Virus record (IMG/VR): IMGVR_UViG_3300042560_002526
Coordinates: 1-48,262 of that record
DNA length: 48,262 bases
Source of the DNA: a virus
Reading direction: 5' to 3' (one strand)
In this document: positions 1-48,262 of the stretch, piece after piece
Layout: every line of letters begins with the position of its first letter
How positions within the stretch are numbered: the first letter of the stretch is position 1
Translations under genes and position numbers: made by a program
The notes under the pieces: generated by a model
What the model was told of the DNA's origin: nothing
The model's database searches: none
Seen by the model: only the letters and a program-made list of their open reading frames with translations

Positions 1-276
1 ACCCCCGTAACAGTTCAATTTGACAATGGTTTTGACTGGGAGTTACTGCACGAACAAAAGCAGGAATTGCTCAAGCTTATCTTCAGCGAGTTTGGCGAGG
101 TCCAAGACGTTCCGCACCCACTAGATTATATCGTGGCAATTATCGATGAAGTGCAATATCAGGCTGCCGACGCTGGCGAGCCCGTAGTTTTTGATGATGA
201 CGAACTCAACGACGAGTTAACCGAAATCGATGCTTTGCTGGAAGGAGTAATCGAAAGTGACAAAGAAAAAGTCTGA
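1..276 (+). CDS. hypothetical acidic protein, 5' end cut by window
   Basis: The reading frame is open from the first base of the window, so the true start lies upstream; 91 codons are visible before the stop. The visible part is strongly acidic, with DDDE and ELTE runs near the C-terminus and several aromatic residues. I recognise no family and see no signal peptide or membrane segment. Its last 20 bases overlap the next gene, whose ribosome site sits inside this gene, so the two are probably translationally coupled. Acidic small proteins of this kind are common in phage early regions, but no function can be given. Confidence 0.7.
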   Translation, partial: TPVTVQFDNGFDWELLHEQKQELLKLIFSEFGEVQDVPHPLDYIVAIIDEVQYQAADAGEPVVFDDDELNDELTEIDALLEGVIESDKEKV

Positions 277-781
277 ATACGACGTGTTACAGCTAATAGC
301 CAATGAGCAGCACGAACTGCAGCAAAAGAAGGGCAGCAACTTAGCCAAAAAGCTTGAGTTACTGTCTCGTAAAAAGGCTGCGTGGATACAGACCGGCATT
401 CCGCAAATGTGGGAAGACGTCAAGCACATTGAAGTAAAAAATTTTGCGCGCCGCGACGTCGCCGGAGAAACACCGCCGTTGGTCGATTTTGTTAACCCCT
501 TGGCAGAGTGCAACATATACGGCAACGGGTTAGCGCTGCACGACAGCAGATTTACGGAGGTTGTCTGGCAAGTTATCGCAGAGAACGACCGCAAAGTGGA
601 TTCATCCTTGCAATATGTTACGTACGATAACGGATACGTAAATACGCCAGAAGAAATGCAGCAAAGTTTTATCAAATGGCTGGCGCGACGTATTGACCAC
701 CGCGTTGTCGTTGATCTGGGTTACACCCCCAAAGAAATCAAAAAAGCTGAGCGGCGCATTCTCTTAGAAGCAACAAATTAA
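257..781 (+). CDS. hypothetical phage protein, 174 aa
   Basis: I chose the GTG start because a clear AAGGAG ribosome site at 242-247 sits nine bases upstream, inside the preceding gene. The N-terminal 50 residues are rich in K, E and Q and look helical or coiled (ELQQKKGSNLAKKLELLSRK). The rest looks like a mixed globular fold with no motif I can name. There is no signal peptide and no cysteine cluster. It belongs to a tight run of small same-strand genes of unknown role. Its reading frame is long and free of stops, unlike the antisense frame over the same bases, which I take as a shadow. Confidence 0.8.
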   Translation: MTKKKSEYDVLQLIANEQHELQQKKGSNLAKKLELLSRKKAAWIQTGIPQMWEDVKHIEVKNFARRDVAGETPPLVDFVNPLAECNIYGNGLALHDSRFTEVVWQVIAENDRKVDSSLQYVTYDNGYVNTPEEMQQSFIKWLARRIDHRVVVDLGYTPKEIKKAERRILLEATN

Positions 782-791
782 CAAATAACCT

Positions 792-1061
792 ATGGTAGAT
801 TTCAACAAACCCGACGCGCTTGACAACCCAAGCCCCGAAGTTTTAGCGTGGTGTAGCAATACAATGCGCGTTATTTCTCATGGCGGTGTGTGGGGTATTC
901 CCAGATCAGGCACCGTTTTTCGGGTAGATCATGTAAACAAGCAACTTGTTTTAATCATGCCCGGCAATGACGACGATGATGATTTTGATGCCACCAAAAA
1001 AGTATTCAAGCACATTGGCTGGGAGGTCGTAAAAGAACATGGACCTGACAGTGCTGAGTAA
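792..1061 (+). CDS. hypothetical protein, 89 aa
   Basis: A small soluble protein. The N-terminal half has one Cys and a glycine-rich patch (SHGGVWGIPRSG); the C-terminal half has a run of five aspartates followed by a KKVFKHIGWEVV segment. I recognise no family. The ATG start has only a weak purine tract upstream. The gene overlaps the next one by 23 bases, consistent with coupling. The pattern of a short beta-rich core (GTVFRVDHVNKQLVLIMPG) with an acidic loop is seen in many small phage proteins, but no role is supported by the sequence alone. Confidence 0.7.
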   Translation: MVDFNKPDALDNPSPEVLAWCSNTMRVISHGGVWGIPRSGTVFRVDHVNKQLVLIMPGNDDDDDFDATKKVFKHIGWEVVKEHGPDSAE

Positions 1062-1638
1062 ACCGCTCCGCCCATTTCGGCGCAGCAGGTTTGACGACGA
1101 AACAATTTGGACAAAACTCTGGGATGGCGTGTGCTGGGCGCCCAGCAAAGTTTATTACTTTTGCCGCAAATACGCGCAGCGCCTTAAACGCAGCTGGGCG
1201 TACGCAAAGTTTGGTTGGGAAAACTACGACTTTGACGGCGAGTACCTGACGCACCTGATAACGTTCAAACTCAAGCGGATGCAAAAAGCGTTACAGGGCG
1301 GTTGTTCGGTTCAGGACGACAAATACATGCAGGCGCTTCAGCTAGCGATTCGGCTAGGCGATAAGCTGGAGAGCCACGCGTATCACTGGTTTCTTGACCG
1401 ACATGACGCCAAATGGGGCGCGGCGCATTTAAATTTTGTTGATGGCGGCGAGCCGTTCAATGGCAAAAACCTGCGATCGATGGAAATTGAGCGCTCAGGA
1501 GTGATAGACGCCGAAACCAAAGCGCAAGAACGCGATGAGTTTCGCGCGGCGTATGAAGCCGACGATGCAATTAGACTGCGCGACGCCCGCCTGTTTTTTA
1601 GAATCATCGAAAAGTATTACCCCGGGTGGTGGGACTAA
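1039..1638 (+). CDS. conserved phage protein ending in WWD, 199 aa
   Basis: A 199-residue protein, basic and tryptophan-rich at the N-terminus and charged towards the C-terminus. It ends in a segment of the form LFFRIIEKYYPGWWD. Phage proteins of unknown function that end in a similar aromatic WWD tail are common in my recollection of large phage genomes, so I treat it as a member of such a conserved family without a known role. An acidic helical stretch (ETKAQERDEFRAAYEADDAIRLRD) precedes the tail. No catalytic motif, signal or membrane segment is visible. It overlaps the gene before it and shares the TAATG stop/start with the gene after it. Confidence 0.8.
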   Translation: MDLTVLSKPLRPFRRSRFDDETIWTKLWDGVCWAPSKVYYFCRKYAQRLKRSWAYAKFGWENYDFDGEYLTHLITFKLKRMQKALQGGCSVQDDKYMQALQLAIRLGDKLESHAYHWFLDRHDAKWGAAHLNFVDGGEPFNGKNLRSMEIERSGVIDAETKAQERDEFRAAYEADDAIRLRDARLFFRIIEKYYPGWWD

Positions 1639-1889
1639 TGAAAAACGGGCGTATCAGCTTGGGCAAAAACAAGCATATTGAACTACTGCACCCAATCAAT
1701 TTTGTGCTAATGCAGCGCCCTGAAATAGACGACCCAGACGTAGAGTGGCCAGAACAAGACGATCTGTACCTATACGGTTTCAGTTTTGATTTCACGACAG
1801 AACTGTACTGGTTCACATATGACTGGGGTCGCGGTTTCAATTTTCGAATTTTGGGTTTTGGTTTTAGCGTTACACACTACTCACTGTAA
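1638..1889 (+). CDS. hypothetical aromatic-rich small protein, 83 aa
   Basis: I place the start at the ATG that overlaps the previous stop codon (TAATG at 1636-1640); an in-frame GTG twelve bases earlier would lie inside the upstream gene without a better ribosome site. The product starts MKNGRISLGKNKHIELLHP. It is rich in Phe, Tyr and Trp and beta-prone, with an alternating pattern at the C-terminus (FNFRILGFGFSVTHYSL). No signal peptide or known motif is present. Its frame fits the same-strand run of small genes. Function unknown. Confidence 0.65.
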   Translation: MKNGRISLGKNKHIELLHPINFVLMQRPEIDDPDVEWPEQDDLYLYGFSFDFTTELYWFTYDWGRGFNFRILGFGFSVTHYSL

Positions 1890-1898
1890 GGGAAAACA

Positions 1899-2150
1899 AT
1901 GAACAACAACAAGAACTTTTGGCCAGTTATGCTCAGCGCGCTGCTGGCTGGCGTGGTAATCCAGTCGATGTTTATCAGCTGCGCGCCTAGTTCAAACACC
2001 GGGAACAACGCTGGTTTTGACGTAGATACCTCCAGCCTTGAGCATCGCTACGCCACGGAACGATTTAAGCAAGAAGGCTATAGCGCTAAAGATGCCCGAA
2101 CAGCTGCTGACGCGGTAATGAAGTTCCACAACGCACAGAAAAACCGGTAA
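1899..2150 (+). CDS. putative lipoprotein or membrane-anchored small protein, 83 aa
   Basis: The N-terminus has the layout of an exported lipoprotein: a short polar start (MNNNKN), a hydrophobic segment at about residues 7-27, and then a Cys preceded by Phe-Ile-Ser, which approximates a signal-peptidase II lipobox. The remaining 55 residues are polar and end in a charged helix with an EGYSAKDARTAADAV segment. It could be a phage lipoprotein that acts at the host envelope, for example in superinfection control, or simply a single-pass anchor. It is not proline-rich like an Rz1 spanin. An AAGGGA ribosome site lies just upstream of the ATG. Localisation is inferred from the N-terminus only. Confidence 0.65.
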   Translation: MNNNKNFWPVMLSALLAGVVIQSMFISCAPSSNTGNNAGFDVDTSSLEHRYATERFKQEGYSAKDARTAADAVMKFHNAQKNR

Positions 2151-2152
2151 CC

Positions 2153-2491
2153 ATGGCAGAGAAAAAATACAAAGTTTTTGACCGGCGGTTGTTGAGCCAC
2201 ATCAACGAATCGTCGATTGGTTTTAAGTACAACAGAACACTAGACCCTGCGTTTATCGCGCGGCTCCCAGAAGACAAGATTTTTCCTGTAGTGTTTACGA
2301 TGCTTCATGAGCACCGCGCAGGAAAAGCTTGTGAGCCCCATGTGCGGGTTATGATTGCTGTCCCCAGTGTTGGAGAAACAGCTGGATTGTCAGACCGACT
2401 TTTGCTTGACGTAAATATGGATTTATTTGATATCATTCCAGAAATCGGCGTTCCGGAAAATGATCCTGAAACAACGCCGGTTGCGGAATGA
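2153..2491 (+). CDS. hypothetical protein, 112 aa
   Basis: A soluble protein with a mixed fold, starting MAEKKYKVFDRRLLSHIN and ending in an acidic tail (ENDPETTPVAE). Beta-type segments such as KIFPVVFTMLHEH and HVRVMIAVPSV suggest a small alpha/beta domain. I cannot assign a family. The gene begins two bases after the putative lipoprotein gene and is followed at once by a small membrane-protein gene, so it may share a transcript and perhaps a role with envelope-acting proteins; that link is only positional. Confidence 0.7.
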   Translation: MAEKKYKVFDRRLLSHINESSIGFKYNRTLDPAFIARLPEDKIFPVVFTMLHEHRAGKACEPHVRVMIAVPSVGETAGLSDRLLLDVNMDLFDIIPEIGVPENDPETTPVAE

Positions 2492-2503
2492 TTTTAGGAG
2501 AAT

Positions 2504-2635
2504 ATGCATTCTCCCTCTTTTTACCTATCGGTGGCTATGTTTACTTTAATCAGCCTGTCATGGCACATTGGGTTGTTCAGTCTTGTCGCAATGTCGTTTT
2601 TCATGGTGTACATCAGCAAACGTTACGGTCGATGA
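2504..2635 (+). CDS. small membrane protein, 43 aa
   Basis: This short frame starts with ATG and has an AGGAG site at 2496-2500, three bases before the start. The product is almost wholly hydrophobic, with two likely membrane segments (YLSVAMFTLISLSW and LFSLVAMSFFMVYI) and a basic end (SKRYGR), which predicts a cytoplasmic C-terminus. A longer frame over 2488-2793 reads through the same bases, but it has poor composition and covers the promoter region, so I prefer this one. Phages use such tiny membrane proteins as holins, antiholins or host-membrane effectors. No lysis enzyme is nearby to favour the holin reading. Confidence 0.6.
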   Translation: MHSPSFYLSVAMFTLISLSWHIGLFSLVAMSFFMVYISKRYGR

Positions 2636-2646
2636 TAGGTATGTCT

Positions 2647-2666
2647 TTACTCTGTATTCTGAGTAA
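2647..2666 (+). other. inverted repeat (hairpin) upstream of a promoter
   Basis: A perfect six-base inverted repeat, TTACTC at 2647-2652 and GAGTAA at 2661-2666, encloses an eight-base loop. No T-run follows, so it is not a standard terminator. It lies about 50 bases before the promoter at 2717-2744 and could be an operator or an RNA processing site; a chance occurrence is possible. Confidence 0.3.
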
Positions 2667-2716
2667 TCAGATACGTAGTACGGTCAAACTGGACACTGCG
2701 ATCTTCCGCGTGTCGC

Positions 2717-2744
2717 TTGACACGATTCCCGAGCCGAATATGAT
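2717..2744 (+). promoter_or_regulatory. sigma70-like promoter before the SEC-C gene
   Basis: A perfect -35 box TTGACA (2717-2722) is followed after 16 bases by TATGAT (2739-2744), a five-of-six match to the -10 box. It sits in the non-coding gap 2636-2817, about 75 bases before the SEC-C gene, the right place to drive it and the genes after it. The boxes are directly visible; host use is inferred. Confidence 0.6.
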
Positions 2745-2817
2745 AGGCGATTCTTCGACATGGTCGCAGCATAGCGGACGCGACCAGCGCTGACAACTCG
2801 TTTTGCAAGGAAGCATC

Positions 2818-3330
2818 ATGACGCAAAAAGATTCTTCTCACGTCGCCGAAAAAGATGCGGCGCTCTTACGTCACCGCCCACGCCGCAATGAGCGGTGCGC
2901 TTGCGGTAGCGGCAAAAAATTTAAACATTGCCACGGCACCACGCCAAACAACATCAATTGGCGTAAGCCCGCCTACATCGACGGCGGCGAGTCTCCGGTG
3001 CGTTGGGTTATTGTTAATCGATCCGGCACTAGTTTCTTTTCGACAAAAGACGACAAGCTTATGGTGTTTAAGTCTCGTGCGGACGCCAACGCCATTGCCA
3101 TGTTGGATTTTTTTGCGGATCAAGAACCCGGCGACATTAACGTTGGGGGCGTAGGGCCGACAAAATGGCAGCATTTGCAAGATACGCTGCCGTACATTGA
3201 AGTTGAAAACGCGGATCAGGGTTTTGTGTTTATTCAAGAACGCATCGACTTTGCCCGCGACACGTATCTAAACGCTGCCGGCGCTGACGCCGACATTCCT
3301 CCCACCGAAACGGATTCGCAGGAGAACTAA
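2818..3330 (+). CDS. SEC-C motif zinc-binding protein, 170 aa
   Basis: Residues 23-40 form a classical SEC-C motif, with C27, C29, C38 and H39 in the pattern CxC-x8-CH inside RRNERCACGSGKKFKHCHG. In SecA and many small bacterial proteins this motif binds one zinc ion and mediates contact with a partner or nucleic acid. The remaining 130 residues show no second known domain and end in a polar, Pro/Thr-rich tail. I chose the ATG at 2818 because AAGGA lies seven to ten bases upstream; a TTG at 2803 has no ribosome site. It is the first gene after the promoter at 2717-2744. The partner is unknown. Confidence 0.8.
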   Translation: MTQKDSSHVAEKDAALLRHRPRRNERCACGSGKKFKHCHGTTPNNINWRKPAYIDGGESPVRWVIVNRSGTSFFSTKDDKLMVFKSRADANAIAMLDFFADQEPGDINVGGVGPTKWQHLQDTLPYIEVENADQGFVFIQERIDFARDTYLNAAGADADIPPTETDSQEN

Positions 3331-3335
3331 TTCGC

Positions 3336-3692
3336 ATGGCATCGCGGCCCACAGCACGCGCTACGGCGCATGGTTGGAACGACTCGTGGTGGGATTACGT
3401 CAAGCACGGGCAGCCAATGGACCCCGCAAAAAAAGCGGAGTTAGCGGCTAAAAAGAAAGCGCGTCAGCAGGAAACAGCAAACAAGGGTTTGCGGTTTATT
3501 ATTTTGAAAAGCTCGCGGTATGTAGACGAAACCGATCTCTCGGTTACTGACGCGTACACCGGACCTACTTGTCGCCGCGCTAAAGTTGAGCCGGGGCAGG
3601 TCTATACGTCGTTTGAGACGGCGCAAGCAGACGCTGACAAACTGTCAAAATTCAACTCTGCAGGATTTGAAGTGCACCCTCTTTCATCATGA
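3336..3692 (+). CDS. hypothetical basic protein, 118 aa
   Basis: A basic protein with a tryptophan-rich N-terminus (HGWNDSWWDYVKHG), then a Lys/Ala-rich helix (DPAKKAELAAKKKARQQ), then a beta-type domain. The basic helix could touch nucleic acid, but no named motif is present. It begins five bases after the SEC-C gene and its stop codon overlaps the start of the next small frame (ATGA at 3689-3692), so it is part of the same unit. Function unknown. Confidence 0.7.
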   Translation: MASRPTARATAHGWNDSWWDYVKHGQPMDPAKKAELAAKKKARQQETANKGLRFIILKSSRYVDETDLSVTDAYTGPTCRRAKVEPGQVYTSFETAQADADKLSKFNSAGFEVHPLSS

Positions 3693-3841
3693 TCTATAGC
3701 GACTACACGGATGTTTTACGCGGCAATCGAATCTCGCCTCCGCATGGCGAAAATGCGGCAAAATCGTATTGCCCGCGTGATGTCCCGGGCGCGACACATA
3801 TTCGCGCTGGTGACGACATTCGGGTTAGCGCGCAATCGTGA
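3689..3841 (+). CDS. possible small protein, 50 aa
   Basis: This frame starts with ATG in an ATGA overlap with the previous stop codon, the usual form of translational coupling, and runs for 50 codons. Its composition looks natural (MIYSDYTDVLRGNRISPP...), more so than the very basic, Met/Arg-rich sequence read over the same bases by the neighbouring longer frame. If it is real, the downstream zinc-ribbon gene probably starts later than its first ATG. No family recognised. Confidence 0.4.
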   Translation: MIYSDYTDVLRGNRISPPHGENAAKSYCPRDVPGATHIRAGDDIRVSAQS

Positions 3842-4820
3842 GAAACGCGCGGTACGCCGACGATGGCGTAAGTTTCAAGGCTGGTGGTTGCATACGCTAG
3901 AGCAGCTTTGCACTCACGGATTATGGTCACCGGTTTCAGACCAGTGTTTTTCTAATCTCACTGCAAACGAAGCCAACCGATTTGATTTCGCGTTTGGCTT
4001 GTGCACGCGGTGTCTGCCTTTATGTGTGAAGTGGGTAGAGTCTCGCGCGTCTTTTGTGCGGCGTCTTCGTCGCAAAATAAACGCGCAGATTATTCCCTGC
4101 CGTAAGACGCATTTCTGTCCATCTTGTTTTGCGTCTTTGTCGGCCAACCAGTATCGAAAATTTAAAGAGGTCGTAAACGATCTTATTCAGAGTCACGCCG
4201 TCGTTAGCGTTACGGCGCACGTCTCTGCTGTGTTTATTCCAGCGACCACACTGTACGATAAAAATCTGCAGCAGGACGAGTATTTACGGGAAAACATTGG
4301 AGCTCTTCGGCAGGCTATAACGCACGCAAAAAATTTGCGGCAAAAGCTGCACAAGCGGTTTCAGCGCAACACGCTTGGGTCGTTCTGGCGGATCATCGCT
4401 GTTCCAATGCCAGACGGCTGGCGTTTGGAAACTCGATGGGTGGTGCTGCATCGAAGCGATACGCCCCCACCGATTGAAGACACTGACGACAGTCACGTAC
4501 GGTTTCACAAAACTGTGGCTTTAGAGTACTCAACGTGGGCCGAGCGGTTTTCTAGCGGCGACCTTGATGACACGCTGGCCGACGTGCTGGCTCGATTTGC
4601 TAAATATCCAGTATCGCTCATTCGCGGCGATGTAGACCTTATTGCTGCGTGGTTAAACGCTAGCGCAAGAACAAAAGTTTTGCTCGGAACTGGTCTTTTA
4701 AAACAAGCCGGCCCAAGCCTTATTGGTCACTACAAAAAACGCGACAAGCGCACACGCCGAGCTCGCGCGTACAGGAGAAGTCGTCTTGCCGGGCAAACGA
4801 CGCAAACGCGCAACACGTAA
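3711..4820 (+). CDS. zinc-ribbon protein of unknown function, up to 369 aa
   Basis: The protein has an arginine-rich N-terminus and then a likely zinc ribbon: a CTRCLPLC cluster followed about 27 residues later by a CRKTHFCPSC cluster. A central part (SFWRIIAVPMPDGWRLETRWVVLHRSD) is beta-rich, and the C-terminus is very basic. A zinc ribbon plus basic ends suggests nucleic-acid binding, perhaps replication- or transcription-related, but I cannot name the family. The start is unsure: no candidate start (3711, 3744, 3780 or a GTG at 3810) has a good ribosome site, and the first 130 bases overlap another plausible small frame. The 3' end overlaps the HTH gene. Confidence 0.6.
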   Translation: MFYAAIESRLRMAKMRQNRIARVMSRARHIFALVTTFGLARNREKRAVRRRWRKFQGWWLHTLEQLCTHGLWSPVSDQCFSNLTANEANRFDFAFGLCTRCLPLCVKWVESRASFVRRLRRKINAQIIPCRKTHFCPSCFASLSANQYRKFKEVVNDLIQSHAVVSVTAHVSAVFIPATTLYDKNLQQDEYLRENIGALRQAITHAKNLRQKLHKRFQRNTLGSFWRIIAVPMPDGWRLETRWVVLHRSDTPPPIEDTDDSHVRFHKTVALEYSTWAERFSSGDLDDTLADVLARFAKYPVSLIRGDVDLIAAWLNASARTKVLLGTGLLKQAGPSLIGHYKKRDKRTRRARAYRRSRLAGQTTQTRNT

Positions 4821-5922
4821 TGGTGTTGCTCCGGGTATTGCGTTTGACCCTGCGCCTACCACGCAGCGGTTACGCTACTTGTGTGAGTTCTTGTTTGCCG
4901 GCGACCCCTATGCCATGGCGCAGGCGCTTGGCGTTTGTTATAGGCACTTCTATACGGTTTACGACGGCCGGTGTAAATTGTCGATTCGCATGGCGGGGCA
5001 AGTTATTGCCGCGCTGAACGTTCGGGCCGAGTGGCTGCTAAACGGAACAGGGCCAATGCTAGCGACAGACATTTCTGAAATTCGATTTCATCTTGCGCCG
5101 ACTATACGTAGTTCGTTTCCGTTAAAATCGGCTGATCGGTTTATCCGGCCGGAAACTGTTTGCGCGGCGCCGTCTGATAATGCTGCGCCAGAAGCTGTGG
5201 GTGATTACTCGGAAGCCGCCACCGCGCTTTTTAAGGCGCGTGTGCAGAATGCTCCGGTACTCCTGTTGGTCGGCGGCACCGCGGCACCAGCTGGCCCGGC
5301 AATGGCTTCTTTTATCCGTAGTGGTTATGCCGGCGCTGCTGGCTTTACCCTGCAGGCGGCAAAACAAGATGCCTCGCCGGCACTAGCCGCAGGTGAATTA
5401 GACTTAAACAACATAGCTAGGTTTGCTGCCGCCGTTGGCCGAGGATACGGGGAGGCTATTGCGTCAAAGATTCATAGTCCCCGTTCTCCGTGGCCCAGAG
5501 AGCACAGCGCCTTGGCTGCGGCATACGACAACTCGCTGCCGATAGCTGTACAGGTTGAGCTTGGTGAAATACCCGAGCATTTTGGCCCAGTGCACGCCGG
5601 CGCAGAGTTAGGCGCCGCTGTTGGTTCTGCAGCGTATGTGGACCAGCTTGTGTTGGCTGACTATTTGCAAAAAATTGACTGCCATGACGCGGCAGTCATT
5701 ATTTGCGTTGGAGAAGCACATCGTTGGCTGACTGCCTTATCGCGGCAGTCAACCTTACTTCGGAAAATCATCTTGGCAGACGCTGACACATCGGCGGCGC
5801 AGTGTTTTTCGCAAAAAGCGGCGCAGGTGATCTACATTGACAATAGTGCTTGTGTGTTTTTTCGTGAATTGCTTGTGGCGGTTCAGGCGGCTCAAGCCGC
5901 CGGTGAAATGACTGGAGAATAG
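4786..5922 (+). CDS. HTH domain fused to deoxyhypusine-synthase-like domain
   Basis: Residues about 25-91 look like a Cro/CI-type helix-turn-helix, including the tail EWLLNGTGPM that such repressors often carry after the recognition helices. Residues about 150-375 resemble the bacterial deoxyhypusine-synthase-like family: a Rossmann-type strand NAPVLLLVGG, a segment GRGYGEAIASK, then HSALAAAYDNSLPIAVQVELG and AELGAAVGSAAYVDQL. True synthases use a lysine for spermidine transfer to eIF5A; I do not see that active-site segment, and bacteria lack eIF5A. A ligand- or NAD-sensing regulator is one reading. I chose the TTG at 4786 because AGGAGA lies eight bases upstream; a TTG at 4723 lacks a ribosome site. 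It overlaps the preceding gene. Confidence 0.6.
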   Translation: MPGKRRKRATRNGVAPGIAFDPAPTTQRLRYLCEFLFAGDPYAMAQALGVCYRHFYTVYDGRCKLSIRMAGQVIAALNVRAEWLLNGTGPMLATDISEIRFHLAPTIRSSFPLKSADRFIRPETVCAAPSDNAAPEAVGDYSEAATALFKARVQNAPVLLLVGGTAAPAGPAMASFIRSGYAGAAGFTLQAAKQDASPALAAGELDLNNIARFAAAVGRGYGEAIASKIHSPRSPWPREHSALAAAYDNSLPIAVQVELGEIPEHFGPVHAGAELGAAVGSAAYVDQLVLADYLQKIDCHDAAVIICVGEAHRWLTALSRQSTLLRKIILADADTSAAQCFSQKAAQVIYIDNSACVFFRELLVAVQAAQAAGEMTGE

Positions 5923-5923
5923 A

Positions 5924-7138
5924 GTGGCAGATAGTGTTTTTGAACAAGTCGATCAGTTTGTGCTGCACTCTTCCGCGCCGACAGTTCCGAAAGAGGACGT
6001 ATTGTCGGCGCAAGAGCAGCTCACCTTTGTGACGTCGCTTATTGACTTCTGGAAGCAGGTACCTAAAGCCTGTCGCGCTCAGTTGCAACGCGTGTCTGAA
6101 AGTATTTCGCAGCTTGATTTCCCACTAATTGGTGGAGATTTTTACTCGGCATTGTTTTCTAGCGAGCGGATTGCCAGCGCAGAGAAGAAATACGGTTTGT
6201 CGCAGGAAGAGGTTTTTGCTGCGTTGCTGTACGCGCTGCAGCTGTTTTTGATGCGGTCTGACCCAAAGACGGCGGTTATCGATGACTTGTGGAAACTGGT
6301 TGTAATTGCGCTGGAGAAAGCGGCCAACAGAAACAAGCCGACCAACGAGCCCGAGCTGTACAACGAGCGCATGGTGTCTCGGGTATTTAAACACCGCAAA
6401 CAAACCATTGCGTCGTTGGGCGCCGTCAACGCCGAGTATGTGTATTTTGAAACCCCGGTAGCCGACGACAAACATGGGCCAGAGCTCCGCGGACTGGCAT
6501 TTATTTCTCGCACTGATTTGCCAAAAGCAAAGCAGCCTGCTTTCGCCAATAAGCTTTTTGTGTTGCTCGAAACCGGCGAGCACATTATTGTCGAGACAAA
6601 TGCTTCAAACCTAAGCCGCCACGCCGATCCCGAAGCCTACGAGAAAATTCCGGCGAGCTTGTTGCTGCAGGCGGTAATTGCGGCGCCACTGATGGTTCGC
6701 ATGGGCGTTATTACTCGGTCTCAGGCTGATACTATCGCAGAAACGTTTGGTGAGTTTATTGCGCCTGTAACAGCAGAGATTATTGCTGACACGGCGTCCA
6801 TGCTGCCGATTGAACAGGTGTTTGTGCGGGCGCACGCCAACACGGCTTATGCCGGGCACGTTACTGGACCCAACGGAGCCGAGGTGCGGTTTCCCGCACT
6901 AAGCATCGACGACACCAATCAGCTCGCTTTTGTGTTGCGCGCGCGGATTACGCCGAGCAGCTATTACTTGGTATCTAGTCTGGTGGCGGGCGGAGACGAC
7001 TCTCCCGATGTACCCATCATGAAAAATGACTACCCAAGACAGCTGTCTCCATACGGCGTATACTTATTTCCAACGTCGCAGGATTTGTTCGTGTTGTCGG
7101 CTTTTCCGCACAACTTTATTCTTGGCCCCGAGGGATAG
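5924..7138 (+). CDS. hypothetical protein, 404 aa
   Basis: A large soluble protein starting at a GTG with GGAG about eight bases upstream, at the end of the preceding gene. The N-terminal half is helical (a VFAALLYALQLFLMR helix near residue 100); a central part has the form ANKLFVLLETGEHIIVETNASN; the C-terminal part is beta-rich and glycine-poor. I see no P-loop, zinc cluster or nuclease motif. It lies between the HTH fusion gene and the exonuclease gene with almost no spacing, so the three are probably co-expressed. No function can be named. Confidence 0.8.
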   Translation: MADSVFEQVDQFVLHSSAPTVPKEDVLSAQEQLTFVTSLIDFWKQVPKACRAQLQRVSESISQLDFPLIGGDFYSALFSSERIASAEKKYGLSQEEVFAALLYALQLFLMRSDPKTAVIDDLWKLVVIALEKAANRNKPTNEPELYNERMVSRVFKHRKQTIASLGAVNAEYVYFETPVADDKHGPELRGLAFISRTDLPKAKQPAFANKLFVLLETGEHIIVETNASNLSRHADPEAYEKIPASLLLQAVIAAPLMVRMGVITRSQADTIAETFGEFIAPVTAEIIADTASMLPIEQVFVRAHANTAYAGHVTGPNGAEVRFPALSIDDTNQLAFVLRARITPSSYYLVSSLVAGGDDSPDVPIMKNDYPRQLSPYGVYLFPTSQDLFVLSAFPHNFILGPEG

Positions 7139-7143
7139 GCGGC

Positions 7144-7758
7144 ATGTATTTGTTCATGGACACGGAAACCGGCGGGCTAACGCCAGACCGTAGTTTGCTT
7201 ACGGCGTCGTTTATTCCGGTGGACAAGAATTTCGGCATTATGCCGCTTACGTATTTCGATCCGCTAATGCAGCGGACAGAGCACGCTGAGTGCGGCCTGT
7301 ATCTGGCTATTAAGCCGGAGACGTACGTCATCGACCAAGAGGCGTTAGCCGTTAACAAAATCAACATCGCCGAGCACGAGCGCGACGCGGTACCGGTCGA
7401 CATGGCTCGCCGGCTGATCAACAGTTTTGTAGAAGCCGCGCGCAAAGAATCCGGCAAAAAGTATCTGGTCCCCGCCGGTCACAATGTGGCGTTTGACGTG
7501 CAGTTTTTGAAAGCGCAAATCTTCACTGAAGAAGAGTGGGACCGGTTGTTCACGTACCCGTTTCTGGACACAGCGTCTGCTGCGCGGTTCCTCAACGCAG
7601 CTGGGGCTATTGACGGCGGGTACTCGCTGACCACGATGCGGTCCAAGTTTTTGAGCGCCGATTTTGGAGTTGCGCACAACGCAGAAGTGGATAATCTGAC
7701 GACTATCGCGTTGGCTCAAAAGCTCACTGAATTCGTTCAACGGCGCGCCAGCGCCTAA
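7144..7758 (+). CDS. DnaQ-like 3'-5' exonuclease (DEDDh family), 204 aa
   Basis: All four exonuclease motifs of the RNase H-like DEDD family are visible. Motif I is D6-T-E8-T-G-G at the very N-terminus; motif II is GHNVAFD with D118; motif III is HNAEVD with H178 and D183, which marks the DEDDh subgroup of DnaQ and RNase T. The family removes nucleotides from 3' ends using two metal ions and serves proofreading, DNA repair or RNA turnover. At 204 residues it is a stand-alone exonuclease domain with a moderate insertion (about residues 40-90). The phage polymerase in this window has its own exonuclease domain, so this enzyme may serve recombination or nucleic-acid degradation instead. Confidence 0.85.
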   Translation: MYLFMDTETGGLTPDRSLLTASFIPVDKNFGIMPLTYFDPLMQRTEHAECGLYLAIKPETYVIDQEALAVNKINIAEHERDAVPVDMARRLINSFVEAARKESGKKYLVPAGHNVAFDVQFLKAQIFTEEEWDRLFTYPFLDTASAARFLNAAGAIDGGYSLTTMRSKFLSADFGVAHNAEVDNLTTIALAQKLTEFVQRRASA

Positions 7759-7856
7759 ATCGCGTCAAACTTCCGCGATCTGGCACCCTAGTCATGAGTG
7801 GGTCATAACCGTGAAGCGTACAGCAAAGAAAGGTGATACTCCAATTTGTGTGTGCG

Positions 7857-7871
7857 AAGCCGTGGTATAAA
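7857..7871 (+). promoter_or_regulatory. possible extended -10 promoter for the tRNA
   Basis: TGGTATAAA at 7863-7871 gives an extended -10 element (TGn followed by TATAAA), about 20 bases before the tRNA. I see no clear -35 box at the right spacing, which extended -10 promoters can lack. The rest of the gap 7759-7891 holds nothing else I can support. Confidence 0.4.
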
Positions 7872-7891
7872 AGGACGTTACCGCGCGAAGC

Positions 7892-7962
7892 TGCCCGATG
7901 GTGTAACGGTAGCACAAGAGATTTTGGCTCTCTTAGTCTAGGTTCGAATCCTAGTCGGGCAT
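7892..7962 (+). tRNA. tRNA-Gln (anticodon UUG)
   Basis: A complete cloverleaf: seven-base acceptor stem TGCCCGA/TCGGGCA, a four-base D stem, a five-base anticodon stem AGAGA/TCTCT around the loop TTTTGGC (anticodon TTG), a short variable loop, and a perfect T arm CTAGG-TTCGAAT-CCTAG. The U1-A72 first pair is a known glutamine identity feature. CCA is not encoded. It reads CAA (and CAG by wobble). Confidence 0.95.
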
Positions 7963-7963
7963 T
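7939..7963 (+). repeat. direct repeat copy 1: 3' end of the tRNA-Gln
   Basis: These 25 bases cover the T arm, the 3' acceptor strand and the discriminator of the tRNA. The identical 25 bases recur at 8522-8546, so the pair brackets the gene between them. Confidence 0.9.
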
Positions 7964-7975
7964 CGGAGGTTTTAA

Positions 7976-8524
7976 ATGAGTACTAGCGTAAATCTTTGGG
8001 ATCAGCTAGACGTACCGCACAAAGGTTGGATTTTTTTAGACGTTATAGATACGGAAACAGCAGAAGCAACCTGCGAGATGTGCGGAAACGAGCGTATTCG
8101 TTATGTACATATGATGGCGCACGCAGATTACGCCGCACGACTCAGTGTTGGTTGTGTGTGCGCCGAAAAAATGGCAGATGATTATGTTAACCCGCGTCGT
8201 CGCGAACGTAAATTGCGCAATGCTGCTGCAAAACGCATTCGCGACAAAAAACGTGAACTTGAAAATAAAGAAACGCGGCGACAACAAATACTTGACGCGG
8301 TGTGGCAAGAATCAAAAAACGGCAATCCGTATTTGCGCATAAATCTATACTACAGCGACAGTAGCCACATCTGGACGCGAAAAATTCACGCTGTAGTAGT
8401 CAAATCAAAATTTACAGCTTCTTGGGCATTCTCTGTCGATGGCGTGTTTTCATCGTATAAGCACGCCAGCATAAACGCGGCGATGGCGGCGGCAAAACAA
8501 GAAATTTTGCGCAAATTTGTTTAG
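7976..8524 (+). CDS. zinc-finger protein of a mobile-context family, 182 aa
   Basis: The N-terminal half has two cysteine clusters, CEMCG and VGCVCAEKM, separated by an RYVHMMAHADY segment, which together look like a metal site. The middle is a long basic helix (RRRERKLRNAAAKRIRDKKRE) and the C-terminal part is a beta-type domain. I recall similar proteins (WxxLDVPHxGW...CEMCG...IRYVH...VGCVCA) in bacterial plasmids, islands and phages, all of unknown function. A GGAGG site stands six bases before the ATG. The gene starts 13 bases after a tRNA, and its stop codon lies inside a second copy of that tRNA's 3' end, so it looks inserted at the tRNA. Role unknown; nucleic-acid contact is likely. 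Confidence 0.8.
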   Translation: MSTSVNLWDQLDVPHKGWIFLDVIDTETAEATCEMCGNERIRYVHMMAHADYAARLSVGCVCAEKMADDYVNPRRRERKLRNAAAKRIRDKKRELENKETRRQQILDAVWQESKNGNPYLRINLYYSDSSHIWTRKIHAVVVKSKFTASWAFSVDGVFSSYKHASINAAMAAAKQEILRKFV

Positions 8525-8546
8525 GTTCGAATCCTAGTCGGGCATT
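8522..8546 (+). repeat. direct repeat copy 2: tRNA-Gln 3' fragment
   Basis: An exact 25-base copy of the tRNA-Gln 3' end (T arm, acceptor 3' strand, discriminator). No D or anticodon arm precedes it, so it is not a second tRNA. Its first three bases serve as the TAG stop codon of the upstream gene. This is the arrangement left when an element inserts at a tRNA 3' end, or after a partial duplication. Confidence 0.9.
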
Positions 8547-8573
8547 GGTTTAATTTTACTTTTGGAGAACAAC

Positions 8574-8894
8574 ATGATTAAAAACAATTTGGTGTACCAG
8601 TCTTATCGTTCGGCTAAGCAAAAGACAGAGCGGCGTTTAGTTGGATTGCCGCTGCGTAAGCATTTAATCAAAAACATTTGTCGCGTCATGAAGGAGTATG
8701 CTCCGCTTGTTGGCGTAACTCAAAAAGAAATTGCTGCCGACATTAAGGCTATTCAGGCGTGGAAACTTGATGCGGTGACAGATTGGTACTTCCTATACGA
8801 CGCGCTTGGGTCTTCTTCTCGCCTTGATATTGAACTGCTTGATTTTTGTTCTTATGCGCGGTCGCGCTGGTGGTACAACCAACTTTCGCGGTAG
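8574..8894 (+). CDS. hypothetical basic protein, 106 aa
   Basis: A basic, helical protein starting MIKNNLVYQSYRSAKQK, with a possible helix-turn-helix-like segment near residues 40-60 (MKEYAPLVGVTQKEIAADIKAI). It ends in aromatic residues (SRWWYNQLSR). The ATG at 8574 has GGAG seven bases upstream (an earlier in-frame TTG is part of that ribosome site). It lies between the tRNA fragment repeat and the tRNA-like RNA. The VTQKEIAADI segment resembles a DNA-recognition helix pair, but the match is too short for a firm call. Confidence 0.65.
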   Translation: MIKNNLVYQSYRSAKQKTERRLVGLPLRKHLIKNICRVMKEYAPLVGVTQKEIAADIKAIQAWKLDAVTDWYFLYDALGSSSRLDIELLDFCSYARSRWWYNQLSR

Positions 8895-8910
8895 AGTATT
8901 TTTTGGTTTT

Positions 8911-9051
8911 TGATCGGCTCCTCAGTGACAGCGACTAAGGCGGCGCTTTGGTGCGCCGGTACCCAACAGCCACGTGCTTGACCTAACCCGACGGGGTGAA
9001 CTACACAGCATGCCGGTGAGGTACATAGCGGGTGCAATTCCCGCCCGATCA
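8911..9051 (+). ncRNA. tRNA-like structured RNA with a very large variable domain
   Basis: The segment folds like a tRNA with one oversized arm. A seven-base outer stem pairs 8911-8917 (TGATCGG) with 9045-9051 (CCGATCA). A D-like hairpin pairs 8920-8926 with 8934-8940 with one mismatch. A six-base hairpin follows (CGGCGC 8941-8946 with 8953-8958, loop TTTGGT). Then comes a large domain closed by GTACC 8959-8963 with GGTAC 9020-9024, containing CGTGCT/AGCATG (8973-8978, 9007-9012, one G-U) and ACCC/GGGT (8986-8997). Last is a T-arm-like hairpin GCGGG-TGCAATT-CCCGC (9028-9044) that abuts the outer stem exactly as in tRNA. The bases after it, ATTCGGAGG, also follow the real tRNA here. Family unknown. 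Confidence 0.5.
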
Positions 9052-9103
9052 ATTCGGAGGCTGACGTTAGAGTTACAAAAATTTGTTTAATAAGGACGCA
9101 GTA

Positions 9104-9412
9104 ATGACATTCAACGAACTGGAAGAGAAGGTACTGCAGTGGGCGATAGACCGAAAGATCATCCCCAACAGCAATCCGACAGCGCAACTCATGAAGACGA
9201 TGTCGGAGTTGGGCGAGTTAGCCGACGCCACGCTCAAGGACAATCGACACGGCATTGTGGACGGCGTTGGCGACGTGCTGGTGACACTGATTCTGTACTG
9301 CAAATTACAAGAAATCAGCGTAGCGGCATGTTTAGGCCGTGCCTACGATGAGATTAAAGATAGAAAAGGCACTTTAACACCAGAAGGTATTTTTGTGAAG
9401 GAGACAGCATGA
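9104..9412 (+). CDS. MazG-like nucleotide pyrophosphohydrolase, 102 aa
   Basis: The sequence matches the all-alpha MazG/dUTPase superfamily. Helix two holds SELGELADA with E35 and E38, and helix three holds DGVGDVLVTLILYC with D53 and D57, together the ExxE...D/ExxD metal site. MazG enzymes hydrolyse (d)NTPs to monophosphates and pyrophosphate; phage MazG proteins have been proposed to clean nucleotide pools or to alter alarmone signalling. At 102 residues it is a single-domain form, like most phage versions. The ATG has AAGGA nine bases upstream; an in-frame TTG further up lies at the edge of the structured RNA. Its stop overlaps the start of the next gene by four bases. Confidence 0.8.
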   Translation: MTFNELEEKVLQWAIDRKIIPNSNPTAQLMKTMSELGELADATLKDNRHGIVDGVGDVLVTLILYCKLQEISVAACLGRAYDEIKDRKGTLTPEGIFVKETA

Positions 9413-9687
9413 TCGATCCAAATAAAGTAATAAATGACTGCGAGCAAGCCGATCATATTATGCAGGATCAACGGGCCGAAATTGATCGGCTCAAGGAAGC
9501 CATCCGCCGCCTCGCTGACCAAGACGCCACGCTCTCGGTGTGCAACGGCAACGTGATTGTGACGATGGACGCCACTCTCACCGACGAGGAGCGGGAGGCG
9601 GTGGAGTGGGCGGAAGAACTCGCTGGAAACTGCGAAGAGTTTGATCGCGTGAACACGCTGCGCAACCTACTAGAGAGAACGAAGTGA
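9409..9687 (+). CDS. LTDEER-module small protein, 92 aa
   Basis: The N-terminal 40 residues form a likely coiled coil (AEIDRLKEAIRRLADQ). The C-terminal part carries the module LTDEEREAVEWAEELAG...TLRNLLERTK that recurs in three other proteins in this stretch (starting at 9684, 9944 and 11354). The gene starts in an ATGA overlap with the MazG gene. The module is helical and has no catalytic residues I can point to. From memory, the same LTDxER...LLERL pattern is frequent in small proteins of Planctomycetes genomes. The base composition of the gene looks more G+C-rich than the genes before it. Function unknown. Confidence 0.75.
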   Translation: MIDPNKVINDCEQADHIMQDQRAEIDRLKEAIRRLADQDATLSVCNGNVIVTMDATLTDEEREAVEWAEELAGNCEEFDRVNTLRNLLERTK

Positions 9688-9947
9688 CTAAAACACAATG
9701 TCAAGTTCCGTCGCAAATAAACGTGACGCTCACAGACGAGCAGCGAGAGTCATTGCGGGCGTCCTTGTCAGGCGGTGCAGGAGGCCCGCTGGTTCATCCA
9801 CCGCAGCCCGCGCTCACCGCCGATGAGTGGGAAGCCGTCTGGCTGGCAATCGGAATGTTCGCGGAAGGGCCGGAGCATATCAAGCGACATGAGGAAATGG
9901 CCGACACGCTGCGCAACCTGCTGGAGCGGCTAGGAGGTGCAAAGTGA
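9684..9947 (+). CDS. LTDEER-module small protein, 87 aa
   Basis: A paralogue of its neighbours: VTLTDEQRESLRASL near residue 11 is followed by a second helical unit (LTADEWEAVWLAIGMFAEG) and the closing TLRNLLERLGGAK. It thus carries the module twice, the first copy truncated. It starts with GTG in a GTGA overlap with the gene before and ends in a GTGA overlap with the gene after, so all three are coupled. One copy of the hairpin repeat described elsewhere (core at 9786-9795) lies inside this gene. Part of the likely transferred block; no function known. Confidence 0.7.
   Translation: MTKTQCQVPSQINVTLTDEQRESLRASLSGGAGGPLVHPPQPALTADEWEAVWLAIGMFAEGPEHIKRHEEMADTLRNLLERLGGAK
9697..9717 (+). repeat. 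imperfect 21-base direct repeat, left copy
   Basis: These 21 bases (AATGTCAAGTT followed by a variable pair and GTCGCAAA) match 11664-11684 at 18 of 21 positions. The two copies bracket most of the cassette-like block. Confidence 0.5.
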
Positions 9948-10252
9948 GCGACACAAACAAGCCTGTGGCATGGGCAGTGACGCCGAACGGCCGCGACGAG
10001 GAGATTGACTGCGAGTTCATCTACCCTGACGCCGCGACTGCCGGAGACGTTGCGCTGGGTTGCGATGGCGTGGTGTTGCCGCTCTTTCGTCCGAAGCCAC
10101 CGCCTGCCACCACGCTCACCGACGAGGAGCGGGAGGCGTTGAATCGCGGAATCGACGCGTTGTACGGCGTGGAGGACGTATCGGATGGTGCGTGCCGCAG
10201 AGACGATGCCGCAGCGAGGACGCTCCTCGCGTTACTGGAACGACTGAAGTGA
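9944..10252 (+). CDS. two-part LTDEER-module protein, 102 aa
   Basis: The first half has the pattern KPVAWAVTPNG...VVLPLFRPKP, a small beta-type unit; the second half is the LTDEEREALNRGID...LLALLERLK helical module. The same two-part layout recurs in the protein at 11354-11665 (CAWAV...VPLYRSP then LTDEER). This suggests a real domain pair, not chance. It starts with GTG in a four-base overlap with the preceding gene. No enzyme motif is visible. A role as a small adaptor or host-taking-over factor is possible but unsupported. Confidence 0.7.
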   Translation: MSDTNKPVAWAVTPNGRDEEIDCEFIYPDAATAGDVALGCDGVVLPLFRPKPPPATTLTDEEREALNRGIDALYGVEDVSDGACRRDDAAARTLLALLERLK

Positions 10253-10259
10253 GAACGAT

Positions 10260-10296
10260 GCGATCTGCGGCGCAGTCCCCTCAATCGCGTGGTTCT
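10260..10296 (+). repeat. hairpin repeat element a
   Basis: An outer stem GCGAT (10260-10264) pairs with ATCGC (10284-10288), and the 3' side runs into the shared core ATCGCGTGGTTCT (10284-10296). It separates the stop of the 9944 gene from the next small gene. It is one of six related elements in this stretch. Confidence 0.65.
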
Positions 10297-10310
10297 GGAG
10301 ACACACACAC

Positions 10311-10478
10311 ATGACAATCACTCAAATAATCGGTGCTGCACTGATCGCATCCCCCTTTGCGGGCGTTGCGGTGTTGTGCCACATGCACGGCGGCTGGCCC
10401 GCCGTTGCTGTAGTGTTTGGGGCGAGCGGAGCCGTTGTTGCTGTTATCGCACTTGGGTGCCGACTTCTGGTTCCATAA
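10311..10478 (+). CDS. small membrane protein with two hydrophobic segments, 55 aa
   Basis: ATG start, 55 codons, stop TAA. Two hydrophobic stretches (roughly residues 5-23 and 30-50) are separated by a short HMHGGWP turn, which predicts a two-span helical hairpin with a short basic tail (CRLLVP). Ribosome-site evidence is weak: only GGAG about ten bases upstream. It lies between hairpin repeats a and b, as one unit of the cassette-like array. Tiny two-span proteins in phages include holins and membrane effectors, but nothing here decides. Confidence 0.5.
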   Translation: MTITQIIGAALIASPFAGVAVLCHMHGGWPAVAVVFGASGAVVAVIALGCRLLVP

Positions 10479-10483
10479 CGCTT

Positions 10484-10519
10484 GCGATCTGCGGCTCGTC
10501 CGCAGCATCGCGTGGTTCT
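10484..10519 (+). repeat. hairpin repeat element b
   Basis: A near-perfect hairpin: GCGAT (10484-10488) with ATCGC (10507-10511) outside, CTGCGG (10489-10494) with CCGCAG (10500-10505) inside, and a five-base loop. The 3' arm continues into the core ATCGCGTGGTTCT (10507-10519). It shares its left arm GCGATCTGCGGC with element a. Confidence 0.7.
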
Positions 10520-10532
10520 CTCAGGGAGTCTG

Positions 10533-10730
10533 GTGCGATCAATGAGATGGTTCATCTGCAAAAACCACAGCGGCGAGAAGTTTGTGAAACGCTGGTACGC
10601 GATCTGGCCGGTGACGGTCAAGGGTGAGACGCGATGGTTGGAGTGGGTCGCCGTGGAATACCGGAGGGTGTTCTACGTCGGCAAGGATCACATTCAGCAC
10701 GGGGAGCAGGCGGTTCGGTTTGTGAGTTGA
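10533..10730 (+). CDS. hypothetical small basic protein, 65 aa
   Basis: I place the start at the GTG at 10533, five bases after GGGAG; an ATG at 10542 is an alternative. The product is basic and aromatic, with many Trp, Tyr and Val residues (RWYAIWPVTVKG, WLEWVAVEYRRVFYVG), and looks like a small beta barrel or SH3-like fold. No family recognised. It lies between hairpin repeats b and c in the cassette-like array. Confidence 0.55.
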   Translation: MRSMRWFICKNHSGEKFVKRWYAIWPVTVKGETRWLEWVAVEYRRVFYVGKDHIQHGEQAVRFVS

Positions 10731-10760
10731 GAGAACACGCAGGATCAGGAGCGGCGAACA

Positions 10761-10994
10761 ATGAGCGATGACAACACGCAGGACGGTGCCGAGCCGTCTC
10801 CTGCATCCGCTGGTTATCCGCAGCAAGTCGCCTGCGACGCTTGCGGTGGTTCTGGAAAGTTCTGCGTAGGGGAGACATTGGTCAGCCGCGACATGGCGAT
10901 AGACGCAGAGTGTCCGTCGCTTGAGGGCACGCACTACGAGTACGAGTTCGCGCGGTGCCCGGCTTGCGGCGGCGACGGTTGGGTTCTTGGATAA
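10761..10994 (+). CDS. DnaJ-type zinc-finger small protein, 77 aa
   Basis: Two CxxCxGxG-like units, CDACGGSGKF and CPACGGDGWV, stand about 45 residues apart, the pattern that in DnaJ forms a zinc-binding hairpin. The linker is acidic. Such stand-alone knuckle pairs occur in many small phage and bacterial proteins and probably bind one zinc. The codons for residues 6-19 coincide with a copy of the hairpin repeat (10778-10817), so the repeat is translated here as ordinary protein. AGGA lies at a loose distance upstream of the ATG. Role unknown. Confidence 0.7.
   Translation: MSDDNTQDGAEPSPASAGYPQQVACDACGGSGKFCVGETLVSRDMAIDAECPSLEGTHYEYEFARCPACGGDGWVLG
10778..10817 (+). repeat. hairpin repeat element c (inside a gene)
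   Basis: GCAGGA (10778-10783) pairs with TCCTGC (10799-10804), with CGG/CCG inside, and the 3' side continues into ATCCGCTGGTTAT (10805-10817), one base off the usual core. It lies in the first 20 codons of the DnaJ-type zinc gene. Confidence 0.55.
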
Positions 10995-11000
10995 CGACAA

Positions 11001-11042
11001 GGATAAGCGGCGGCTTCGCCGTCCGCTTCATCCGCTGGTTCT
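11001..11042 (+). repeat. hairpin repeat element d
   Basis: GGAT (11001-11004) pairs with ATCC (11030-11033), AAGCGG (11005-11010) with CCGCTT (11023-11028), and CGGC with GCCG around a TTC loop. The core ATCCGCTGGTTCT ends at 11042. It fills the gap between the zinc gene and the next gene; no T-run follows, so it is not a standard terminator. Confidence 0.7.
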
Positions 11043-11061
11043 GCGTCAAACGAGGTGAGAC

Positions 11062-11307
11062 ATGAGAACGCTTGAAGACGAAGAAGACCCCTTCATTCCG
11101 ACTCCGTCAGAGGCTCGTCGCTTCGGGCGGCTGGACAAGATGCCGGAACATAAGCGACTGAAGGCGACAGTGCGGATGTTTTTGGATGCGATCAGGTGTG
11201 TGCCGATGCGGGCGATTGACTGCGATCAACTTCTGGTAAGTGAACTGTTGAACCGTCTGCACGATGAAACAAAACCAAACCGCAAGAAGAAGCGTCGCGC
11301 AAAGTGA
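11062..11307 (+). CDS. hypothetical basic helical protein, 81 aa
   Basis: The ATG has AGGTGA four to nine bases upstream. The N-terminus is acidic (LEDEEDPF), the rest is helical with one amphipathic helix (LKATVRMFLDAIRC) and a final basic tail (KPNRKKKRRAK) that suggests contact with nucleic acid. No known motif. It follows hairpin element d directly and precedes the second two-part LTDEER protein. Function unknown. Confidence 0.65.
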   Translation: MRTLEDEEDPFIPTPSEARRFGRLDKMPEHKRLKATVRMFLDAIRCVPMRAIDCDQLLVSELLNRLHDETKPNRKKKRRAK

Positions 11308-11353
11308 CGCAGAACGCCAGAGATGAATGGCTGCGAACACAGGAGCATGACAC

Positions 11354-11665
11354 ATGACAGACGAAAATGAGCAGTCCATTCCATCGCGTGGTTCTCACGG
11401 GGAGCCGTGCGCGTGGGCTGTGGTGCTTGCTGACGGCCAGCGAATCTACGATGTCTATGGCATCGAAGAAGAGGCCAAGGCGATTGACGAGGCAGTTACT
11501 GGGAATCACGGCATCGTCCCGCTCTACCGCTCTCCCACGCTCACCGACGAGGAACGCGAGGCGCTTGCTGAAGCGATTGGAGCCTACAACGACAACGACG
11601 ACGACGAGGAATGTGCTAAGATTGCGGCCACGCTTCACGGCTTACTGAAGCGGCTGGGCGGTTAA
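11354..11665 (+). CDS. two-part LTDEER-module protein, 103 aa
   Basis: Same layout as the 9944-10252 protein: a beta-type unit (CAWAVVLADGQRIYDVYG...VPLYRSP) followed by the helical module LTDEEREALAEAIGAY...LLKRLGG. DNA identity around the LTDEER codons is also high, so the two are recent paralogues. Codons 9-14 (IPSRGS) fall on a copy of the hairpin-repeat core at 11383-11395. An AGGAG site lies ten bases before the ATG. As elsewhere in this block, the family reminds me of Planctomycetes small proteins. No function known. Confidence 0.7.
   Translation: MTDENEQSIPSRGSHGEPCAWAVVLADGQRIYDVYGIEEEAKAIDEAVTGNHGIVPLYRSPTLTDEEREALAEAIGAYNDNDDDEECAKIAATLHGLLKRLGG
11383..11395 (+). repeat. hairpin repeat core e (inside a gene)
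   Basis: The 13-base core ATCGCGTGGTTCT occurs here exactly as in elements a and b, but the upstream arm is degenerate. It lies within codons 9-14 of the second two-part LTDEER gene. Confidence 0.6.
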
Positions 11666-11684
11666 TGTCAAGTTTTGTTGCAAA
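11664..11684 (+). repeat. imperfect 21-base direct repeat, right copy
   Basis: Matches 9697-9717 at 18 of 21 positions; the three differences are all C to T changes. It starts at the stop codon of the last LTDEER-module gene. Confidence 0.5.
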
Positions 11685-11701
11685 AAAACTAGGAGCAACT
11701 A

Positions 11702-11944
11702 ATGACCGACAAAGAGAAAAACCGCAGTTACATAACAGCATGTGTTTCGTGCGGCGGGCGTATTCAGGTCACAAACGGCGTCAGTGGCAGGCACGAATGC
11801 TCTAAACGGCATGACGCCGCGCAAAAAGCTGCCGACACGCGGGCCTACGATGACGTGCCAACGCGGCGAAAACAATCCCTACTGACGCGGCTTTCAACCG
11901 GGTTTAAAATGCTGGCCGAAAAAGAAGACGACGACCCCGAGTGA
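11702..11944 (+). CDS. small zinc-binding protein, 80 aa
   Basis: An N-terminal CVSCGGRIQVTNGVSGRHEC segment with a following H forms a CxxC...CxxxH metal site, like a small zinc finger. A helical middle and an acidic end (EKEDDDPE) follow. AGGAG sits seven bases before the ATG. The gene resumes the composition of the phage genes outside the cassette block. It may bind nucleic acid or protein; nothing more can be said from sequence. Confidence 0.7.
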   Translation: MTDKEKNRSYITACVSCGGRIQVTNGVSGRHECSKRHDAAQKAADTRAYDDVPTRRKQSLLTRLSTGFKMLAEKEDDDPE

Positions 11945-12016
11945 CCTGTCGCAAAAACGGAAAAATAGCGACAAGTTTTGGCAATATGTCGCCGGTAACA
12001 ACATCAGGAGGATAAC

Positions 12017-12217
12017 GTGACCGACAAAGAAATTGAGCAAAAGTTGAGTTTGTGGGGAGCCGGCCGGCCAAAGACCGCCGAGGGGCAGTTAGCCTTGCAA
12101 GCCGCAGACGTTATTTCCAAACTTCGTGCCGATCTGAAATATGAGCGCGCCCGCGCTGATTTGAATGACCACACTGAAGAATTAAGAGAACTGTACGCAA
12201 AAAATAAGGCGCAATAA
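12017..12217 (+). CDS. coiled-coil small protein, 66 aa
   Basis: A GTG start with a perfect AGGAGG ribosome site (12007-12012) four bases upstream, so it is probably well translated. The product is a single long helix with heptad-like spacing (LQAADVISKLRADLKYERARADLNDHTEELRELYAK), expected to dimerise as a coiled coil. Its stop codon overlaps the next ATG by one base. Role unknown. Confidence 0.7.
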   Translation: MTDKEIEQKLSLWGAGRPKTAEGQLALQAADVISKLRADLKYERARADLNDHTEELRELYAKNKAQ

Positions 12218-12615
12218 TGAGTCCAGAACTTGAACAACAACTGATCAAAAAATACCCTGCGCTATTTCAAGATACAGACAAACCGGCAACGGAAAGTCTG
12301 ATGTGCTTTGGCTGCGAGTGCCGTGACGGCTGGTACAACATTATTGAGAGCGCGTGCGGAATCATTTCTCACTACATCGAGCAACGGCGAAAAACAAACG
12401 ACCTTTCGTCATTTCGCTGGATGCAGATTAAAGAAAAATTCGGCACGCTGCGGCTGTATCACTCCGGCGACGCAGACGAATACATTTTGGGTGTAACTGA
12501 CATGGCGGAAGACCTTTCCGGTTCTGTTTGTGAAGTGTGCGGAAATGTTGGCCAGCTGTGCGGTACTGGGTGGTATCAAACACTCTGCCCTGAGCACGAA
12601 AAGCTTCTTCCGTGA
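12217..12615 (+). CDS. conserved phage protein with C-terminal zinc ribbon, 132 aa
   Basis: The N-terminal part has the phage-typical pattern YPALFQ...CRDGWYNIIESACGIISHYI, then FRWMQIKEKFGTLRLYHSGD. The C-terminal part carries CEVCG and a later TLCPEH, a CxxC...CxxH zinc ribbon. I recall this family as widespread in phages and prophages with no known function. It overlaps the coiled-coil gene by one base. The zinc ribbon suggests nucleic-acid or protein binding. Confidence 0.8.
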   Translation: MSPELEQQLIKKYPALFQDTDKPATESLMCFGCECRDGWYNIIESACGIISHYIEQRRKTNDLSSFRWMQIKEKFGTLRLYHSGDADEYILGVTDMAEDLSGSVCEVCGNVGQLCGTGWYQTLCPEHEKLLP

Positions 12616-12663
12616 TGGCGGTTATCGGCAAAAGCTGGTAGAATATGCCCGAGGAATTTTGCC

Positions 12664-13245
12664 GTGTTTAGTGCCGCACACATGTCAAAAGCCGAGTTGG
12701 ATTTTATTCGTTTGTACGTGCAGATCACGCACAAACGCTTTGCGGCATTGCAGGCCGTGTTGAGCTTGGCGCATCCAGACAATCTGGCGCTTTTGGACAT
12801 GGTGCACGCTACAGAATTGGTAGCGCACATGGAGCGGCTACAAAACGATTTTGACGGGCAGATACAGCAACTCCAGTTAAAACACAATATTCCGTCTAAA
12901 CGTTTGCCGCCTGCCCCGCCAACAAATGAGCAACTGGCCGACATTGTTGTCATGTCATTTTTCAAAGTTGTCGGCGTAATGAACGCGACAAACGGTTTGA
13001 TGGCAAAGACAAAACAAAACGGGTGGTTTAGCGGTAAACCCAAAGAGTGGAATGATCTTTTCGACAAGCTGGCGACCGACTTACCCGAAAACCAAATGGA
13101 TTCGGCGCTGTCGCCTTATCTAAAATCTGTCGCCAAGTTTTTTCCAAAATATTATCCCCCCGGGAACTGGTCAAAGTTGTTTCCGCCTCCGCAGCAAGAA
13201 TTTTACGAAGACGACGAATACGACGAAGAGTGGGACAACGAATAG
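12664..13245 (+). CDS. hypothetical protein, 193 aa
   Basis: A GTG start with GAGGA about nine bases upstream; an ATG at 12682 is the alternative. The N-terminal 90 residues are helical, the middle carries MSFFKVVGVMNATNGLMAK, and the end is extremely acidic and tyrosine-rich (EFYEDDEYDEEWDNE). It directly precedes the SbcD-like nuclease gene, whose ribosome site overlaps its stop. Acidic tails in phage replication proteins often recruit partners, but here that is only a guess. Confidence 0.7.
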   Translation: MFSAAHMSKAELDFIRLYVQITHKRFAALQAVLSLAHPDNLALLDMVHATELVAHMERLQNDFDGQIQQLQLKHNIPSKRLPPAPPTNEQLADIVVMSFFKVVGVMNATNGLMAKTKQNGWFSGKPKEWNDLFDKLATDLPENQMDSALSPYLKSVAKFFPKYYPPGNWSKLFPPPQQEFYEDDEYDEEWDNE

Positions 13246-13253
13246 GAGGGCCT

Positions 13254-14435
13254 ATGCGGCCGTTGTTTGTTTTTTGTGCTGATTTGCATTTGGAAGATGG
13301 CGCTTGGACTTCTCGGATAAACATCTACGGCGACGCGTATTACAGTTTTAAGCAGATCGTAGACCACTGCATTGAGCACAAACTGCCGCTCATACTTGGC
13401 GGCGACGTGCTGGAAAAGAAAAGCAATGCGGCGCGTCCAATTGCAAAACTGTGCGCCGAGCTGACCCGCATGCAGGACGCCAAACTCCCGGTGTACTACA
13501 TTCAGGGTAATCACGAATATGATCGCTATGCGCCGTGGCTAAGCGTGCACCCGTGGCCGACGCACATGCATAACCTCACAGTGGTGTTCGACAACGTCAG
13601 CGTGCACGGCATCGATTGGTTACCAAAGGGAGAAATTCAAAAAGCGCTCAAAGATGTTCCGGCGACTACAGCCGTACTTGTCACGCATCAGGTGTGGCAA
13701 GATTTTATGGGCACCGTTGGGCGAACCGAATGCGATTTGTCGGAGGTGCACTACGCACACACAGTCCTCGCCGGTGACTTTCACGTTACAAAAGTAGCTG
13801 AAGGTACAAACGCGCAAGGAAAACCGATTCGCATGTTGTCTCCGGGTTCAACTGCTATGCAAGACATCGGCGAAGAACCCGAGAAGTTTTTCTTCGTTAT
13901 TTGTGTTGACGAAGCGGGCAAAATTGTTTTCGCCCCGCATCGGCTGCAGACACGCAAATTTTTGAGTTATGTTGTTAAAACAGCGGAAGAGCTGGACGAA
14001 CTGTGCGCCGGCAAACTGGCAAACGCTGTTGACCGGGTACTACAGGCGGCCCGGCTTTACGTTCCGCCAGAACTAGCAAAACCACTGGTTCGGGTGAAAT
14101 TCAACAAAAACCTTCCGGACGCTTATCTTCGAATCACGACGGCCGGCGCTGACATAGCGCATTTGTTTTGCGACGCCATTGCGGATCGTGACGATGAGAA
14201 CAAAGACCGCCCCGCCCGCCCGCGAGATGAAACAAAAAACGACTTACTGCACGCAATCGCCGAGCTGCTTGGCGACGACACAGATGAATATCGCTTCGCG
14301 CAAGAAATACTTGCGGCTACAAATCCAAAGCGGCTCGTTGAGTCGCACCTACACGAATATGTGAAAGGGGCAGGCAATGCAGCTATTACGGCTGGAAGTT
14401 CAGAACTGGGTGCACCACCGGAAACGGGTTTGTGA
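13254..14435 (+). CDS. sbcD: SbcD/Mre11/gp47-like nuclease subunit, 393 aa
   Basis: A calcineurin-type metallophosphoesterase with all motifs in order: D10-L-H12, GGD51, GNH87E88, TH145Q and GDFH177. Together with the SbcC-like ATPase encoded next, it should form the Mre11-Rad50/SbcCD complex, the counterpart of T4 gp47/gp46. That complex resects DNA ends and trims hairpins, starting recombination-dependent replication. The C-terminal 150 residues would be the capping and ATPase-contact region. I start it at the ATG at 13254 because AGGAGG stands five bases upstream; an earlier in-frame start would lie in the preceding gene. The 3' end overlaps the partner gene by 59 bases, fitting coupled, equimolar synthesis. 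Confidence 0.9.
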   Translation: MRPLFVFCADLHLEDGAWTSRINIYGDAYYSFKQIVDHCIEHKLPLILGGDVLEKKSNAARPIAKLCAELTRMQDAKLPVYYIQGNHEYDRYAPWLSVHPWPTHMHNLTVVFDNVSVHGIDWLPKGEIQKALKDVPATTAVLVTHQVWQDFMGTVGRTECDLSEVHYAHTVLAGDFHVTKVAEGTNAQGKPIRMLSPGSTAMQDIGEEPEKFFFVICVDEAGKIVFAPHRLQTRKFLSYVVKTAEELDELCAGKLANAVDRVLQAARLYVPPELAKPLVRVKFNKNLPDAYLRITTAGADIAHLFCDAIADRDDENKDRPARPRDETKNDLLHAIAELLGDDTDEYRFAQEILAATNPKRLVESHLHEYVKGAGNAAITAGSSELGAPPETGL

Positions 14436-16530
14436 GTTTACCCGCGGCCTTGTCGCCATCCTTGGCGAAAATGGTTCCGGCAAAAGCAGCTTGTTCGGCG
14501 CGGTCAGCTGGCTGCTTACTGGAGAAAACCCCAACTACGGCACTAAAGCCGAAAACATCTCTCAATACGCCGAAAACGACGAGCCGGCTTTTGCGCGACT
14601 TGAGTTTGAGCACAACGGCCATATCGCCGTAGTAACTCGCTGGCTTCGGCCCGAAAAAGAAACAGCCACGATGCTCGTCGACGACGTCGAGGTGGCCAGA
14701 GGCGACAAAAGCGTCACCGCGGCTATTGAGCAGTTGCTTGGAATTGACGCCAAGTTTATTTCGCGGTTTATCATTGTTGGTCAGCTAGACATTTTTTCGT
14801 TTATTGACCAACGGCAGAGCGAAGTCGACACTTTTTTTCAGCACCTCTTCGGCACAGCAAAAGCTCAAAAATGCGCCGCTGCCGTAGGCGACGTTCTTCT
14901 GACAGCAAAGCCACCCGAGATATTGCGCACGTCGGCGGAGCTGCAGTTGGTAAGAGACGCGTTGGCTACAAAAATAAAAGACGCTCAGGACCGCGTCGAC
15001 GCTATTCCGACAATTGACGCATTTTTGAAAATGCAGCAGGTAGATCAGGCTATTATCGAGCAATGGCGTTTACGTGAAAAACTTGGCGCAGAGCTTTCAG
15101 CACTTGAGCAGCGGGAAAAAGAGTACGCAAAAGAGCTGCAAATAGATGACGACCAGTTGACTCAGTACGCTGCTGATCTCGCCGCGCTTACCGAGTCCGC
15201 TGACACTCAAGACGCAGACTACACATCGGCGAAGGTTGCTTTAGCGCATTGGGGCAACTACAAGACTATTGCTAGCCAACGCCGACAGATTGAAACACAG
15301 CGCGCGGGAATCGCTACTGCTCGAAACGAGAATATACGCCCGGAACCAGTGACGCAGTCGGTGATTGACATGGCTGCGCAAAAGTATGCGCATTTGCATC
15401 AAGAGATCACGCGGCTGCGAAATTTTGTTAGCGCTTTTTCAAAGGCCGGCACAGCCGAATGTCCGACGTGTCATACGCCGACCGCGAACTTACAGGCGCA
15501 ACTCGATGAGTCGAAAAAGTTGTTGCCGATTCTGCAAGCACAGGCCGTAGACGCGCAAGAAGCCTTGACAGAGCTGCGAAAAGCCGCAGACGGTTATGCA
15601 AAGTGGGAAAAGACAGATCACGAATTATCGGTACGGGAACAGGCGCTTCAAACATCACTAGCGCAACTTACAGCCGTCTCCCCCCCGACAGATGACGAAA
15701 CGATTCTGCAGCAAACTGTAATAGATTACGAGGAGTTGCAGGCGGCAAAAATCGGGCTTAATGAGCTGCTTCAAAAGCTTCGTGAGCACCGCGCCCAGCT
15801 TGCCGGAGTCGCTACCACAATCGCGGAACGGAAAAGCGAAATAGATCAATCTGTCGCGGTTATTTCTACGACTCAGGCTGACGCACATTTGGCTTCTTTA
15901 CGGTTGGAAAAACTCAAAGAGCGGTGTGCTTTGCGGCAGTCACTAGAGCGCGAATTTGAAGAACTTCGTTTTTCTGATCGACAATTAGCCGAGCAGCAGG
16001 CAAATAGTCAAAAACTGGAGGAGGAGGCAGCCCGGCTTAAAAACTGGACAGAGCAAGCGACGCGCGTTCGGGAGGCTTTCAAGAGTGCCCCGCGGCTTGT
16101 GGCTACAAGAAATCTGCAGCGGCTGGAGACAGCCATTAACGAGCTGCTGCAAATTTTTAGCGTGAACTTTTTAGTCCGCGTCGCCACCGACGGTACCCCC
16201 ACGTTTGTGGCCGAATTTTATGACGGGCGAAAACAAGTTGCGCAGCGGTTGTCCGTCGGGCAGAAAACAGTTTTGGCGCTTGCGTTTCGCGTAGCGTGTA
16301 ATGCAATGTTTGCAGAAGAAATTGGTTTGCTTGCGCTCGACGAGCCTACCGCTGCTTTGGATTCTGTGCGTATTCAAGCGCTCGCTCCGGTTCTGGAAAA
16401 GCTACGAGAACTATCGACGGCAAAAGGGTTACAATGTCTATTGGTGACGCACGCGTCTTCTTTGTCGCATTTGTTTGAGTCGACGATAGAACTCGAAGCA
16501 CCGGAAACCCGCCATGTCAAAAAATTATGA
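14377..16530 (+). CDS. sbcC: SbcC/Rad50/gp46-like SMC ATPase, 717 aa
   Basis: The N-terminus holds the Walker A loop GENGSGKS (residues 30-37). A long coiled coil follows (about 170-590), broken near its middle by the zinc hook C362-P-T-C365. The C-terminal lobe carries the ABC signature LSVGQ (about 625-629) and Walker B LLALDEPTAALD with D655 and E656. This is the full Rad50 layout at the short phage size (717 residues, compared with about 1,050 for bacterial SbcC). ATP binding would open or close the nuclease site of the partner encoded just upstream, and the zinc hook joins two complexes. The start overlaps the partner gene by 59 bases. Confidence 0.92.
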   Translation: MQLLRLEVQNWVHHRKRVCEFTRGLVAILGENGSGKSSLFGAVSWLLTGENPNYGTKAENISQYAENDEPAFARLEFEHNGHIAVVTRWLRPEKETATMLVDDVEVARGDKSVTAAIEQLLGIDAKFISRFIIVGQLDIFSFIDQRQSEVDTFFQHLFGTAKAQKCAAAVGDVLLTAKPPEILRTSAELQLVRDALATKIKDAQDRVDAIPTIDAFLKMQQVDQAIIEQWRLREKLGAELSALEQREKEYAKELQIDDDQLTQYAADLAALTESADTQDADYTSAKVALAHWGNYKTIASQRRQIETQRAGIATARNENIRPEPVTQSVIDMAAQKYAHLHQEITRLRNFVSAFSKAGTAECPTCHTPTANLQAQLDESKKLLPILQAQAVDAQEALTELRKAADGYAKWEKTDHELSVREQALQTSLAQLTAVSPPTDDETILQQTVIDYEELQAAKIGLNELLQKLREHRAQLAGVATTIAERKSEIDQSVAVISTTQADAHLASLRLEKLKERCALRQSLEREFEELRFSDRQLAEQQANSQKLEEEAARLKNWTEQATRVREAFKSAPRLVATRNLQRLETAINELLQIFSVNFLVRVATDGTPTFVAEFYDGRKQVAQRLSVGQKTVLALAFRVACNAMFAEEIGLLALDEPTAALDSVRIQALAPVLEKLRELSTAKGLQCLLVTHASSLSHLFESTIELEAPETRHVKKL

Positions 16531-17458
16531 CGAGACTGTAATGCGGTTGCACACAGACCAAAACGGTATTGTGTGGTTTGCACGCGGCCTAGACGCGCCG
16601 ACGTCTTCCGAAAAAAATACAGACACGTTTATGCTGACGCCGGTTTGTTCTGGCAAAAGCGCGGTATTTCGGTTAATTGGAGCTGCGCAAAACGCTGAAC
16701 TAATTTGCGGGCTTTTTTTACGGTTGCGTCAAAAAGAAGTCTTATCTGTTGAGTTGGGCGGACCGAATATTTTTGACGACAATTTGCGACAACTTGACGC
16801 GCAGCAGGTTGTTATGCGCATGAATGGTGTTCGTTTACCGGCATCCCGTGGCGGCTGGCACTCAGCAACCTACGCCGACTACAACATATACGGCTTGCTG
16901 GCGCGTTTAAACCGAAACGGTTTTATGCCGGATACGCCGGCTAAGATTCATTTTGGTTCGCACCCAATTGCAAAAATTCTTCAGTTTATTCCAACACTGT
17001 CAGAGTCAGACGCGGCGGTCTTTGCTGCTACCGTCATCGACCCGCGTTGGTTTTCTGATCGGCGCACAACTGATTGCACTAAAAACGTGTTTAACTTTTT
17101 GGGGCTTACGCCGGCGTCGCAGCGCCGCGTGAGCGATCCGACTGCAATTTTAACGCGTGTTCGTGACGTACGTTGCGCTAGAGTTTTGGCCGCGTGGAAA
17201 AGCAAAGAAATTTCTCCGGACAGCGTAGACCTGAAAAACCCGGCAAATTTTTTGTACCGTATTTGGCACGCTGCCGGCGGTGGGCCAAAGGGGGACTTGC
17301 GAGCTTCGCAGGCTTTTGTACAGTATGCGGTGTCGAACTGGCTGTCAGCGCTGGAGCAGCGCGCCGGAGTCAGGGACGGGCTATTTGCGCCTAACCTGTA
17401 TTTCAAAACACCAGCCGAGCAAAAAGCTTACACGCAATACGCCGCGGCCGTTTCGTGA
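16514..17458 (+). CDS. hypothetical protein, 314 aa
   Basis: It starts inside the last codons of the SbcC-like gene and continues the recombination operon. The sequence is rich in Arg, Asn and aromatic residues. The N-terminal region includes DTFMLTPVCSGKSAVFRLIG; SGKS is not preceded by the glycines of a true P-loop, so I do not call it an ATPase. The C-terminal part is helical (LRASQAFVQYAVSNWLSALEQR). No family recognised; its place next to gp46/gp47 homologues suggests a recombination or replication accessory role, by position only. Confidence 0.75.
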   Translation: MSKNYDETVMRLHTDQNGIVWFARGLDAPTSSEKNTDTFMLTPVCSGKSAVFRLIGAAQNAELICGLFLRLRQKEVLSVELGGPNIFDDNLRQLDAQQVVMRMNGVRLPASRGGWHSATYADYNIYGLLARLNRNGFMPDTPAKIHFGSHPIAKILQFIPTLSESDAAVFAATVIDPRWFSDRRTTDCTKNVFNFLGLTPASQRRVSDPTAILTRVRDVRCARVLAAWKSKEISPDSVDLKNPANFLYRIWHAAGGGPKGDLRASQAFVQYAVSNWLSALEQRAGVRDGLFAPNLYFKTPAEQKAYTQYAAAVS

Positions 17459-17461
17459 CCT

Positions 17462-17956
17462 ATGCAGGAAGTAGCAATCACTCTGCGGTTTAACCGTGTC
17501 TGTCTAGGCGCTGCCAGACGACGACGCAACGGGCAAACTATATTTTGCTTTGACCGTGATCCGGACGGCAGAGTGATGTTTATGCCCGCGGCGTGGCTGT
17601 CGTGTATGCGGTACGCTGCCAAGCTCTACAACCGATTCCATACAGACGTAAAAAACATCGATTGGTGTCCGCTTGTAATGGGTACGCCAAAACCAGACTG
17701 GCGGCGAACAATCATTTCAAACGCCAACAAAGAAGACACCCGGGCGCATTTTGCCGTGCATGAAGCCTTCAAGCCCGGCGACAAAATCACGTTGAGCGCT
17801 GTATTGCCGCAAGAAATTGGCGTGGAAGATTTTACCTACATGTTGACAATTGTCGGCAAATACCGCGGCTTCTCGCCGTTTAACAACAATCAAGAAAAAT
17901 ATGGCACATTCGAAGTCATCTCAGTCGACCCAATCGCCGGACCCGGATCGGAATAG
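17462..17956 (+). CDS. conserved phage protein, 164 aa
   Basis: A beta-rich protein with the pattern ARRRRNGQTIFCFDRDPDGRVMFMPAAW, then IDWCPLVMGTPKPDW, and a C-terminal DFTYMLTIVGKYRGFSPF...YGTFEV. I recall similar phage proteins of unknown role near helicase genes, but cannot name a family. The fold could be OB-like (several strands and loops), which would suit nucleic-acid binding. Its 3' end overlaps the helicase gene by 56 bases if the ATG at 17901 is used. Confidence 0.7.
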   Translation: MQEVAITLRFNRVCLGAARRRRNGQTIFCFDRDPDGRVMFMPAAWLSCMRYAAKLYNRFHTDVKNIDWCPLVMGTPKPDWRRTIISNANKEDTRAHFAVHEAFKPGDKITLSAVLPQEIGVEDFTYMLTIVGKYRGFSPFNNNQEKYGTFEVISVDPIAGPGSE

Positions 17957-19493
17957 GTTTGCGGGTCTGCGTGTCGTTATCCATAAAACGGGTAACGTGT
18001 TGCGGCTGATGGGCGAGAACAATACGCCCCTGCCGCCTGAACTAATTAAAGCTGTTACGCGCGGCCTGCAGTATTCGCACGTCGAGCAGCTTCACGGAAA
18101 GTCGCACCGTAACCCAATTACGGGGCAGCGGCTGTTTTTCCAGACACGGGAATACAAACTATACCGCGTCGAGAACGGCCAGATTACTTTGCTTTTCGGC
18201 TACACTGCCCGAGCGCTTAAACGCCTCCGGCGGCTCGGTTGCGAAATTGCGTTTTTTGACCTAAGCCCGGCACGTGCGCGACCAAACTGTTATGTCCCGC
18301 AATGGGAGGGTCTTGCCGGCCGCATCGAGTTCCGCGCCCGGCAGGACGAGTGTTTAAATACGATTGCCCGCGTACCTTGTGGCATCATCAAAGCAGTTAC
18401 GGGCTTCGGCAAGACGACACTGATCGGAGCTGCCGCGCTGCTGTTTCCTGAGGCGCGTATTGATGTCGTCACAAAATCTGTCGACGTCGCTGAGCGTATT
18501 GTGCGCAGTCTGCGGCGGTTCGTGCCAAAGGTCGGACTCATTGGTGACGGCTCCCGCCGCCGTGAGCGCGTCACAGTAATCACCGCCGGCAGTTTGGCGC
18601 ACGCCGACGGCGACGCGGATTTTTTGTTTGCAGACGAAGTGCATCAGTTGGCCACAATCAACTTCTCGACAACGATAGCGGATCGGTACCGCAACTCACG
18701 CAACTTCGGTTTGAGCGCCACGCCGTATGCTCGGATGGACAACGCGCACGAAGTTTTGGAGCCGTTGTTCGGCCCGATGATTTTTGAGTTGACGTATCAG
18801 CAAGCGGTCGAGCTCGGGCTCGTCGTGCCTGTTCGCGTCAAATGGCTGCCTATCAGGCTCAGTCACAATCCTGCAGAACGGTTTCAGAATCGTATAGCGA
18901 GAAAACGGTACGGCATCTGGACAAACCATGAGCGGAACCGTATGATCGCCGAAGCCGTTCGCGAGTATCCAGAAGAGTCTCAAATTCTGATACTCGTTGA
19001 GACCATTGAGCACGCTGTTTATTTGGGGGCGCAATTACCGGAGTTTACGCTGGTGTATTCCAGCATGGATAACTATGACTGCTCTAAGTACAGAAAAATG
19101 GGTTTGCTGCCAAAAGACTACAGGCCCATCTCCGACATTCAAAAGCACAATTTCCGCGACCAGTTTGAACGTGGTGAATTACGGCGCGTAATAGCCACGG
19201 ATGTGTGGTCTACGGGCGTTGACTTTGAGCAGTTGAATGTACTTGTGCGTGCCGATGATCGTGACAGCGACATTGTGGACGTTCAAGGTCCCGGTCGTGT
19301 CAGCCGTATTTACACGGCTCCTGACGGCACATCAAAAGAGGTCGGCGAAGTAATAGACTGCATGGACGTATTCGATCCCACTTTTTACAAGAAAAGCGCT
19401 GGTCGTCGTGATAGCTACAAACTACTTGGATGGGAGCAGAATTGGAATGATGCTCAAAGAAACTGGCGCAATATCCCCAACCATGAGCCGTGA
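17901..19493 (+). CDS. superfamily 2 DNA helicase (UvsW/RadD-like), 530 aa
   Basis: Helicase motifs are in order: Q/FRARQDE (motif Q-like), Walker A TGFGKT with K171, motif II DEVH at 245-248, motif III SATP at 272-275, and motif VI QGPGRVSR at 462-469. The N-terminal 130 residues form an extra domain typical of T4 UvsW-type enzymes. These helicases unwind or anneal branched DNA, restart forks and process recombination intermediates. The DEVH box and the QGxGRxxR arginine finger support ATP-driven translocation on duplex DNA. I start it at 17901 (MAHSKSS); a longer in-frame start at 17850 lies deeper in the preceding gene. It belongs to the recombination operon with the SbcCD-like pair. Confidence 0.88.
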   Translation: MAHSKSSQSTQSPDPDRNRFAGLRVVIHKTGNVLRLMGENNTPLPPELIKAVTRGLQYSHVEQLHGKSHRNPITGQRLFFQTREYKLYRVENGQITLLFGYTARALKRLRRLGCEIAFFDLSPARARPNCYVPQWEGLAGRIEFRARQDECLNTIARVPCGIIKAVTGFGKTTLIGAAALLFPEARIDVVTKSVDVAERIVRSLRRFVPKVGLIGDGSRRRERVTVITAGSLAHADGDADFLFADEVHQLATINFSTTIADRYRNSRNFGLSATPYARMDNAHEVLEPLFGPMIFELTYQQAVELGLVVPVRVKWLPIRLSHNPAERFQNRIARKRYGIWTNHERNRMIAEAVREYPEESQILILVETIEHAVYLGAQLPEFTLVYSSMDNYDCSKYRKMGLLPKDYRPISDIQKHNFRDQFERGELRRVIATDVWSTGVDFEQLNVLVRADDRDSDIVDVQGPGRVSRIYTAPDGTSKEVGEVIDCMDVFDPTFYKKSAGRRDSYKLLGWEQNWNDAQRNWRNIPNHEP

Positions 19494-20208
19494 TGCTGAA
19501 ATTCTAAAACCAGACTGGCACACCCGGCTTACTGACAAACAACTGATGGCGTACATTCGCTATCAGTTTATTCGTTTAAAAGAGCACGTTATTGATCTTG
19601 ATTCCCCGGCACACACGCACCGGCGCCCGAACTGGGACGGCGGCGAAAATAGCGCGGGTGTCACCTACAAGGCTTTGTGGCCAAAAGCCATGAACGCCAT
19701 TAAGGAACGAGAAGCGCATCCCGGCGTTTGGGTGACGGCGCGGTTCTCGCCAATTGCGCTATCGTTTGATTTGTCGAACCGCATGTCAGCCCCGCCGATT
19801 AAACCGTCGTCGCTAGCCGACCACAATGCCGCGACAATTTACGCTGAATACTGCAAGCGGTTTACCGGGTCATTTACGTTTAATTTGAACATTGCGTTGA
19901 AGGTTGTGGCGTCGCGTTTGCGTGAGCTAGCGGCGCACCCAATGCCGGAAAACGCCCGGGTATTTTATGTTCTTTGTGACGAGGCGCATCTTTCAACGCC
20001 GGCATTTTTCCGGCACGGCATGGCCTCCGCCGCCGAGTGCGATAAAGCGGCGCTCAAGTACCTGTGGCGCGCCGCAGTCGACTACGAGGCGCAGCAGCCG
20101 CTTTACGACGCCGCCTGCGCCGCGCAATCTGTTTCAGATTTTATTACTCCCGAATTGCAGCAGTATGTGATTAATATCCGCAAACATTGGATGACTTACA
20201 ATGACTAA
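19483..20208 (+). CDS. hypothetical protein, 241 aa
   Basis: It lies between the SF2 helicase and DnaB-like helicase genes and overlaps both by a few bases. The N-terminal part is helical (LTDKQLMAYIRYQFIRLKEHVIDL), the centre is beta-rich, and the C-terminus is helical with several Ala-rich segments. No zinc cluster, P-loop or nuclease motif is visible. The ATG at 19483 is my choice; an earlier ATG at 19447 is possible with GGGAG upstream. By position it could be a helicase loader or accessory, but there is no sequence proof (no AAA motif). Confidence 0.65.
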   Translation: MSRDAEILKPDWHTRLTDKQLMAYIRYQFIRLKEHVIDLDSPAHTHRRPNWDGGENSAGVTYKALWPKAMNAIKEREAHPGVWVTARFSPIALSFDLSNRMSAPPIKPSSLADHNAATIYAEYCKRFTGSFTFNLNIALKVVASRLRELAAHPMPENARVFYVLCDEAHLSTPAFFRHGMASAAECDKAALKYLWRAAVDYEAQQPLYDAACAAQSVSDFITPELQQYVINIRKHWMTYND

Positions 20209-21892
20209 GAATCAGTTAGAAGATGGCCCACTAAAGGCCCGTGACATCGACGTCGAGTACCCAATTACCGTTACTGACGTGCGGTTGTTGGTGAAAACGT
20301 TGCTGCGGTATCAGCAGATGCTGCAAAGCGCTATCTCTGCCGGATTGAATTTCAATCAGTTTAATGGCCCGGACGAAGCGCCTTACGGTTACGTTATGCA
20401 CGCCGCCGGCGCGCTTGTTAAGGAACATAACGCCGTAACAGAGGAAATGCTGAAAGCCGAACTTCAGGCTTGGTATTCTGGCGGGGCTATGGCGATAGCG
20501 CCGCAGCAGTTTGAAGAGTTGCTTGGCACTGAAGGGAATCCCGGATTTCTGAGCGAGGCTTTTGCCGCACCCGAGACAGACAACAAGCGCGTTACCGCGG
20601 AGAAAGATTATGCGCAAAAGCTGCTGTACAAGTTTCTAAAAGCGCGCATGCTGACAGCAGACTTGTCGGAAATGCTTCAGGCGTCGTCGGCTGACACGTC
20701 GCCGCAACGGTTTGAAGAGCTGCTCGGTAAGTCGTATCGCAAAGCGCAGTCAATCCGATTCATCGGCACGGAACTTGACGATGAAAATGATTTCATGCCA
20801 GAGTTCGGCTCAGAAACGAATTACGCGCCCGTAGTCGCCGAGCCAACCGGTATACCGTGGATTGACCAGTACATCGGCGGATTTTGCGCCGGAGACGTAA
20901 TCGGTCTTCTTGGCCCTACTGGCGGCGGCAAGAGCAACATGATGATCTCGGCTGCGGTAAGAATGGCGCAATATTATGCGGCAAACAACCTGAACAAGTT
21001 GTCTGTCTACGTGTGCTATGAAGACGGCAATTACCGCATGAAACCGTTGTTCTGGTCCGCCGCGACGCGCATTAGCCGCGAGACCTTTGCAAACGCTGAT
21101 TTCAACTGGGCAAATATGTCTACAAGCGAGATGCCCAACGACGCTGACCGCCGTCTCCCCGAAAATCAAAATGGTGAGTTTATTCTCGGCGAGCGGGAGC
21201 GATATATTGCCGCGCAGTCTTGGATGAAGAAGCACTTCAAGTTTTTGGACTTTTCTTACAACGTTGCTACTGGCGGCCGCGGCCTTGGCGGGCTGCAGGA
21301 AATCGTATCAGTGGTTGAGCAGATTTGTGAGAAGCGTGGAATGTCGTTGGGTTTTATCGCCATTGATTATGCGGGCATACTTATTGAGCGTTACCTTGCA
21401 GCGACGGGGCGTTTAAAATCTACAGGCCCTGACGGCGTATATCTTCCGCTAAAAACGTTTGGTGACGAAGTGCGGTATAGTCTGTCTGCTCCGTACGGGG
21501 CTGTAGCTATGGTCGCGCATCAGATTGCTGGCGCCGCCGCAAACGCAAAGCCCTTTTATCGGTATCTTACGCACTGGGACGTACAGCACTGCAAGTCGTT
21601 CGCTGAGAATATGCAGGCTTGCATTTGCATAAATTCTGCGGACCCTGACACGCAAGCGCGGCTTATTAATTACTCAAAAATTCGATACGGCGCGCCCGGG
21701 ATGCAGCACGGCATTATCAAGATCAAGAGCGAGTACTGCAGTATTGACCTTGTGTCTGACTTTTATCAGGTCGATGAGTTTTCGAAGAAGATCGTTCCTA
21801 AAAATGAGCTTTCTTCAGCCGCCGGTCGACCAGCACGAACCCGGCCGTCTTCTGGAATGGTTCCCGGAGATAACTTTAGCAACATGTTGTAG
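20201..21892 (+). CDS. DnaB-like replicative helicase, 563 aa
   Basis: The C-terminal half is a RecA-fold ATPase of the DnaB/gp41 type: Walker A GPTGGGKS (238-245), a strand VYVCYEDG after it, Walker B FIAIDYAGIL with D389, and the later strand GAVAMVAHQIAGAA. The N-terminal 200 residues are helical and would form the primase-binding and hexamer collar domain. Such helicases encircle the lagging strand and unwind the fork at the expense of ATP. The primase gene follows at once (TAGTG overlap), matching the helicase/primase pair of other phages. The length fits the family, which is about 450-560 residues in phages. No intein or insertion seen. Confidence 0.82.
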   Translation: MTKNQLEDGPLKARDIDVEYPITVTDVRLLVKTLLRYQQMLQSAISAGLNFNQFNGPDEAPYGYVMHAAGALVKEHNAVTEEMLKAELQAWYSGGAMAIAPQQFEELLGTEGNPGFLSEAFAAPETDNKRVTAEKDYAQKLLYKFLKARMLTADLSEMLQASSADTSPQRFEELLGKSYRKAQSIRFIGTELDDENDFMPEFGSETNYAPVVAEPTGIPWIDQYIGGFCAGDVIGLLGPTGGGKSNMMISAAVRMAQYYAANNLNKLSVYVCYEDGNYRMKPLFWSAATRISRETFANADFNWANMSTSEMPNDADRRLPENQNGEFILGERERYIAAQSWMKKHFKFLDFSYNVATGGRGLGGLQEIVSVVEQICEKRGMSLGFIAIDYAGILIERYLAATGRLKSTGPDGVYLPLKTFGDEVRYSLSAPYGAVAMVAHQIAGAAANAKPFYRYLTHWDVQHCKSFAENMQACICINSADPDTQARLINYSKIRYGAPGMQHGIIKIKSEYCSIDLVSDFYQVDEFSKKIVPKNELSSAAGRPARTRPSSGMVPGDNFSNML

Positions 21893-22977
21893 TGAGAGGA
21901 ATGGGCGCAACAGTGGACGCGGGAATAAAACCCCTGAACCCAACACTTTACGCGCTGCTGGAACACAAATTCAGCGGGAGCGTAAAGATCGCAAATCCCG
22001 GCGTGGCGGCAGCCATCGAGCGTTATCGTGATCCAGTGCACCCCGGCAGGTACGTAACCCGTAGTTCACACTGGGGCGAGTACTACTGCGTATGCTGCCC
22101 GTTTTGCAACGACGTTGGACACAAGCTCTGGATCAATCATCGCTACGGTGCAGACGTCGACCCCGAAACGGGACGACGCTCGGACACGTTTTTGGCCGTG
22201 TGCTATAAAAACAATTGTATCCGTACGCGGTATCAGCAGTTTGAAGATTTAGTTTTTGGTCCCGGCAAAAAACTACCAGTGCGTATGGGTATCGCCACCG
22301 GCATCAAACCCGAAAACGCTGAATCTATTTCTCCGCCGGGCGAGATTGTTTCCTTGGTTGATCTTCCGGACTATCATCCGGCAAACGAGTATCTACGGTC
22401 CCGAAATTTTGATCCCGCTGTTCTCGCCGAAAAATTCGGCGTCGGCGTTTGCGTAAACCCCGTGCCGGCTTACGGCATCATGCGCGGCCGAATCTACATT
22501 CCTGTGTATTCCAGCGGGCAGCTTGTTGGTTGGCAGGGACGGATCGTGACACCCCCCGACGGCAAACCGAAGTATTACACGCAAGGCAGCAAAAGCCGCG
22601 CGCTTTACAACTATGCGCAAGCGGCTCGTCAGCCGTACGTCGTTGTTGTCGAAGGCGTGCCGAGCGTGTGGCGCATTGGCGACCCTGCCGTCGCCATTTT
22701 TGGAAAAACGTTGTCGCAATGGCAGCAAAACACGATCGGCACGGCGTGGACTGGAAAACCTGTTTTTGTCGTGATAGATTTCGGCGAAGACGAGGGGCGT
22801 GCGCTTGAGCAGATTGCCATGCAGCTGTACCGGTATCCCATCCAGTTGGTTCCAGTGCAGATGCCAGACGCCCGCGACCCGGCTGATTATTCTTTGCCGG
22901 ATTTTTACGAGTTGCTCCACGAGGCGGCAGCAGACATAGGCGTAGATTCATCAGTATTAAACACGAGAAACCAATGA
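21892..22977 (+). CDS. DnaG-like primase with zinc finger and TOPRIM domain, 361 aa
   Basis: The N-terminal zinc-binding domain has C66, C68/C69 and C72, then C104 and C109, in YYCVCCPFC...VCYKNNC. The TOPRIM core follows: VVVVEGVPSVW with E254, and VVIDFGEDEG with D296, where acidic residues hold the metals for RNA primer synthesis. Between them lies the basic segment YGIMRGRIYIPVYSSGQLVGWQGRI, typical of the DnaG RNA-polymerase domain. It would make primers for the lagging strand with the helicase encoded just upstream. GTG at 21892 overlaps the helicase stop; ATG at 21901 is an alternative. It overlaps the polymerase gene by four bases. Confidence 0.85.
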   Translation: MRGMGATVDAGIKPLNPTLYALLEHKFSGSVKIANPGVAAAIERYRDPVHPGRYVTRSSHWGEYYCVCCPFCNDVGHKLWINHRYGADVDPETGRRSDTFLAVCYKNNCIRTRYQQFEDLVFGPGKKLPVRMGIATGIKPENAESISPPGEIVSLVDLPDYHPANEYLRSRNFDPAVLAEKFGVGVCVNPVPAYGIMRGRIYIPVYSSGQLVGWQGRIVTPPDGKPKYYTQGSKSRALYNYAQAARQPYVVVVEGVPSVWRIGDPAVAIFGKTLSQWQQNTIGTAWTGKPVFVVIDFGEDEGRALEQIAMQLYRYPIQLVPVQMPDARDPADYSLPDFYELLHEAAADIGVDSSVLNTRNQ

Positions 22978-25900
22978 GTGTAGTGTCTTTAAATCAGCGT
23001 CATACACGCTCTCTTTATGACCCTAAAAGCGCTAAGCTAACAGCAGCGCTTTTTCCGTTTTTGCCGCTCGACGCTCCGGGCATGCCGTCCGCAGGCCCGA
23101 ACTTTATCGCGCATGCCAATATCTTGGGCGACACGATCGATCCGGCAAAAACGAAAAAACAAATCCCGATCGGCGAGAAGCTGACAAACTTGTACAGAGA
23201 CGCGCTGTACAACCCGCAGTTCTTTCTGCCTGTCGCTCACAAGAATGAGTTGACGGCGGTGCCGTTTCTTCCGGGACACATTCTCGGTCAAGTCGCGGAC
23301 GAAAAGTTTAAATCGCTTCACGCGACTGATGACGAGTTTGGCCCTCGCCCCGCTCGCGTCATGATCGTAGGAAAGTCCCCCGGGCAGACAGAGATTCAAT
23401 ACCGCAACTCTTTTGGCGGTTCTGGCATGCGGCCTATGCAGCACGCTATGCAGGAGTGCGGCTTTTTGCCGGACGAGTATTTGTCGTGGTACGTAACCTT
23501 CGCCTGCAAATTTATGTCGCCGGACGCAGAGCTGACGGCTCTCCCGGCCGCGTGGCTGAAGGACTGCGCGCTGCTGCTAGAGCAAGAAATACGGCTTGTA
23601 CAGCCAGACTATATTCTCTGCCTTGGCGCGGAGGCTACAAAGGCCGTGCTGCAGACAACCGGGAGCGTCACGAATCTTCTTGGCCGCGCTATAACGCGTA
23701 AGTCAAAAGATGCGGAAGGAAACGACCGCGAGATTCTTGTTGTCCCTGCCGTCAACCCGGGTTTTGTAGCGCGTAAGCCTGACGCTTACGAAGACTTTGT
23801 CGGCCAGATTCAGCGGTTTTACGACTTGGTTCACAACAAGCAGTCTGTTGAAGAAACAGTCGACCACGCCGAGATTTACACGGAAGAGACTTTACGTGAA
23901 ATGGTCGATGAGATGATTGCCGACACGACGCTGAACGCGAACATCATCGCCATCGACTGCGAGTGGCACGGCGAGTTCCCCACGGAAGATGGCGCTTACT
24001 TGCGCACCATTCAGGTCTCTAACAAGGACAAGTGGGCGCGCACGATTGTCTTGCGGCATCAAGGCGGTGGAATTGCTTTTCAGCCAAATCTCGACGTAAT
24101 TCGCGAACAGTTGAATCGGCTACTGAAGAGCACGCCTGATCGGCATGTCCGAGTTGGCGGGCATTTCTTTCGTGCTGACTTGCCGTGGCTTGTCCACTTC
24201 GGCGTCGATGTACGCGAGGAGTACGGTCCGGTTGATAACTCAGACGATAGAACTCGCGGGGGTTGGGACACGAGTCTGATGTATCACGCTGTAAACGAGA
24301 CGGCGCGGTATGGGTTAGACGCGTGCTCCATGCGGTTTACTTCTGCGCCTATTTACTGGGAAGAATTGGACAACTGGAACAAGAAGCGAAAAAAGAATGG
24401 CGACGCAGACGGCGGTTACGGTAATTGCCCGGGCCACATTTTGCATCCGTACGCCTCGTACGACGCCGACGTCACGCGACGGATTATGTTGCGTTTTTAC
24501 GGCACCAACGGCCGAGACGGCTTGTTAGCCAGCGACGCAAACGGCGTTGACTGCTGGTTACCGTACTGGACCGCGCATATCGCGTCGCTGGCGTTTCTGG
24601 AAATGGAAATGACCGGTCTCGTAATTGACCGCGACCGCGCTGACGAGCTGACAACCGTGTTTATGAATACGCAAGACCAGCTTTTGGACGAAATTAGGGC
24701 GGAACTGAACTGGCCTGAATTCAATCCAAAATCGCAGCCGCAACTATCTGTCGCGTTGTTCGGCGCCGACTTTGGCGCGCGGTATGTCAACCCACCCGAG
24801 CCGCCGGCAGACGCTTCGTTATTGAGCCTGACGCCAGTCAAGACAACCGGCAAACGCCCGACCTTGTGGGCGGAACTAGGCATGCGCGGCCTTGACGCAG
24901 CTACTGCGGTGCCCAGCACCGATAAAGAAAGTCTGGGTATTCTTGGGCATCAAAACGCCACAGCTGCCAAGATTCGCGATTACAAGTTTGTGAGTCAGGT
25001 CCTGCAGTCTGTTTTACGTAAACCAGCAAAAGACGACACCGGAGAATACGAAGCCGATGAAAACGGAAATTTCGTCTATGAGAAGGGGCTGGTGGGCTGC
25101 GTTCATTCCGACGGCCGTGTTCGCACACACTTTTTTCAGACGAAAGAAACCGGCCGCGCGTCAAGCTCTCGACCGCCTTTGCAAAACCTCAGCTCCCGCC
25201 GCGAGGACGACTATCGACGTATCCTCGGCGCATCTTATCACCACCCAGTCCGGTCAGTCCTGCGGGTGCCAGAAGGGTACGTCGGGCTTGAAACGGACCT
25301 CACTGGTGCGGAACTGGCGGTCCTCGCGTGGTTGTCGCAAGATAAAAACATGATCGAACATGTTCGGCGTAATCTTCTCCCAGAGAGTCACACCGACCAT
25401 TACGACATCCACTCGCGACAGGCGTGCAAGGCGTTTAATCTCCACAACATCGAACCTACAAAAACTGGCCTCGTAAAGGCCGGGAAAAAGGGTTTGCGTG
25501 TTGCCGCTAAAAACGTGAATTTCGGTATCCCATATGGCCGCGGGGCAGAAGCTATCGCGCGGCAATGCAAAGAAGAGGGTGTCGAGGTTACGCCAGCCGA
25601 GTGTCAGGCGATGATCGACGCGTACTTTGACTCGTATCCCGGCACAGCTGATTTTTTAGCGGAGTGCCGCGCACGGTCTCAAAACCCCGGTTGGCTCGTT
25701 GGCCCATACGGCCGCTTGCGGCGCTTTTCATCTGCCGAGTTCAATCGTTCTTCTAACAGCAAGGGTACAAAAGCATACGCCGTTGTTGGAGAACAGGAAC
25801 GGCAAGCGCAGAACTTCCCGATTCAAGGCGGCGTGGCTGATGCGGTGTCAATGGCATTGGCGAACTTTTACGAGTATCGCACAAACCACTCTGACATTGA

Positions 25901-26168
25901 TTACAAGATCGCGCTCCAGATTCACGACGCGATTGTTTTGTTGGTTCCCATTGAACACTCTGAACGCGTGTATAAGGAGGTTATTCCTAAATGCATGATT
26001 GATGATGTGCCGTTTTGGCCTCGCCGATTAGATGGCAGTTCCATCCTTGTTCCCGAGCCGTATCGGTTCGGCTGCTCCCGAGACGTCTTTGTGCACTGGG
26101 GCGAGAACATAACCCCCGAGCAAATCAGGGCTTACGGCATGGACTGGCTTTTTGATTGCAAGGACTAG
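22974..26168 (+). CDS. three-domain UDG-like / 3'-5' exonuclease / family A DNA polymerase, 1064 aa
   Basis: Residues about 125-285 resemble family 4-type uracil-DNA glycosylase (VMIVGKSPGQTE, 129-140), but the usual HPS-like motif reads NPGFVARK and the N-terminal Fe-S cysteines are absent, so glycosylase activity is doubtful. Residues about 320-510 are the proofreading exonuclease: D328/E330, D402, and Y493-x3-D497. The polymerase follows: motif A DLTGAE with D775 and E780, motif B K846 in AAKNVNFGIPYG, and motif C H984-D985-A986, where most family members have HDE. It is the replicative polymerase of this phage. At 1,064 residues it is longer than most phage PolA proteins because of the N-terminal domain. 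It starts in an ATGA overlap with the primase gene. Confidence 0.9.
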   Translation: MSVVSLNQRHTRSLYDPKSAKLTAALFPFLPLDAPGMPSAGPNFIAHANILGDTIDPAKTKKQIPIGEKLTNLYRDALYNPQFFLPVAHKNELTAVPFLPGHILGQVADEKFKSLHATDDEFGPRPARVMIVGKSPGQTEIQYRNSFGGSGMRPMQHAMQECGFLPDEYLSWYVTFACKFMSPDAELTALPAAWLKDCALLLEQEIRLVQPDYILCLGAEATKAVLQTTGSVTNLLGRAITRKSKDAEGNDREILVVPAVNPGFVARKPDAYEDFVGQIQRFYDLVHNKQSVEETVDHAEIYTEETLREMVDEMIADTTLNANIIAIDCEWHGEFPTEDGAYLRTIQVSNKDKWARTIVLRHQGGGIAFQPNLDVIREQLNRLLKSTPDRHVRVGGHFFRADLPWLVHFGVDVREEYGPVDNSDDRTRGGWDTSLMYHAVNETARYGLDACSMRFTSAPIYWEELDNWNKKRKKNGDADGGYGNCPGHILHPYASYDADVTRRIMLRFYGTNGRDGLLASDANGVDCWLPYWTAHIASLAFLEMEMTGLVIDRDRADELTTVFMNTQDQLLDEIRAELNWPEFNPKSQPQLSVALFGADFGARYVNPPEPPADASLLSLTPVKTTGKRPTLWAELGMRGLDAATAVPSTDKESLGILGHQNATAAKIRDYKFVSQVLQSVLRKPAKDDTGEYEADENGNFVYEKGLVGCVHSDGRVRTHFFQTKETGRASSSRPPLQNLSSRREDDYRRILGASYHHPVRSVLRVPEGYVGLETDLTGAELAVLAWLSQDKNMIEHVRRNLLPESHTDHYDIHSRQACKAFNLHNIEPTKTGLVKAGKKGLRVAAKNVNFGIPYGRGAEAIARQCKEEGVEVTPAECQAMIDAYFDSYPGTADFLAECRARSQNPGWLVGPYGRLRRFSSAEFNRSSNSKGTKAYAVVGEQERQAQNFPIQGGVADAVSMALANFYEYRTNHSDIDYKIALQIHDAIVLLVPIEHSERVYKEVIPKCMIDDVPFWPRRLDGSSILVPEPYRFGCSRDVFVHWGENITPEQIRAYGMDWLFDCKD

Positions 26169-26193
26169 ACATCTTCGGCGGCCGAGGTATAAT
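26166..26193 (+). promoter_or_regulatory. sigma70-like promoter before the ssDNA-binding candidate
   Basis: TAGACA (26166-26171, five of six for -35) and a perfect TATAAT (26188-26193) are 16 bases apart, overlapping the polymerase stop codon. The start of the next gene lies 77 bases downstream. It would give the highly needed downstream proteins their own transcript. Confidence 0.65.
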
Positions 26194-26269
26194 GCGGCTA
26201 CCGTTGAAAGCAGGTACAACGCCCTGCACTTTTTGATTCCTAACTACTTAACAAAGAAAGAGCATAACA

Positions 26270-27646
26270 ATGCCTCGTTATCCCGGTCAGAATCTTGCTT
26301 CCGTTAACCCTGAATACCGAAAAGAACACAAGATTGATGACGGCTCAGGTAAGACAAGCCGCTACACTTTCGGTAAAAACGTAGTCATCGCCGCCGGTGA
26401 CAAAATTCTTTCTGGCGGTTTCTGCATGCGCCTGCTCCCACTTGTGGATCAGGCCGGCTCTGCGCGGGCAAACAAGCCCGAATTTATCTCGTTCCGCGAA
26501 GGTCGCGATCAGGCGGCCATCGGCGACTGGTGCCGGATTATGACGGTCGCGTACTGGGTTGGTAACCCGGGCGTGTGCTTCATTATTCATGACGGCAACC
26601 CGGAATTGGACATCAAGCAGAGTCCGTATTTTCTGCTGCGTGACGCCGCCCGCGCTAACACAGAAACTCCGGGCATTGGCCGGCTGTTTGCTGAGTTGAC
26701 GCAAAATCGCGTGATGAACTCGCATATCGGTTCGCTCTCGCAACCCGAGAAGATGCTGTTCGTTTCCGCGACGGCCGTGTATGTAGACGAGCGCGGGCAG
26801 GTAACTCTGGGCGCTTTCAGCGAAGACCCAAAGCGCAATGCGCGGGTCATCGGTCTGAAGTACAGCGCTACTCAGAGTCTGTATTCTGTGCTCAACGCCC
26901 GCGACCCGCAGACGGGTGAGTTTTACGTAAACGATATGTTGTCGTTTGGTCCGTCGCAACTTCTGTCGATTGTGCCTGAATCGTTTCAGGCAGGTCCGCA
27001 AAAGCAGATCGGCGTCGGCGAACACGGCCCGGATGTGTTTCACTGCCCGGCGTATGCCCGCAACAACGACCCGAACGCCAAGTTTGTGATCGGTCGTCCG
27101 GGAAAGCCGAGCTCGTATACGCACTACTGCATCGTGCACGACACGTTCCGCGGTCAGCCGATTTCGCTCGAAGCGTACGAAGATCGCATTACCAGCGAGA
27201 ATCGTACGATGGACGACATGCTGTACGTGCCGAGCTACGAAGAGCAGGCCGAGCTGCTGTCGCGAGCGTTCCCGCAGGAAGTGCTTGAATTTGCGTGGCA
27301 GGATTATCCTGAGTATCGCAAGCATCTCCGCGGACGGACGACGACTGTTGAGACATCGCCGCAGCGCACTCCGACTCCGGCAGCTGATTCTAGCTGGATG
27401 GATCGCGCTGCTCCGACCGCAGTTGCCAAGGCTGCTCCGAAGCCAGCGGCTAATTACGATGATGTCCCGTTCGACGGCGAGATTTCCGAAGAGGATACCG
27501 CCAGCGTCGTGGACATGTTCTCCGAAGCGCCGCTCCCAGCCGGCGCGTCCGTTCCGCCTCCTCCGCCGCCCCGCGCTACTCCGGCCCGCTCTACGCCGGC
27601 TGAAATCATGAGTCGCGTGCGTAAGTCGTCGCGTAAGGACGGCTGA
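26270..27646 (+). CDS. candidate ssDNA-binding protein, 458 aa
   Basis: I do not recognise the family, but several features suit a phage single-stranded DNA-binding protein of the gp32 kind. It has its own strong promoter, lies between the polymerase and recA-like genes, has a compact beta-rich body (residues about 30-350, with aromatic residues in GFCMRLLPL and AYWVGNPGVCFII), and a long disordered Pro/Ala/acidic tail (residues 350-445) like the partner-binding tails of such proteins. The tail holds DDVPFDGEISEED and a proline run, and ends basic. No enzyme motif is present. Codons look optimised and strong in G+C at third positions, as for an abundant protein. Alternative: another replication or virion protein. 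Confidence 0.55.
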   Translation: MPRYPGQNLASVNPEYRKEHKIDDGSGKTSRYTFGKNVVIAAGDKILSGGFCMRLLPLVDQAGSARANKPEFISFREGRDQAAIGDWCRIMTVAYWVGNPGVCFIIHDGNPELDIKQSPYFLLRDAARANTETPGIGRLFAELTQNRVMNSHIGSLSQPEKMLFVSATAVYVDERGQVTLGAFSEDPKRNARVIGLKYSATQSLYSVLNARDPQTGEFYVNDMLSFGPSQLLSIVPESFQAGPQKQIGVGEHGPDVFHCPAYARNNDPNAKFVIGRPGKPSSYTHYCIVHDTFRGQPISLEAYEDRITSENRTMDDMLYVPSYEEQAELLSRAFPQEVLEFAWQDYPEYRKHLRGRTTTVETSPQRTPTPAADSSWMDRAAPTAVAKAAPKPAANYDDVPFDGEISEEDTASVVDMFSEAPLPAGASVPPPPPPRATPARSTPAEIMSRVRKSSRKDG

Positions 27647-27661
27647 GTTCAACGGTAAAGT

Positions 27662-27704
27662 CCGCATTTGGCGTGACACATATGAATGTGCACGCCATTT
27701 GCGG
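27662..27704 (+). promoter_or_regulatory. strong hairpin upstream of the recA-like gene
   Basis: GGCGTG (27670-27675) pairs with CACGCC (27691-27696), CACAT with ATGTG inside around ATGA, and CCGCA (27663-27667) with TGCGG (27699-27703) outside. A U-rich stretch follows loosely (27708-27715), so it may act as a weak terminator or attenuator between two abundant products. Confidence 0.55.
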
Positions 27705-27726
27705 TGCTTTATTTCTGGAGGTTTTC

Positions 27727-27789
27727 ATGTCTGCAGATCGCTTACAAATTAACAATAGGACACGCACATGGCCCGCAAGAAAAAAGTAG
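27727..27789 (+). CDS. possible 20-codon leader peptide overlapping recA
   Basis: The ATG has the best ribosome site of the region, GGAGG five bases upstream (27717-27721), yet the frame is only 20 codons (MSADRLQINNRTRTWPARKK). It ends 22 bases inside the recA-like gene in another frame. It follows a strong hairpin. A leader peptide that couples ribosomes to the recA start is a reasonable reading; the alternative is that the site is a relic. Confidence 0.4.
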   Translation: MSADRLQINNRTRTWPARKK

Positions 27790-29144
27790 ATGCTCGTGAC
27801 GTCGGTCTGCCTCACAGCTACGACGGCGAGCATCCAGTAATCACAGAAATCCTGAAGGCCACCGCGGAGGATCAGGACCCGCTTATTGGGTTACCGCTCC
27901 CGACGTTGGCCGCGCGGTACTTGTTGCAATCAAACATCTTCCCGCTGTCTCGGTTTACGCAACTCCGAGGCGAATTCAGCGCCGGCAAGTCTGCGCTGTT
28001 AACCGAGATCATGCGGTGGTTTCATGTTTATGGCGGCGGCGGAATCCTTATCGACACTGAGAACAAGGGTTCCCCGACAATGCTGGCCGGCATGTTCGGC
28101 CACAATCAGCAGTACATGGCCCGCACGAAAGTCACGACCGCGGCCAGTGTCGAAGAGTGGCAGAGCAAGTACATGGGTTTCTGCAAAGCTGTGCATGCGC
28201 AAATCGATGCCGCTGGAGCGCCAGAACGCGTAATCCCTATCTGCATTGGTGTTGACTCTATTTCTGCCGTCGAGGTCGACCGCCGTGTAGAGAAGGTTGC
28301 CGAGGAGGGACATGCTGCCGCCGGTCACCCGTATCTGGCCCGAAACCTCTCTGACTTTATGCGGACCGCTTTAGTGCCGACATTGCGGCACTATCCAATC
28401 GCGTTTGTGGCGACAAATCATCTCAAGGAGGAAATTAACTCTATGGGATTCGGCCCGCCAAAGAAGTATGCTCCCGGCGGCGCTAGCCTCGACTATTACC
28501 CGACCCTGATTATCGACATGTCGCGCGTCAGTCGAAACAATATTCAAGTCGGCCGCGCAGAAGGGCAGGCGGTCCGATTGATAGCGACCAAGAATAACCT
28601 TGGTGCTCCCGGTCGCCGATTAGTTGTAAATCTTATGTGGTACAACGACATCGTAACCGGCAAAGACGCTAACGGAAACGAAACGTATCGCAATCAGCAG
28701 TATCACTATTGGGACTGGCACACGGCCACGACGCGGTTACTCATCGAGTTGCAGGATGCCACTAAAAAGCTTCCGCCCGGCATGGACCCGAAACTTCCCG
28801 GGCTGATCAAGCAGGTCTGCGATATCGAGTATAAGCACGGCACGAAGAATGCCGATGTGCCGTTGGTGTTCTCTTCGGCTATGGGCATCACGAAGCAGGA
28901 AGCGGTGTCTGAAGTCGAGTTTTCAATGGCGCTTGAAGAAAACAAAAAGGTGCTGGGTGTTCTAAATGGTTTACTCGGGGTCAACGAGTACATCATCTGC
29001 GACCCGGCACGAAAGTATCGCGAACAGATTATGGAACAGCTGCGTGAAAAGCAGATGACGGACGTTCCTGAACTTATGGCCGCTTCTAGCATGGCCGCAA
29101 GCATGTTACCCGAAGACTTTGATCCCCTAGGACAGGTGGAGTAA
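27768..29144 (+). CDS. RecA/UvsX-like recombinase, 458 aa
   Basis: The ATPase core shows Walker A GEFSAGKS (68-75), the strand GILIDTENKGS with the catalytic acid region, Walker B PICIGVDSIS with D163, the L1/L2 region with IAFVATNHLKEEINSM and a glycine-rich loop (APGGASLDYY), and a final strand RLIATKNNLGAPGRRLVV. These are the features of RecA/RadA/UvsX enzymes, which form filaments on ssDNA and catalyse strand exchange. The length fits UvsX-type phage recombinases better than the 350-residue bacterial RecA. With the SbcCD-like pair, UvsW-like helicase and RuvC-like resolvase it completes a recombination set. AGGA lies seven bases before the ATG. Confidence 0.9.
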   Translation: MARKKKVDARDVGLPHSYDGEHPVITEILKATAEDQDPLIGLPLPTLAARYLLQSNIFPLSRFTQLRGEFSAGKSALLTEIMRWFHVYGGGGILIDTENKGSPTMLAGMFGHNQQYMARTKVTTAASVEEWQSKYMGFCKAVHAQIDAAGAPERVIPICIGVDSISAVEVDRRVEKVAEEGHAAAGHPYLARNLSDFMRTALVPTLRHYPIAFVATNHLKEEINSMGFGPPKKYAPGGASLDYYPTLIIDMSRVSRNNIQVGRAEGQAVRLIATKNNLGAPGRRLVVNLMWYNDIVTGKDANGNETYRNQQYHYWDWHTATTRLLIELQDATKKLPPGMDPKLPGLIKQVCDIEYKHGTKNADVPLVFSSAMGITKQEAVSEVEFSMALEENKKVLGVLNGLLGVNEYIICDPARKYREQIMEQLREKQMTDVPELMAASSMAASMLPEDFDPLGQVE

Positions 29145-29456
29145 ATGGCTGTTTTACAAGTTGAATGTTTCGGTGGCCCGATCGATGGACAGACGATGCC
29201 GATTCCGGATGAAGCTGAGCTCGCGTGCGGTGTGGCGGTAGACAAAGAAACCGGCGAACCGCATTTCTATGTGCTGGCAAAAAAGTGGAGCTTCGAAAAG
29301 CTTGGTGAAAATTGCGTGTTTGAGTATTTTGGCAACAATCCCGAGCGGGTCGTTGCGCGGCTGCGGGACATGAACTCGCCGCTCGCCGACCAGATTGAAG
29401 CAGATTTGTATGGCCGCAGCGATGACGGCCCGGAGTTTGAAAACGACGATGACTGA
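29145..29456 (+). CDS. conserved small phage protein, 103 aa
   Basis: Starts right after the recA-like stop codon. The sequence begins MAVLQVECFGGPIDGQTMPIPD, a pattern I recall from a small phage/bacterial protein family whose members start with a GGPxDGxxV segment and have a beta-rich fold. The C-terminal part includes NCVFEYFGNNPERVV and an acidic tail (DDGPEFENDDD). No known function. It overlaps the next gene by eight bases and so belongs to the recA transcript. Confidence 0.7.
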   Translation: MAVLQVECFGGPIDGQTMPIPDEAELACGVAVDKETGEPHFYVLAKKWSFEKLGENCVFEYFGNNPERVVARLRDMNSPLADQIEADLYGRSDDGPEFENDDD

Positions 29457-30063
29457 CGGCGACAATCGCGATAGTTTTTTCAACGAGCTATTCGACGACA
29501 ATAGTCGACAAGCTGGCGCTAATCGGGAGCAGCGCCAAATATCGTATGAGTCTCGGTTGGTCCGCCGAGTGTTTAGCGAATGCCGCGTGCCGCGTGTGAG
29601 CATGGGGCAACTTGTTAATCACTGCAAAGGCGCTACCGGCAACCACGAGCTCACGTTTGAGTGGTTTAATTTTACGTTTCCTGAATTCCCAGCACGCCTT
29701 ATGGGTCGGCGAATCGGATACTGCGCTCGGCGTAAACAAGCAGACGGAACGTCGGTACCGTTGTCGTTATATCAGTTACAGTTCGCCGATATTTTCCGAC
29801 CAAAAAACAATCTTGTTCTGCGGTCAGTATCCCGGGCATTAGCTGATTACGAACAGGAACTCACCGACCCCTACGTGTTTATTTTTCCTATAGTGCGCAA
29901 AATGTTTTGTGCGCACAATTTGGAGTTGCCCGGCAATCCCGGTATTGACGAACCGCGAATTCAGTGGATAATGCAAGCCCAGTCGGGCGTACGGATGACC
30001 ATTGAACCGACGACGTCATTGTTTGCCGCCGTTGGGCCGGATTGGTTTCAACCGCCAGAATAG
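29449..30063 (+). CDS. hypothetical protein, 204 aa
   Basis: The ATG at 29449 overlaps the previous stop region and gives an N-terminus MTDGDNRDSFFNELFDDN; earlier in-frame starts lie well inside the previous gene. Basic middle (ARLMGRRIGYCARRKQ), aromatic-rich segments (FEWFNFTFPEF) and a final beta-type part. I see no motif. Composition and frame length support a real gene. By position it could aid recombination or gene control; no evidence beyond position. Confidence 0.65.
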   Translation: MTDGDNRDSFFNELFDDNSRQAGANREQRQISYESRLVRRVFSECRVPRVSMGQLVNHCKGATGNHELTFEWFNFTFPEFPARLMGRRIGYCARRKQADGTSVPLSLYQLQFADIFRPKNNLVLRSVSRALADYEQELTDPYVFIFPIVRKMFCAHNLELPGNPGIDEPRIQWIMQAQSGVRMTIEPTTSLFAAVGPDWFQPPE

Positions 30064-30070
30064 CGGCACC

Positions 30071-31210
30071 ATGGATTCTATCGCGCAGCAGACGCGCAGC
30101 GTATTTGCACCCGTTATTGCGCTGAATTTTAACTCAGCGCAATTCGACGAGTGCAAAACATTCTTAGAGTCACGAGTAGCCGACACAGAGCGGCTGCCCG
30201 TTGTCGACCCGCGCCAACTTGTTATGACGGCCGACGGCCGGTTGGCTGAAACTGGCTATCGGTTTAACGCTATTGGTTTTGCTGCCGTCGCGAACGCTTT
30301 AATGTCTGGGCTCGTCGGCGTGTTTAACGACCTGTCAGGCGAATCGAGAAACAGGTTCAACGCTAGTAGTGAAAGTGGTGAACTCGCCGCGGCTGTCAGC
30401 ATTTACAACACGGCTTTGCGGTCCCGGTTTGATGTCATGCGTGAGCGCACGTTATTGGCAGACCACCGATCCCGCACGATTGAGGGCTGCCTTGGCATTG
30501 AACATAAGCTGCTCGACAACGCCGTGTTTTTTAACACCATTGCCGAAGAGCTAGAGGCCGCACAACCTAACGCCGAGTTCTACCGGGCCGAGGTCATAGG
30601 TCGTGAGTTGCGTGTGTATTACATGGATGTACGTTCTCGGCGAACAGACGTCTACCGTGATCCGCGCCACACGTTTGCTGCCGGTTGGTACTTCTCAAAT
30701 CGCGAAGACGCCGGACTGGCAATGCGGGCGACGAACTGCTTATTCACCAAATTTGGTCCCGCTGTGGACGGTCGCAGCCGGCACACGAATCTTCGGCATG
30801 TCGGCGCAGATTTCTTTGGTCGAGCTACTTTGCTGATCCGTAAAGCCGCCGGCAATAGCCTCGACATGGCCACTGTAAGCAAAGCTATTTCGCGTCTGAA
30901 CTCGGTACCCCTTAATTTTTCAGAAGATCGCGCGGTATTTAATTCTGCGCTGGCTCAATGGATGGGTTATCTTGGGCAGTTCAAAATCGGTCGCGAGTTC
31001 GCTAAGCACATCGCCCGTAACGCCGCGGTAATAGGCTCTGACATGTCACCGCGAAATCCCTTGGAGGCTTACAACGATGAAATACTGACAAATCGCAACA
31101 TGTACGACTTGTTTTGCGCTACGTTACGTTATTCAAAAAATCAGTACCATACTGTTCGTGATCTTTTACAGTCGGCCGCAATGCAGATGCTGCTTCCGAC
31201 CAAACAATAG
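30071..31210 (+). CDS. hypothetical protein, 379 aa
   Basis: Starts MDSIAQQTRSVFAPVIALNF. The layout (a VVDPRQLVMTADGRL segment, then TGYRFNAIGFAAVANAL, then a long alpha/beta body) vaguely resembles proteins with DUF932-like domains found in phages and plasmids, but I am not sure. The body holds AVFFNTIAEELEAAQ and a basic segment DVRSRRTDVYRDPRH. No nuclease or ATPase motif. I chose the ATG at 30071 because upstream in-frame starts overlap the preceding gene. The next gene follows with a GGAG site. Confidence 0.65.
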   Translation: MDSIAQQTRSVFAPVIALNFNSAQFDECKTFLESRVADTERLPVVDPRQLVMTADGRLAETGYRFNAIGFAAVANALMSGLVGVFNDLSGESRNRFNASSESGELAAAVSIYNTALRSRFDVMRERTLLADHRSRTIEGCLGIEHKLLDNAVFFNTIAEELEAAQPNAEFYRAEVIGRELRVYYMDVRSRRTDVYRDPRHTFAAGWYFSNREDAGLAMRATNCLFTKFGPAVDGRSRHTNLRHVGADFFGRATLLIRKAAGNSLDMATVSKAISRLNSVPLNFSEDRAVFNSALAQWMGYLGQFKIGREFAKHIARNAAVIGSDMSPRNPLEAYNDEILTNRNMYDLFCATLRYSKNQYHTVRDLLQSAAMQMLLPTKQ

Positions 31211-31219
31211 GAGTTAATC

Positions 31220-32080
31220 ATGCCCGCAACGAATGCGATTGTTGAAAAGAATCCCGCCCCGGCTGAACTCGTGCCGGTTGTAAATGTGGATACCTGCACA
31301 GCTGAGTTGCAGGACGTTGTTATCGAAATTGATCAAATTTTTAGTGACGCTCAGGTCGCTGGCTTAACAGCTTTTTGGCGTATCGGGCAGCTGATTACTC
31401 GGGTCAAGAATGAACCCGAGGTGTACCTGACTCCCGAGCAACGCTCGGCTCATGTGGACGGAGCCTCGCTGCTTATTTCTATTTTTGCTCCGGTGTACAC
31501 GGCCGACCAGCTTCGGAGCGCCGTAAACTTTTTTGAAAAGTACCCGACGGAGAGCGAAATTCACCGATTGCTCGCAATGCGTTGCCCGGAGCGCCCGCGG
31601 TGGCGTATGACGCTGTCGCACGTACAGCTTTTGGCGCAGGTCGCCGACGAGGACACGCGGAATACGCTTGAGAGCACTTGCGCCACGGAGGCGTATACTG
31701 CGCGCGCCTTGGCGATGGAGCTGCAAGAGATGCGCGGCAAGGGCGCTAACACCGGTCGGCCTCACGCCGCGCCAAAGGGCCTCAAGCAGCAGCTACAGGA
31801 TTTGCTGCTTCATCAGAAGCGGTTTATCGCGCGATCTGAGCAAATCTGGCTGAACGACGACGTCGAGAATGTCTACGATACGCTAGCGAACACGGCGCCC
31901 GAAAAGGTTGACGAGAACATGCGGGCGTATTTCACAGAAATTTGCGGCAATTTTACGATCATGTCCGACATGCTCGGCGACCATATGGCGACCTGCAATC
32001 GGCTGGCCGAGTTGCTTCAAGGGACTGAGGGTGACGCGGAGACCGTGACACCTAAAACCGAATCAACGATTGTGCGGTGA
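31220..32080 (+). CDS. DUF1016-N/YhcG-like helical protein, 286 aa
   Basis: GGAG seven bases before the ATG. After a short N-terminal arm the helical core reads FWRIGQLITRV...YTADQLRSAVNFFEKYPTE...WRMTLSHVQLLAQVADEDTR...YTARALAMELQEM. This order (W-IG-LI, then NL-MR-FY-like, then S-H--LL) recalls the N-terminal helical domain of the YhcG/DUF1016 family, seen in mobile-element and phage proteins, usually joined to a PD-(D/E)xK nuclease. Here no nuclease domain follows; the C-terminal part is helical. It may be a DNA-binding or regulatory relative. The match is by pattern only. Confidence 0.5.
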   Translation: MPATNAIVEKNPAPAELVPVVNVDTCTAELQDVVIEIDQIFSDAQVAGLTAFWRIGQLITRVKNEPEVYLTPEQRSAHVDGASLLISIFAPVYTADQLRSAVNFFEKYPTESEIHRLLAMRCPERPRWRMTLSHVQLLAQVADEDTRNTLESTCATEAYTARALAMELQEMRGKGANTGRPHAAPKGLKQQLQDLLLHQKRFIARSEQIWLNDDVENVYDTLANTAPEKVDENMRAYFTEICGNFTIMSDMLGDHMATCNRLAELLQGTEGDAETVTPKTESTIVR

Positions 32081-32616
32081 CTATGACAAACGAAATGATC
32101 ATTCGAAATGTACCAATTGTTGTTGAGCCCGGCGTAAACGTAATTGAAGCAACTGTAGAAGTTGCTGAGAATGCCGGCACTCGAGAATTTCCTGTACAGC
32201 TATTTCGGTTATTTGTCGACCGCAAGGTTCTAAAGCGTTTGCCGTTTGTGCCGTCCACCACGACGCCGCACGTGTTCTCGCCTGTATCCAGCATCCGTGA
32301 CTCGCCCATACTTATCGTTTATGATCACACGGGCAGGCTCGCGATGTTATACAAACGAGCACGCCGCGACACGTGGGATCGGTATGATTTGTTTGACGAG
32401 GTTGTCGGCCGCTGCGTAATTAGTCCGTCGGTACGCTTTCGCTTTACTAACGAGAAAACGCGGGATAAGTTTTTGCGTTTAGCGGAACAGTTAATTGAGC
32501 AAAGTCGCGGTAGCGTTGTAAACTATGACGACGTGCAGGAGTTCGTCAAAATCATGGGGCGGATGCGCTCGCCGCCCGTGCTGGTTCCTGTCGCGGTTGT
32601 AAATCCTGTAGTGTAG
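32077..32616 (+). CDS. hypothetical protein, 179 aa
   Basis: Begins with GTG overlapping the previous stop by four bases; an ATG at 32083 is equally possible. The N-terminal 60 residues are beta-rich (VPIVVEPGVNVIEATVEVAENA), the middle contains ILIVYDHTGRLAMLYKRARRDTW, and the C-terminus is helical. No motif recognised. It belongs to a run of unknown genes between recA and the resolvase. Function unknown. Confidence 0.65.
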   Translation: MTMTNEMIIRNVPIVVEPGVNVIEATVEVAENAGTREFPVQLFRLFVDRKVLKRLPFVPSTTTPHVFSPVSSIRDSPILIVYDHTGRLAMLYKRARRDTWDRYDLFDEVVGRCVISPSVRFRFTNEKTRDKFLRLAEQLIEQSRGSVVNYDDVQEFVKIMGRMRSPPVLVPVAVVNPVV

Positions 32617-32636
32617 CGCAAGGATGCGATAGCTAT

Positions 32637-33311
32637 ATGGCGGAAGGACCCGCAAGTACGTGCATATGTGTTTTCTTTCGGGACACGCCTGAATGCGTAT
32701 CGGACGTGGCTACAGCAGCCACGGGCCCGATTACCCGACTACTCTCGTTGGGTTGCCGTATTCGGTTTGTTTGCGCTGTCGCGCCCGAAAAAAGATCGGC
32801 TATTTTTAGTCGCGTAATGGCTGAACAACCGGCCATTCAATTTATCTTTTTACCGGATACGGCAAGCAAAGCCGACGCGATGTATTTTGCGCTTAACAGC
32901 CCCACCCCAGAACAATACTTTGCGTGGTTCGATAATCCTACGACACTGCAGGCAAAAACAGATTCCCGCGGTTGGCTTTTTCGGGCTGTCCGGCAATTGC
33001 GTGTTTCTGAGCTTGTAGGCGCTGTGTACCGCGCGCCTGTAGAGTCTCGGCACTGTTCTTGGTTGCAGCGGCAACTGCTTGATTTCGAATTTCATTGCCC
33101 TAAGTACGTGAATTGTGTGACGAGCAATTGGTTGCTAGCGCAGCGCTCTGATCTGCTCAACTGGTCGTGGCCTAAACCGGACATGACAGAAACCGACATG
33201 GATGTTTTTCTCGGGCTGTGGCTGCACGCTAAAAAAATGCGCGTCAACCATTTCCGGGATGACGTTCAAACAACCGCAAACAATTGCGGCATAGAAAAAG
33301 CATTATGTTGA
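32637..33311 (+). CDS. possible GT-A glycosyltransferase, 224 aa
   Basis: The N-terminal half resembles GT-A (family 2-like) enzymes: CICVFFRDTPECVSDV...GCRIRFVCAV for the nucleotide-binding strands, then QFIFLPDTASKADAMYFALNSPTPEQYFAWFDNPT at the place where the metal-binding DxD sits. Here the motif reads FDNP, so the second acid is lost. Later segments (ELVGAVYRAP, WLQRQLLDF) match the acceptor half. Phage glycosyltransferases modify phage DNA, virion proteins or host surface sugars. With a degenerate DxD the activity is uncertain. I would not exclude an unrelated Rossmann-type protein. Confidence 0.4.
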   Translation: MAEGPASTCICVFFRDTPECVSDVATAATGPITRLLSLGCRIRFVCAVAPEKRSAIFSRVMAEQPAIQFIFLPDTASKADAMYFALNSPTPEQYFAWFDNPTTLQAKTDSRGWLFRAVRQLRVSELVGAVYRAPVESRHCSWLQRQLLDFEFHCPKYVNCVTSNWLLAQRSDLLNWSWPKPDMTETDMDVFLGLWLHAKKMRVNHFRDDVQTTANNCGIEKALC

Positions 33312-34147
33312 AGACAAGATTCAGCTATGTTCAAACAATTAAACGCCGTAACGAACTATACGCAAATGTCTTCGGGCCGCGTATTGGTACGCTCATTGAC
33401 GGCGACGCGTTAATCGCGTTGACGCAGGCGGTAATGTTGTATTTGCCGCAGACAACGTCACGAAACGCCGTATACGAATCTTTGCGTGCTTACGCCGGTA
33501 CGCAGATCAGTCAGAAAAACGCCGCTGAAATAGCGTGGCGTCTTGCCGGGAATGTTTTGCGGCTGATCGACGGGACACCTATTTTACCGTGGGTGCAGCA
33601 AACTCAGGACGAGATGCTGCCTGTCATGGTTGAGCGTGTTGTCTCCGGCGACCGAAAAGGTAAACCCGGATATTATTTCACATTGCGCTGCGTAGGCGGC
33701 TCGGCGTGTACCCTGCAATTTACGCATTTTATGTCTCGCGTGGCGATTAAAATTCTTGCGCGTGCAGTCGGGTTTTCTACAACTAAATGGGGTAAATATC
33801 CGTTTGCCGGCCGCGCCCAGCACTTTGTCGGGCTCCTATTTTTTGCTCACGTGGAAGCCGAGCGTAGCGGCGACCGGCCGTACTTCCACGAAATCAGCGC
33901 GTCTACGAGCATGTTGAAACATAACAAAGCCTTGCTGGAGGTCCGTTGCCGTGCCGCACCGTGCCCTGAAAACTATCAACATCACTGTGTTGACTGCCCT
34001 GTAGGCACCGACCAGTGTCGTTACAGTACGCATCCGCACACATACGACGTTCGCTTTTGCGCGGCCTGTCAAAAAGAAGCCTTTTTCGATTCGCGAATGC
34101 CGGCTATGATGTGCTTGCGTTGCCAACGAGCGGCACGAAGTAATTAA
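33305..34147 (+). CDS. hypothetical protein with C-terminal cysteine cluster, 280 aa
   Basis: The body (residues 1-210) is alpha/beta without a known motif. The C-terminal 65 residues hold at least eight cysteines and several histidines (CRAAPC, HHCVDC, CRYSTH, CAACQ, MCLRCQ), enough for two zinc sites. Multi-zinc tails of this kind are seen in phage tRNA-, RNA- or DNA-interacting proteins. I use the ATG at 33305 (MLKTRFSYVQ); an earlier start would extend into the preceding gene. Function unknown. Confidence 0.65.
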   Translation: MLKTRFSYVQTIKRRNELYANVFGPRIGTLIDGDALIALTQAVMLYLPQTTSRNAVYESLRAYAGTQISQKNAAEIAWRLAGNVLRLIDGTPILPWVQQTQDEMLPVMVERVVSGDRKGKPGYYFTLRCVGGSACTLQFTHFMSRVAIKILARAVGFSTTKWGKYPFAGRAQHFVGLLFFAHVEAERSGDRPYFHEISASTSMLKHNKALLEVRCRAAPCPENYQHHCVDCPVGTDQCRYSTHPHTYDVRFCAACQKEAFFDSRMPAMMCLRCQRAARSN

Positions 34148-34158
34148 AGGATTAATGC

Positions 34159-34821
34159 ATGTCAGGCATAGGTTTTAAACCTCGCGGCGCCAACGGCCCG
34201 ATGTACAACCCAGAGCGGGATTATGCGTACATCACCCCGACGCTGATGAGTTACGCAATCGAGAACATGGTTCGCTACGAGCCTGAAGAGCTAAAGCGCT
34301 GGAAGGCGGCCAACGAAGTTACTGCGTTTGAGATTGAACGTGTCGCAGAGGCGCTTGCTAGGGCGCAACGTGATTTTGTAAATGCAAATGATCCGGTCGC
34401 TACGCTTGAGCAGGCGTTAAGTCGACACGAGTTTTACAATCATCGGCATTGCGTACGGCAACTGTTGTTCGCCAGCATCGGCGAGGTCTTTTGCGCGGCA
34501 TGGTTCAAAGCCGTTCGCGAGGTATCCATTGTCGGCGAAGAGTCGCCGGCGCAGGCCGACATGGCGCGCTTTGTCGCGACCGTAAGAGATTTCGCTGTCG
34601 CGAGCGCCGTACCCACGTACAACCCAGACCATCGCGCCGAGCTCTTGCAGTTCCAAAATGATGTGCTACAAACGCGCATCAACGAGCTGGGGCAGAGCCT
34701 GCAAAAAATGCGTGCCGAGCTAGAGGCCGCACGAGCTACACCCGCCCCAGCCGAAATCCCCGAACCAAAAGCCTCTCGCGGCTGGCGGCATTTTTTTTCT
34801 TGGTGGAGTGACCATGCCTAA
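34159..34821 (+). CDS. hypothetical protein with C-terminal coiled coil, 220 aa
   Basis: AGGA stands ten bases before the ATG. Residues 1-150 are largely helical with a possible compact domain; residues about 155-195 form a coiled coil (FQNDVLQTRINELGQSLQK and the following MRAELEAAR). A Pro/Ala linker and an aromatic end (GWRHFFSWWSDHA) follow. The aromatic end could insert into a membrane or a partner groove. It overlaps the start of the resolvase gene. No function known. Confidence 0.65.
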   Translation: MSGIGFKPRGANGPMYNPERDYAYITPTLMSYAIENMVRYEPEELKRWKAANEVTAFEIERVAEALARAQRDFVNANDPVATLEQALSRHEFYNHRHCVRQLLFASIGEVFCAAWFKAVREVSIVGEESPAQADMARFVATVRDFAVASAVPTYNPDHRAELLQFQNDVLQTRINELGQSLQKMRAELEAARATPAPAEIPEPKASRGWRHFFSWWSDHA

Positions 34822-35452
34822 GTACAGGATGTACAAGGACCCGCAAGAGTTCAAAAAGAAGATACCGAAAAAACCTTCTGACGCGCTGCGCCTGTTGGGA
34901 TTGGATTTGGGTAACAACTGCGGCGTCGCGATTTACGACTATTTGCCGAAAAAACAGATGTTCAAGGAAAACCTTCATCTGTTTCAATGGGACTTATCGC
35001 CGCAGGGGCTTGAATCTAGCGTAGCCCGGTACGTCCGCCTGCGCGAATTTTTAAATGTTACGTCTCCTGACGCTATCGCGTACGAAGACGTCAAGTACTC
35101 GCCGCCCAAAGAGTTTTTTGTAAACAAGAAGTTCGGTATTCCGGCGATCCTTTCGCGGGTATCTACTGCGGCTGAAGTTCTTGGCGGAATGAAAGTAACC
35201 GTGGCGACATGGGCTGAAGAGGCCGGATTGTTGAGCAACGGTTACGCCATCAGCACAATTAAAAAGTACGCTACTGGCAGCGGCAAAGCGAGTAAAGACG
35301 ACATGATTGCTGCGCTCAACAAACTGCTGGGCGCCTCCTTCGACCAAACCAAGTACAAGTCGACGGGAATCGATAACGTAGTAGACGCGGCTTACGTGTT
35401 GTTGCTCATGTCAATGCACGTGCAAGCGTCTGCAGAACACAGCAAACTCTAG
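34814..35452 (+). CDS. RuvC-like Holliday-junction resolvase, 212 aa
   Basis: An RNase H-fold nuclease with the RuvC motif order: LLGLDLGNNCG with D31, AIAYEDV with E91 (and D92), the basic helix IKKYATGSGKASKDDM, and the closing GIDNVVDAAY with D187 and D191. The G-x-A/G-K-x-x-K-x-x-M stretch is typical of the RuvC DNA-binding helix. It would cut four-way junctions made by the RecA/UvsX-like enzyme, so that branched concatemers can be packaged, the role of T4 gp49. The ATG at 34814 has GGAG five bases upstream; a GTG at 34808 would overlap that site. Confidence 0.85.
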   Translation: MPKYRMYKDPQEFKKKIPKKPSDALRLLGLDLGNNCGVAIYDYLPKKQMFKENLHLFQWDLSPQGLESSVARYVRLREFLNVTSPDAIAYEDVKYSPPKEFFVNKKFGIPAILSRVSTAAEVLGGMKVTVATWAEEAGLLSNGYAISTIKKYATGSGKASKDDMIAALNKLLGASFDQTKYKSTGIDNVVDAAYVLLLMSMHVQASAEHSKL

Positions 35453-35454
35453 CG

Positions 35455-36090
35455 ATGGCCAAAGCAATCCTTCATGAGCTGTTGCCAGTCACAGGCGCCG
35501 ACGATATTGTGACGCTGTCGTGCGCTGACATGCTCAGCAGGCGAGAACGCCCGGTCTCCCTTTTTACTCCGGGATTGCTGATCACGCACGGGCACCTCGA
35601 CCGCGACCCCGTGCAAGAGTTTAACGCGTTGTACCCGGCACCGTCGGACGACTTGAAACCCTTCGCTTTTGATCTGCGAAAAGACAGTGAGCGGTTTTTC
35701 GAAGGTCTTGGCGCGGCGATGATTCCGGGGAAACCGCGGCCCATAAACTTCGACAAACGTCTTTACGCCATCGACAACGAGCGCGCTGACGAGTGTTTTG
35801 AGTTTTTATCGGGCATATCTTTCTCTGATCCGCGGACCGGTTTTTTTGCGCAGACATGTTCGTACGACCTGATTACGCCCGACCCGACATCTAAATTGCA
35901 GCAGATGTTGACCGTCCGCGTTTTCGGGGTTGTTGCCAATGATTTTGTGGCGCTCTTGCAGGCGCGACCGTATCTGCCGGCAAAGGCTATCAAGATCGGC
36001 CTGACCGGCGATAACAAATCGTTGTTTTTGCAGAGCCACGGAATTACGGGTATTTTTGACGGAATTGATCCTCTGCAGCATAGGGAGTAA
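35455..36090 (+). CDS. hypothetical protein, 211 aa
   Basis: Starts two bases after the resolvase stop codon. The sequence shows a mixed fold, with a basic-acidic middle (FDLRKDSERFFEGLGAAMIPGKPRP) and a C-terminal part VRVFGVVANDFVALLQARPYLPAKAIKIG. No motif or cysteine cluster. No family recognised. It is followed two bases later by an acidic small protein gene; both are probably on the same transcript, which ends at the terminator near 36.55 kb. Confidence 0.65.
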   Translation: MAKAILHELLPVTGADDIVTLSCADMLSRRERPVSLFTPGLLITHGHLDRDPVQEFNALYPAPSDDLKPFAFDLRKDSERFFEGLGAAMIPGKPRPINFDKRLYAIDNERADECFEFLSGISFSDPRTGFFAQTCSYDLITPDPTSKLQQMLTVRVFGVVANDFVALLQARPYLPAKAIKIGLTGDNKSLFLQSHGITGIFDGIDPLQHRE

Positions 36091-36092
36091 TC

Positions 36093-36503
36093 ATGGCAGA
36101 GAAGAAAGAATCTGAGGCGTGCGGCGTTGTTATCCTGACGCCAGACGGAGAATTCAAAACTGAAGTATTCGCCACCCTCGACGAACTCACCGCCCGGCTC
36201 ACCGAGCTTATTGACAAGGACGTATCAGTCTCTTGTTTTGCCGGAATACCCTTACCGATATCAAAACCGCCTTTTAGGCATTTGATGACGCCGCACGGCA
36301 ACAAGCCTCTTTTTGCTGCACCCACCGCCGAACTGGAAGCCGACGAGACAGGCTATTTAGGCGTCGATCCGATCCACGTGTTTCCGCCGTCGTCTATACA
36401 GGCGCCGGTGAAAGCACGTCCGGCGGAAGACGAATTTTTCGATGACGAAGTCAGCGATACGATTGATGTTTTTAATCGCATGCTCCCTGACCCGGACAGC
36501 TAA
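36093..36503 (+). CDS. hypothetical acidic protein, 136 aa
   Basis: Begins MAEKKESEACGVVILTPDGEF and ends in an acidic tail (EDEFFDDEVSDTIDVFNRML). A beta-type first half with TELIDKDVSVSCFAG is followed by a proline-rich linker. The architecture (small fold plus acidic tail) suggests protein-protein contacts. It is the last gene before a rho-independent terminator. Function unknown. Confidence 0.65.
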   Translation: MAEKKESEACGVVILTPDGEFKTEVFATLDELTARLTELIDKDVSVSCFAGIPLPISKPPFRHLMTPHGNKPLFAAPTAELEADETGYLGVDPIHVFPPSSIQAPVKARPAEDEFFDDEVSDTIDVFNRMLPDPDS

Positions 36504-36544
36504 ATTTGTTCGCATAACACGGCATATTATCTGCGTCTCTGTTG

Positions 36545-36575
36545 CGCGCTATTCAAAGTAGCGCGTATTTTTTTT
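36545..36575 (+). terminator. rho-independent terminator
   Basis: A seven-base stem, CGCGCTA (36545-36551) with TAGCGCG (36559-36565), encloses a seven-base loop and is followed by TA and eight T residues. It ends the transcript of the recombination and unknown-gene block. Confidence 0.85.
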
Positions 36576-36610
36576 ATCCACCAGCGAGAAAATTAAGATG
36601 AGTAGCACCA

Positions 36611-36799
36611 ATGCGCGTAGTCATGTTTCAGGGAAAAGCTGTAAAACGCCAGCGGAGGATCGGGGACGATAAGATCATGGTCACCTTCTACAATAATCAC
36701 GCGTCGGTTGTCGTAAGTGCAGCCGCGTGGGAGAATGGAAGGACAGACAAGTACACGGATGGAACGGTTCCGCGAAAGATGGTTGTTAGAAGCCTCTAG
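36611..36799 (+). CDS. hypothetical small basic protein, 62 aa
   Basis: A short frame after the terminator. The product is basic with a beta-rich centre (KIMVTFYNNHASVVVSAAAW) and a basic end (PRKMVVRSL). There is only a weak ribosome site (GATGAG) upstream. Composition and position in a gap between well-supported genes favour a real gene, but the evidence is modest. Confidence 0.5.
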   Translation: MRVVMFQGKAVKRQRRIGDDKIMVTFYNNHASVVVSAAAWENGRTDKYTDGTVPRKMVVRSL

Positions 36800-36812
36800 G
36801 AGTAAATAGGCT

Positions 36813-37838
36813 GTGATGCGTACTTCTGTAAAAACTCGCGCGCAAGTATCGACACTAATCACCGAGCACCGAAAACTGCTCCGGCGATTCAACCGTGTGT
36901 CGCACTATATCTCCGGCATTTGTGCCGGACTGTATCTACCCGGTGTGCATCAGACGTTCGACGTTCCGATGCGCAAGATCACCGGCAAGCGGCCAGTATT
37001 TGTGACGCTCGAAGCGTCAGGACCGAGCCTATCGTTTGTCGGCGCCATTAGCCGACTAAAGGCAGGAAAGCTGAATTGGCAGTCGATCTTCAATTACGAC
37101 TTAGCTATTCCCATGACGCCCCGAGGTGGCGGCCGAGTGGTGAGTGCCAAGAACGTCGTGATAGCTCGGCGTGGTTTAGAGCTGCTTTCTGAGCTGGTGG
37201 AATACGGTGAAGCCGCAGCCGCTAACGAGCACGCGCCGTTAGAGCCCGCGACGTTTCCAACCGTGGTTTACGGGTACGGCCGAATCACGGGTGAAGATTA
37301 TTCCGCGGTGCTGGGTTTTGCAGTTCCTAACCCCGCAGATGGTCTTGAGTCTGTTACGGCGCGCAGGTACAGCGCGGCGGAAAAGGTTTTGTCTCGTCGT
37401 GGACTAGAAAAGCTGGAGGACATCGCTGAGGAAATGTGGCCAGTACTGATGGCCGAATTCCGCGCCGAGTACCCCGACTTCCAAATCGCCGGCGAGGTGG
37501 TATTGGACGCGCTTAAAACGCGCGCTGATTTTGTGAATATTCCGCTCCCCGCCGATGAGGCGTTGGCGGTCGATCCCGACGCAGTCGTGCAGGCAATGCG
37601 CGATAAGCTGTCTGGCCGGTTCCGTTACGAAGCGTCCTACAAGGATTTGCTTCTTGCGGCGGCTAATCCCGGCAAACCGCTGCGGATCAGTCGGCTTTCC
37701 GCGCTGCAACTGTTTCCTGTGGAAACAGCGCAGGACTTGCCGGAGTGCTACACGGGTTCGGTGTTGTCGCCGGTGAAGCTGTCGGAAGCCGCCGCCGCGG
37801 TTTCCCCCGGAGACCCGACACCGGTAGAGGGTAATTGA
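36813..37838 (+). CDS. hypothetical protein, 341 aa
   Basis: Begins at GTG (36813) or the next codon ATG (36816); AGGAG lies some 12-14 bases upstream. The N-terminus is helical and basic (ITEHRKLLRRFNRVSHYI); the middle (TGKRPVFVTLEASGPSLSFVG) is beta-type; a later segment reads LEKLEDIAEEMWPVLMAEFRAEYPDF. The C-terminus has proline-rich residues. I cannot name a family. It is followed directly by another unknown gene and a strong terminator at 38.15 kb, so the pair may form a small separate unit. Confidence 0.7.
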   Translation: MMRTSVKTRAQVSTLITEHRKLLRRFNRVSHYISGICAGLYLPGVHQTFDVPMRKITGKRPVFVTLEASGPSLSFVGAISRLKAGKLNWQSIFNYDLAIPMTPRGGGRVVSAKNVVIARRGLELLSELVEYGEAAAANEHAPLEPATFPTVVYGYGRITGEDYSAVLGFAVPNPADGLESVTARRYSAAEKVLSRRGLEKLEDIAEEMWPVLMAEFRAEYPDFQIAGEVVLDALKTRADFVNIPLPADEALAVDPDAVVQAMRDKLSGRFRYEASYKDLLLAAANPGKPLRISRLSALQLFPVETAQDLPECYTGSVLSPVKLSEAAAAVSPGDPTPVEGN

Positions 37839-38120
37839 ATGTCGCGCTATTTTCTAAACCACGACTGTTCGTTGGACTGGTTATTGCGGCAAGATAGTCG
37901 ACCTGACATTTTGCCGAAATTCCCGGACGACGATAGTTTTGGTTTGGTTGTAGCGTACCTTGCGTCAGGGCGCATGGTGTCTGAAGTTATTCCCACGCCG
38001 CAGCAGTTCCCCGAAATCTGCGGCGTCGGTCTTCCGTTGGGCAGGCTGTATTTCCATATTTCCAAAAATCGGTTATACAGTGTGTGCGAGGGATTAACTC
38101 CAGAAGCATTTAACAACTAA
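37839..38120 (+). CDS. hypothetical protein, 93 aa
   Basis: Starts directly at the stop of the 341-residue gene. A compact acidic protein with W, Y and F residues and a likely beta core (FGLVVAYLASGRMVSEVI, then LGRLYFHISKNRLYSV). No motif. It is the last gene before the strong terminator at 38146-38208. Function unknown. Confidence 0.65.
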   Translation: MSRYFLNHDCSLDWLLRQDSRPDILPKFPDDDSFGLVVAYLASGRMVSEVIPTPQQFPEICGVGLPLGRLYFHISKNRLYSVCEGLTPEAFNN

Positions 38121-38145
38121 ACGAGCGCTAGGCAGTGCGCGTTTT

Positions 38146-38208
38146 GAAGGAACCGGGCGGCAGATGAAAGCTAGTAATCTGCCGCCCGGCCTTCCCTTTC
38201 TTTTTTTT
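38146..38208 (+). terminator. strong rho-independent terminator
   Basis: A 13-base perfect stem (38153-38165 with 38177-38189) is extended outside by GAAGG/CCTTC (38146-38150, 38190-38194), and followed by a long T-rich run (38196-38208). It separates the early/middle genes from the virion module. Confidence 0.92.
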
Positions 38209-38224
38209 AGCTATTGAGGGAAAC

Positions 38225-39130
38225 ATGGCGCAGCGATACGGCGACCCACGCTCCGAGCGGCTGTCTAACGGACGAAGTTTGGCCGATGTAATGCCGGGCC
38301 GCACCAGAGGCATTCAAGGCGTTATTGTTGCCCCCTCAACTAAAGGCGGCGTACCTATTAACTACAACCCGCACGACATATCAAACATGTCAATTACCGT
38401 AGACCCCGACGGAGAAGGTAAGACGGTATTAAACATTGGTCGGTGCAGCGCCGACGAGATACACACTGCAAATGACGAGGCTAGAAAAAAGTTTCCGGGG
38501 CAAGACATAGAGTCACAGCGTGAACGCGCGTTATACGCTTTTCAGTTGCTGGCAAAACCGGCAGTAAAAACCGCTGTAGCCCCACAACCTGTTTTGTCGC
38601 GTGAGGACGTGCTAGCAGACGAGGAAAGTGAAGAAGCAGAATTAATCCGGCAGCTTGCAGACGACGCCGGCATTTCTCTGCCTGCTACTCCCCCCATCGA
38701 ACAAATTGATCGGAGCTACAGCCCGATGACGGCCTTTGGTTTAAAGAAAAAGGTAGGGCTTTCAGCGCCACCCACGGCTGCGCCCAGTAGCGCTAAAATC
38801 GGCCCACCGCAAAAACTGGTGTATTTTGAGAAAGAGGGTATAGGGACTGTCCCCGCTTTTTTTCATGACATTATTACGGCCGTGACATACGCCGACGATA
38901 CGAGCACAGAAGAAAGCGGCTTCATGGTGTTAATATACGACATTCGTTTTGAGCAGAGCGCCGCGCGGTGGTTTCCTCCAGCTAACGACCCGTATAACCG
39001 ACCGTGGGCTGTTCAAATTAACGGCGCCAACAAGCTGTATCTTGTGCATACAACTGGTTTCCAGTATGTTTATGACAGCCACGAATACTGTATTCTGTTG
39101 GTTGAGAAGGCTGTTACCGTGCAGGAATGA
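38225..39130 (+). CDS. putative structural-module protein, 301 aa
   Basis: First gene after the strong terminator and directly before the portal gene pair, so probably part of the virion or packaging module. GAGGGA lies six bases before the ATG. The N-terminal 60 residues are Gly/Arg-rich and look flexible; residues about 75-175 hold acidic and proline-rich segments; the last 100 residues form a beta-rich domain ending LYLVHTTGFQYVYDSHEYCILLVEK. No family recognised. A role in the portal, in packaging or as an adaptor is suggested by position only. Confidence 0.65.
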   Translation: MAQRYGDPRSERLSNGRSLADVMPGRTRGIQGVIVAPSTKGGVPINYNPHDISNMSITVDPDGEGKTVLNIGRCSADEIHTANDEARKKFPGQDIESQRERALYAFQLLAKPAVKTAVAPQPVLSREDVLADEESEEAELIRQLADDAGISLPATPPIEQIDRSYSPMTAFGLKKKVGLSAPPTAAPSSAKIGPPQKLVYFEKEGIGTVPAFFHDIITAVTYADDTSTEESGFMVLIYDIRFEQSAARWFPPANDPYNRPWAVQINGANKLYLVHTTGFQYVYDSHEYCILLVEKAVTVQE

Positions 39131-39134
39131 GAAA

Positions 39135-39290
39135 ATGGAAAAAATGGCCGTGATTCGCCCCGGGCTTACACCTCCCGAAAACGGCGTCGAATCTGGTAAA
39201 ATTGAAGAGAAAACCGCCGCGGTAGAAAACCTCGACAGCGATTTTCGAAAAAAAGCTGCGGAAGCCGCGGCAAAAATTCCTCAAAAATAG
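39135..39290 (+). CDS. small protein upstream of the portal gene, 51 aa
   Basis: The ATG at 39135 follows the preceding stop by four bases and has AGGA about nine bases upstream. The product is short, acidic in the middle and Lys/Ala-rich at the end (FRKKAAEAAAKIPQK). The longer reading of this frame starts inside the previous gene and is unlikely. It is compact and Pro-rich at its N-terminus (RPGLTPPENG). Unknown role. Confidence 0.55.
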   Translation: MEKMAVIRPGLTPPENGVESGKIEEKTAAVENLDSDFRKKAAEAAAKIPQK

Positions 39291-39302
39291 CGAGAAATTG
39301 CC

Positions 39303-41234
39303 GTGGTTTTAACGCCATCTGGGCAGGGCGGTTACGGCTCTATGGGCCGTGGCACAATGGCCGACGAACGGTTTCCCGACCCGTTCTGCGACATGGCCAG
39401 CCTATCCATGCCGGAAAGCATTCAGACCGCCTTGCGGTGGACTGAATACATCATGAATGCCAACGGTGTATACCGGCAGGCTATTGATCGCGTTGTGTCT
39501 TATTTTATTACAGACGTAGAAATTTACGACATCGGCGAGAATACGACTGGCAGAGAAGAAAAAGAAAAGTATCAGGTTTTCCTTGAAGATACGCTGAAGA
39601 TTCGCAACGTGCTGCATACGATTGCCATGGATTACATGACATATGGCAATTCGTTTACCAGTCTTCTGTTGCCATTTCGCCGCTATTTAATGTGCAAACG
39701 TTGCGGCTTTGAGATGCCGTTTGACAAAGTTTACAACTCACCGCAATGCGCGTTTAAATGGCAGAATTTCGAGTTCCACGCGACATGCCCTAAGTGCAAA
39801 TACTCTGGCGTCTGGCGGCACATCGACCGGCGCTCGGGCGACTCAGAAAATATGCACGTTAAACGCTGGAGCCCACATGAGATCGACATTTTGTGGGACC
39901 CGTACACCGATGAGTGCTCGTATGTTTGGAAGATTCCGCAAGACTATCGGACACTGATTAAAGAAGGGCATTTACATCATTTAGAGCGCGCTAGTTGGGA
40001 GATAATTCAGGCTATCAAAAATGAGCAGAACCTCATGTTTGATAAGGGCATGATCTATCACTTGAAAGAAGACGCGCTCGCCGGCATGCGCAATCGTGGC
40101 TGGGGCATCTCGCGCATTTTGGCTAATTTCCGACAAGCGTGGTACGTGCAGATTCTCCACCGCTACAACGAGGCCATTGCGCTGGACTATGTCGTGCCAT
40201 TCCGCGTCATTACTCCGGCACCCCGCGGCGGCGATGGGCAGTCATCTGACCCTGTGCATACAATTAACCTTTCAAATTTTGCGTCGCGTGTACAGTCTAT
40301 GTTACGCGCCAGACGAACAGACCCGGCCCGCTGGAACGTGCTGCCGTTTCCCGTGCAGTATCAAGCCCTCGGCGGCGACGCCACGCAGCTGGCGCCCAAA
40401 GACTTAATTGATCAGGGGCTAGATACGCTTTTAAAGTGTATCGGTATGCCCGTCGAACTGTTTAACGGCACGCTGCAGTTGCAGGCAGCACCGGCAGCTT
40501 TACGTTTATTTGAGGCGAACTGGAGCCATCTGCCGCTGAACCTCAATACGTTCATGGCCGAATTAGTAACGCAAATTGCGCGCTTTATGTCGTGGGAACC
40601 TGTCGGCGCCAAGCTTGTTCGCGTCACACACGCTGATGACCTGAATCGTCAGATGGCGAAACTGCAGCTTATGCAGGCGCAACAGATCAGCAAGGGTACT
40701 GGACTTAAGAGCGTTGGGCTTGACTACGAAGAAGAAATCAAACGCATGCTCGACGAAGAAAAGATTTACGCTGAAGAGCAACAGCGCATGCAAAAGGAAA
40801 TGGAGCAGTCGCAGCAGATGCAGGACCTGAGCCAGCAGGCCCAGATGATGGGCGGAGTTGGCAATGCGGGTGCTGGCGCAACCGGCATGCCGCAAGGCGG
40901 CGCTCCGGCGCCTGCTGGCGGTGGTGGCGCACCTCCTCCGGGAACGCTGCCCGGCGCGGCCCCATCGTCTGTCGACCAGTTCATTATGCAGCGACAGAAC
41001 TCCCCAAATGTTCCGCGCACGCCGGAAGACTTACAGCAGCAAGCCCAGCTCATTGCGAACGACTTGCTGTCTAAGCCTGAGTCCATAAAGGATTCGGAGC
41101 TAATTAAGTTGAAGCGCAGCGATCAAACGATGCACGCGCTTGTAACAAGCATTATGGACGATATTCGTCAGCAAGCCCGGTCGCAGGGCGGCGCTATGGT
41201 TATGCAACAACAGTTCGGCCAACCTGCGGGTTAA
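39303..41234 (+). CDS. portal protein with internal zinc ribbon, 643 aa
   Basis: The sequence has the portal layout: an N-terminal start with FPDPFCDMASLSMPESI and ALRWTEYIMNANGVYRQAIDRVVSYFI, then a membrane-proximal and stem part with GWGISRILANFRQAWYVQIL and NRYNEAIALDYVV-like helices, then a clip/wing part, and a long Gln/Met/Pro-rich C-terminal tail (residues about 490-560) with coiled-coil pieces. A portal dodecamer forms the DNA entry channel and the packaging-motor base. Unusual here is a zinc ribbon near residues 130-180 (LMCKRCG, later TCPKCKYSG). GTG start; no other good start exists. Confidence 0.85.
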   Translation: MVLTPSGQGGYGSMGRGTMADERFPDPFCDMASLSMPESIQTALRWTEYIMNANGVYRQAIDRVVSYFITDVEIYDIGENTTGREEKEKYQVFLEDTLKIRNVLHTIAMDYMTYGNSFTSLLLPFRRYLMCKRCGFEMPFDKVYNSPQCAFKWQNFEFHATCPKCKYSGVWRHIDRRSGDSENMHVKRWSPHEIDILWDPYTDECSYVWKIPQDYRTLIKEGHLHHLERASWEIIQAIKNEQNLMFDKGMIYHLKEDALAGMRNRGWGISRILANFRQAWYVQILHRYNEAIALDYVVPFRVITPAPRGGDGQSSDPVHTINLSNFASRVQSMLRARRTDPARWNVLPFPVQYQALGGDATQLAPKDLIDQGLDTLLKCIGMPVELFNGTLQLQAAPAALRLFEANWSHLPLNLNTFMAELVTQIARFMSWEPVGAKLVRVTHADDLNRQMAKLQLMQAQQISKGTGLKSVGLDYEEEIKRMLDEEKIYAEEQQRMQKEMEQSQQMQDLSQQAQMMGGVGNAGAGATGMPQGGAPAPAGGGGAPPPGTLPGAAPSSVDQFIMQRQNSPNVPRTPEDLQQQAQLIANDLLSKPESIKDSELIKLKRSDQTMHALVTSIMDDIRQQARSQGGAMVMQQQFGQPAG

Positions 41235-41239
41235 ACTGC

Positions 41240-42283
41240 ATGCGCATCGGAATATGTACTCATTACGCACATTGCGATCAGGCGTACCTAGCGATTCGGC
41301 TCGCGGATTTTTTGCGTGAGCAGGGCGTCGAGGCGTCTCTGTATGCGCACGACAAACCCGGTAAACTCGGCGCTGCGTACGACAATAAAATAATTCATCG
41401 CGGTCGCGCCCGGTTTACGGCGTGGGCGAAAAGTTGTCGTTCGATTATCTGGACGCATGTTCCGTCTATTGAGCAGTTAAATTACGTAAAACGTCAAAAC
41501 GTACAAACCGTAATTGTGCCCATGTGGCAAGACCTGCGGACGCCGTTTCGCAAGACGATCCGCGCTGCTGACCATGTGGTCGCGATGTCCGCTGAATGTC
41601 GGGAACTTTTTCACAGCGTCTACAAGTTTAAAAATACGACGCTTGTGCCTTTTGACACAGGGTTGCCTCCTACACGCAAAACGGTGAATGTGAACCAGCG
41701 TCGGATACGGCTGTTGTTGCCGTGGTTTGACCGAAATGCGCGCTGCGCTCACCAGCTATTTTTGACAAATCTGCAACTGCTGCTTACCCGGATGCCGGAG
41801 GCAAATTTAACGGTTGCAATTACGTCTAGTCAGTTTTCCCCGGCGATAGCGAAGTTTTTTACGCGGCTTGGCGAAAAACTCGACAAACGTGTAAATGTTA
41901 TCCGGCGTGTGCGTTACGCCGACCGACCGAAGTTGTTCTTGAATCACGATTTAACGCTATACCCTGCAGAGTGTGACAACTACGGTTTTTGCGGTCTGAC
42001 GTCTATTGCTTGCGGCACGCCAATATTAACATTTGCCGTACCGCCGCAAATTGATTTTGCATATCCGGACACAAACGCAGTGGTAGTAAAAACAAAAGTG
42101 AATTATGATGAGTACGGCGTCGCTCATGCTGACCCTGATTACGAGCGATACTTTTCGGCGCTGCAAACGCTGATTGCCGAACCTTGGCATATTGATGCCA
42201 TGAACAAACGAATCAACTACAACTTAAACTCTCGACGCAAATCTTTTGAAACGGGGTGGCAAGCTATTTTGCGTCTTGTGTAG
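41240..42283 (+). CDS. GT-B glycosyltransferase, 347 aa
   Basis: The N-terminus has a first Rossmann strand RIGICTHYAHCDQAYLAIRLADFL and the middle has a linker helix; the C-terminal domain holds LTLYPAECDNYGFCGLTSIACGTPILTF, the family-4-like donor-binding segment in which E (in PAE) and the following glycines hold the nucleotide sugar. Phage glycosyltransferases of this kind can decorate virion proteins or DNA, or change host surface sugars. It lies five bases after the portal gene, inside the virion module, which fits modification of a structural protein. The acceptor and donor are unknown. Confidence 0.7.
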   Translation: MRIGICTHYAHCDQAYLAIRLADFLREQGVEASLYAHDKPGKLGAAYDNKIIHRGRARFTAWAKSCRSIIWTHVPSIEQLNYVKRQNVQTVIVPMWQDLRTPFRKTIRAADHVVAMSAECRELFHSVYKFKNTTLVPFDTGLPPTRKTVNVNQRRIRLLLPWFDRNARCAHQLFLTNLQLLLTRMPEANLTVAITSSQFSPAIAKFFTRLGEKLDKRVNVIRRVRYADRPKLFLNHDLTLYPAECDNYGFCGLTSIACGTPILTFAVPPQIDFAYPDTNAVVVKTKVNYDEYGVAHADPDYERYFSALQTLIAEPWHIDAMNKRINYNLNSRRKSFETGWQAILRLV

Positions 42284-42299
42284 CGCATGGAGGCGCCGC

Positions 42300-43061
42300 A
42301 TGAAAAAAACTCACGAGCTATCGTTTGATAAAACAATCGAATTTTCGCGGCGGTATTACAAAGATCACACTACTTTGCTCGGAGAGTCGTTATCGGCGCA
42401 CTGCCAACAAGTAGCGCGTCAAGCTGAAACGATTGCCGGTCGGTTGTACAAAGATGTGCGCCCAGACTATTTTCAAGACTCCAGCAAAGACGGCATTGCG
42501 GCGATTATCCACGGCGCCCTACTCCACGACATTTTCAACGTCGGCGCCTGCCCGTTTGAGCACGTAGCTGAGGCCACGACCGTTCAGATTGCGGCCAGCG
42601 TCGCCGACATTAGCCGCGACTTTCGTTTAGTAGAGACAAAGCGCGATATGGAGTTCCGCGGCCGGCTAAGTCAAAGCCCTGTCTCGTCGCAAGTAATCGC
42701 CGCGGCAGACATTATTTGTACTGCCAACGACGCGCTTAAATTTCTAACCGCTTCCGGCCACTCAGCGATACCAAAGGTTAAGAAGATTCTTACCCAGCTT
42801 GACGGTGACTTGCTAGCAATACATGCAGCCAACAAGTACTACTCTCTGCGCCTGTACGTTCACGCCGCTAGAAACCTCTTGACAACTATTAGTCAAGAGA
42901 TTAAAACCTGCAAGAATCGCGTCAAAATGGCTAGAATTGCAGCGGCGTCAACAGAGTCGCTGCGGGAAAAAATAGCCGCACGCGAAAAAGAAACAGCAGT
43001 TCCGGTAGAAACAAAAGGACGAAAAAATGCCGGCAAAAAATCTCGTACGTCAAATTCTTGA
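42300..43061 (+). CDS. HD-domain phosphohydrolase (SpoT-like), 253 aa
   Basis: HD motif residues appear in order: AHCQQVARQAETIAGR with the first H, IIHGALLHDI with the HD pair, CPFEHVAEATTVQIAASVADISRD, and VIAAADII with the last acid. The spacing and the long helical tail match the hydrolase half of RelA/SpoT-type enzymes, which cleave (p)ppGpp, and related nucleotide phosphohydrolases. A stand-alone hydrolase of about 250 residues could lower alarmone levels in the infected cell. GGAGG lies seven bases before the ATG at 42300. The C-terminus is basic (KGRKNAGKKSRTSNS). Substrate not proven. Confidence 0.75.
   Translation: MKKTHELSFDKTIEFSRRYYKDHTTLLGESLSAHCQQVARQAETIAGRLYKDVRPDYFQDSSKDGIAAIIHGALLHDIFNVGACPFEHVAEATTVQIAASVADISRDFRLVETKRDMEFRGRLSQSPVSSQVIAAADIICTANDALKFLTASGHSAIPKVKKILTQLDGDLLAIHAANKYYSLRLYVHAARNLLTTISQEIKTCKNRVKMARIAAASTESLREKIAAREKETAVPVETKGRKNAGKKSRTSNS
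42876..42899 (+). other. perfect 8-base inverted repeat inside the HD gene
   Basis: CTCTTGAC (42876-42883) and GTCAAGAG (42892-42899) form a perfect hairpin with an eight-base loop inside the coding sequence. It has no T-run. It may be chance or an RNA structure. Confidence 0.3.
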
Positions 43062-43362
43062 TCAGTACAAGACGGCTAATCCTAACCACACCGAACCAGA
43101 GACAAAGCTGCTCAACGGTTTCGGCGAGTTCGCTGAACAATGGTTGCGTACGATAAAGATTATCGGCGTGGGGTATACGGTTAACGGCATGGTGCTTCGT
43201 ACGGCCGCGGGGGAAGAGTTGGTCTTGGATGACTCGTCCGCCACGCCCCCGACAAACATTCCGGGATACAACGCGGTCGGTATTACTGGCAACGCCGCCC
43301 CGATGTCCGTGACCACACCGATGCGGCCATCGGACTTCTCTATTACCGGGGGGGCTGGCTAG
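43027..43362 (+). CDS. small structural-module protein, 111 aa
   Basis: AGGA stands eight bases before the ATG, inside the end of the HD gene. The N-terminus is helical and basic, the centre is a glycine-rich beta stretch (IKIIGVGYTVNGMVLRTAAGEELVLDD) and the end is a flexible Pro/Thr/Gly-rich region. Its place between the portal and tail-fibre genes suggests a minor virion protein. No family recognised. Confidence 0.65.
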   Translation: MPAKNLVRQILDQYKTANPNHTEPETKLLNGFGEFAEQWLRTIKIIGVGYTVNGMVLRTAAGEELVLDDSSATPPTNIPGYNAVGITGNAAPMSVTTPMRPSDFSITGGAG

Positions 43363-43364
43363 GC

Positions 43365-44033
43365 GTGTTTATTTGTTTTGAGGGCATTGACGGCGCTGGT
43401 AAAACAACTCAAGCGCGCATGCTGCATCAACGTCTGTGTGCCGAAGGACTATCGCCTGAACTAGTCCACGATCCCGGCACGACAAAAATCGGTACGGCTA
43501 TTCGGCAGATTCTTCTGCACAACGACGCCCCGATCTCTGCGCACGCGCAAATGCTTCTTTTCTCGGCCGCGCGGGCTGAACTAGCAGTGCACATTCGCGC
43601 GGTGCTTGATGCCGGCGGCCACGCCATTTGTGACAGATGGTTGCTTTCCACGTTGGTTTATCAGGGCGAAATAAACGGCATCAGCGAAAAACTAATTACG
43701 ACAATTTTTCAGGAAACCTCGCGCGTTGAGCCTGACCTCTGCTTTCTTCTAGACCTCGACCCTGAAGATGCGGGGGCTCGGATGACAAAAAGGTCCGGCA
43801 GCCAAAAAATGGACCGATACGAGCGGCGTTGCGTCAGTGACCGAATCCGTATGCGCGATGCTTATCTCCGCTACGCCGACGAGCCGCCCCACAACAAAAA
43901 CATGTATGTTGTCTCTGCCGCTGAAAGCCCAGAGGAAACACACGAGTTGGTGTACGATGCCGTCATGACTGTCTTTTCTAGAATGGAGTCTAAAAATGAC
44001 AATGGCCGTAAGCGTTTGCTTGAAAAATCGTGA
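43365..44033 (+). CDS. tmk: thymidylate kinase, 222 aa
   Basis: Walker A is FEGIDGAGKTT at residues 5-15, the dTMP site motif is D90-R91-W92 in CDRWLLSTLVYQG, and a lid region RSGSQKMDRYERR follows. The enzyme phosphorylates dTMP to dTDP, raising the dTTP pool for phage DNA synthesis. The length (222 residues) is normal for the family, and the DRW in place of the usual DRY is a mild change. It starts with GTG two bases after the previous gene; no ribosome site is obvious. Finding it in the virion module, far from the replication core, is unusual but phage gene order is variable. Confidence 0.9.
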   Translation: MFICFEGIDGAGKTTQARMLHQRLCAEGLSPELVHDPGTTKIGTAIRQILLHNDAPISAHAQMLLFSAARAELAVHIRAVLDAGGHAICDRWLLSTLVYQGEINGISEKLITTIFQETSRVEPDLCFLLDLDPEDAGARMTKRSGSQKMDRYERRCVSDRIRMRDAYLRYADEPPHNKNMYVVSAAESPEETHELVYDAVMTVFSRMESKNDNGRKRLLEKS

Positions 44034-44508
44034 ACGTTCCGCTGCCTTATTGCAAGCCCGGCAACAAGCGCAGCAGCTAGAAAAAAAGCTGTTGCTGTCG
44101 CCACAAAACAGAACAGCTGTTGTGGCTATGCGTACGGTATGTTATTTGTTGATTCAGTTAGTGCAAAAATACGTTACACGGTCCCCGAAGGCTTATCAGG
44201 ACTACGAGCAGCTTATGCACTGCACTCGCATATTGCGCGAGCTTGGATTTAAACCACCAAGCGCTACAGAAACCACCGCTGACGAAACTACGTATAACGC
44301 GGACGCTGTAATTAATTCGCAGGACTACCGGTATCTGCGTAACCGCGCGATTGCGTGTTTAGCCACTATTGCTGATCTCACTGAAAAACCTACGGCTGTC
44401 GGAACACCCGAGTTTCAAAGCGGTATGCGTGAGGGTTACCGGCGCGCTAGCGATATTGCGGCGGCTTTTTTAACTGACTTTGGCGCAGGAGTTTCTGACG
44501 ATGAATAG
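43996..44508 (+). CDS. hypothetical helical protein, 170 aa
   Basis: Overlaps the kinase gene by 38 bases. The product is nearly all helix, with a coiled-coil N-terminus (LLQARQQAQQLEKKLLL), a hydrophobic helix (CYLLIQLVQKYV) and a C-terminal helix ending in an acidic tail. It may be a virion assembly or chaperone protein; no motif confirms that. The overlap region is read in two frames, and the start could be later. Confidence 0.6.
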   Translation: MTMAVSVCLKNRERSAALLQARQQAQQLEKKLLLSPQNRTAVVAMRTVCYLLIQLVQKYVTRSPKAYQDYEQLMHCTRILRELGFKPPSATETTADETTYNADAVINSQDYRYLRNRAIACLATIADLTEKPTAVGTPEFQSGMREGYRRASDIAAAFLTDFGAGVSDDE

Positions 44509-44761
44509 CACTTTGATCGAACTACGGGATTTGAATCCCGAGGCTCTTTTGTTAGATAATATGGACGAGGCGCTTGTTGGCGTCGGTCAGGTTGGCCTTG
44601 CTGACCCGGTCGCTGTCTATAGCCAAGCTTTGATTTTTGCAAAATTGTCGCGCGATGGTTTTTCCCCAGAGGAAGCCGCCGCGTATTTTCAAGAAAAAAT
44701 GACTGAGATGGCCAACGCAACCTATGCTCCGGTAATTTTACGGGACGTCATCGAGGAATAA
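44501..44761 (+). CDS. conserved small phage protein, 86 aa
   Basis: AGGAG nine bases before the ATG. The pattern LLDNMDEALVGVGQVG...VAVYSQALIFAKLSRDGFSPEEAAAYFQEKM is a very common phage small-protein family: a helix with MDxAlxG, then a xDGxxxEEAxxYF segment. In many phages it lies among replication or virion genes and its role is unknown. Overlaps the preceding gene by eight bases. Confidence 0.8.
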   Translation: MNSTLIELRDLNPEALLLDNMDEALVGVGQVGLADPVAVYSQALIFAKLSRDGFSPEEAAAYFQEKMTEMANATYAPVILRDVIEE

Positions 44762-44766
44762 TTTTC

Positions 44767-45081
44767 GTGGCCACCATAGTTCTTAATTCTGCAGACACGA
44801 TTCAATTTGTTAACATTAGTGTCCGTGATAAACAGTCTGCCCCAACAATGCTCATGCAGGCCGGTGATTGGCAAAACGAGTCTGGCGTAGAAACCGGTAT
44901 AACGGTTGACGTCACCGGCGCCGAAGTGCCAATCTTAACTGCCGACAATGCCCGAAAGCTGGCCAAATGGTTACAACGCGCCGCCGACAGCTTAGACGGC
45001 GTAAAATCGCCCGCTAAAAAACGCCACAAATTTACGTACGAAGAAGACGACGATAACGACGATTTTTCGCGGCGGTATTGA
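44767..45081 (+). CDS. hypothetical protein, 104 aa
   Basis: Starts with GTG, five bases after the previous stop. N-terminal beta-type fold (ATIVLNSADTIQFVNISVRD), a central segment with a possible carbohydrate-like beta sheet (GVETGITVDVTGAEVPIL), then a helix (NARKLAKWLQRAADSLDG) and an acidic end (YEEDDDNDDF). No family recognised. The gap 45082-45156 holds no convincing promoter. Confidence 0.65.
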   Translation: MATIVLNSADTIQFVNISVRDKQSAPTMLMQAGDWQNESGVETGITVDVTGAEVPILTADNARKLAKWLQRAADSLDGVKSPAKKRHKFTYEEDDDNDDFSRRY

Positions 45082-45114
45082 CGTGTGCGTGTGTTGGGTC
45101 GGGCTGCGCGATAG

Positions 45115-46803
<1,689 letters not shown>

Positions 46804-46820
46804 TGGGGTGTTGTTGAGCC

Positions 46821-48262
46821 ATGACTCTCGCACCTCCAAAAATTCTTCAGATACGTATATTAAGCGTAACCGAGTTGCCGGATCGGCTATCCGGAAACTA
46901 TTGGTCTAGCAGCGCTTATCGGTGGACAGCCACGTTAGCGGTTAATCCGCAAACTCACGGCGACCCGGCGTCTTCAACAGGCTTTTACTACACAGCCCGC
47001 GACATCAAAATCGGCGACTATGTCGTAACCAGCGGCCGTGGTTTAATTCTTAAAGTAATTGCTGTAAATGCCGGTTCGGTTACAGACACGTCTATCCAGT
47101 GCACGCTTGAAGACGAAAATCAATACAACGCGTTTCTAAGCGAAAACTCAGACGGTGACGGTTTAATTCCGTCAAACAATACAGAAGGCGTACTGTTTGA
47201 AACAAAAAACGGCTGGCCTATTTTGCATCCTTTACCGGACGCGTTGGCTGGTACGTTGCCGCCCTATTTTTCAGCTGACATTATTTCTCGGTTTATGTAC
47301 ACCCGGCCCGCCGACTCTGGCGGCAGTGGGTCTGCAGGCCCTACAGGTGCTGCTGGTCCTACTGGTGTTGCAGGCCCAACCGGCGTTGCTGGAGCTACTG
47401 GTCCAACTGGCGCTGCTGGGCTAAACGGAGCTACTGGTCCAACCGGTGTTGCTGGAGCTACTGGTGTTGCTGGTCCAACTGGCGTTGCTGGGTTAGATGG
47501 CGCTACTGGTCCAACTGGGGCTGCGGGCGCTACTGGCGTCGCAGGCCCGACTGGCGTTGCTGGAGCTACCGGTGTTGCTGGGTTAGATGGCGCTACTGGT
47601 CCAACTGGGGCTGCTGGCCCAACTGGCGCTGCGGGCGCTACTGGCGCCGCAGGCCCGACTGGCGTTGCTGGAGCTACCGGTGTTGCTGGGTTAGACGGAG
47701 CGACGGGCCCAACCGGCGCTGCTGGGCTAAACGGAGCTACTGGTCCAACCGGTGTTGCTGGGCTAGATGGCGCTACTGGTCCAACTGGGGCTGCTGGTCC
47801 AACTGGCGTCGCGGGTGTTGTTGGGGCTACGGGCGTTATTGGCCCAATTGGCCCCGCTGGCGTCACCGGTCCAACTGGTCCTGTTGGAGCTACTGGTCCA
47901 ACTGGGGCTGCTGGGTCGCAAGGTATAGACGGAGCGACGGGCCCAACCGGCGCTGCTGGGCTAAACGGAGCTACTGGTCCAACCGGTGTTGCTGGAGCTA
48001 CTGGTGTTGCTGGTGTTGCTGGATTAGACGGAGCTACTGGTCCAACCGGTGTTGCTGGTCCAACTGGTGTTACAGGCCCTACAGGTCCTGCTGGTCAGCA
48101 AGGTGTTGCTGGTCCTACTGGTGTTACAGGTCCTACAGGTCCTGCTGGTGTTGCTGGGCCGCAAGGTATAGACGGAGCTACTGGACCTACAGGCCCCGCC
48201 GGGGTTGCTGGTCAGCAAGGTGTTGCTGGTCCAACTGGTGTCGCCGGGCCGCAAGGTATAGA
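46821..48262 (+). CDS. second collagen-like fibre protein, 3' end beyond window
   Basis: The frame from ATG 46821 stays open to the last base, so the gene runs past the window; about 480 codons are visible. The first 170 residues form a beta-rich head ([20 protein letters not shown]... then [19 protein letters not shown]), likely the virion-attachment or trimerising part. From about 47337 on, only Gly-X-Y triplets follow (more than 100), with [10 protein letters not shown] and [10 protein letters not shown] units. It is a larger fibre than its neighbour, and the head differs from it. Together they may form different fibres or successive joints. Confidence 0.85.
47337..48262 (+). repeat. long collagen-like triplet DNA repeat
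   Basis: Nearly 930 bases of tandem Gly-X-Y coding repeats, with larger units of about 90 bases that recur with few changes (for example [16 protein letters not shown] coding blocks). It continues past the window end. Confidence 0.85.

Follow-up and report, generated by a model that had tools for sequence, protein, structure and literature searches.

In ordinary CI repressors, DNA damage is sensed by the S24 domain. An enzyme-related sensor is found in BzdR: the protein responds to benzoyl-CoA, and the domain that binds its ligand is a relative of shikimate kinase (PMC6079105). Deoxyhypusine synthase (DHS) is a tetramer that holds NAD between two subunits (PMC7432094), a layout suited to ligand-gated oligomers. 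In trypanosomes, a dead DHS paralogue was reported to raise DHS activity 3000-fold in a heterotetramer (PMC3663545). A study of viral polyamine enzymes mentioned host DHS homologues, and the accessible portion of that paper did not mention an HTH fusion (PMC9992855). No pairing of an HTH with a domain of the DHS superfamily was found in named phage records or in the open literature, a scope that leaves subscription journals and preprints mostly outside, and no phage repressor with a ligand domain was found in the open literature. Here, such a pairing was analysed in a viral DNA of 48,262 nucleotides (IMG/VR record IMGVR_UViG_3300042560_002526), the whole of which is called the window.

Organisation of the fusion gene and its HTH domain

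The full open frame of the fusion gene extended from TTG 4723 to TAG 5922. The start given in the preliminary description, TTG 4786, was preceded by AGGAG at a distance of 8 nt. The gene was composed of the following elements, as read from the open reading frame and its orthologues.

4773–4777, + strand: ribosome-binding site AGGAG serving the start at 4786, from the sequence
4786–5922, + strand: fusion gene of 378 residues, with a CI-type HTH, a linker and a DHS-fold domain
4861–5061, + strand: Cro/CI-type helix-turn-helix, residues ~26–92, with the tail EWLLNGTGPM, matched by phrog_2328
5062–5193, + strand: variable linker, residues 93–136, from the alignment
5194–5919, + strand: DHS-fold domain related to GSU2086, residues 137–378, from NF052581, hhalign and a fold match

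Among the nine distinct fusion sequences, the whole-protein pairwise identity was 0.26–0.67, with a mean of 0.40. The mean pairwise identity was 0.45 in the HTH, 0.26 in the linker, and 0.34, 0.49 and 0.45 in residues 137–206, 207–300 and 301–378, respectively. Thirty-five residues were invariant, of which 26 were located in the C-terminal domain.

The window protein was matched by phrog_2328, annotated as "transcriptional repressor", with an E-value of 3e-4, and the same match was obtained in all six fusion proteins scanned, with 2.4e-5 as the best value in this set of the window protein plus five orthologues, in agreement with the Cro/CI-like head and tail of the preliminary description. Pfam gave no HTH match in the window protein, and HTH_3 was found in one of the six proteins (E 0.018), which indicates a divergent HTH. 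When the HTH columns of the fusion-family profile were searched against cell genomes, all five of the matched proteins that were read were HTH_3 proteins, two of which carried an S24 peptidase. No S24 peptidase was matched by Pfam in any of the six fusion proteins. The NCBIfam model PRK08154, which we take to represent the BzdR type (an HTH with a shikimate-kinase-like sensor), matched the window HTH weakly (E 0.17).

Homology and predicted fold of the C-terminal domain

The sole NCBIfam family that matched the C-terminal domain was NF052581 (GSU2086_dom), with an E-value of 1.4e-10, and it matched six of six fusion proteins scanned; the score of 41 bits was far below the curated cut-off of 250 bits. 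The domain of the window protein had no Pfam match, and Pfam DS (PF01916) was not found at E ≤ 10 in the window or with the domain alone. When the fusion domain was compared by hhalign with 80 GSU2086 members, the probability was 98.4%, with an E-value of 4.1e-15 over 199 columns. The GSU2086 members in turn matched bacterial DHS-like proteins (95.0%, E 3.9e-8), while the direct comparison of the fusion domain with these proteins was weak (23.6%, E 8.6e-4). The bacterial DHS-like set was composed of seven of 11 loci; L104, L105, L109 and L111 gave no frame and were dropped, and L112 was left out. The DHS-like assignment of the preliminary description therefore held through GSU2086 and not as direct membership of DHS, and the motifs quoted there aligned with GSU2086 members as stated.

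A purpose-built GSU2086 profile scored the 11 real rows at 19.9–42.6 bits, the next-best frame of the window at 1.4 bits, and none of 2,211 control sequences, made by shuffling or reversing the domain, above 5.3 bits (1,374 controls were among the hmmsearch matches, and the remainder were taken as lower-scoring). A chance or low-complexity resemblance was rejected on this control score and on the NF052581 match in all members. Reciprocally, a six-member fusion profile matched at least 159 of 297 cell genomes, and the ten best cell-genome loci were all GSU2086 genes (261–478 bits). A PDB sequence search with the fusion profile gave a best E-value of 0.098 for an S-layer protein, followed by the 434 repressor at 0.12, and a scan of genome contigs with the fusion domain returned 86 stretches, none of which was confirmed. 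By sequence, the nearest known family of the domain is the uncharacterised bacterial GSU2086 family (NF052581), not DHS itself.

When the structural model of the domain was compared with known structures, the best match was AgrE (6lrf), with a VIA Z of 14.8 and an r.m.s.d. of 3.4 over 188 residues. DHS (7cmc_B) was matched with a VIA Z of 14.0 and an r.m.s.d. of 3.2 over 203 residues. The matches to AgrE/ArgZ, which we take to be an ornithine cyclodeaminase, and to DHS were tied within 1 Z unit, and LOR/SDH proteins were also matched. With Foldseek, DHS was matched at an E-value of 1.1e-4, with low TM scores of ~0.3–0.37 (query length) and r.m.s.d. values of 6–10. The DHS fold suggested beforehand was thus recovered in a model that was built from an alignment of 80 GSU2086 rows, without HTH rows or fusion orthologues, and it is not independent of that homology. 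As no alignment rows covered the HTH part, it was modelled poorly (pLDDT of 32–46 per ten residues over residues 1–140). A structure search of a viral library returned nothing at E ≤ 0.001, the lowest E-value being 0.26; with a pLDDT below 50 in 152 of the 378 residues this search was weak and is not evidence of absence.

Distribution and phylogeny of the fusion family

The fusion, which the preliminary description had proposed to look for in related phages, was present in 11 IMG/VR records with nine distinct sequences, all between the same two neighbour genes. The carriers are a family of large uncultured phages. Motif counts and the tree were based on 16 of 80 cellular GSU2086 rows, eight of ten viral GSU2086 rows and nine of 11 fusion rows. 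The viral rows L085 and L088, which appear to be copies of L084 and L087, were left out, as were the fusion rows L130, identical to L129, and L135, identical to L134 over 305/305 residues. The fusion sequences formed one side of a branch with a support of 100/100, and thus one clade. This clade fell in the GSU2086 part of the tree, on a long branch whose placement was flagged as unsure by the tree program, which also warned of a deviating composition in the window row.

No relative was found by tblastn among 50,697 phage records with the window, L096 and L134 proteins. The stand-alone viral GSU2086 protein L087 gave nothing in the phage records, and the L096 protein gave nothing in plasmids. 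Among the matches listed for the fusion profile in the 297 cell genomes, no row spanned both the HTH and the domain. When viral contigs were scanned with either partner gene, the 205-kb record alone was recovered.

Conserved residues and proposed mechanism

Two conserved regions of the domain were located as follows.

5443–5454, + strand: GxGE motif (Gly220, Gly222 and Glu223), invariant in 9/9 sequences of the alignment and mostly kept in GSU2086
5557–5643, + strand: family-specific stretch Glu258-x-Gly260-Glu261-x3-His265, continuing to Gly276, Gly280 and Asp286, invariant in 9/9 sequences

The (S/T)WGK motif of the DHS lysine loop, present in 7/7 bacterial DHS-like proteins, corresponded to a gap in 9/9 fusion sequences. 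Plain DHS was rejected on this absence and that of a Pfam DS match. Thr188 was kept on the column of an NAD-contacting threonine of DHS, and the NAD-site residues of DHS were otherwise mostly not kept. Binding of NAD or a polyamine, as first envisaged for the domain, thus finds little support in the conserved residues. DHS chemistry is not expected, since the lysine loop and most GSU2086 motifs are absent.

The reading preferred here, with a probability of roughly 0.55, is a one-component regulator that combines a CI-type HTH with a pseudo-enzyme domain of the GSU2086 side, reworked and probably able to bind a ligand and to oligomerise. The HTH would bind operator DNA in a dimeric or tetrameric form, and the C-terminal domain, a member of the DHS superfamily, would mediate oligomerisation and offer a pocket to a small metabolite of the host. 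This metabolite may be a nucleotide, a sugar phosphate or a sugar nucleotide, and its binding would change the DNA affinity. The DHS-fold domain occupies the place of the self-cleaving S24 domain of ordinary CI repressors. From the architecture we infer that a ligand would alter the specific binding to DNA, and the oligomerisation, the ligand and the regulated targets are likewise putative. This reading draws on the HTH and GSU2086 matches throughout the family, the predicted fold, the single clade with its constant neighbours, the invariant residues of the domain, the subunit layout of DHS and the precedent of BzdR. Counting against it are the HTH, which escapes Pfam in the window protein and was poorly modelled, the dependence of the fold model on GSU2086 rows and its low TM scores to DHS, the missing gap ahead of the gene, the mostly lost NAD-site residues of DHS, and the related contig L098, which has no fusion gene at this junction.

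The same domain might instead be a dimer or tetramer scaffold without a ligand, in a constitutive repressor or DNA-organising protein. Only 14–21 of the 72 GSU2086-invariant columns were kept in the fusion sequences, about as few as in the DHS-like proteins (13–16), whereas stand-alone viral GSU2086 proteins kept 38–69; this count, the missing lysine loop and the tetrameric state of DHS (PMC7432094) are compatible with a scaffold. However, the polar residues Glu258, Glu261, His265 and Asp286 were invariant in 9/9 sequences despite a mean identity of 0.40, which exceeds what a bare scaffold would need, and a ligand-free scaffold is considered unlikely.

Genomic context

The genes around the fusion gene were arranged as follows.

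3711–4820, + strand: upstream partner gene, present in all nine loci, with its 3' end overlapping the fusion gene
5924–7138, + strand: downstream partner gene, with a GTG directly after the fusion stop at 5922, present in all nine loci
7144–7758, + strand: protein like an exonuclease subunit of DNA polymerase, next in the operon (phrog_192, E 2.3e-16)

With the start codons chosen, the overlap between the upstream partner and the fusion gene was 35 nt here and 23–50 nt over the nine loci. The downstream partner in L134 was weak (E 5.8e-4) and was cut by the contig end. The fusion gene lies upstream of the exonuclease as the preliminary description stated, with one gene (5924–7138) in between. 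Farther along, SbcD, helicases, a primase, a DNA polymerase, UvsX and RuvC were encoded. When + strand frames of at least 75 residues were taken as genes, all gaps in 257–7758 were shorter than 40 nt, and the fusion gene is part of a tightly packed operon. The stretch near 3.6–3.9 kb, where the preliminary description proposed to test DNA binding, is coding and has no intergenic gap, and an operator there was rejected. No palindromes as candidate operators were found near the fusion gene.

An integrase of the PF00589 type, the only type searched for, was found in none of six records including the 205-kb one, records that may be fragments. With no such integrase, no gap before the gene, and neighbours of replication and recombination, a role in lysogeny, implied by the earlier term "phage repressor or switch", is unlikely. 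A tentative extension of the regulator reading is that the pseudo-enzyme reads a host metabolite and, through the CI-type HTH, times the replication and recombination genes of a large phage, as a metabolic switch and not an SOS (RecA) or peptide switch.

The same neighbours, from the exonuclease in the operon to RuvC, and the lack of a PF00589 integrase in 6/6 records would also fit a replication or recombination accessory in place of a transcription regulator, with the HTH targeting an origin or DNA ends and the domain reporting a metabolite state or simply oligomerising. Against this, the HTH is similar to the one in CI repressors, and in one related contig (L098) both neighbours were present while the fusion gene was absent at that junction. 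Such an accessory is rather improbable.

By its number, the Geobacter GSU2086 gene falls between hldE and gmhA, two heptose genes. In the cellular GSU2086 loci there was no dominant neighbour, and no neighbour cluster occurred in more than 15 loci. Ten neighbours of viral GSU2086 genes were scanned: three were sugar-type enzymes, three had no match, and the remainder comprised methyltransferases, a sulfotransferase and a primase-like protein. Evidence that GSU2086 acts in a sugar operon is confined to Geobacter and a few loci. The fusion has a replication and recombination neighbourhood, but since the cellular copies lack a dominant neighbour as well, a sugar context may not define GSU2086.

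Possible catalytic residues

Glu258, Glu261 and His265 sit within eight residues, and His265 aligned with a near-invariant histidine of GSU2086 (15/16 rows). This invariant acid/histidine cluster, specific to the phage family, could form a new active site in an enzyme that its HTH tethers to DNA or else to the operator of its own gene. In the HDFE motif, the aspartate was kept in 7/9 fusion sequences and the histidine in 4/9, as an active enzyme might show, but the glutamate was kept in 0/9. In addition, the TSEDV/FGMAEETG stretch of GSU2086 was largely deleted, the threonine and aspartate of GTD and Lys246 were replaced in 9/9 sequences, and, overall, the GSU2086 motifs TSEDV, FGM, GTD, Lys246 and GHHE were lost. 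An active enzyme is accordingly very improbable. A pseudo-enzyme subunit in a mixed oligomer with a host or phage GSU2086 or DHS-like enzyme, after the manner of the 3000-fold-activating trypanosome paralogue (PMC3663545), is scarcely credible, since it leaves the HTH unexplained and NF052581 found no stand-alone GSU2086 gene in six fusion-bearing records (L001, L096, L099, L127, L130 and L134), which may be fragments.

Comparison with known systems

The fusion may let a phage tune its gene use to a small host molecule. If the domain is a sensor, large phages would have a direct readout of host metabolism, and identifying the ligand may help to reveal the function of the widespread, uncharacterised GSU2086 family.

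The fusion domain aligns with GSU2086 over 199 columns and lies on its side of the tree. It differs from GSU2086 in carrying an HTH, in its phage replication operon, in keeping 14–21/72 columns, and in lacking the TSEDV–FGMAEETG stretch and Lys246. With DHS (PF01916) and the DHS-like homospermidine synthases, the domain shares the predicted fold and the Thr188 column, whereas the Pfam DS match and the WGK loop are absent. The DHS-fold part of AgrE/ArgZ and LOR/SDH proteins is the best structural match of the fusion model; however, the glutamate of their HDxE motif is lost in 9/9 fusion sequences, and their domain partners are others.

CI repressors with S24 have the same kind of HTH and a tail of the EWLL-x-G-x-G type, whereas the fusion carries a DHS-fold domain in the place of S24. 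BzdR likewise combines an HTH with a borrowed enzyme fold as a sensor (PMC6079105), a role that the fusion domain may share, but BzdR is bacterial, uses another enzyme fold and has a known ligand.

Fusion gene and its surroundings

The fusion gene lay in an open frame in the window sequence (4723–5922, + strand). A ribosome binding motif-like AGGAG at 4773–4777 preceded the TTG start at 4786, from which the 378 residues of the product are numbered. Bases 1–11,919 were 100% identical to the fetched part of IMGVR_UViG_3300042317_001568 (205,010 bases), and the window is therefore part of a large phage genome. PHROGs around the gene included exonuclease, SbcD, helicases, primase, DNA polymerase, UvsX, RuvC, and tail fibre.

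Features of the window and of the 205-kb record
2803–3330, SEC-C zinc motif protein (Pfam PF02810, E 2.9e-8)
3336–3692, small gene flanked by the SEC-C gene and the upstream partner
3711–4820 (+), upstream partner
4786–5922 (+), fusion gene
5924–7138 (+), downstream partner
7144–7758 (+), exonuclease gene
7892–7962, tRNA-Gln (ttg), directly downstream of the exonuclease gene
9409–9687, 9684–9947, 9944–10252, and 11354–11665, four small ORFs with a common motif, found by eye
36543–36567, palindrome CGCGCTA-N7-TAGCGCG inside a 309-nt gap between + strand genes, a possible operator
38155–38210, hairpin with perfect 11-bp arms and then a T-rich run, resembling an intrinsic terminator
45157–46803, collagen-like tail fibre protein
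205-kb record (L001), 53008–53910, RNA polymerase beta'-type piece (PF04998, E 3.5e-20)

The SEC-C gene was found upstream of the fusion in eight of nine fusion loci, the other (L126) being on a contig that starts within the upstream partner gene; it was also present in L098, a related contig that lacks the fusion gene. Searches of the related phage loci gave no relative of gene 3336–3692 at a threshold of E ≤ 0.01. The four small ORFs shared L-T-D-E-(E/Q)-R-E-(A/S)-(L/V) ... L-L-(E/K)-R, and perhaps form a family of small paralogous proteins. RNA polymerase beta'-type pieces also occurred in the records of fusion-bearing L096 and of L087 (three of six records searched).

N-terminal domain

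The Cro/CI-like domain proposed in the preliminary description was borne out by profile comparisons. PHROG 2328 (transcriptional repressor) matched residues 44–92 of the window protein (E 3e-4) and all six family members examined. Pfam gave no HTH match on the window protein, and HTH_3 in one of the six members (E 0.018). In a search of 297 genomes, the HTH columns of the six-member phage profile matched small HTH proteins; all five inspected contained HTH_3, and two had an additional S24 peptidase, a feature of ordinary CI-type repressors. We assign the HTH of the fusion protein to the Cro/CI type, though as a divergent member.

C-terminal domain and its relation to deoxyhypusine synthase

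The sole NCBIfam family matched by the window protein was NF052581, the GSU2086 family (E 1.4e-10), which was matched in six of six members. Since the score of 41 bits was far below the curated cut-off of 250, the phage domain is judged homologous to the GSU2086 family but not a member of it. When the six phage members were compared with 80 real GSU2086 genes taken from bacterial contigs, the profiles aligned over 199 columns with a probability of 98.4% (E 4.1e-15). Eleven real rows scored 19.9–42.6 bits, against a top score of 5.3 bits among shuffled or reversed controls (n = 2,211). In the reciprocal search, the phage profile matched 159 of 297 genomes, and the best ten loci were all GSU2086 genes.

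The GSU2086 profile in turn matched seven bacterial proteins resembling deoxyhypusine synthase (DHS) with a probability of 95.0% (E 3.9e-8), as compared with 23.6% (E 8.6e-4) for the phage profile alone. The NF052581 model also gave matches, below its cut-off, in six of 14 control genomes, all within the seven with a Pfam DS signal; these counts are at genome level. A predicted GSU2086 structure (pLDDT 92.5) matched DHS in Foldseek (E 1.7e-9); VIA-align matched it to AgrE with Z 21.1 over 218 residues (rmsd 3.4) and to DHS with Z 20.5 over 263 residues (rmsd 3.9). The phage model was poor in its N-terminal part and more confident in a core of about 141–330. Its Foldseek match to DHS had an E of 1.1e-4 but low TM-scores (~0.3); VIA-align matched it to AgrE with Z 14.8 over 188 residues (rmsd 3.4) and to DHS with Z 14.0 over 203 residues (rmsd 3.2). 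Because GSU2086 rows were used in building it, the phage model represents consistency, not independent proof of the fold. As regards fold and superfamily, the earlier by-eye assignment of the domain as DHS-like was correct.

Conserved residues

Sixteen cellular GSU2086 rows shared 72 invariant columns. Phage members kept 14–21 of these, eight viral stand-alone GSU2086 proteins 38–69, and the seven DHS-like proteins 13–16. In the HDFE motif, Asp was retained in seven of nine phage sequences, His in four, and Glu in none. The TSEDV-FGMAEETG stretch was largely deleted, replacements occurred at the Thr and Asp of GTD, at K246, and at GHHE, and the WGK loop, bearer of the DHS lysine, was missing. 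Roles of Lys329 and His288 have been described for DHS (PMC7226451).

Thr188 was invariant in the phage family and its column was Thr in all seven DHS-like proteins; by alignment, this column corresponds to a Thr that contacts NAD in an archaeal DHS (PMC7432094). The phage family had 35 invariant residues, 26 of them in the domain, including E258, G260, E261, H265, G276, G280, D286, and R313. Mean identity was 0.45 in the HTH, 0.26 in the linker, 0.34 in 137–206, 0.49 in 207–300, and 0.45 in 301–378. We read the domain, from these residue patterns, as a pocket still under selection that has lost DHS/GSU2086 chemistry.

Distribution and origin

A scan with the exonuclease gene yielded related phage contigs, five of which carried a fusion orthologue (E 2e-43 to 3e-50). 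The family-profile scan brought the total to 11 IMG/VR records with nine distinct sequences (pairwise identity 0.26–0.67, mean 0.40), and the same fusion is present in related phages. The same upstream and downstream genes flanked it in all nine loci, where, with the start codons as chosen, its start overlapped the upstream gene by 23–50 nt. In L098 (region 6440–6580), the upstream gene ended at 6511 and the downstream frame opened at once, with GTG 6518 as the earliest possible start; the fusion gene was found neither at that junction nor elsewhere in the 79,681-base record. Named phage and plasmid records gave no match to the fusion protein, and among the matches listed for the phage profile in 297 genomes, none held the HTH and the domain together in one row. 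In the tree, the fusion sequences formed one side of a branch with support of 100/100, on the GSU2086 side and at the tip of a long branch. This topology fits a single origin of the fusion, with the exact placement of the branch unsure.

Possible ligand and regulation

CI-type HTH domains act as dimers. DHS enzymes form tetramers in which NAD is held between two subunits (PMC7432094). With the HTH joined to the DHS-fold domain, the protein would be an oligomer that binds DNA, and a bound small molecule may set its geometry or stability.

A Geobacter electrode-growth gene table lists GSU2086 between hldE (GSU2085) and gmhA (GSU2087), with a value of -3.2 and the annotation ‘hypothetical cytoplasmic protein in sugar biosynthesis operon’ (PMC5585712). 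The sugar-gene link is thinner outside Geobacter. No neighbour cluster occurred in more than 15 of 90 cellular and viral GSU2086 loci; ten neighbours from four viral loci included three sugar-type enzymes (heptosyltransferase-family, GDP-mannose dehydratase, and pfkB kinase) and three without a match. Because of this context in Geobacter and some viral loci, a sugar-phosphate or nucleotide-sugar may be a candidate ligand alongside NAD. Ten viral contig loci (L083–L092) carried stand-alone GSU2086 genes, some near sugar genes, and the one in L090 was also within 3 kb of relatives of the SbcD/SbcC of the window.

Between 257 and 7758 there was no gap of at least 40 nt between + strand ORFs (of at least 75 aa). 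An operator is therefore probably located elsewhere, and the DNA-binding site proposed earlier at 3.6–3.9 kb was unsupported. A role as lysogeny repressor is disfavoured, because a profile search of the 205-kb record found no PF00589 integrase and the neighbourhood is one of replication genes.

Comparison with known systems

The HTH and DHS-fold architecture was not found in the literature searched, mostly listings and abstracts, or in the named phage collection. The architecture itself is without a precedent found, but its principle is already known. In BzdR, an HTH is paired with a borrowed enzyme fold that serves as sensor (PMC6079105). The trypanosome DHS paralogue that is catalytically dead is a precedent for a DHS fold retained for regulation without catalysis (PMC3663545).
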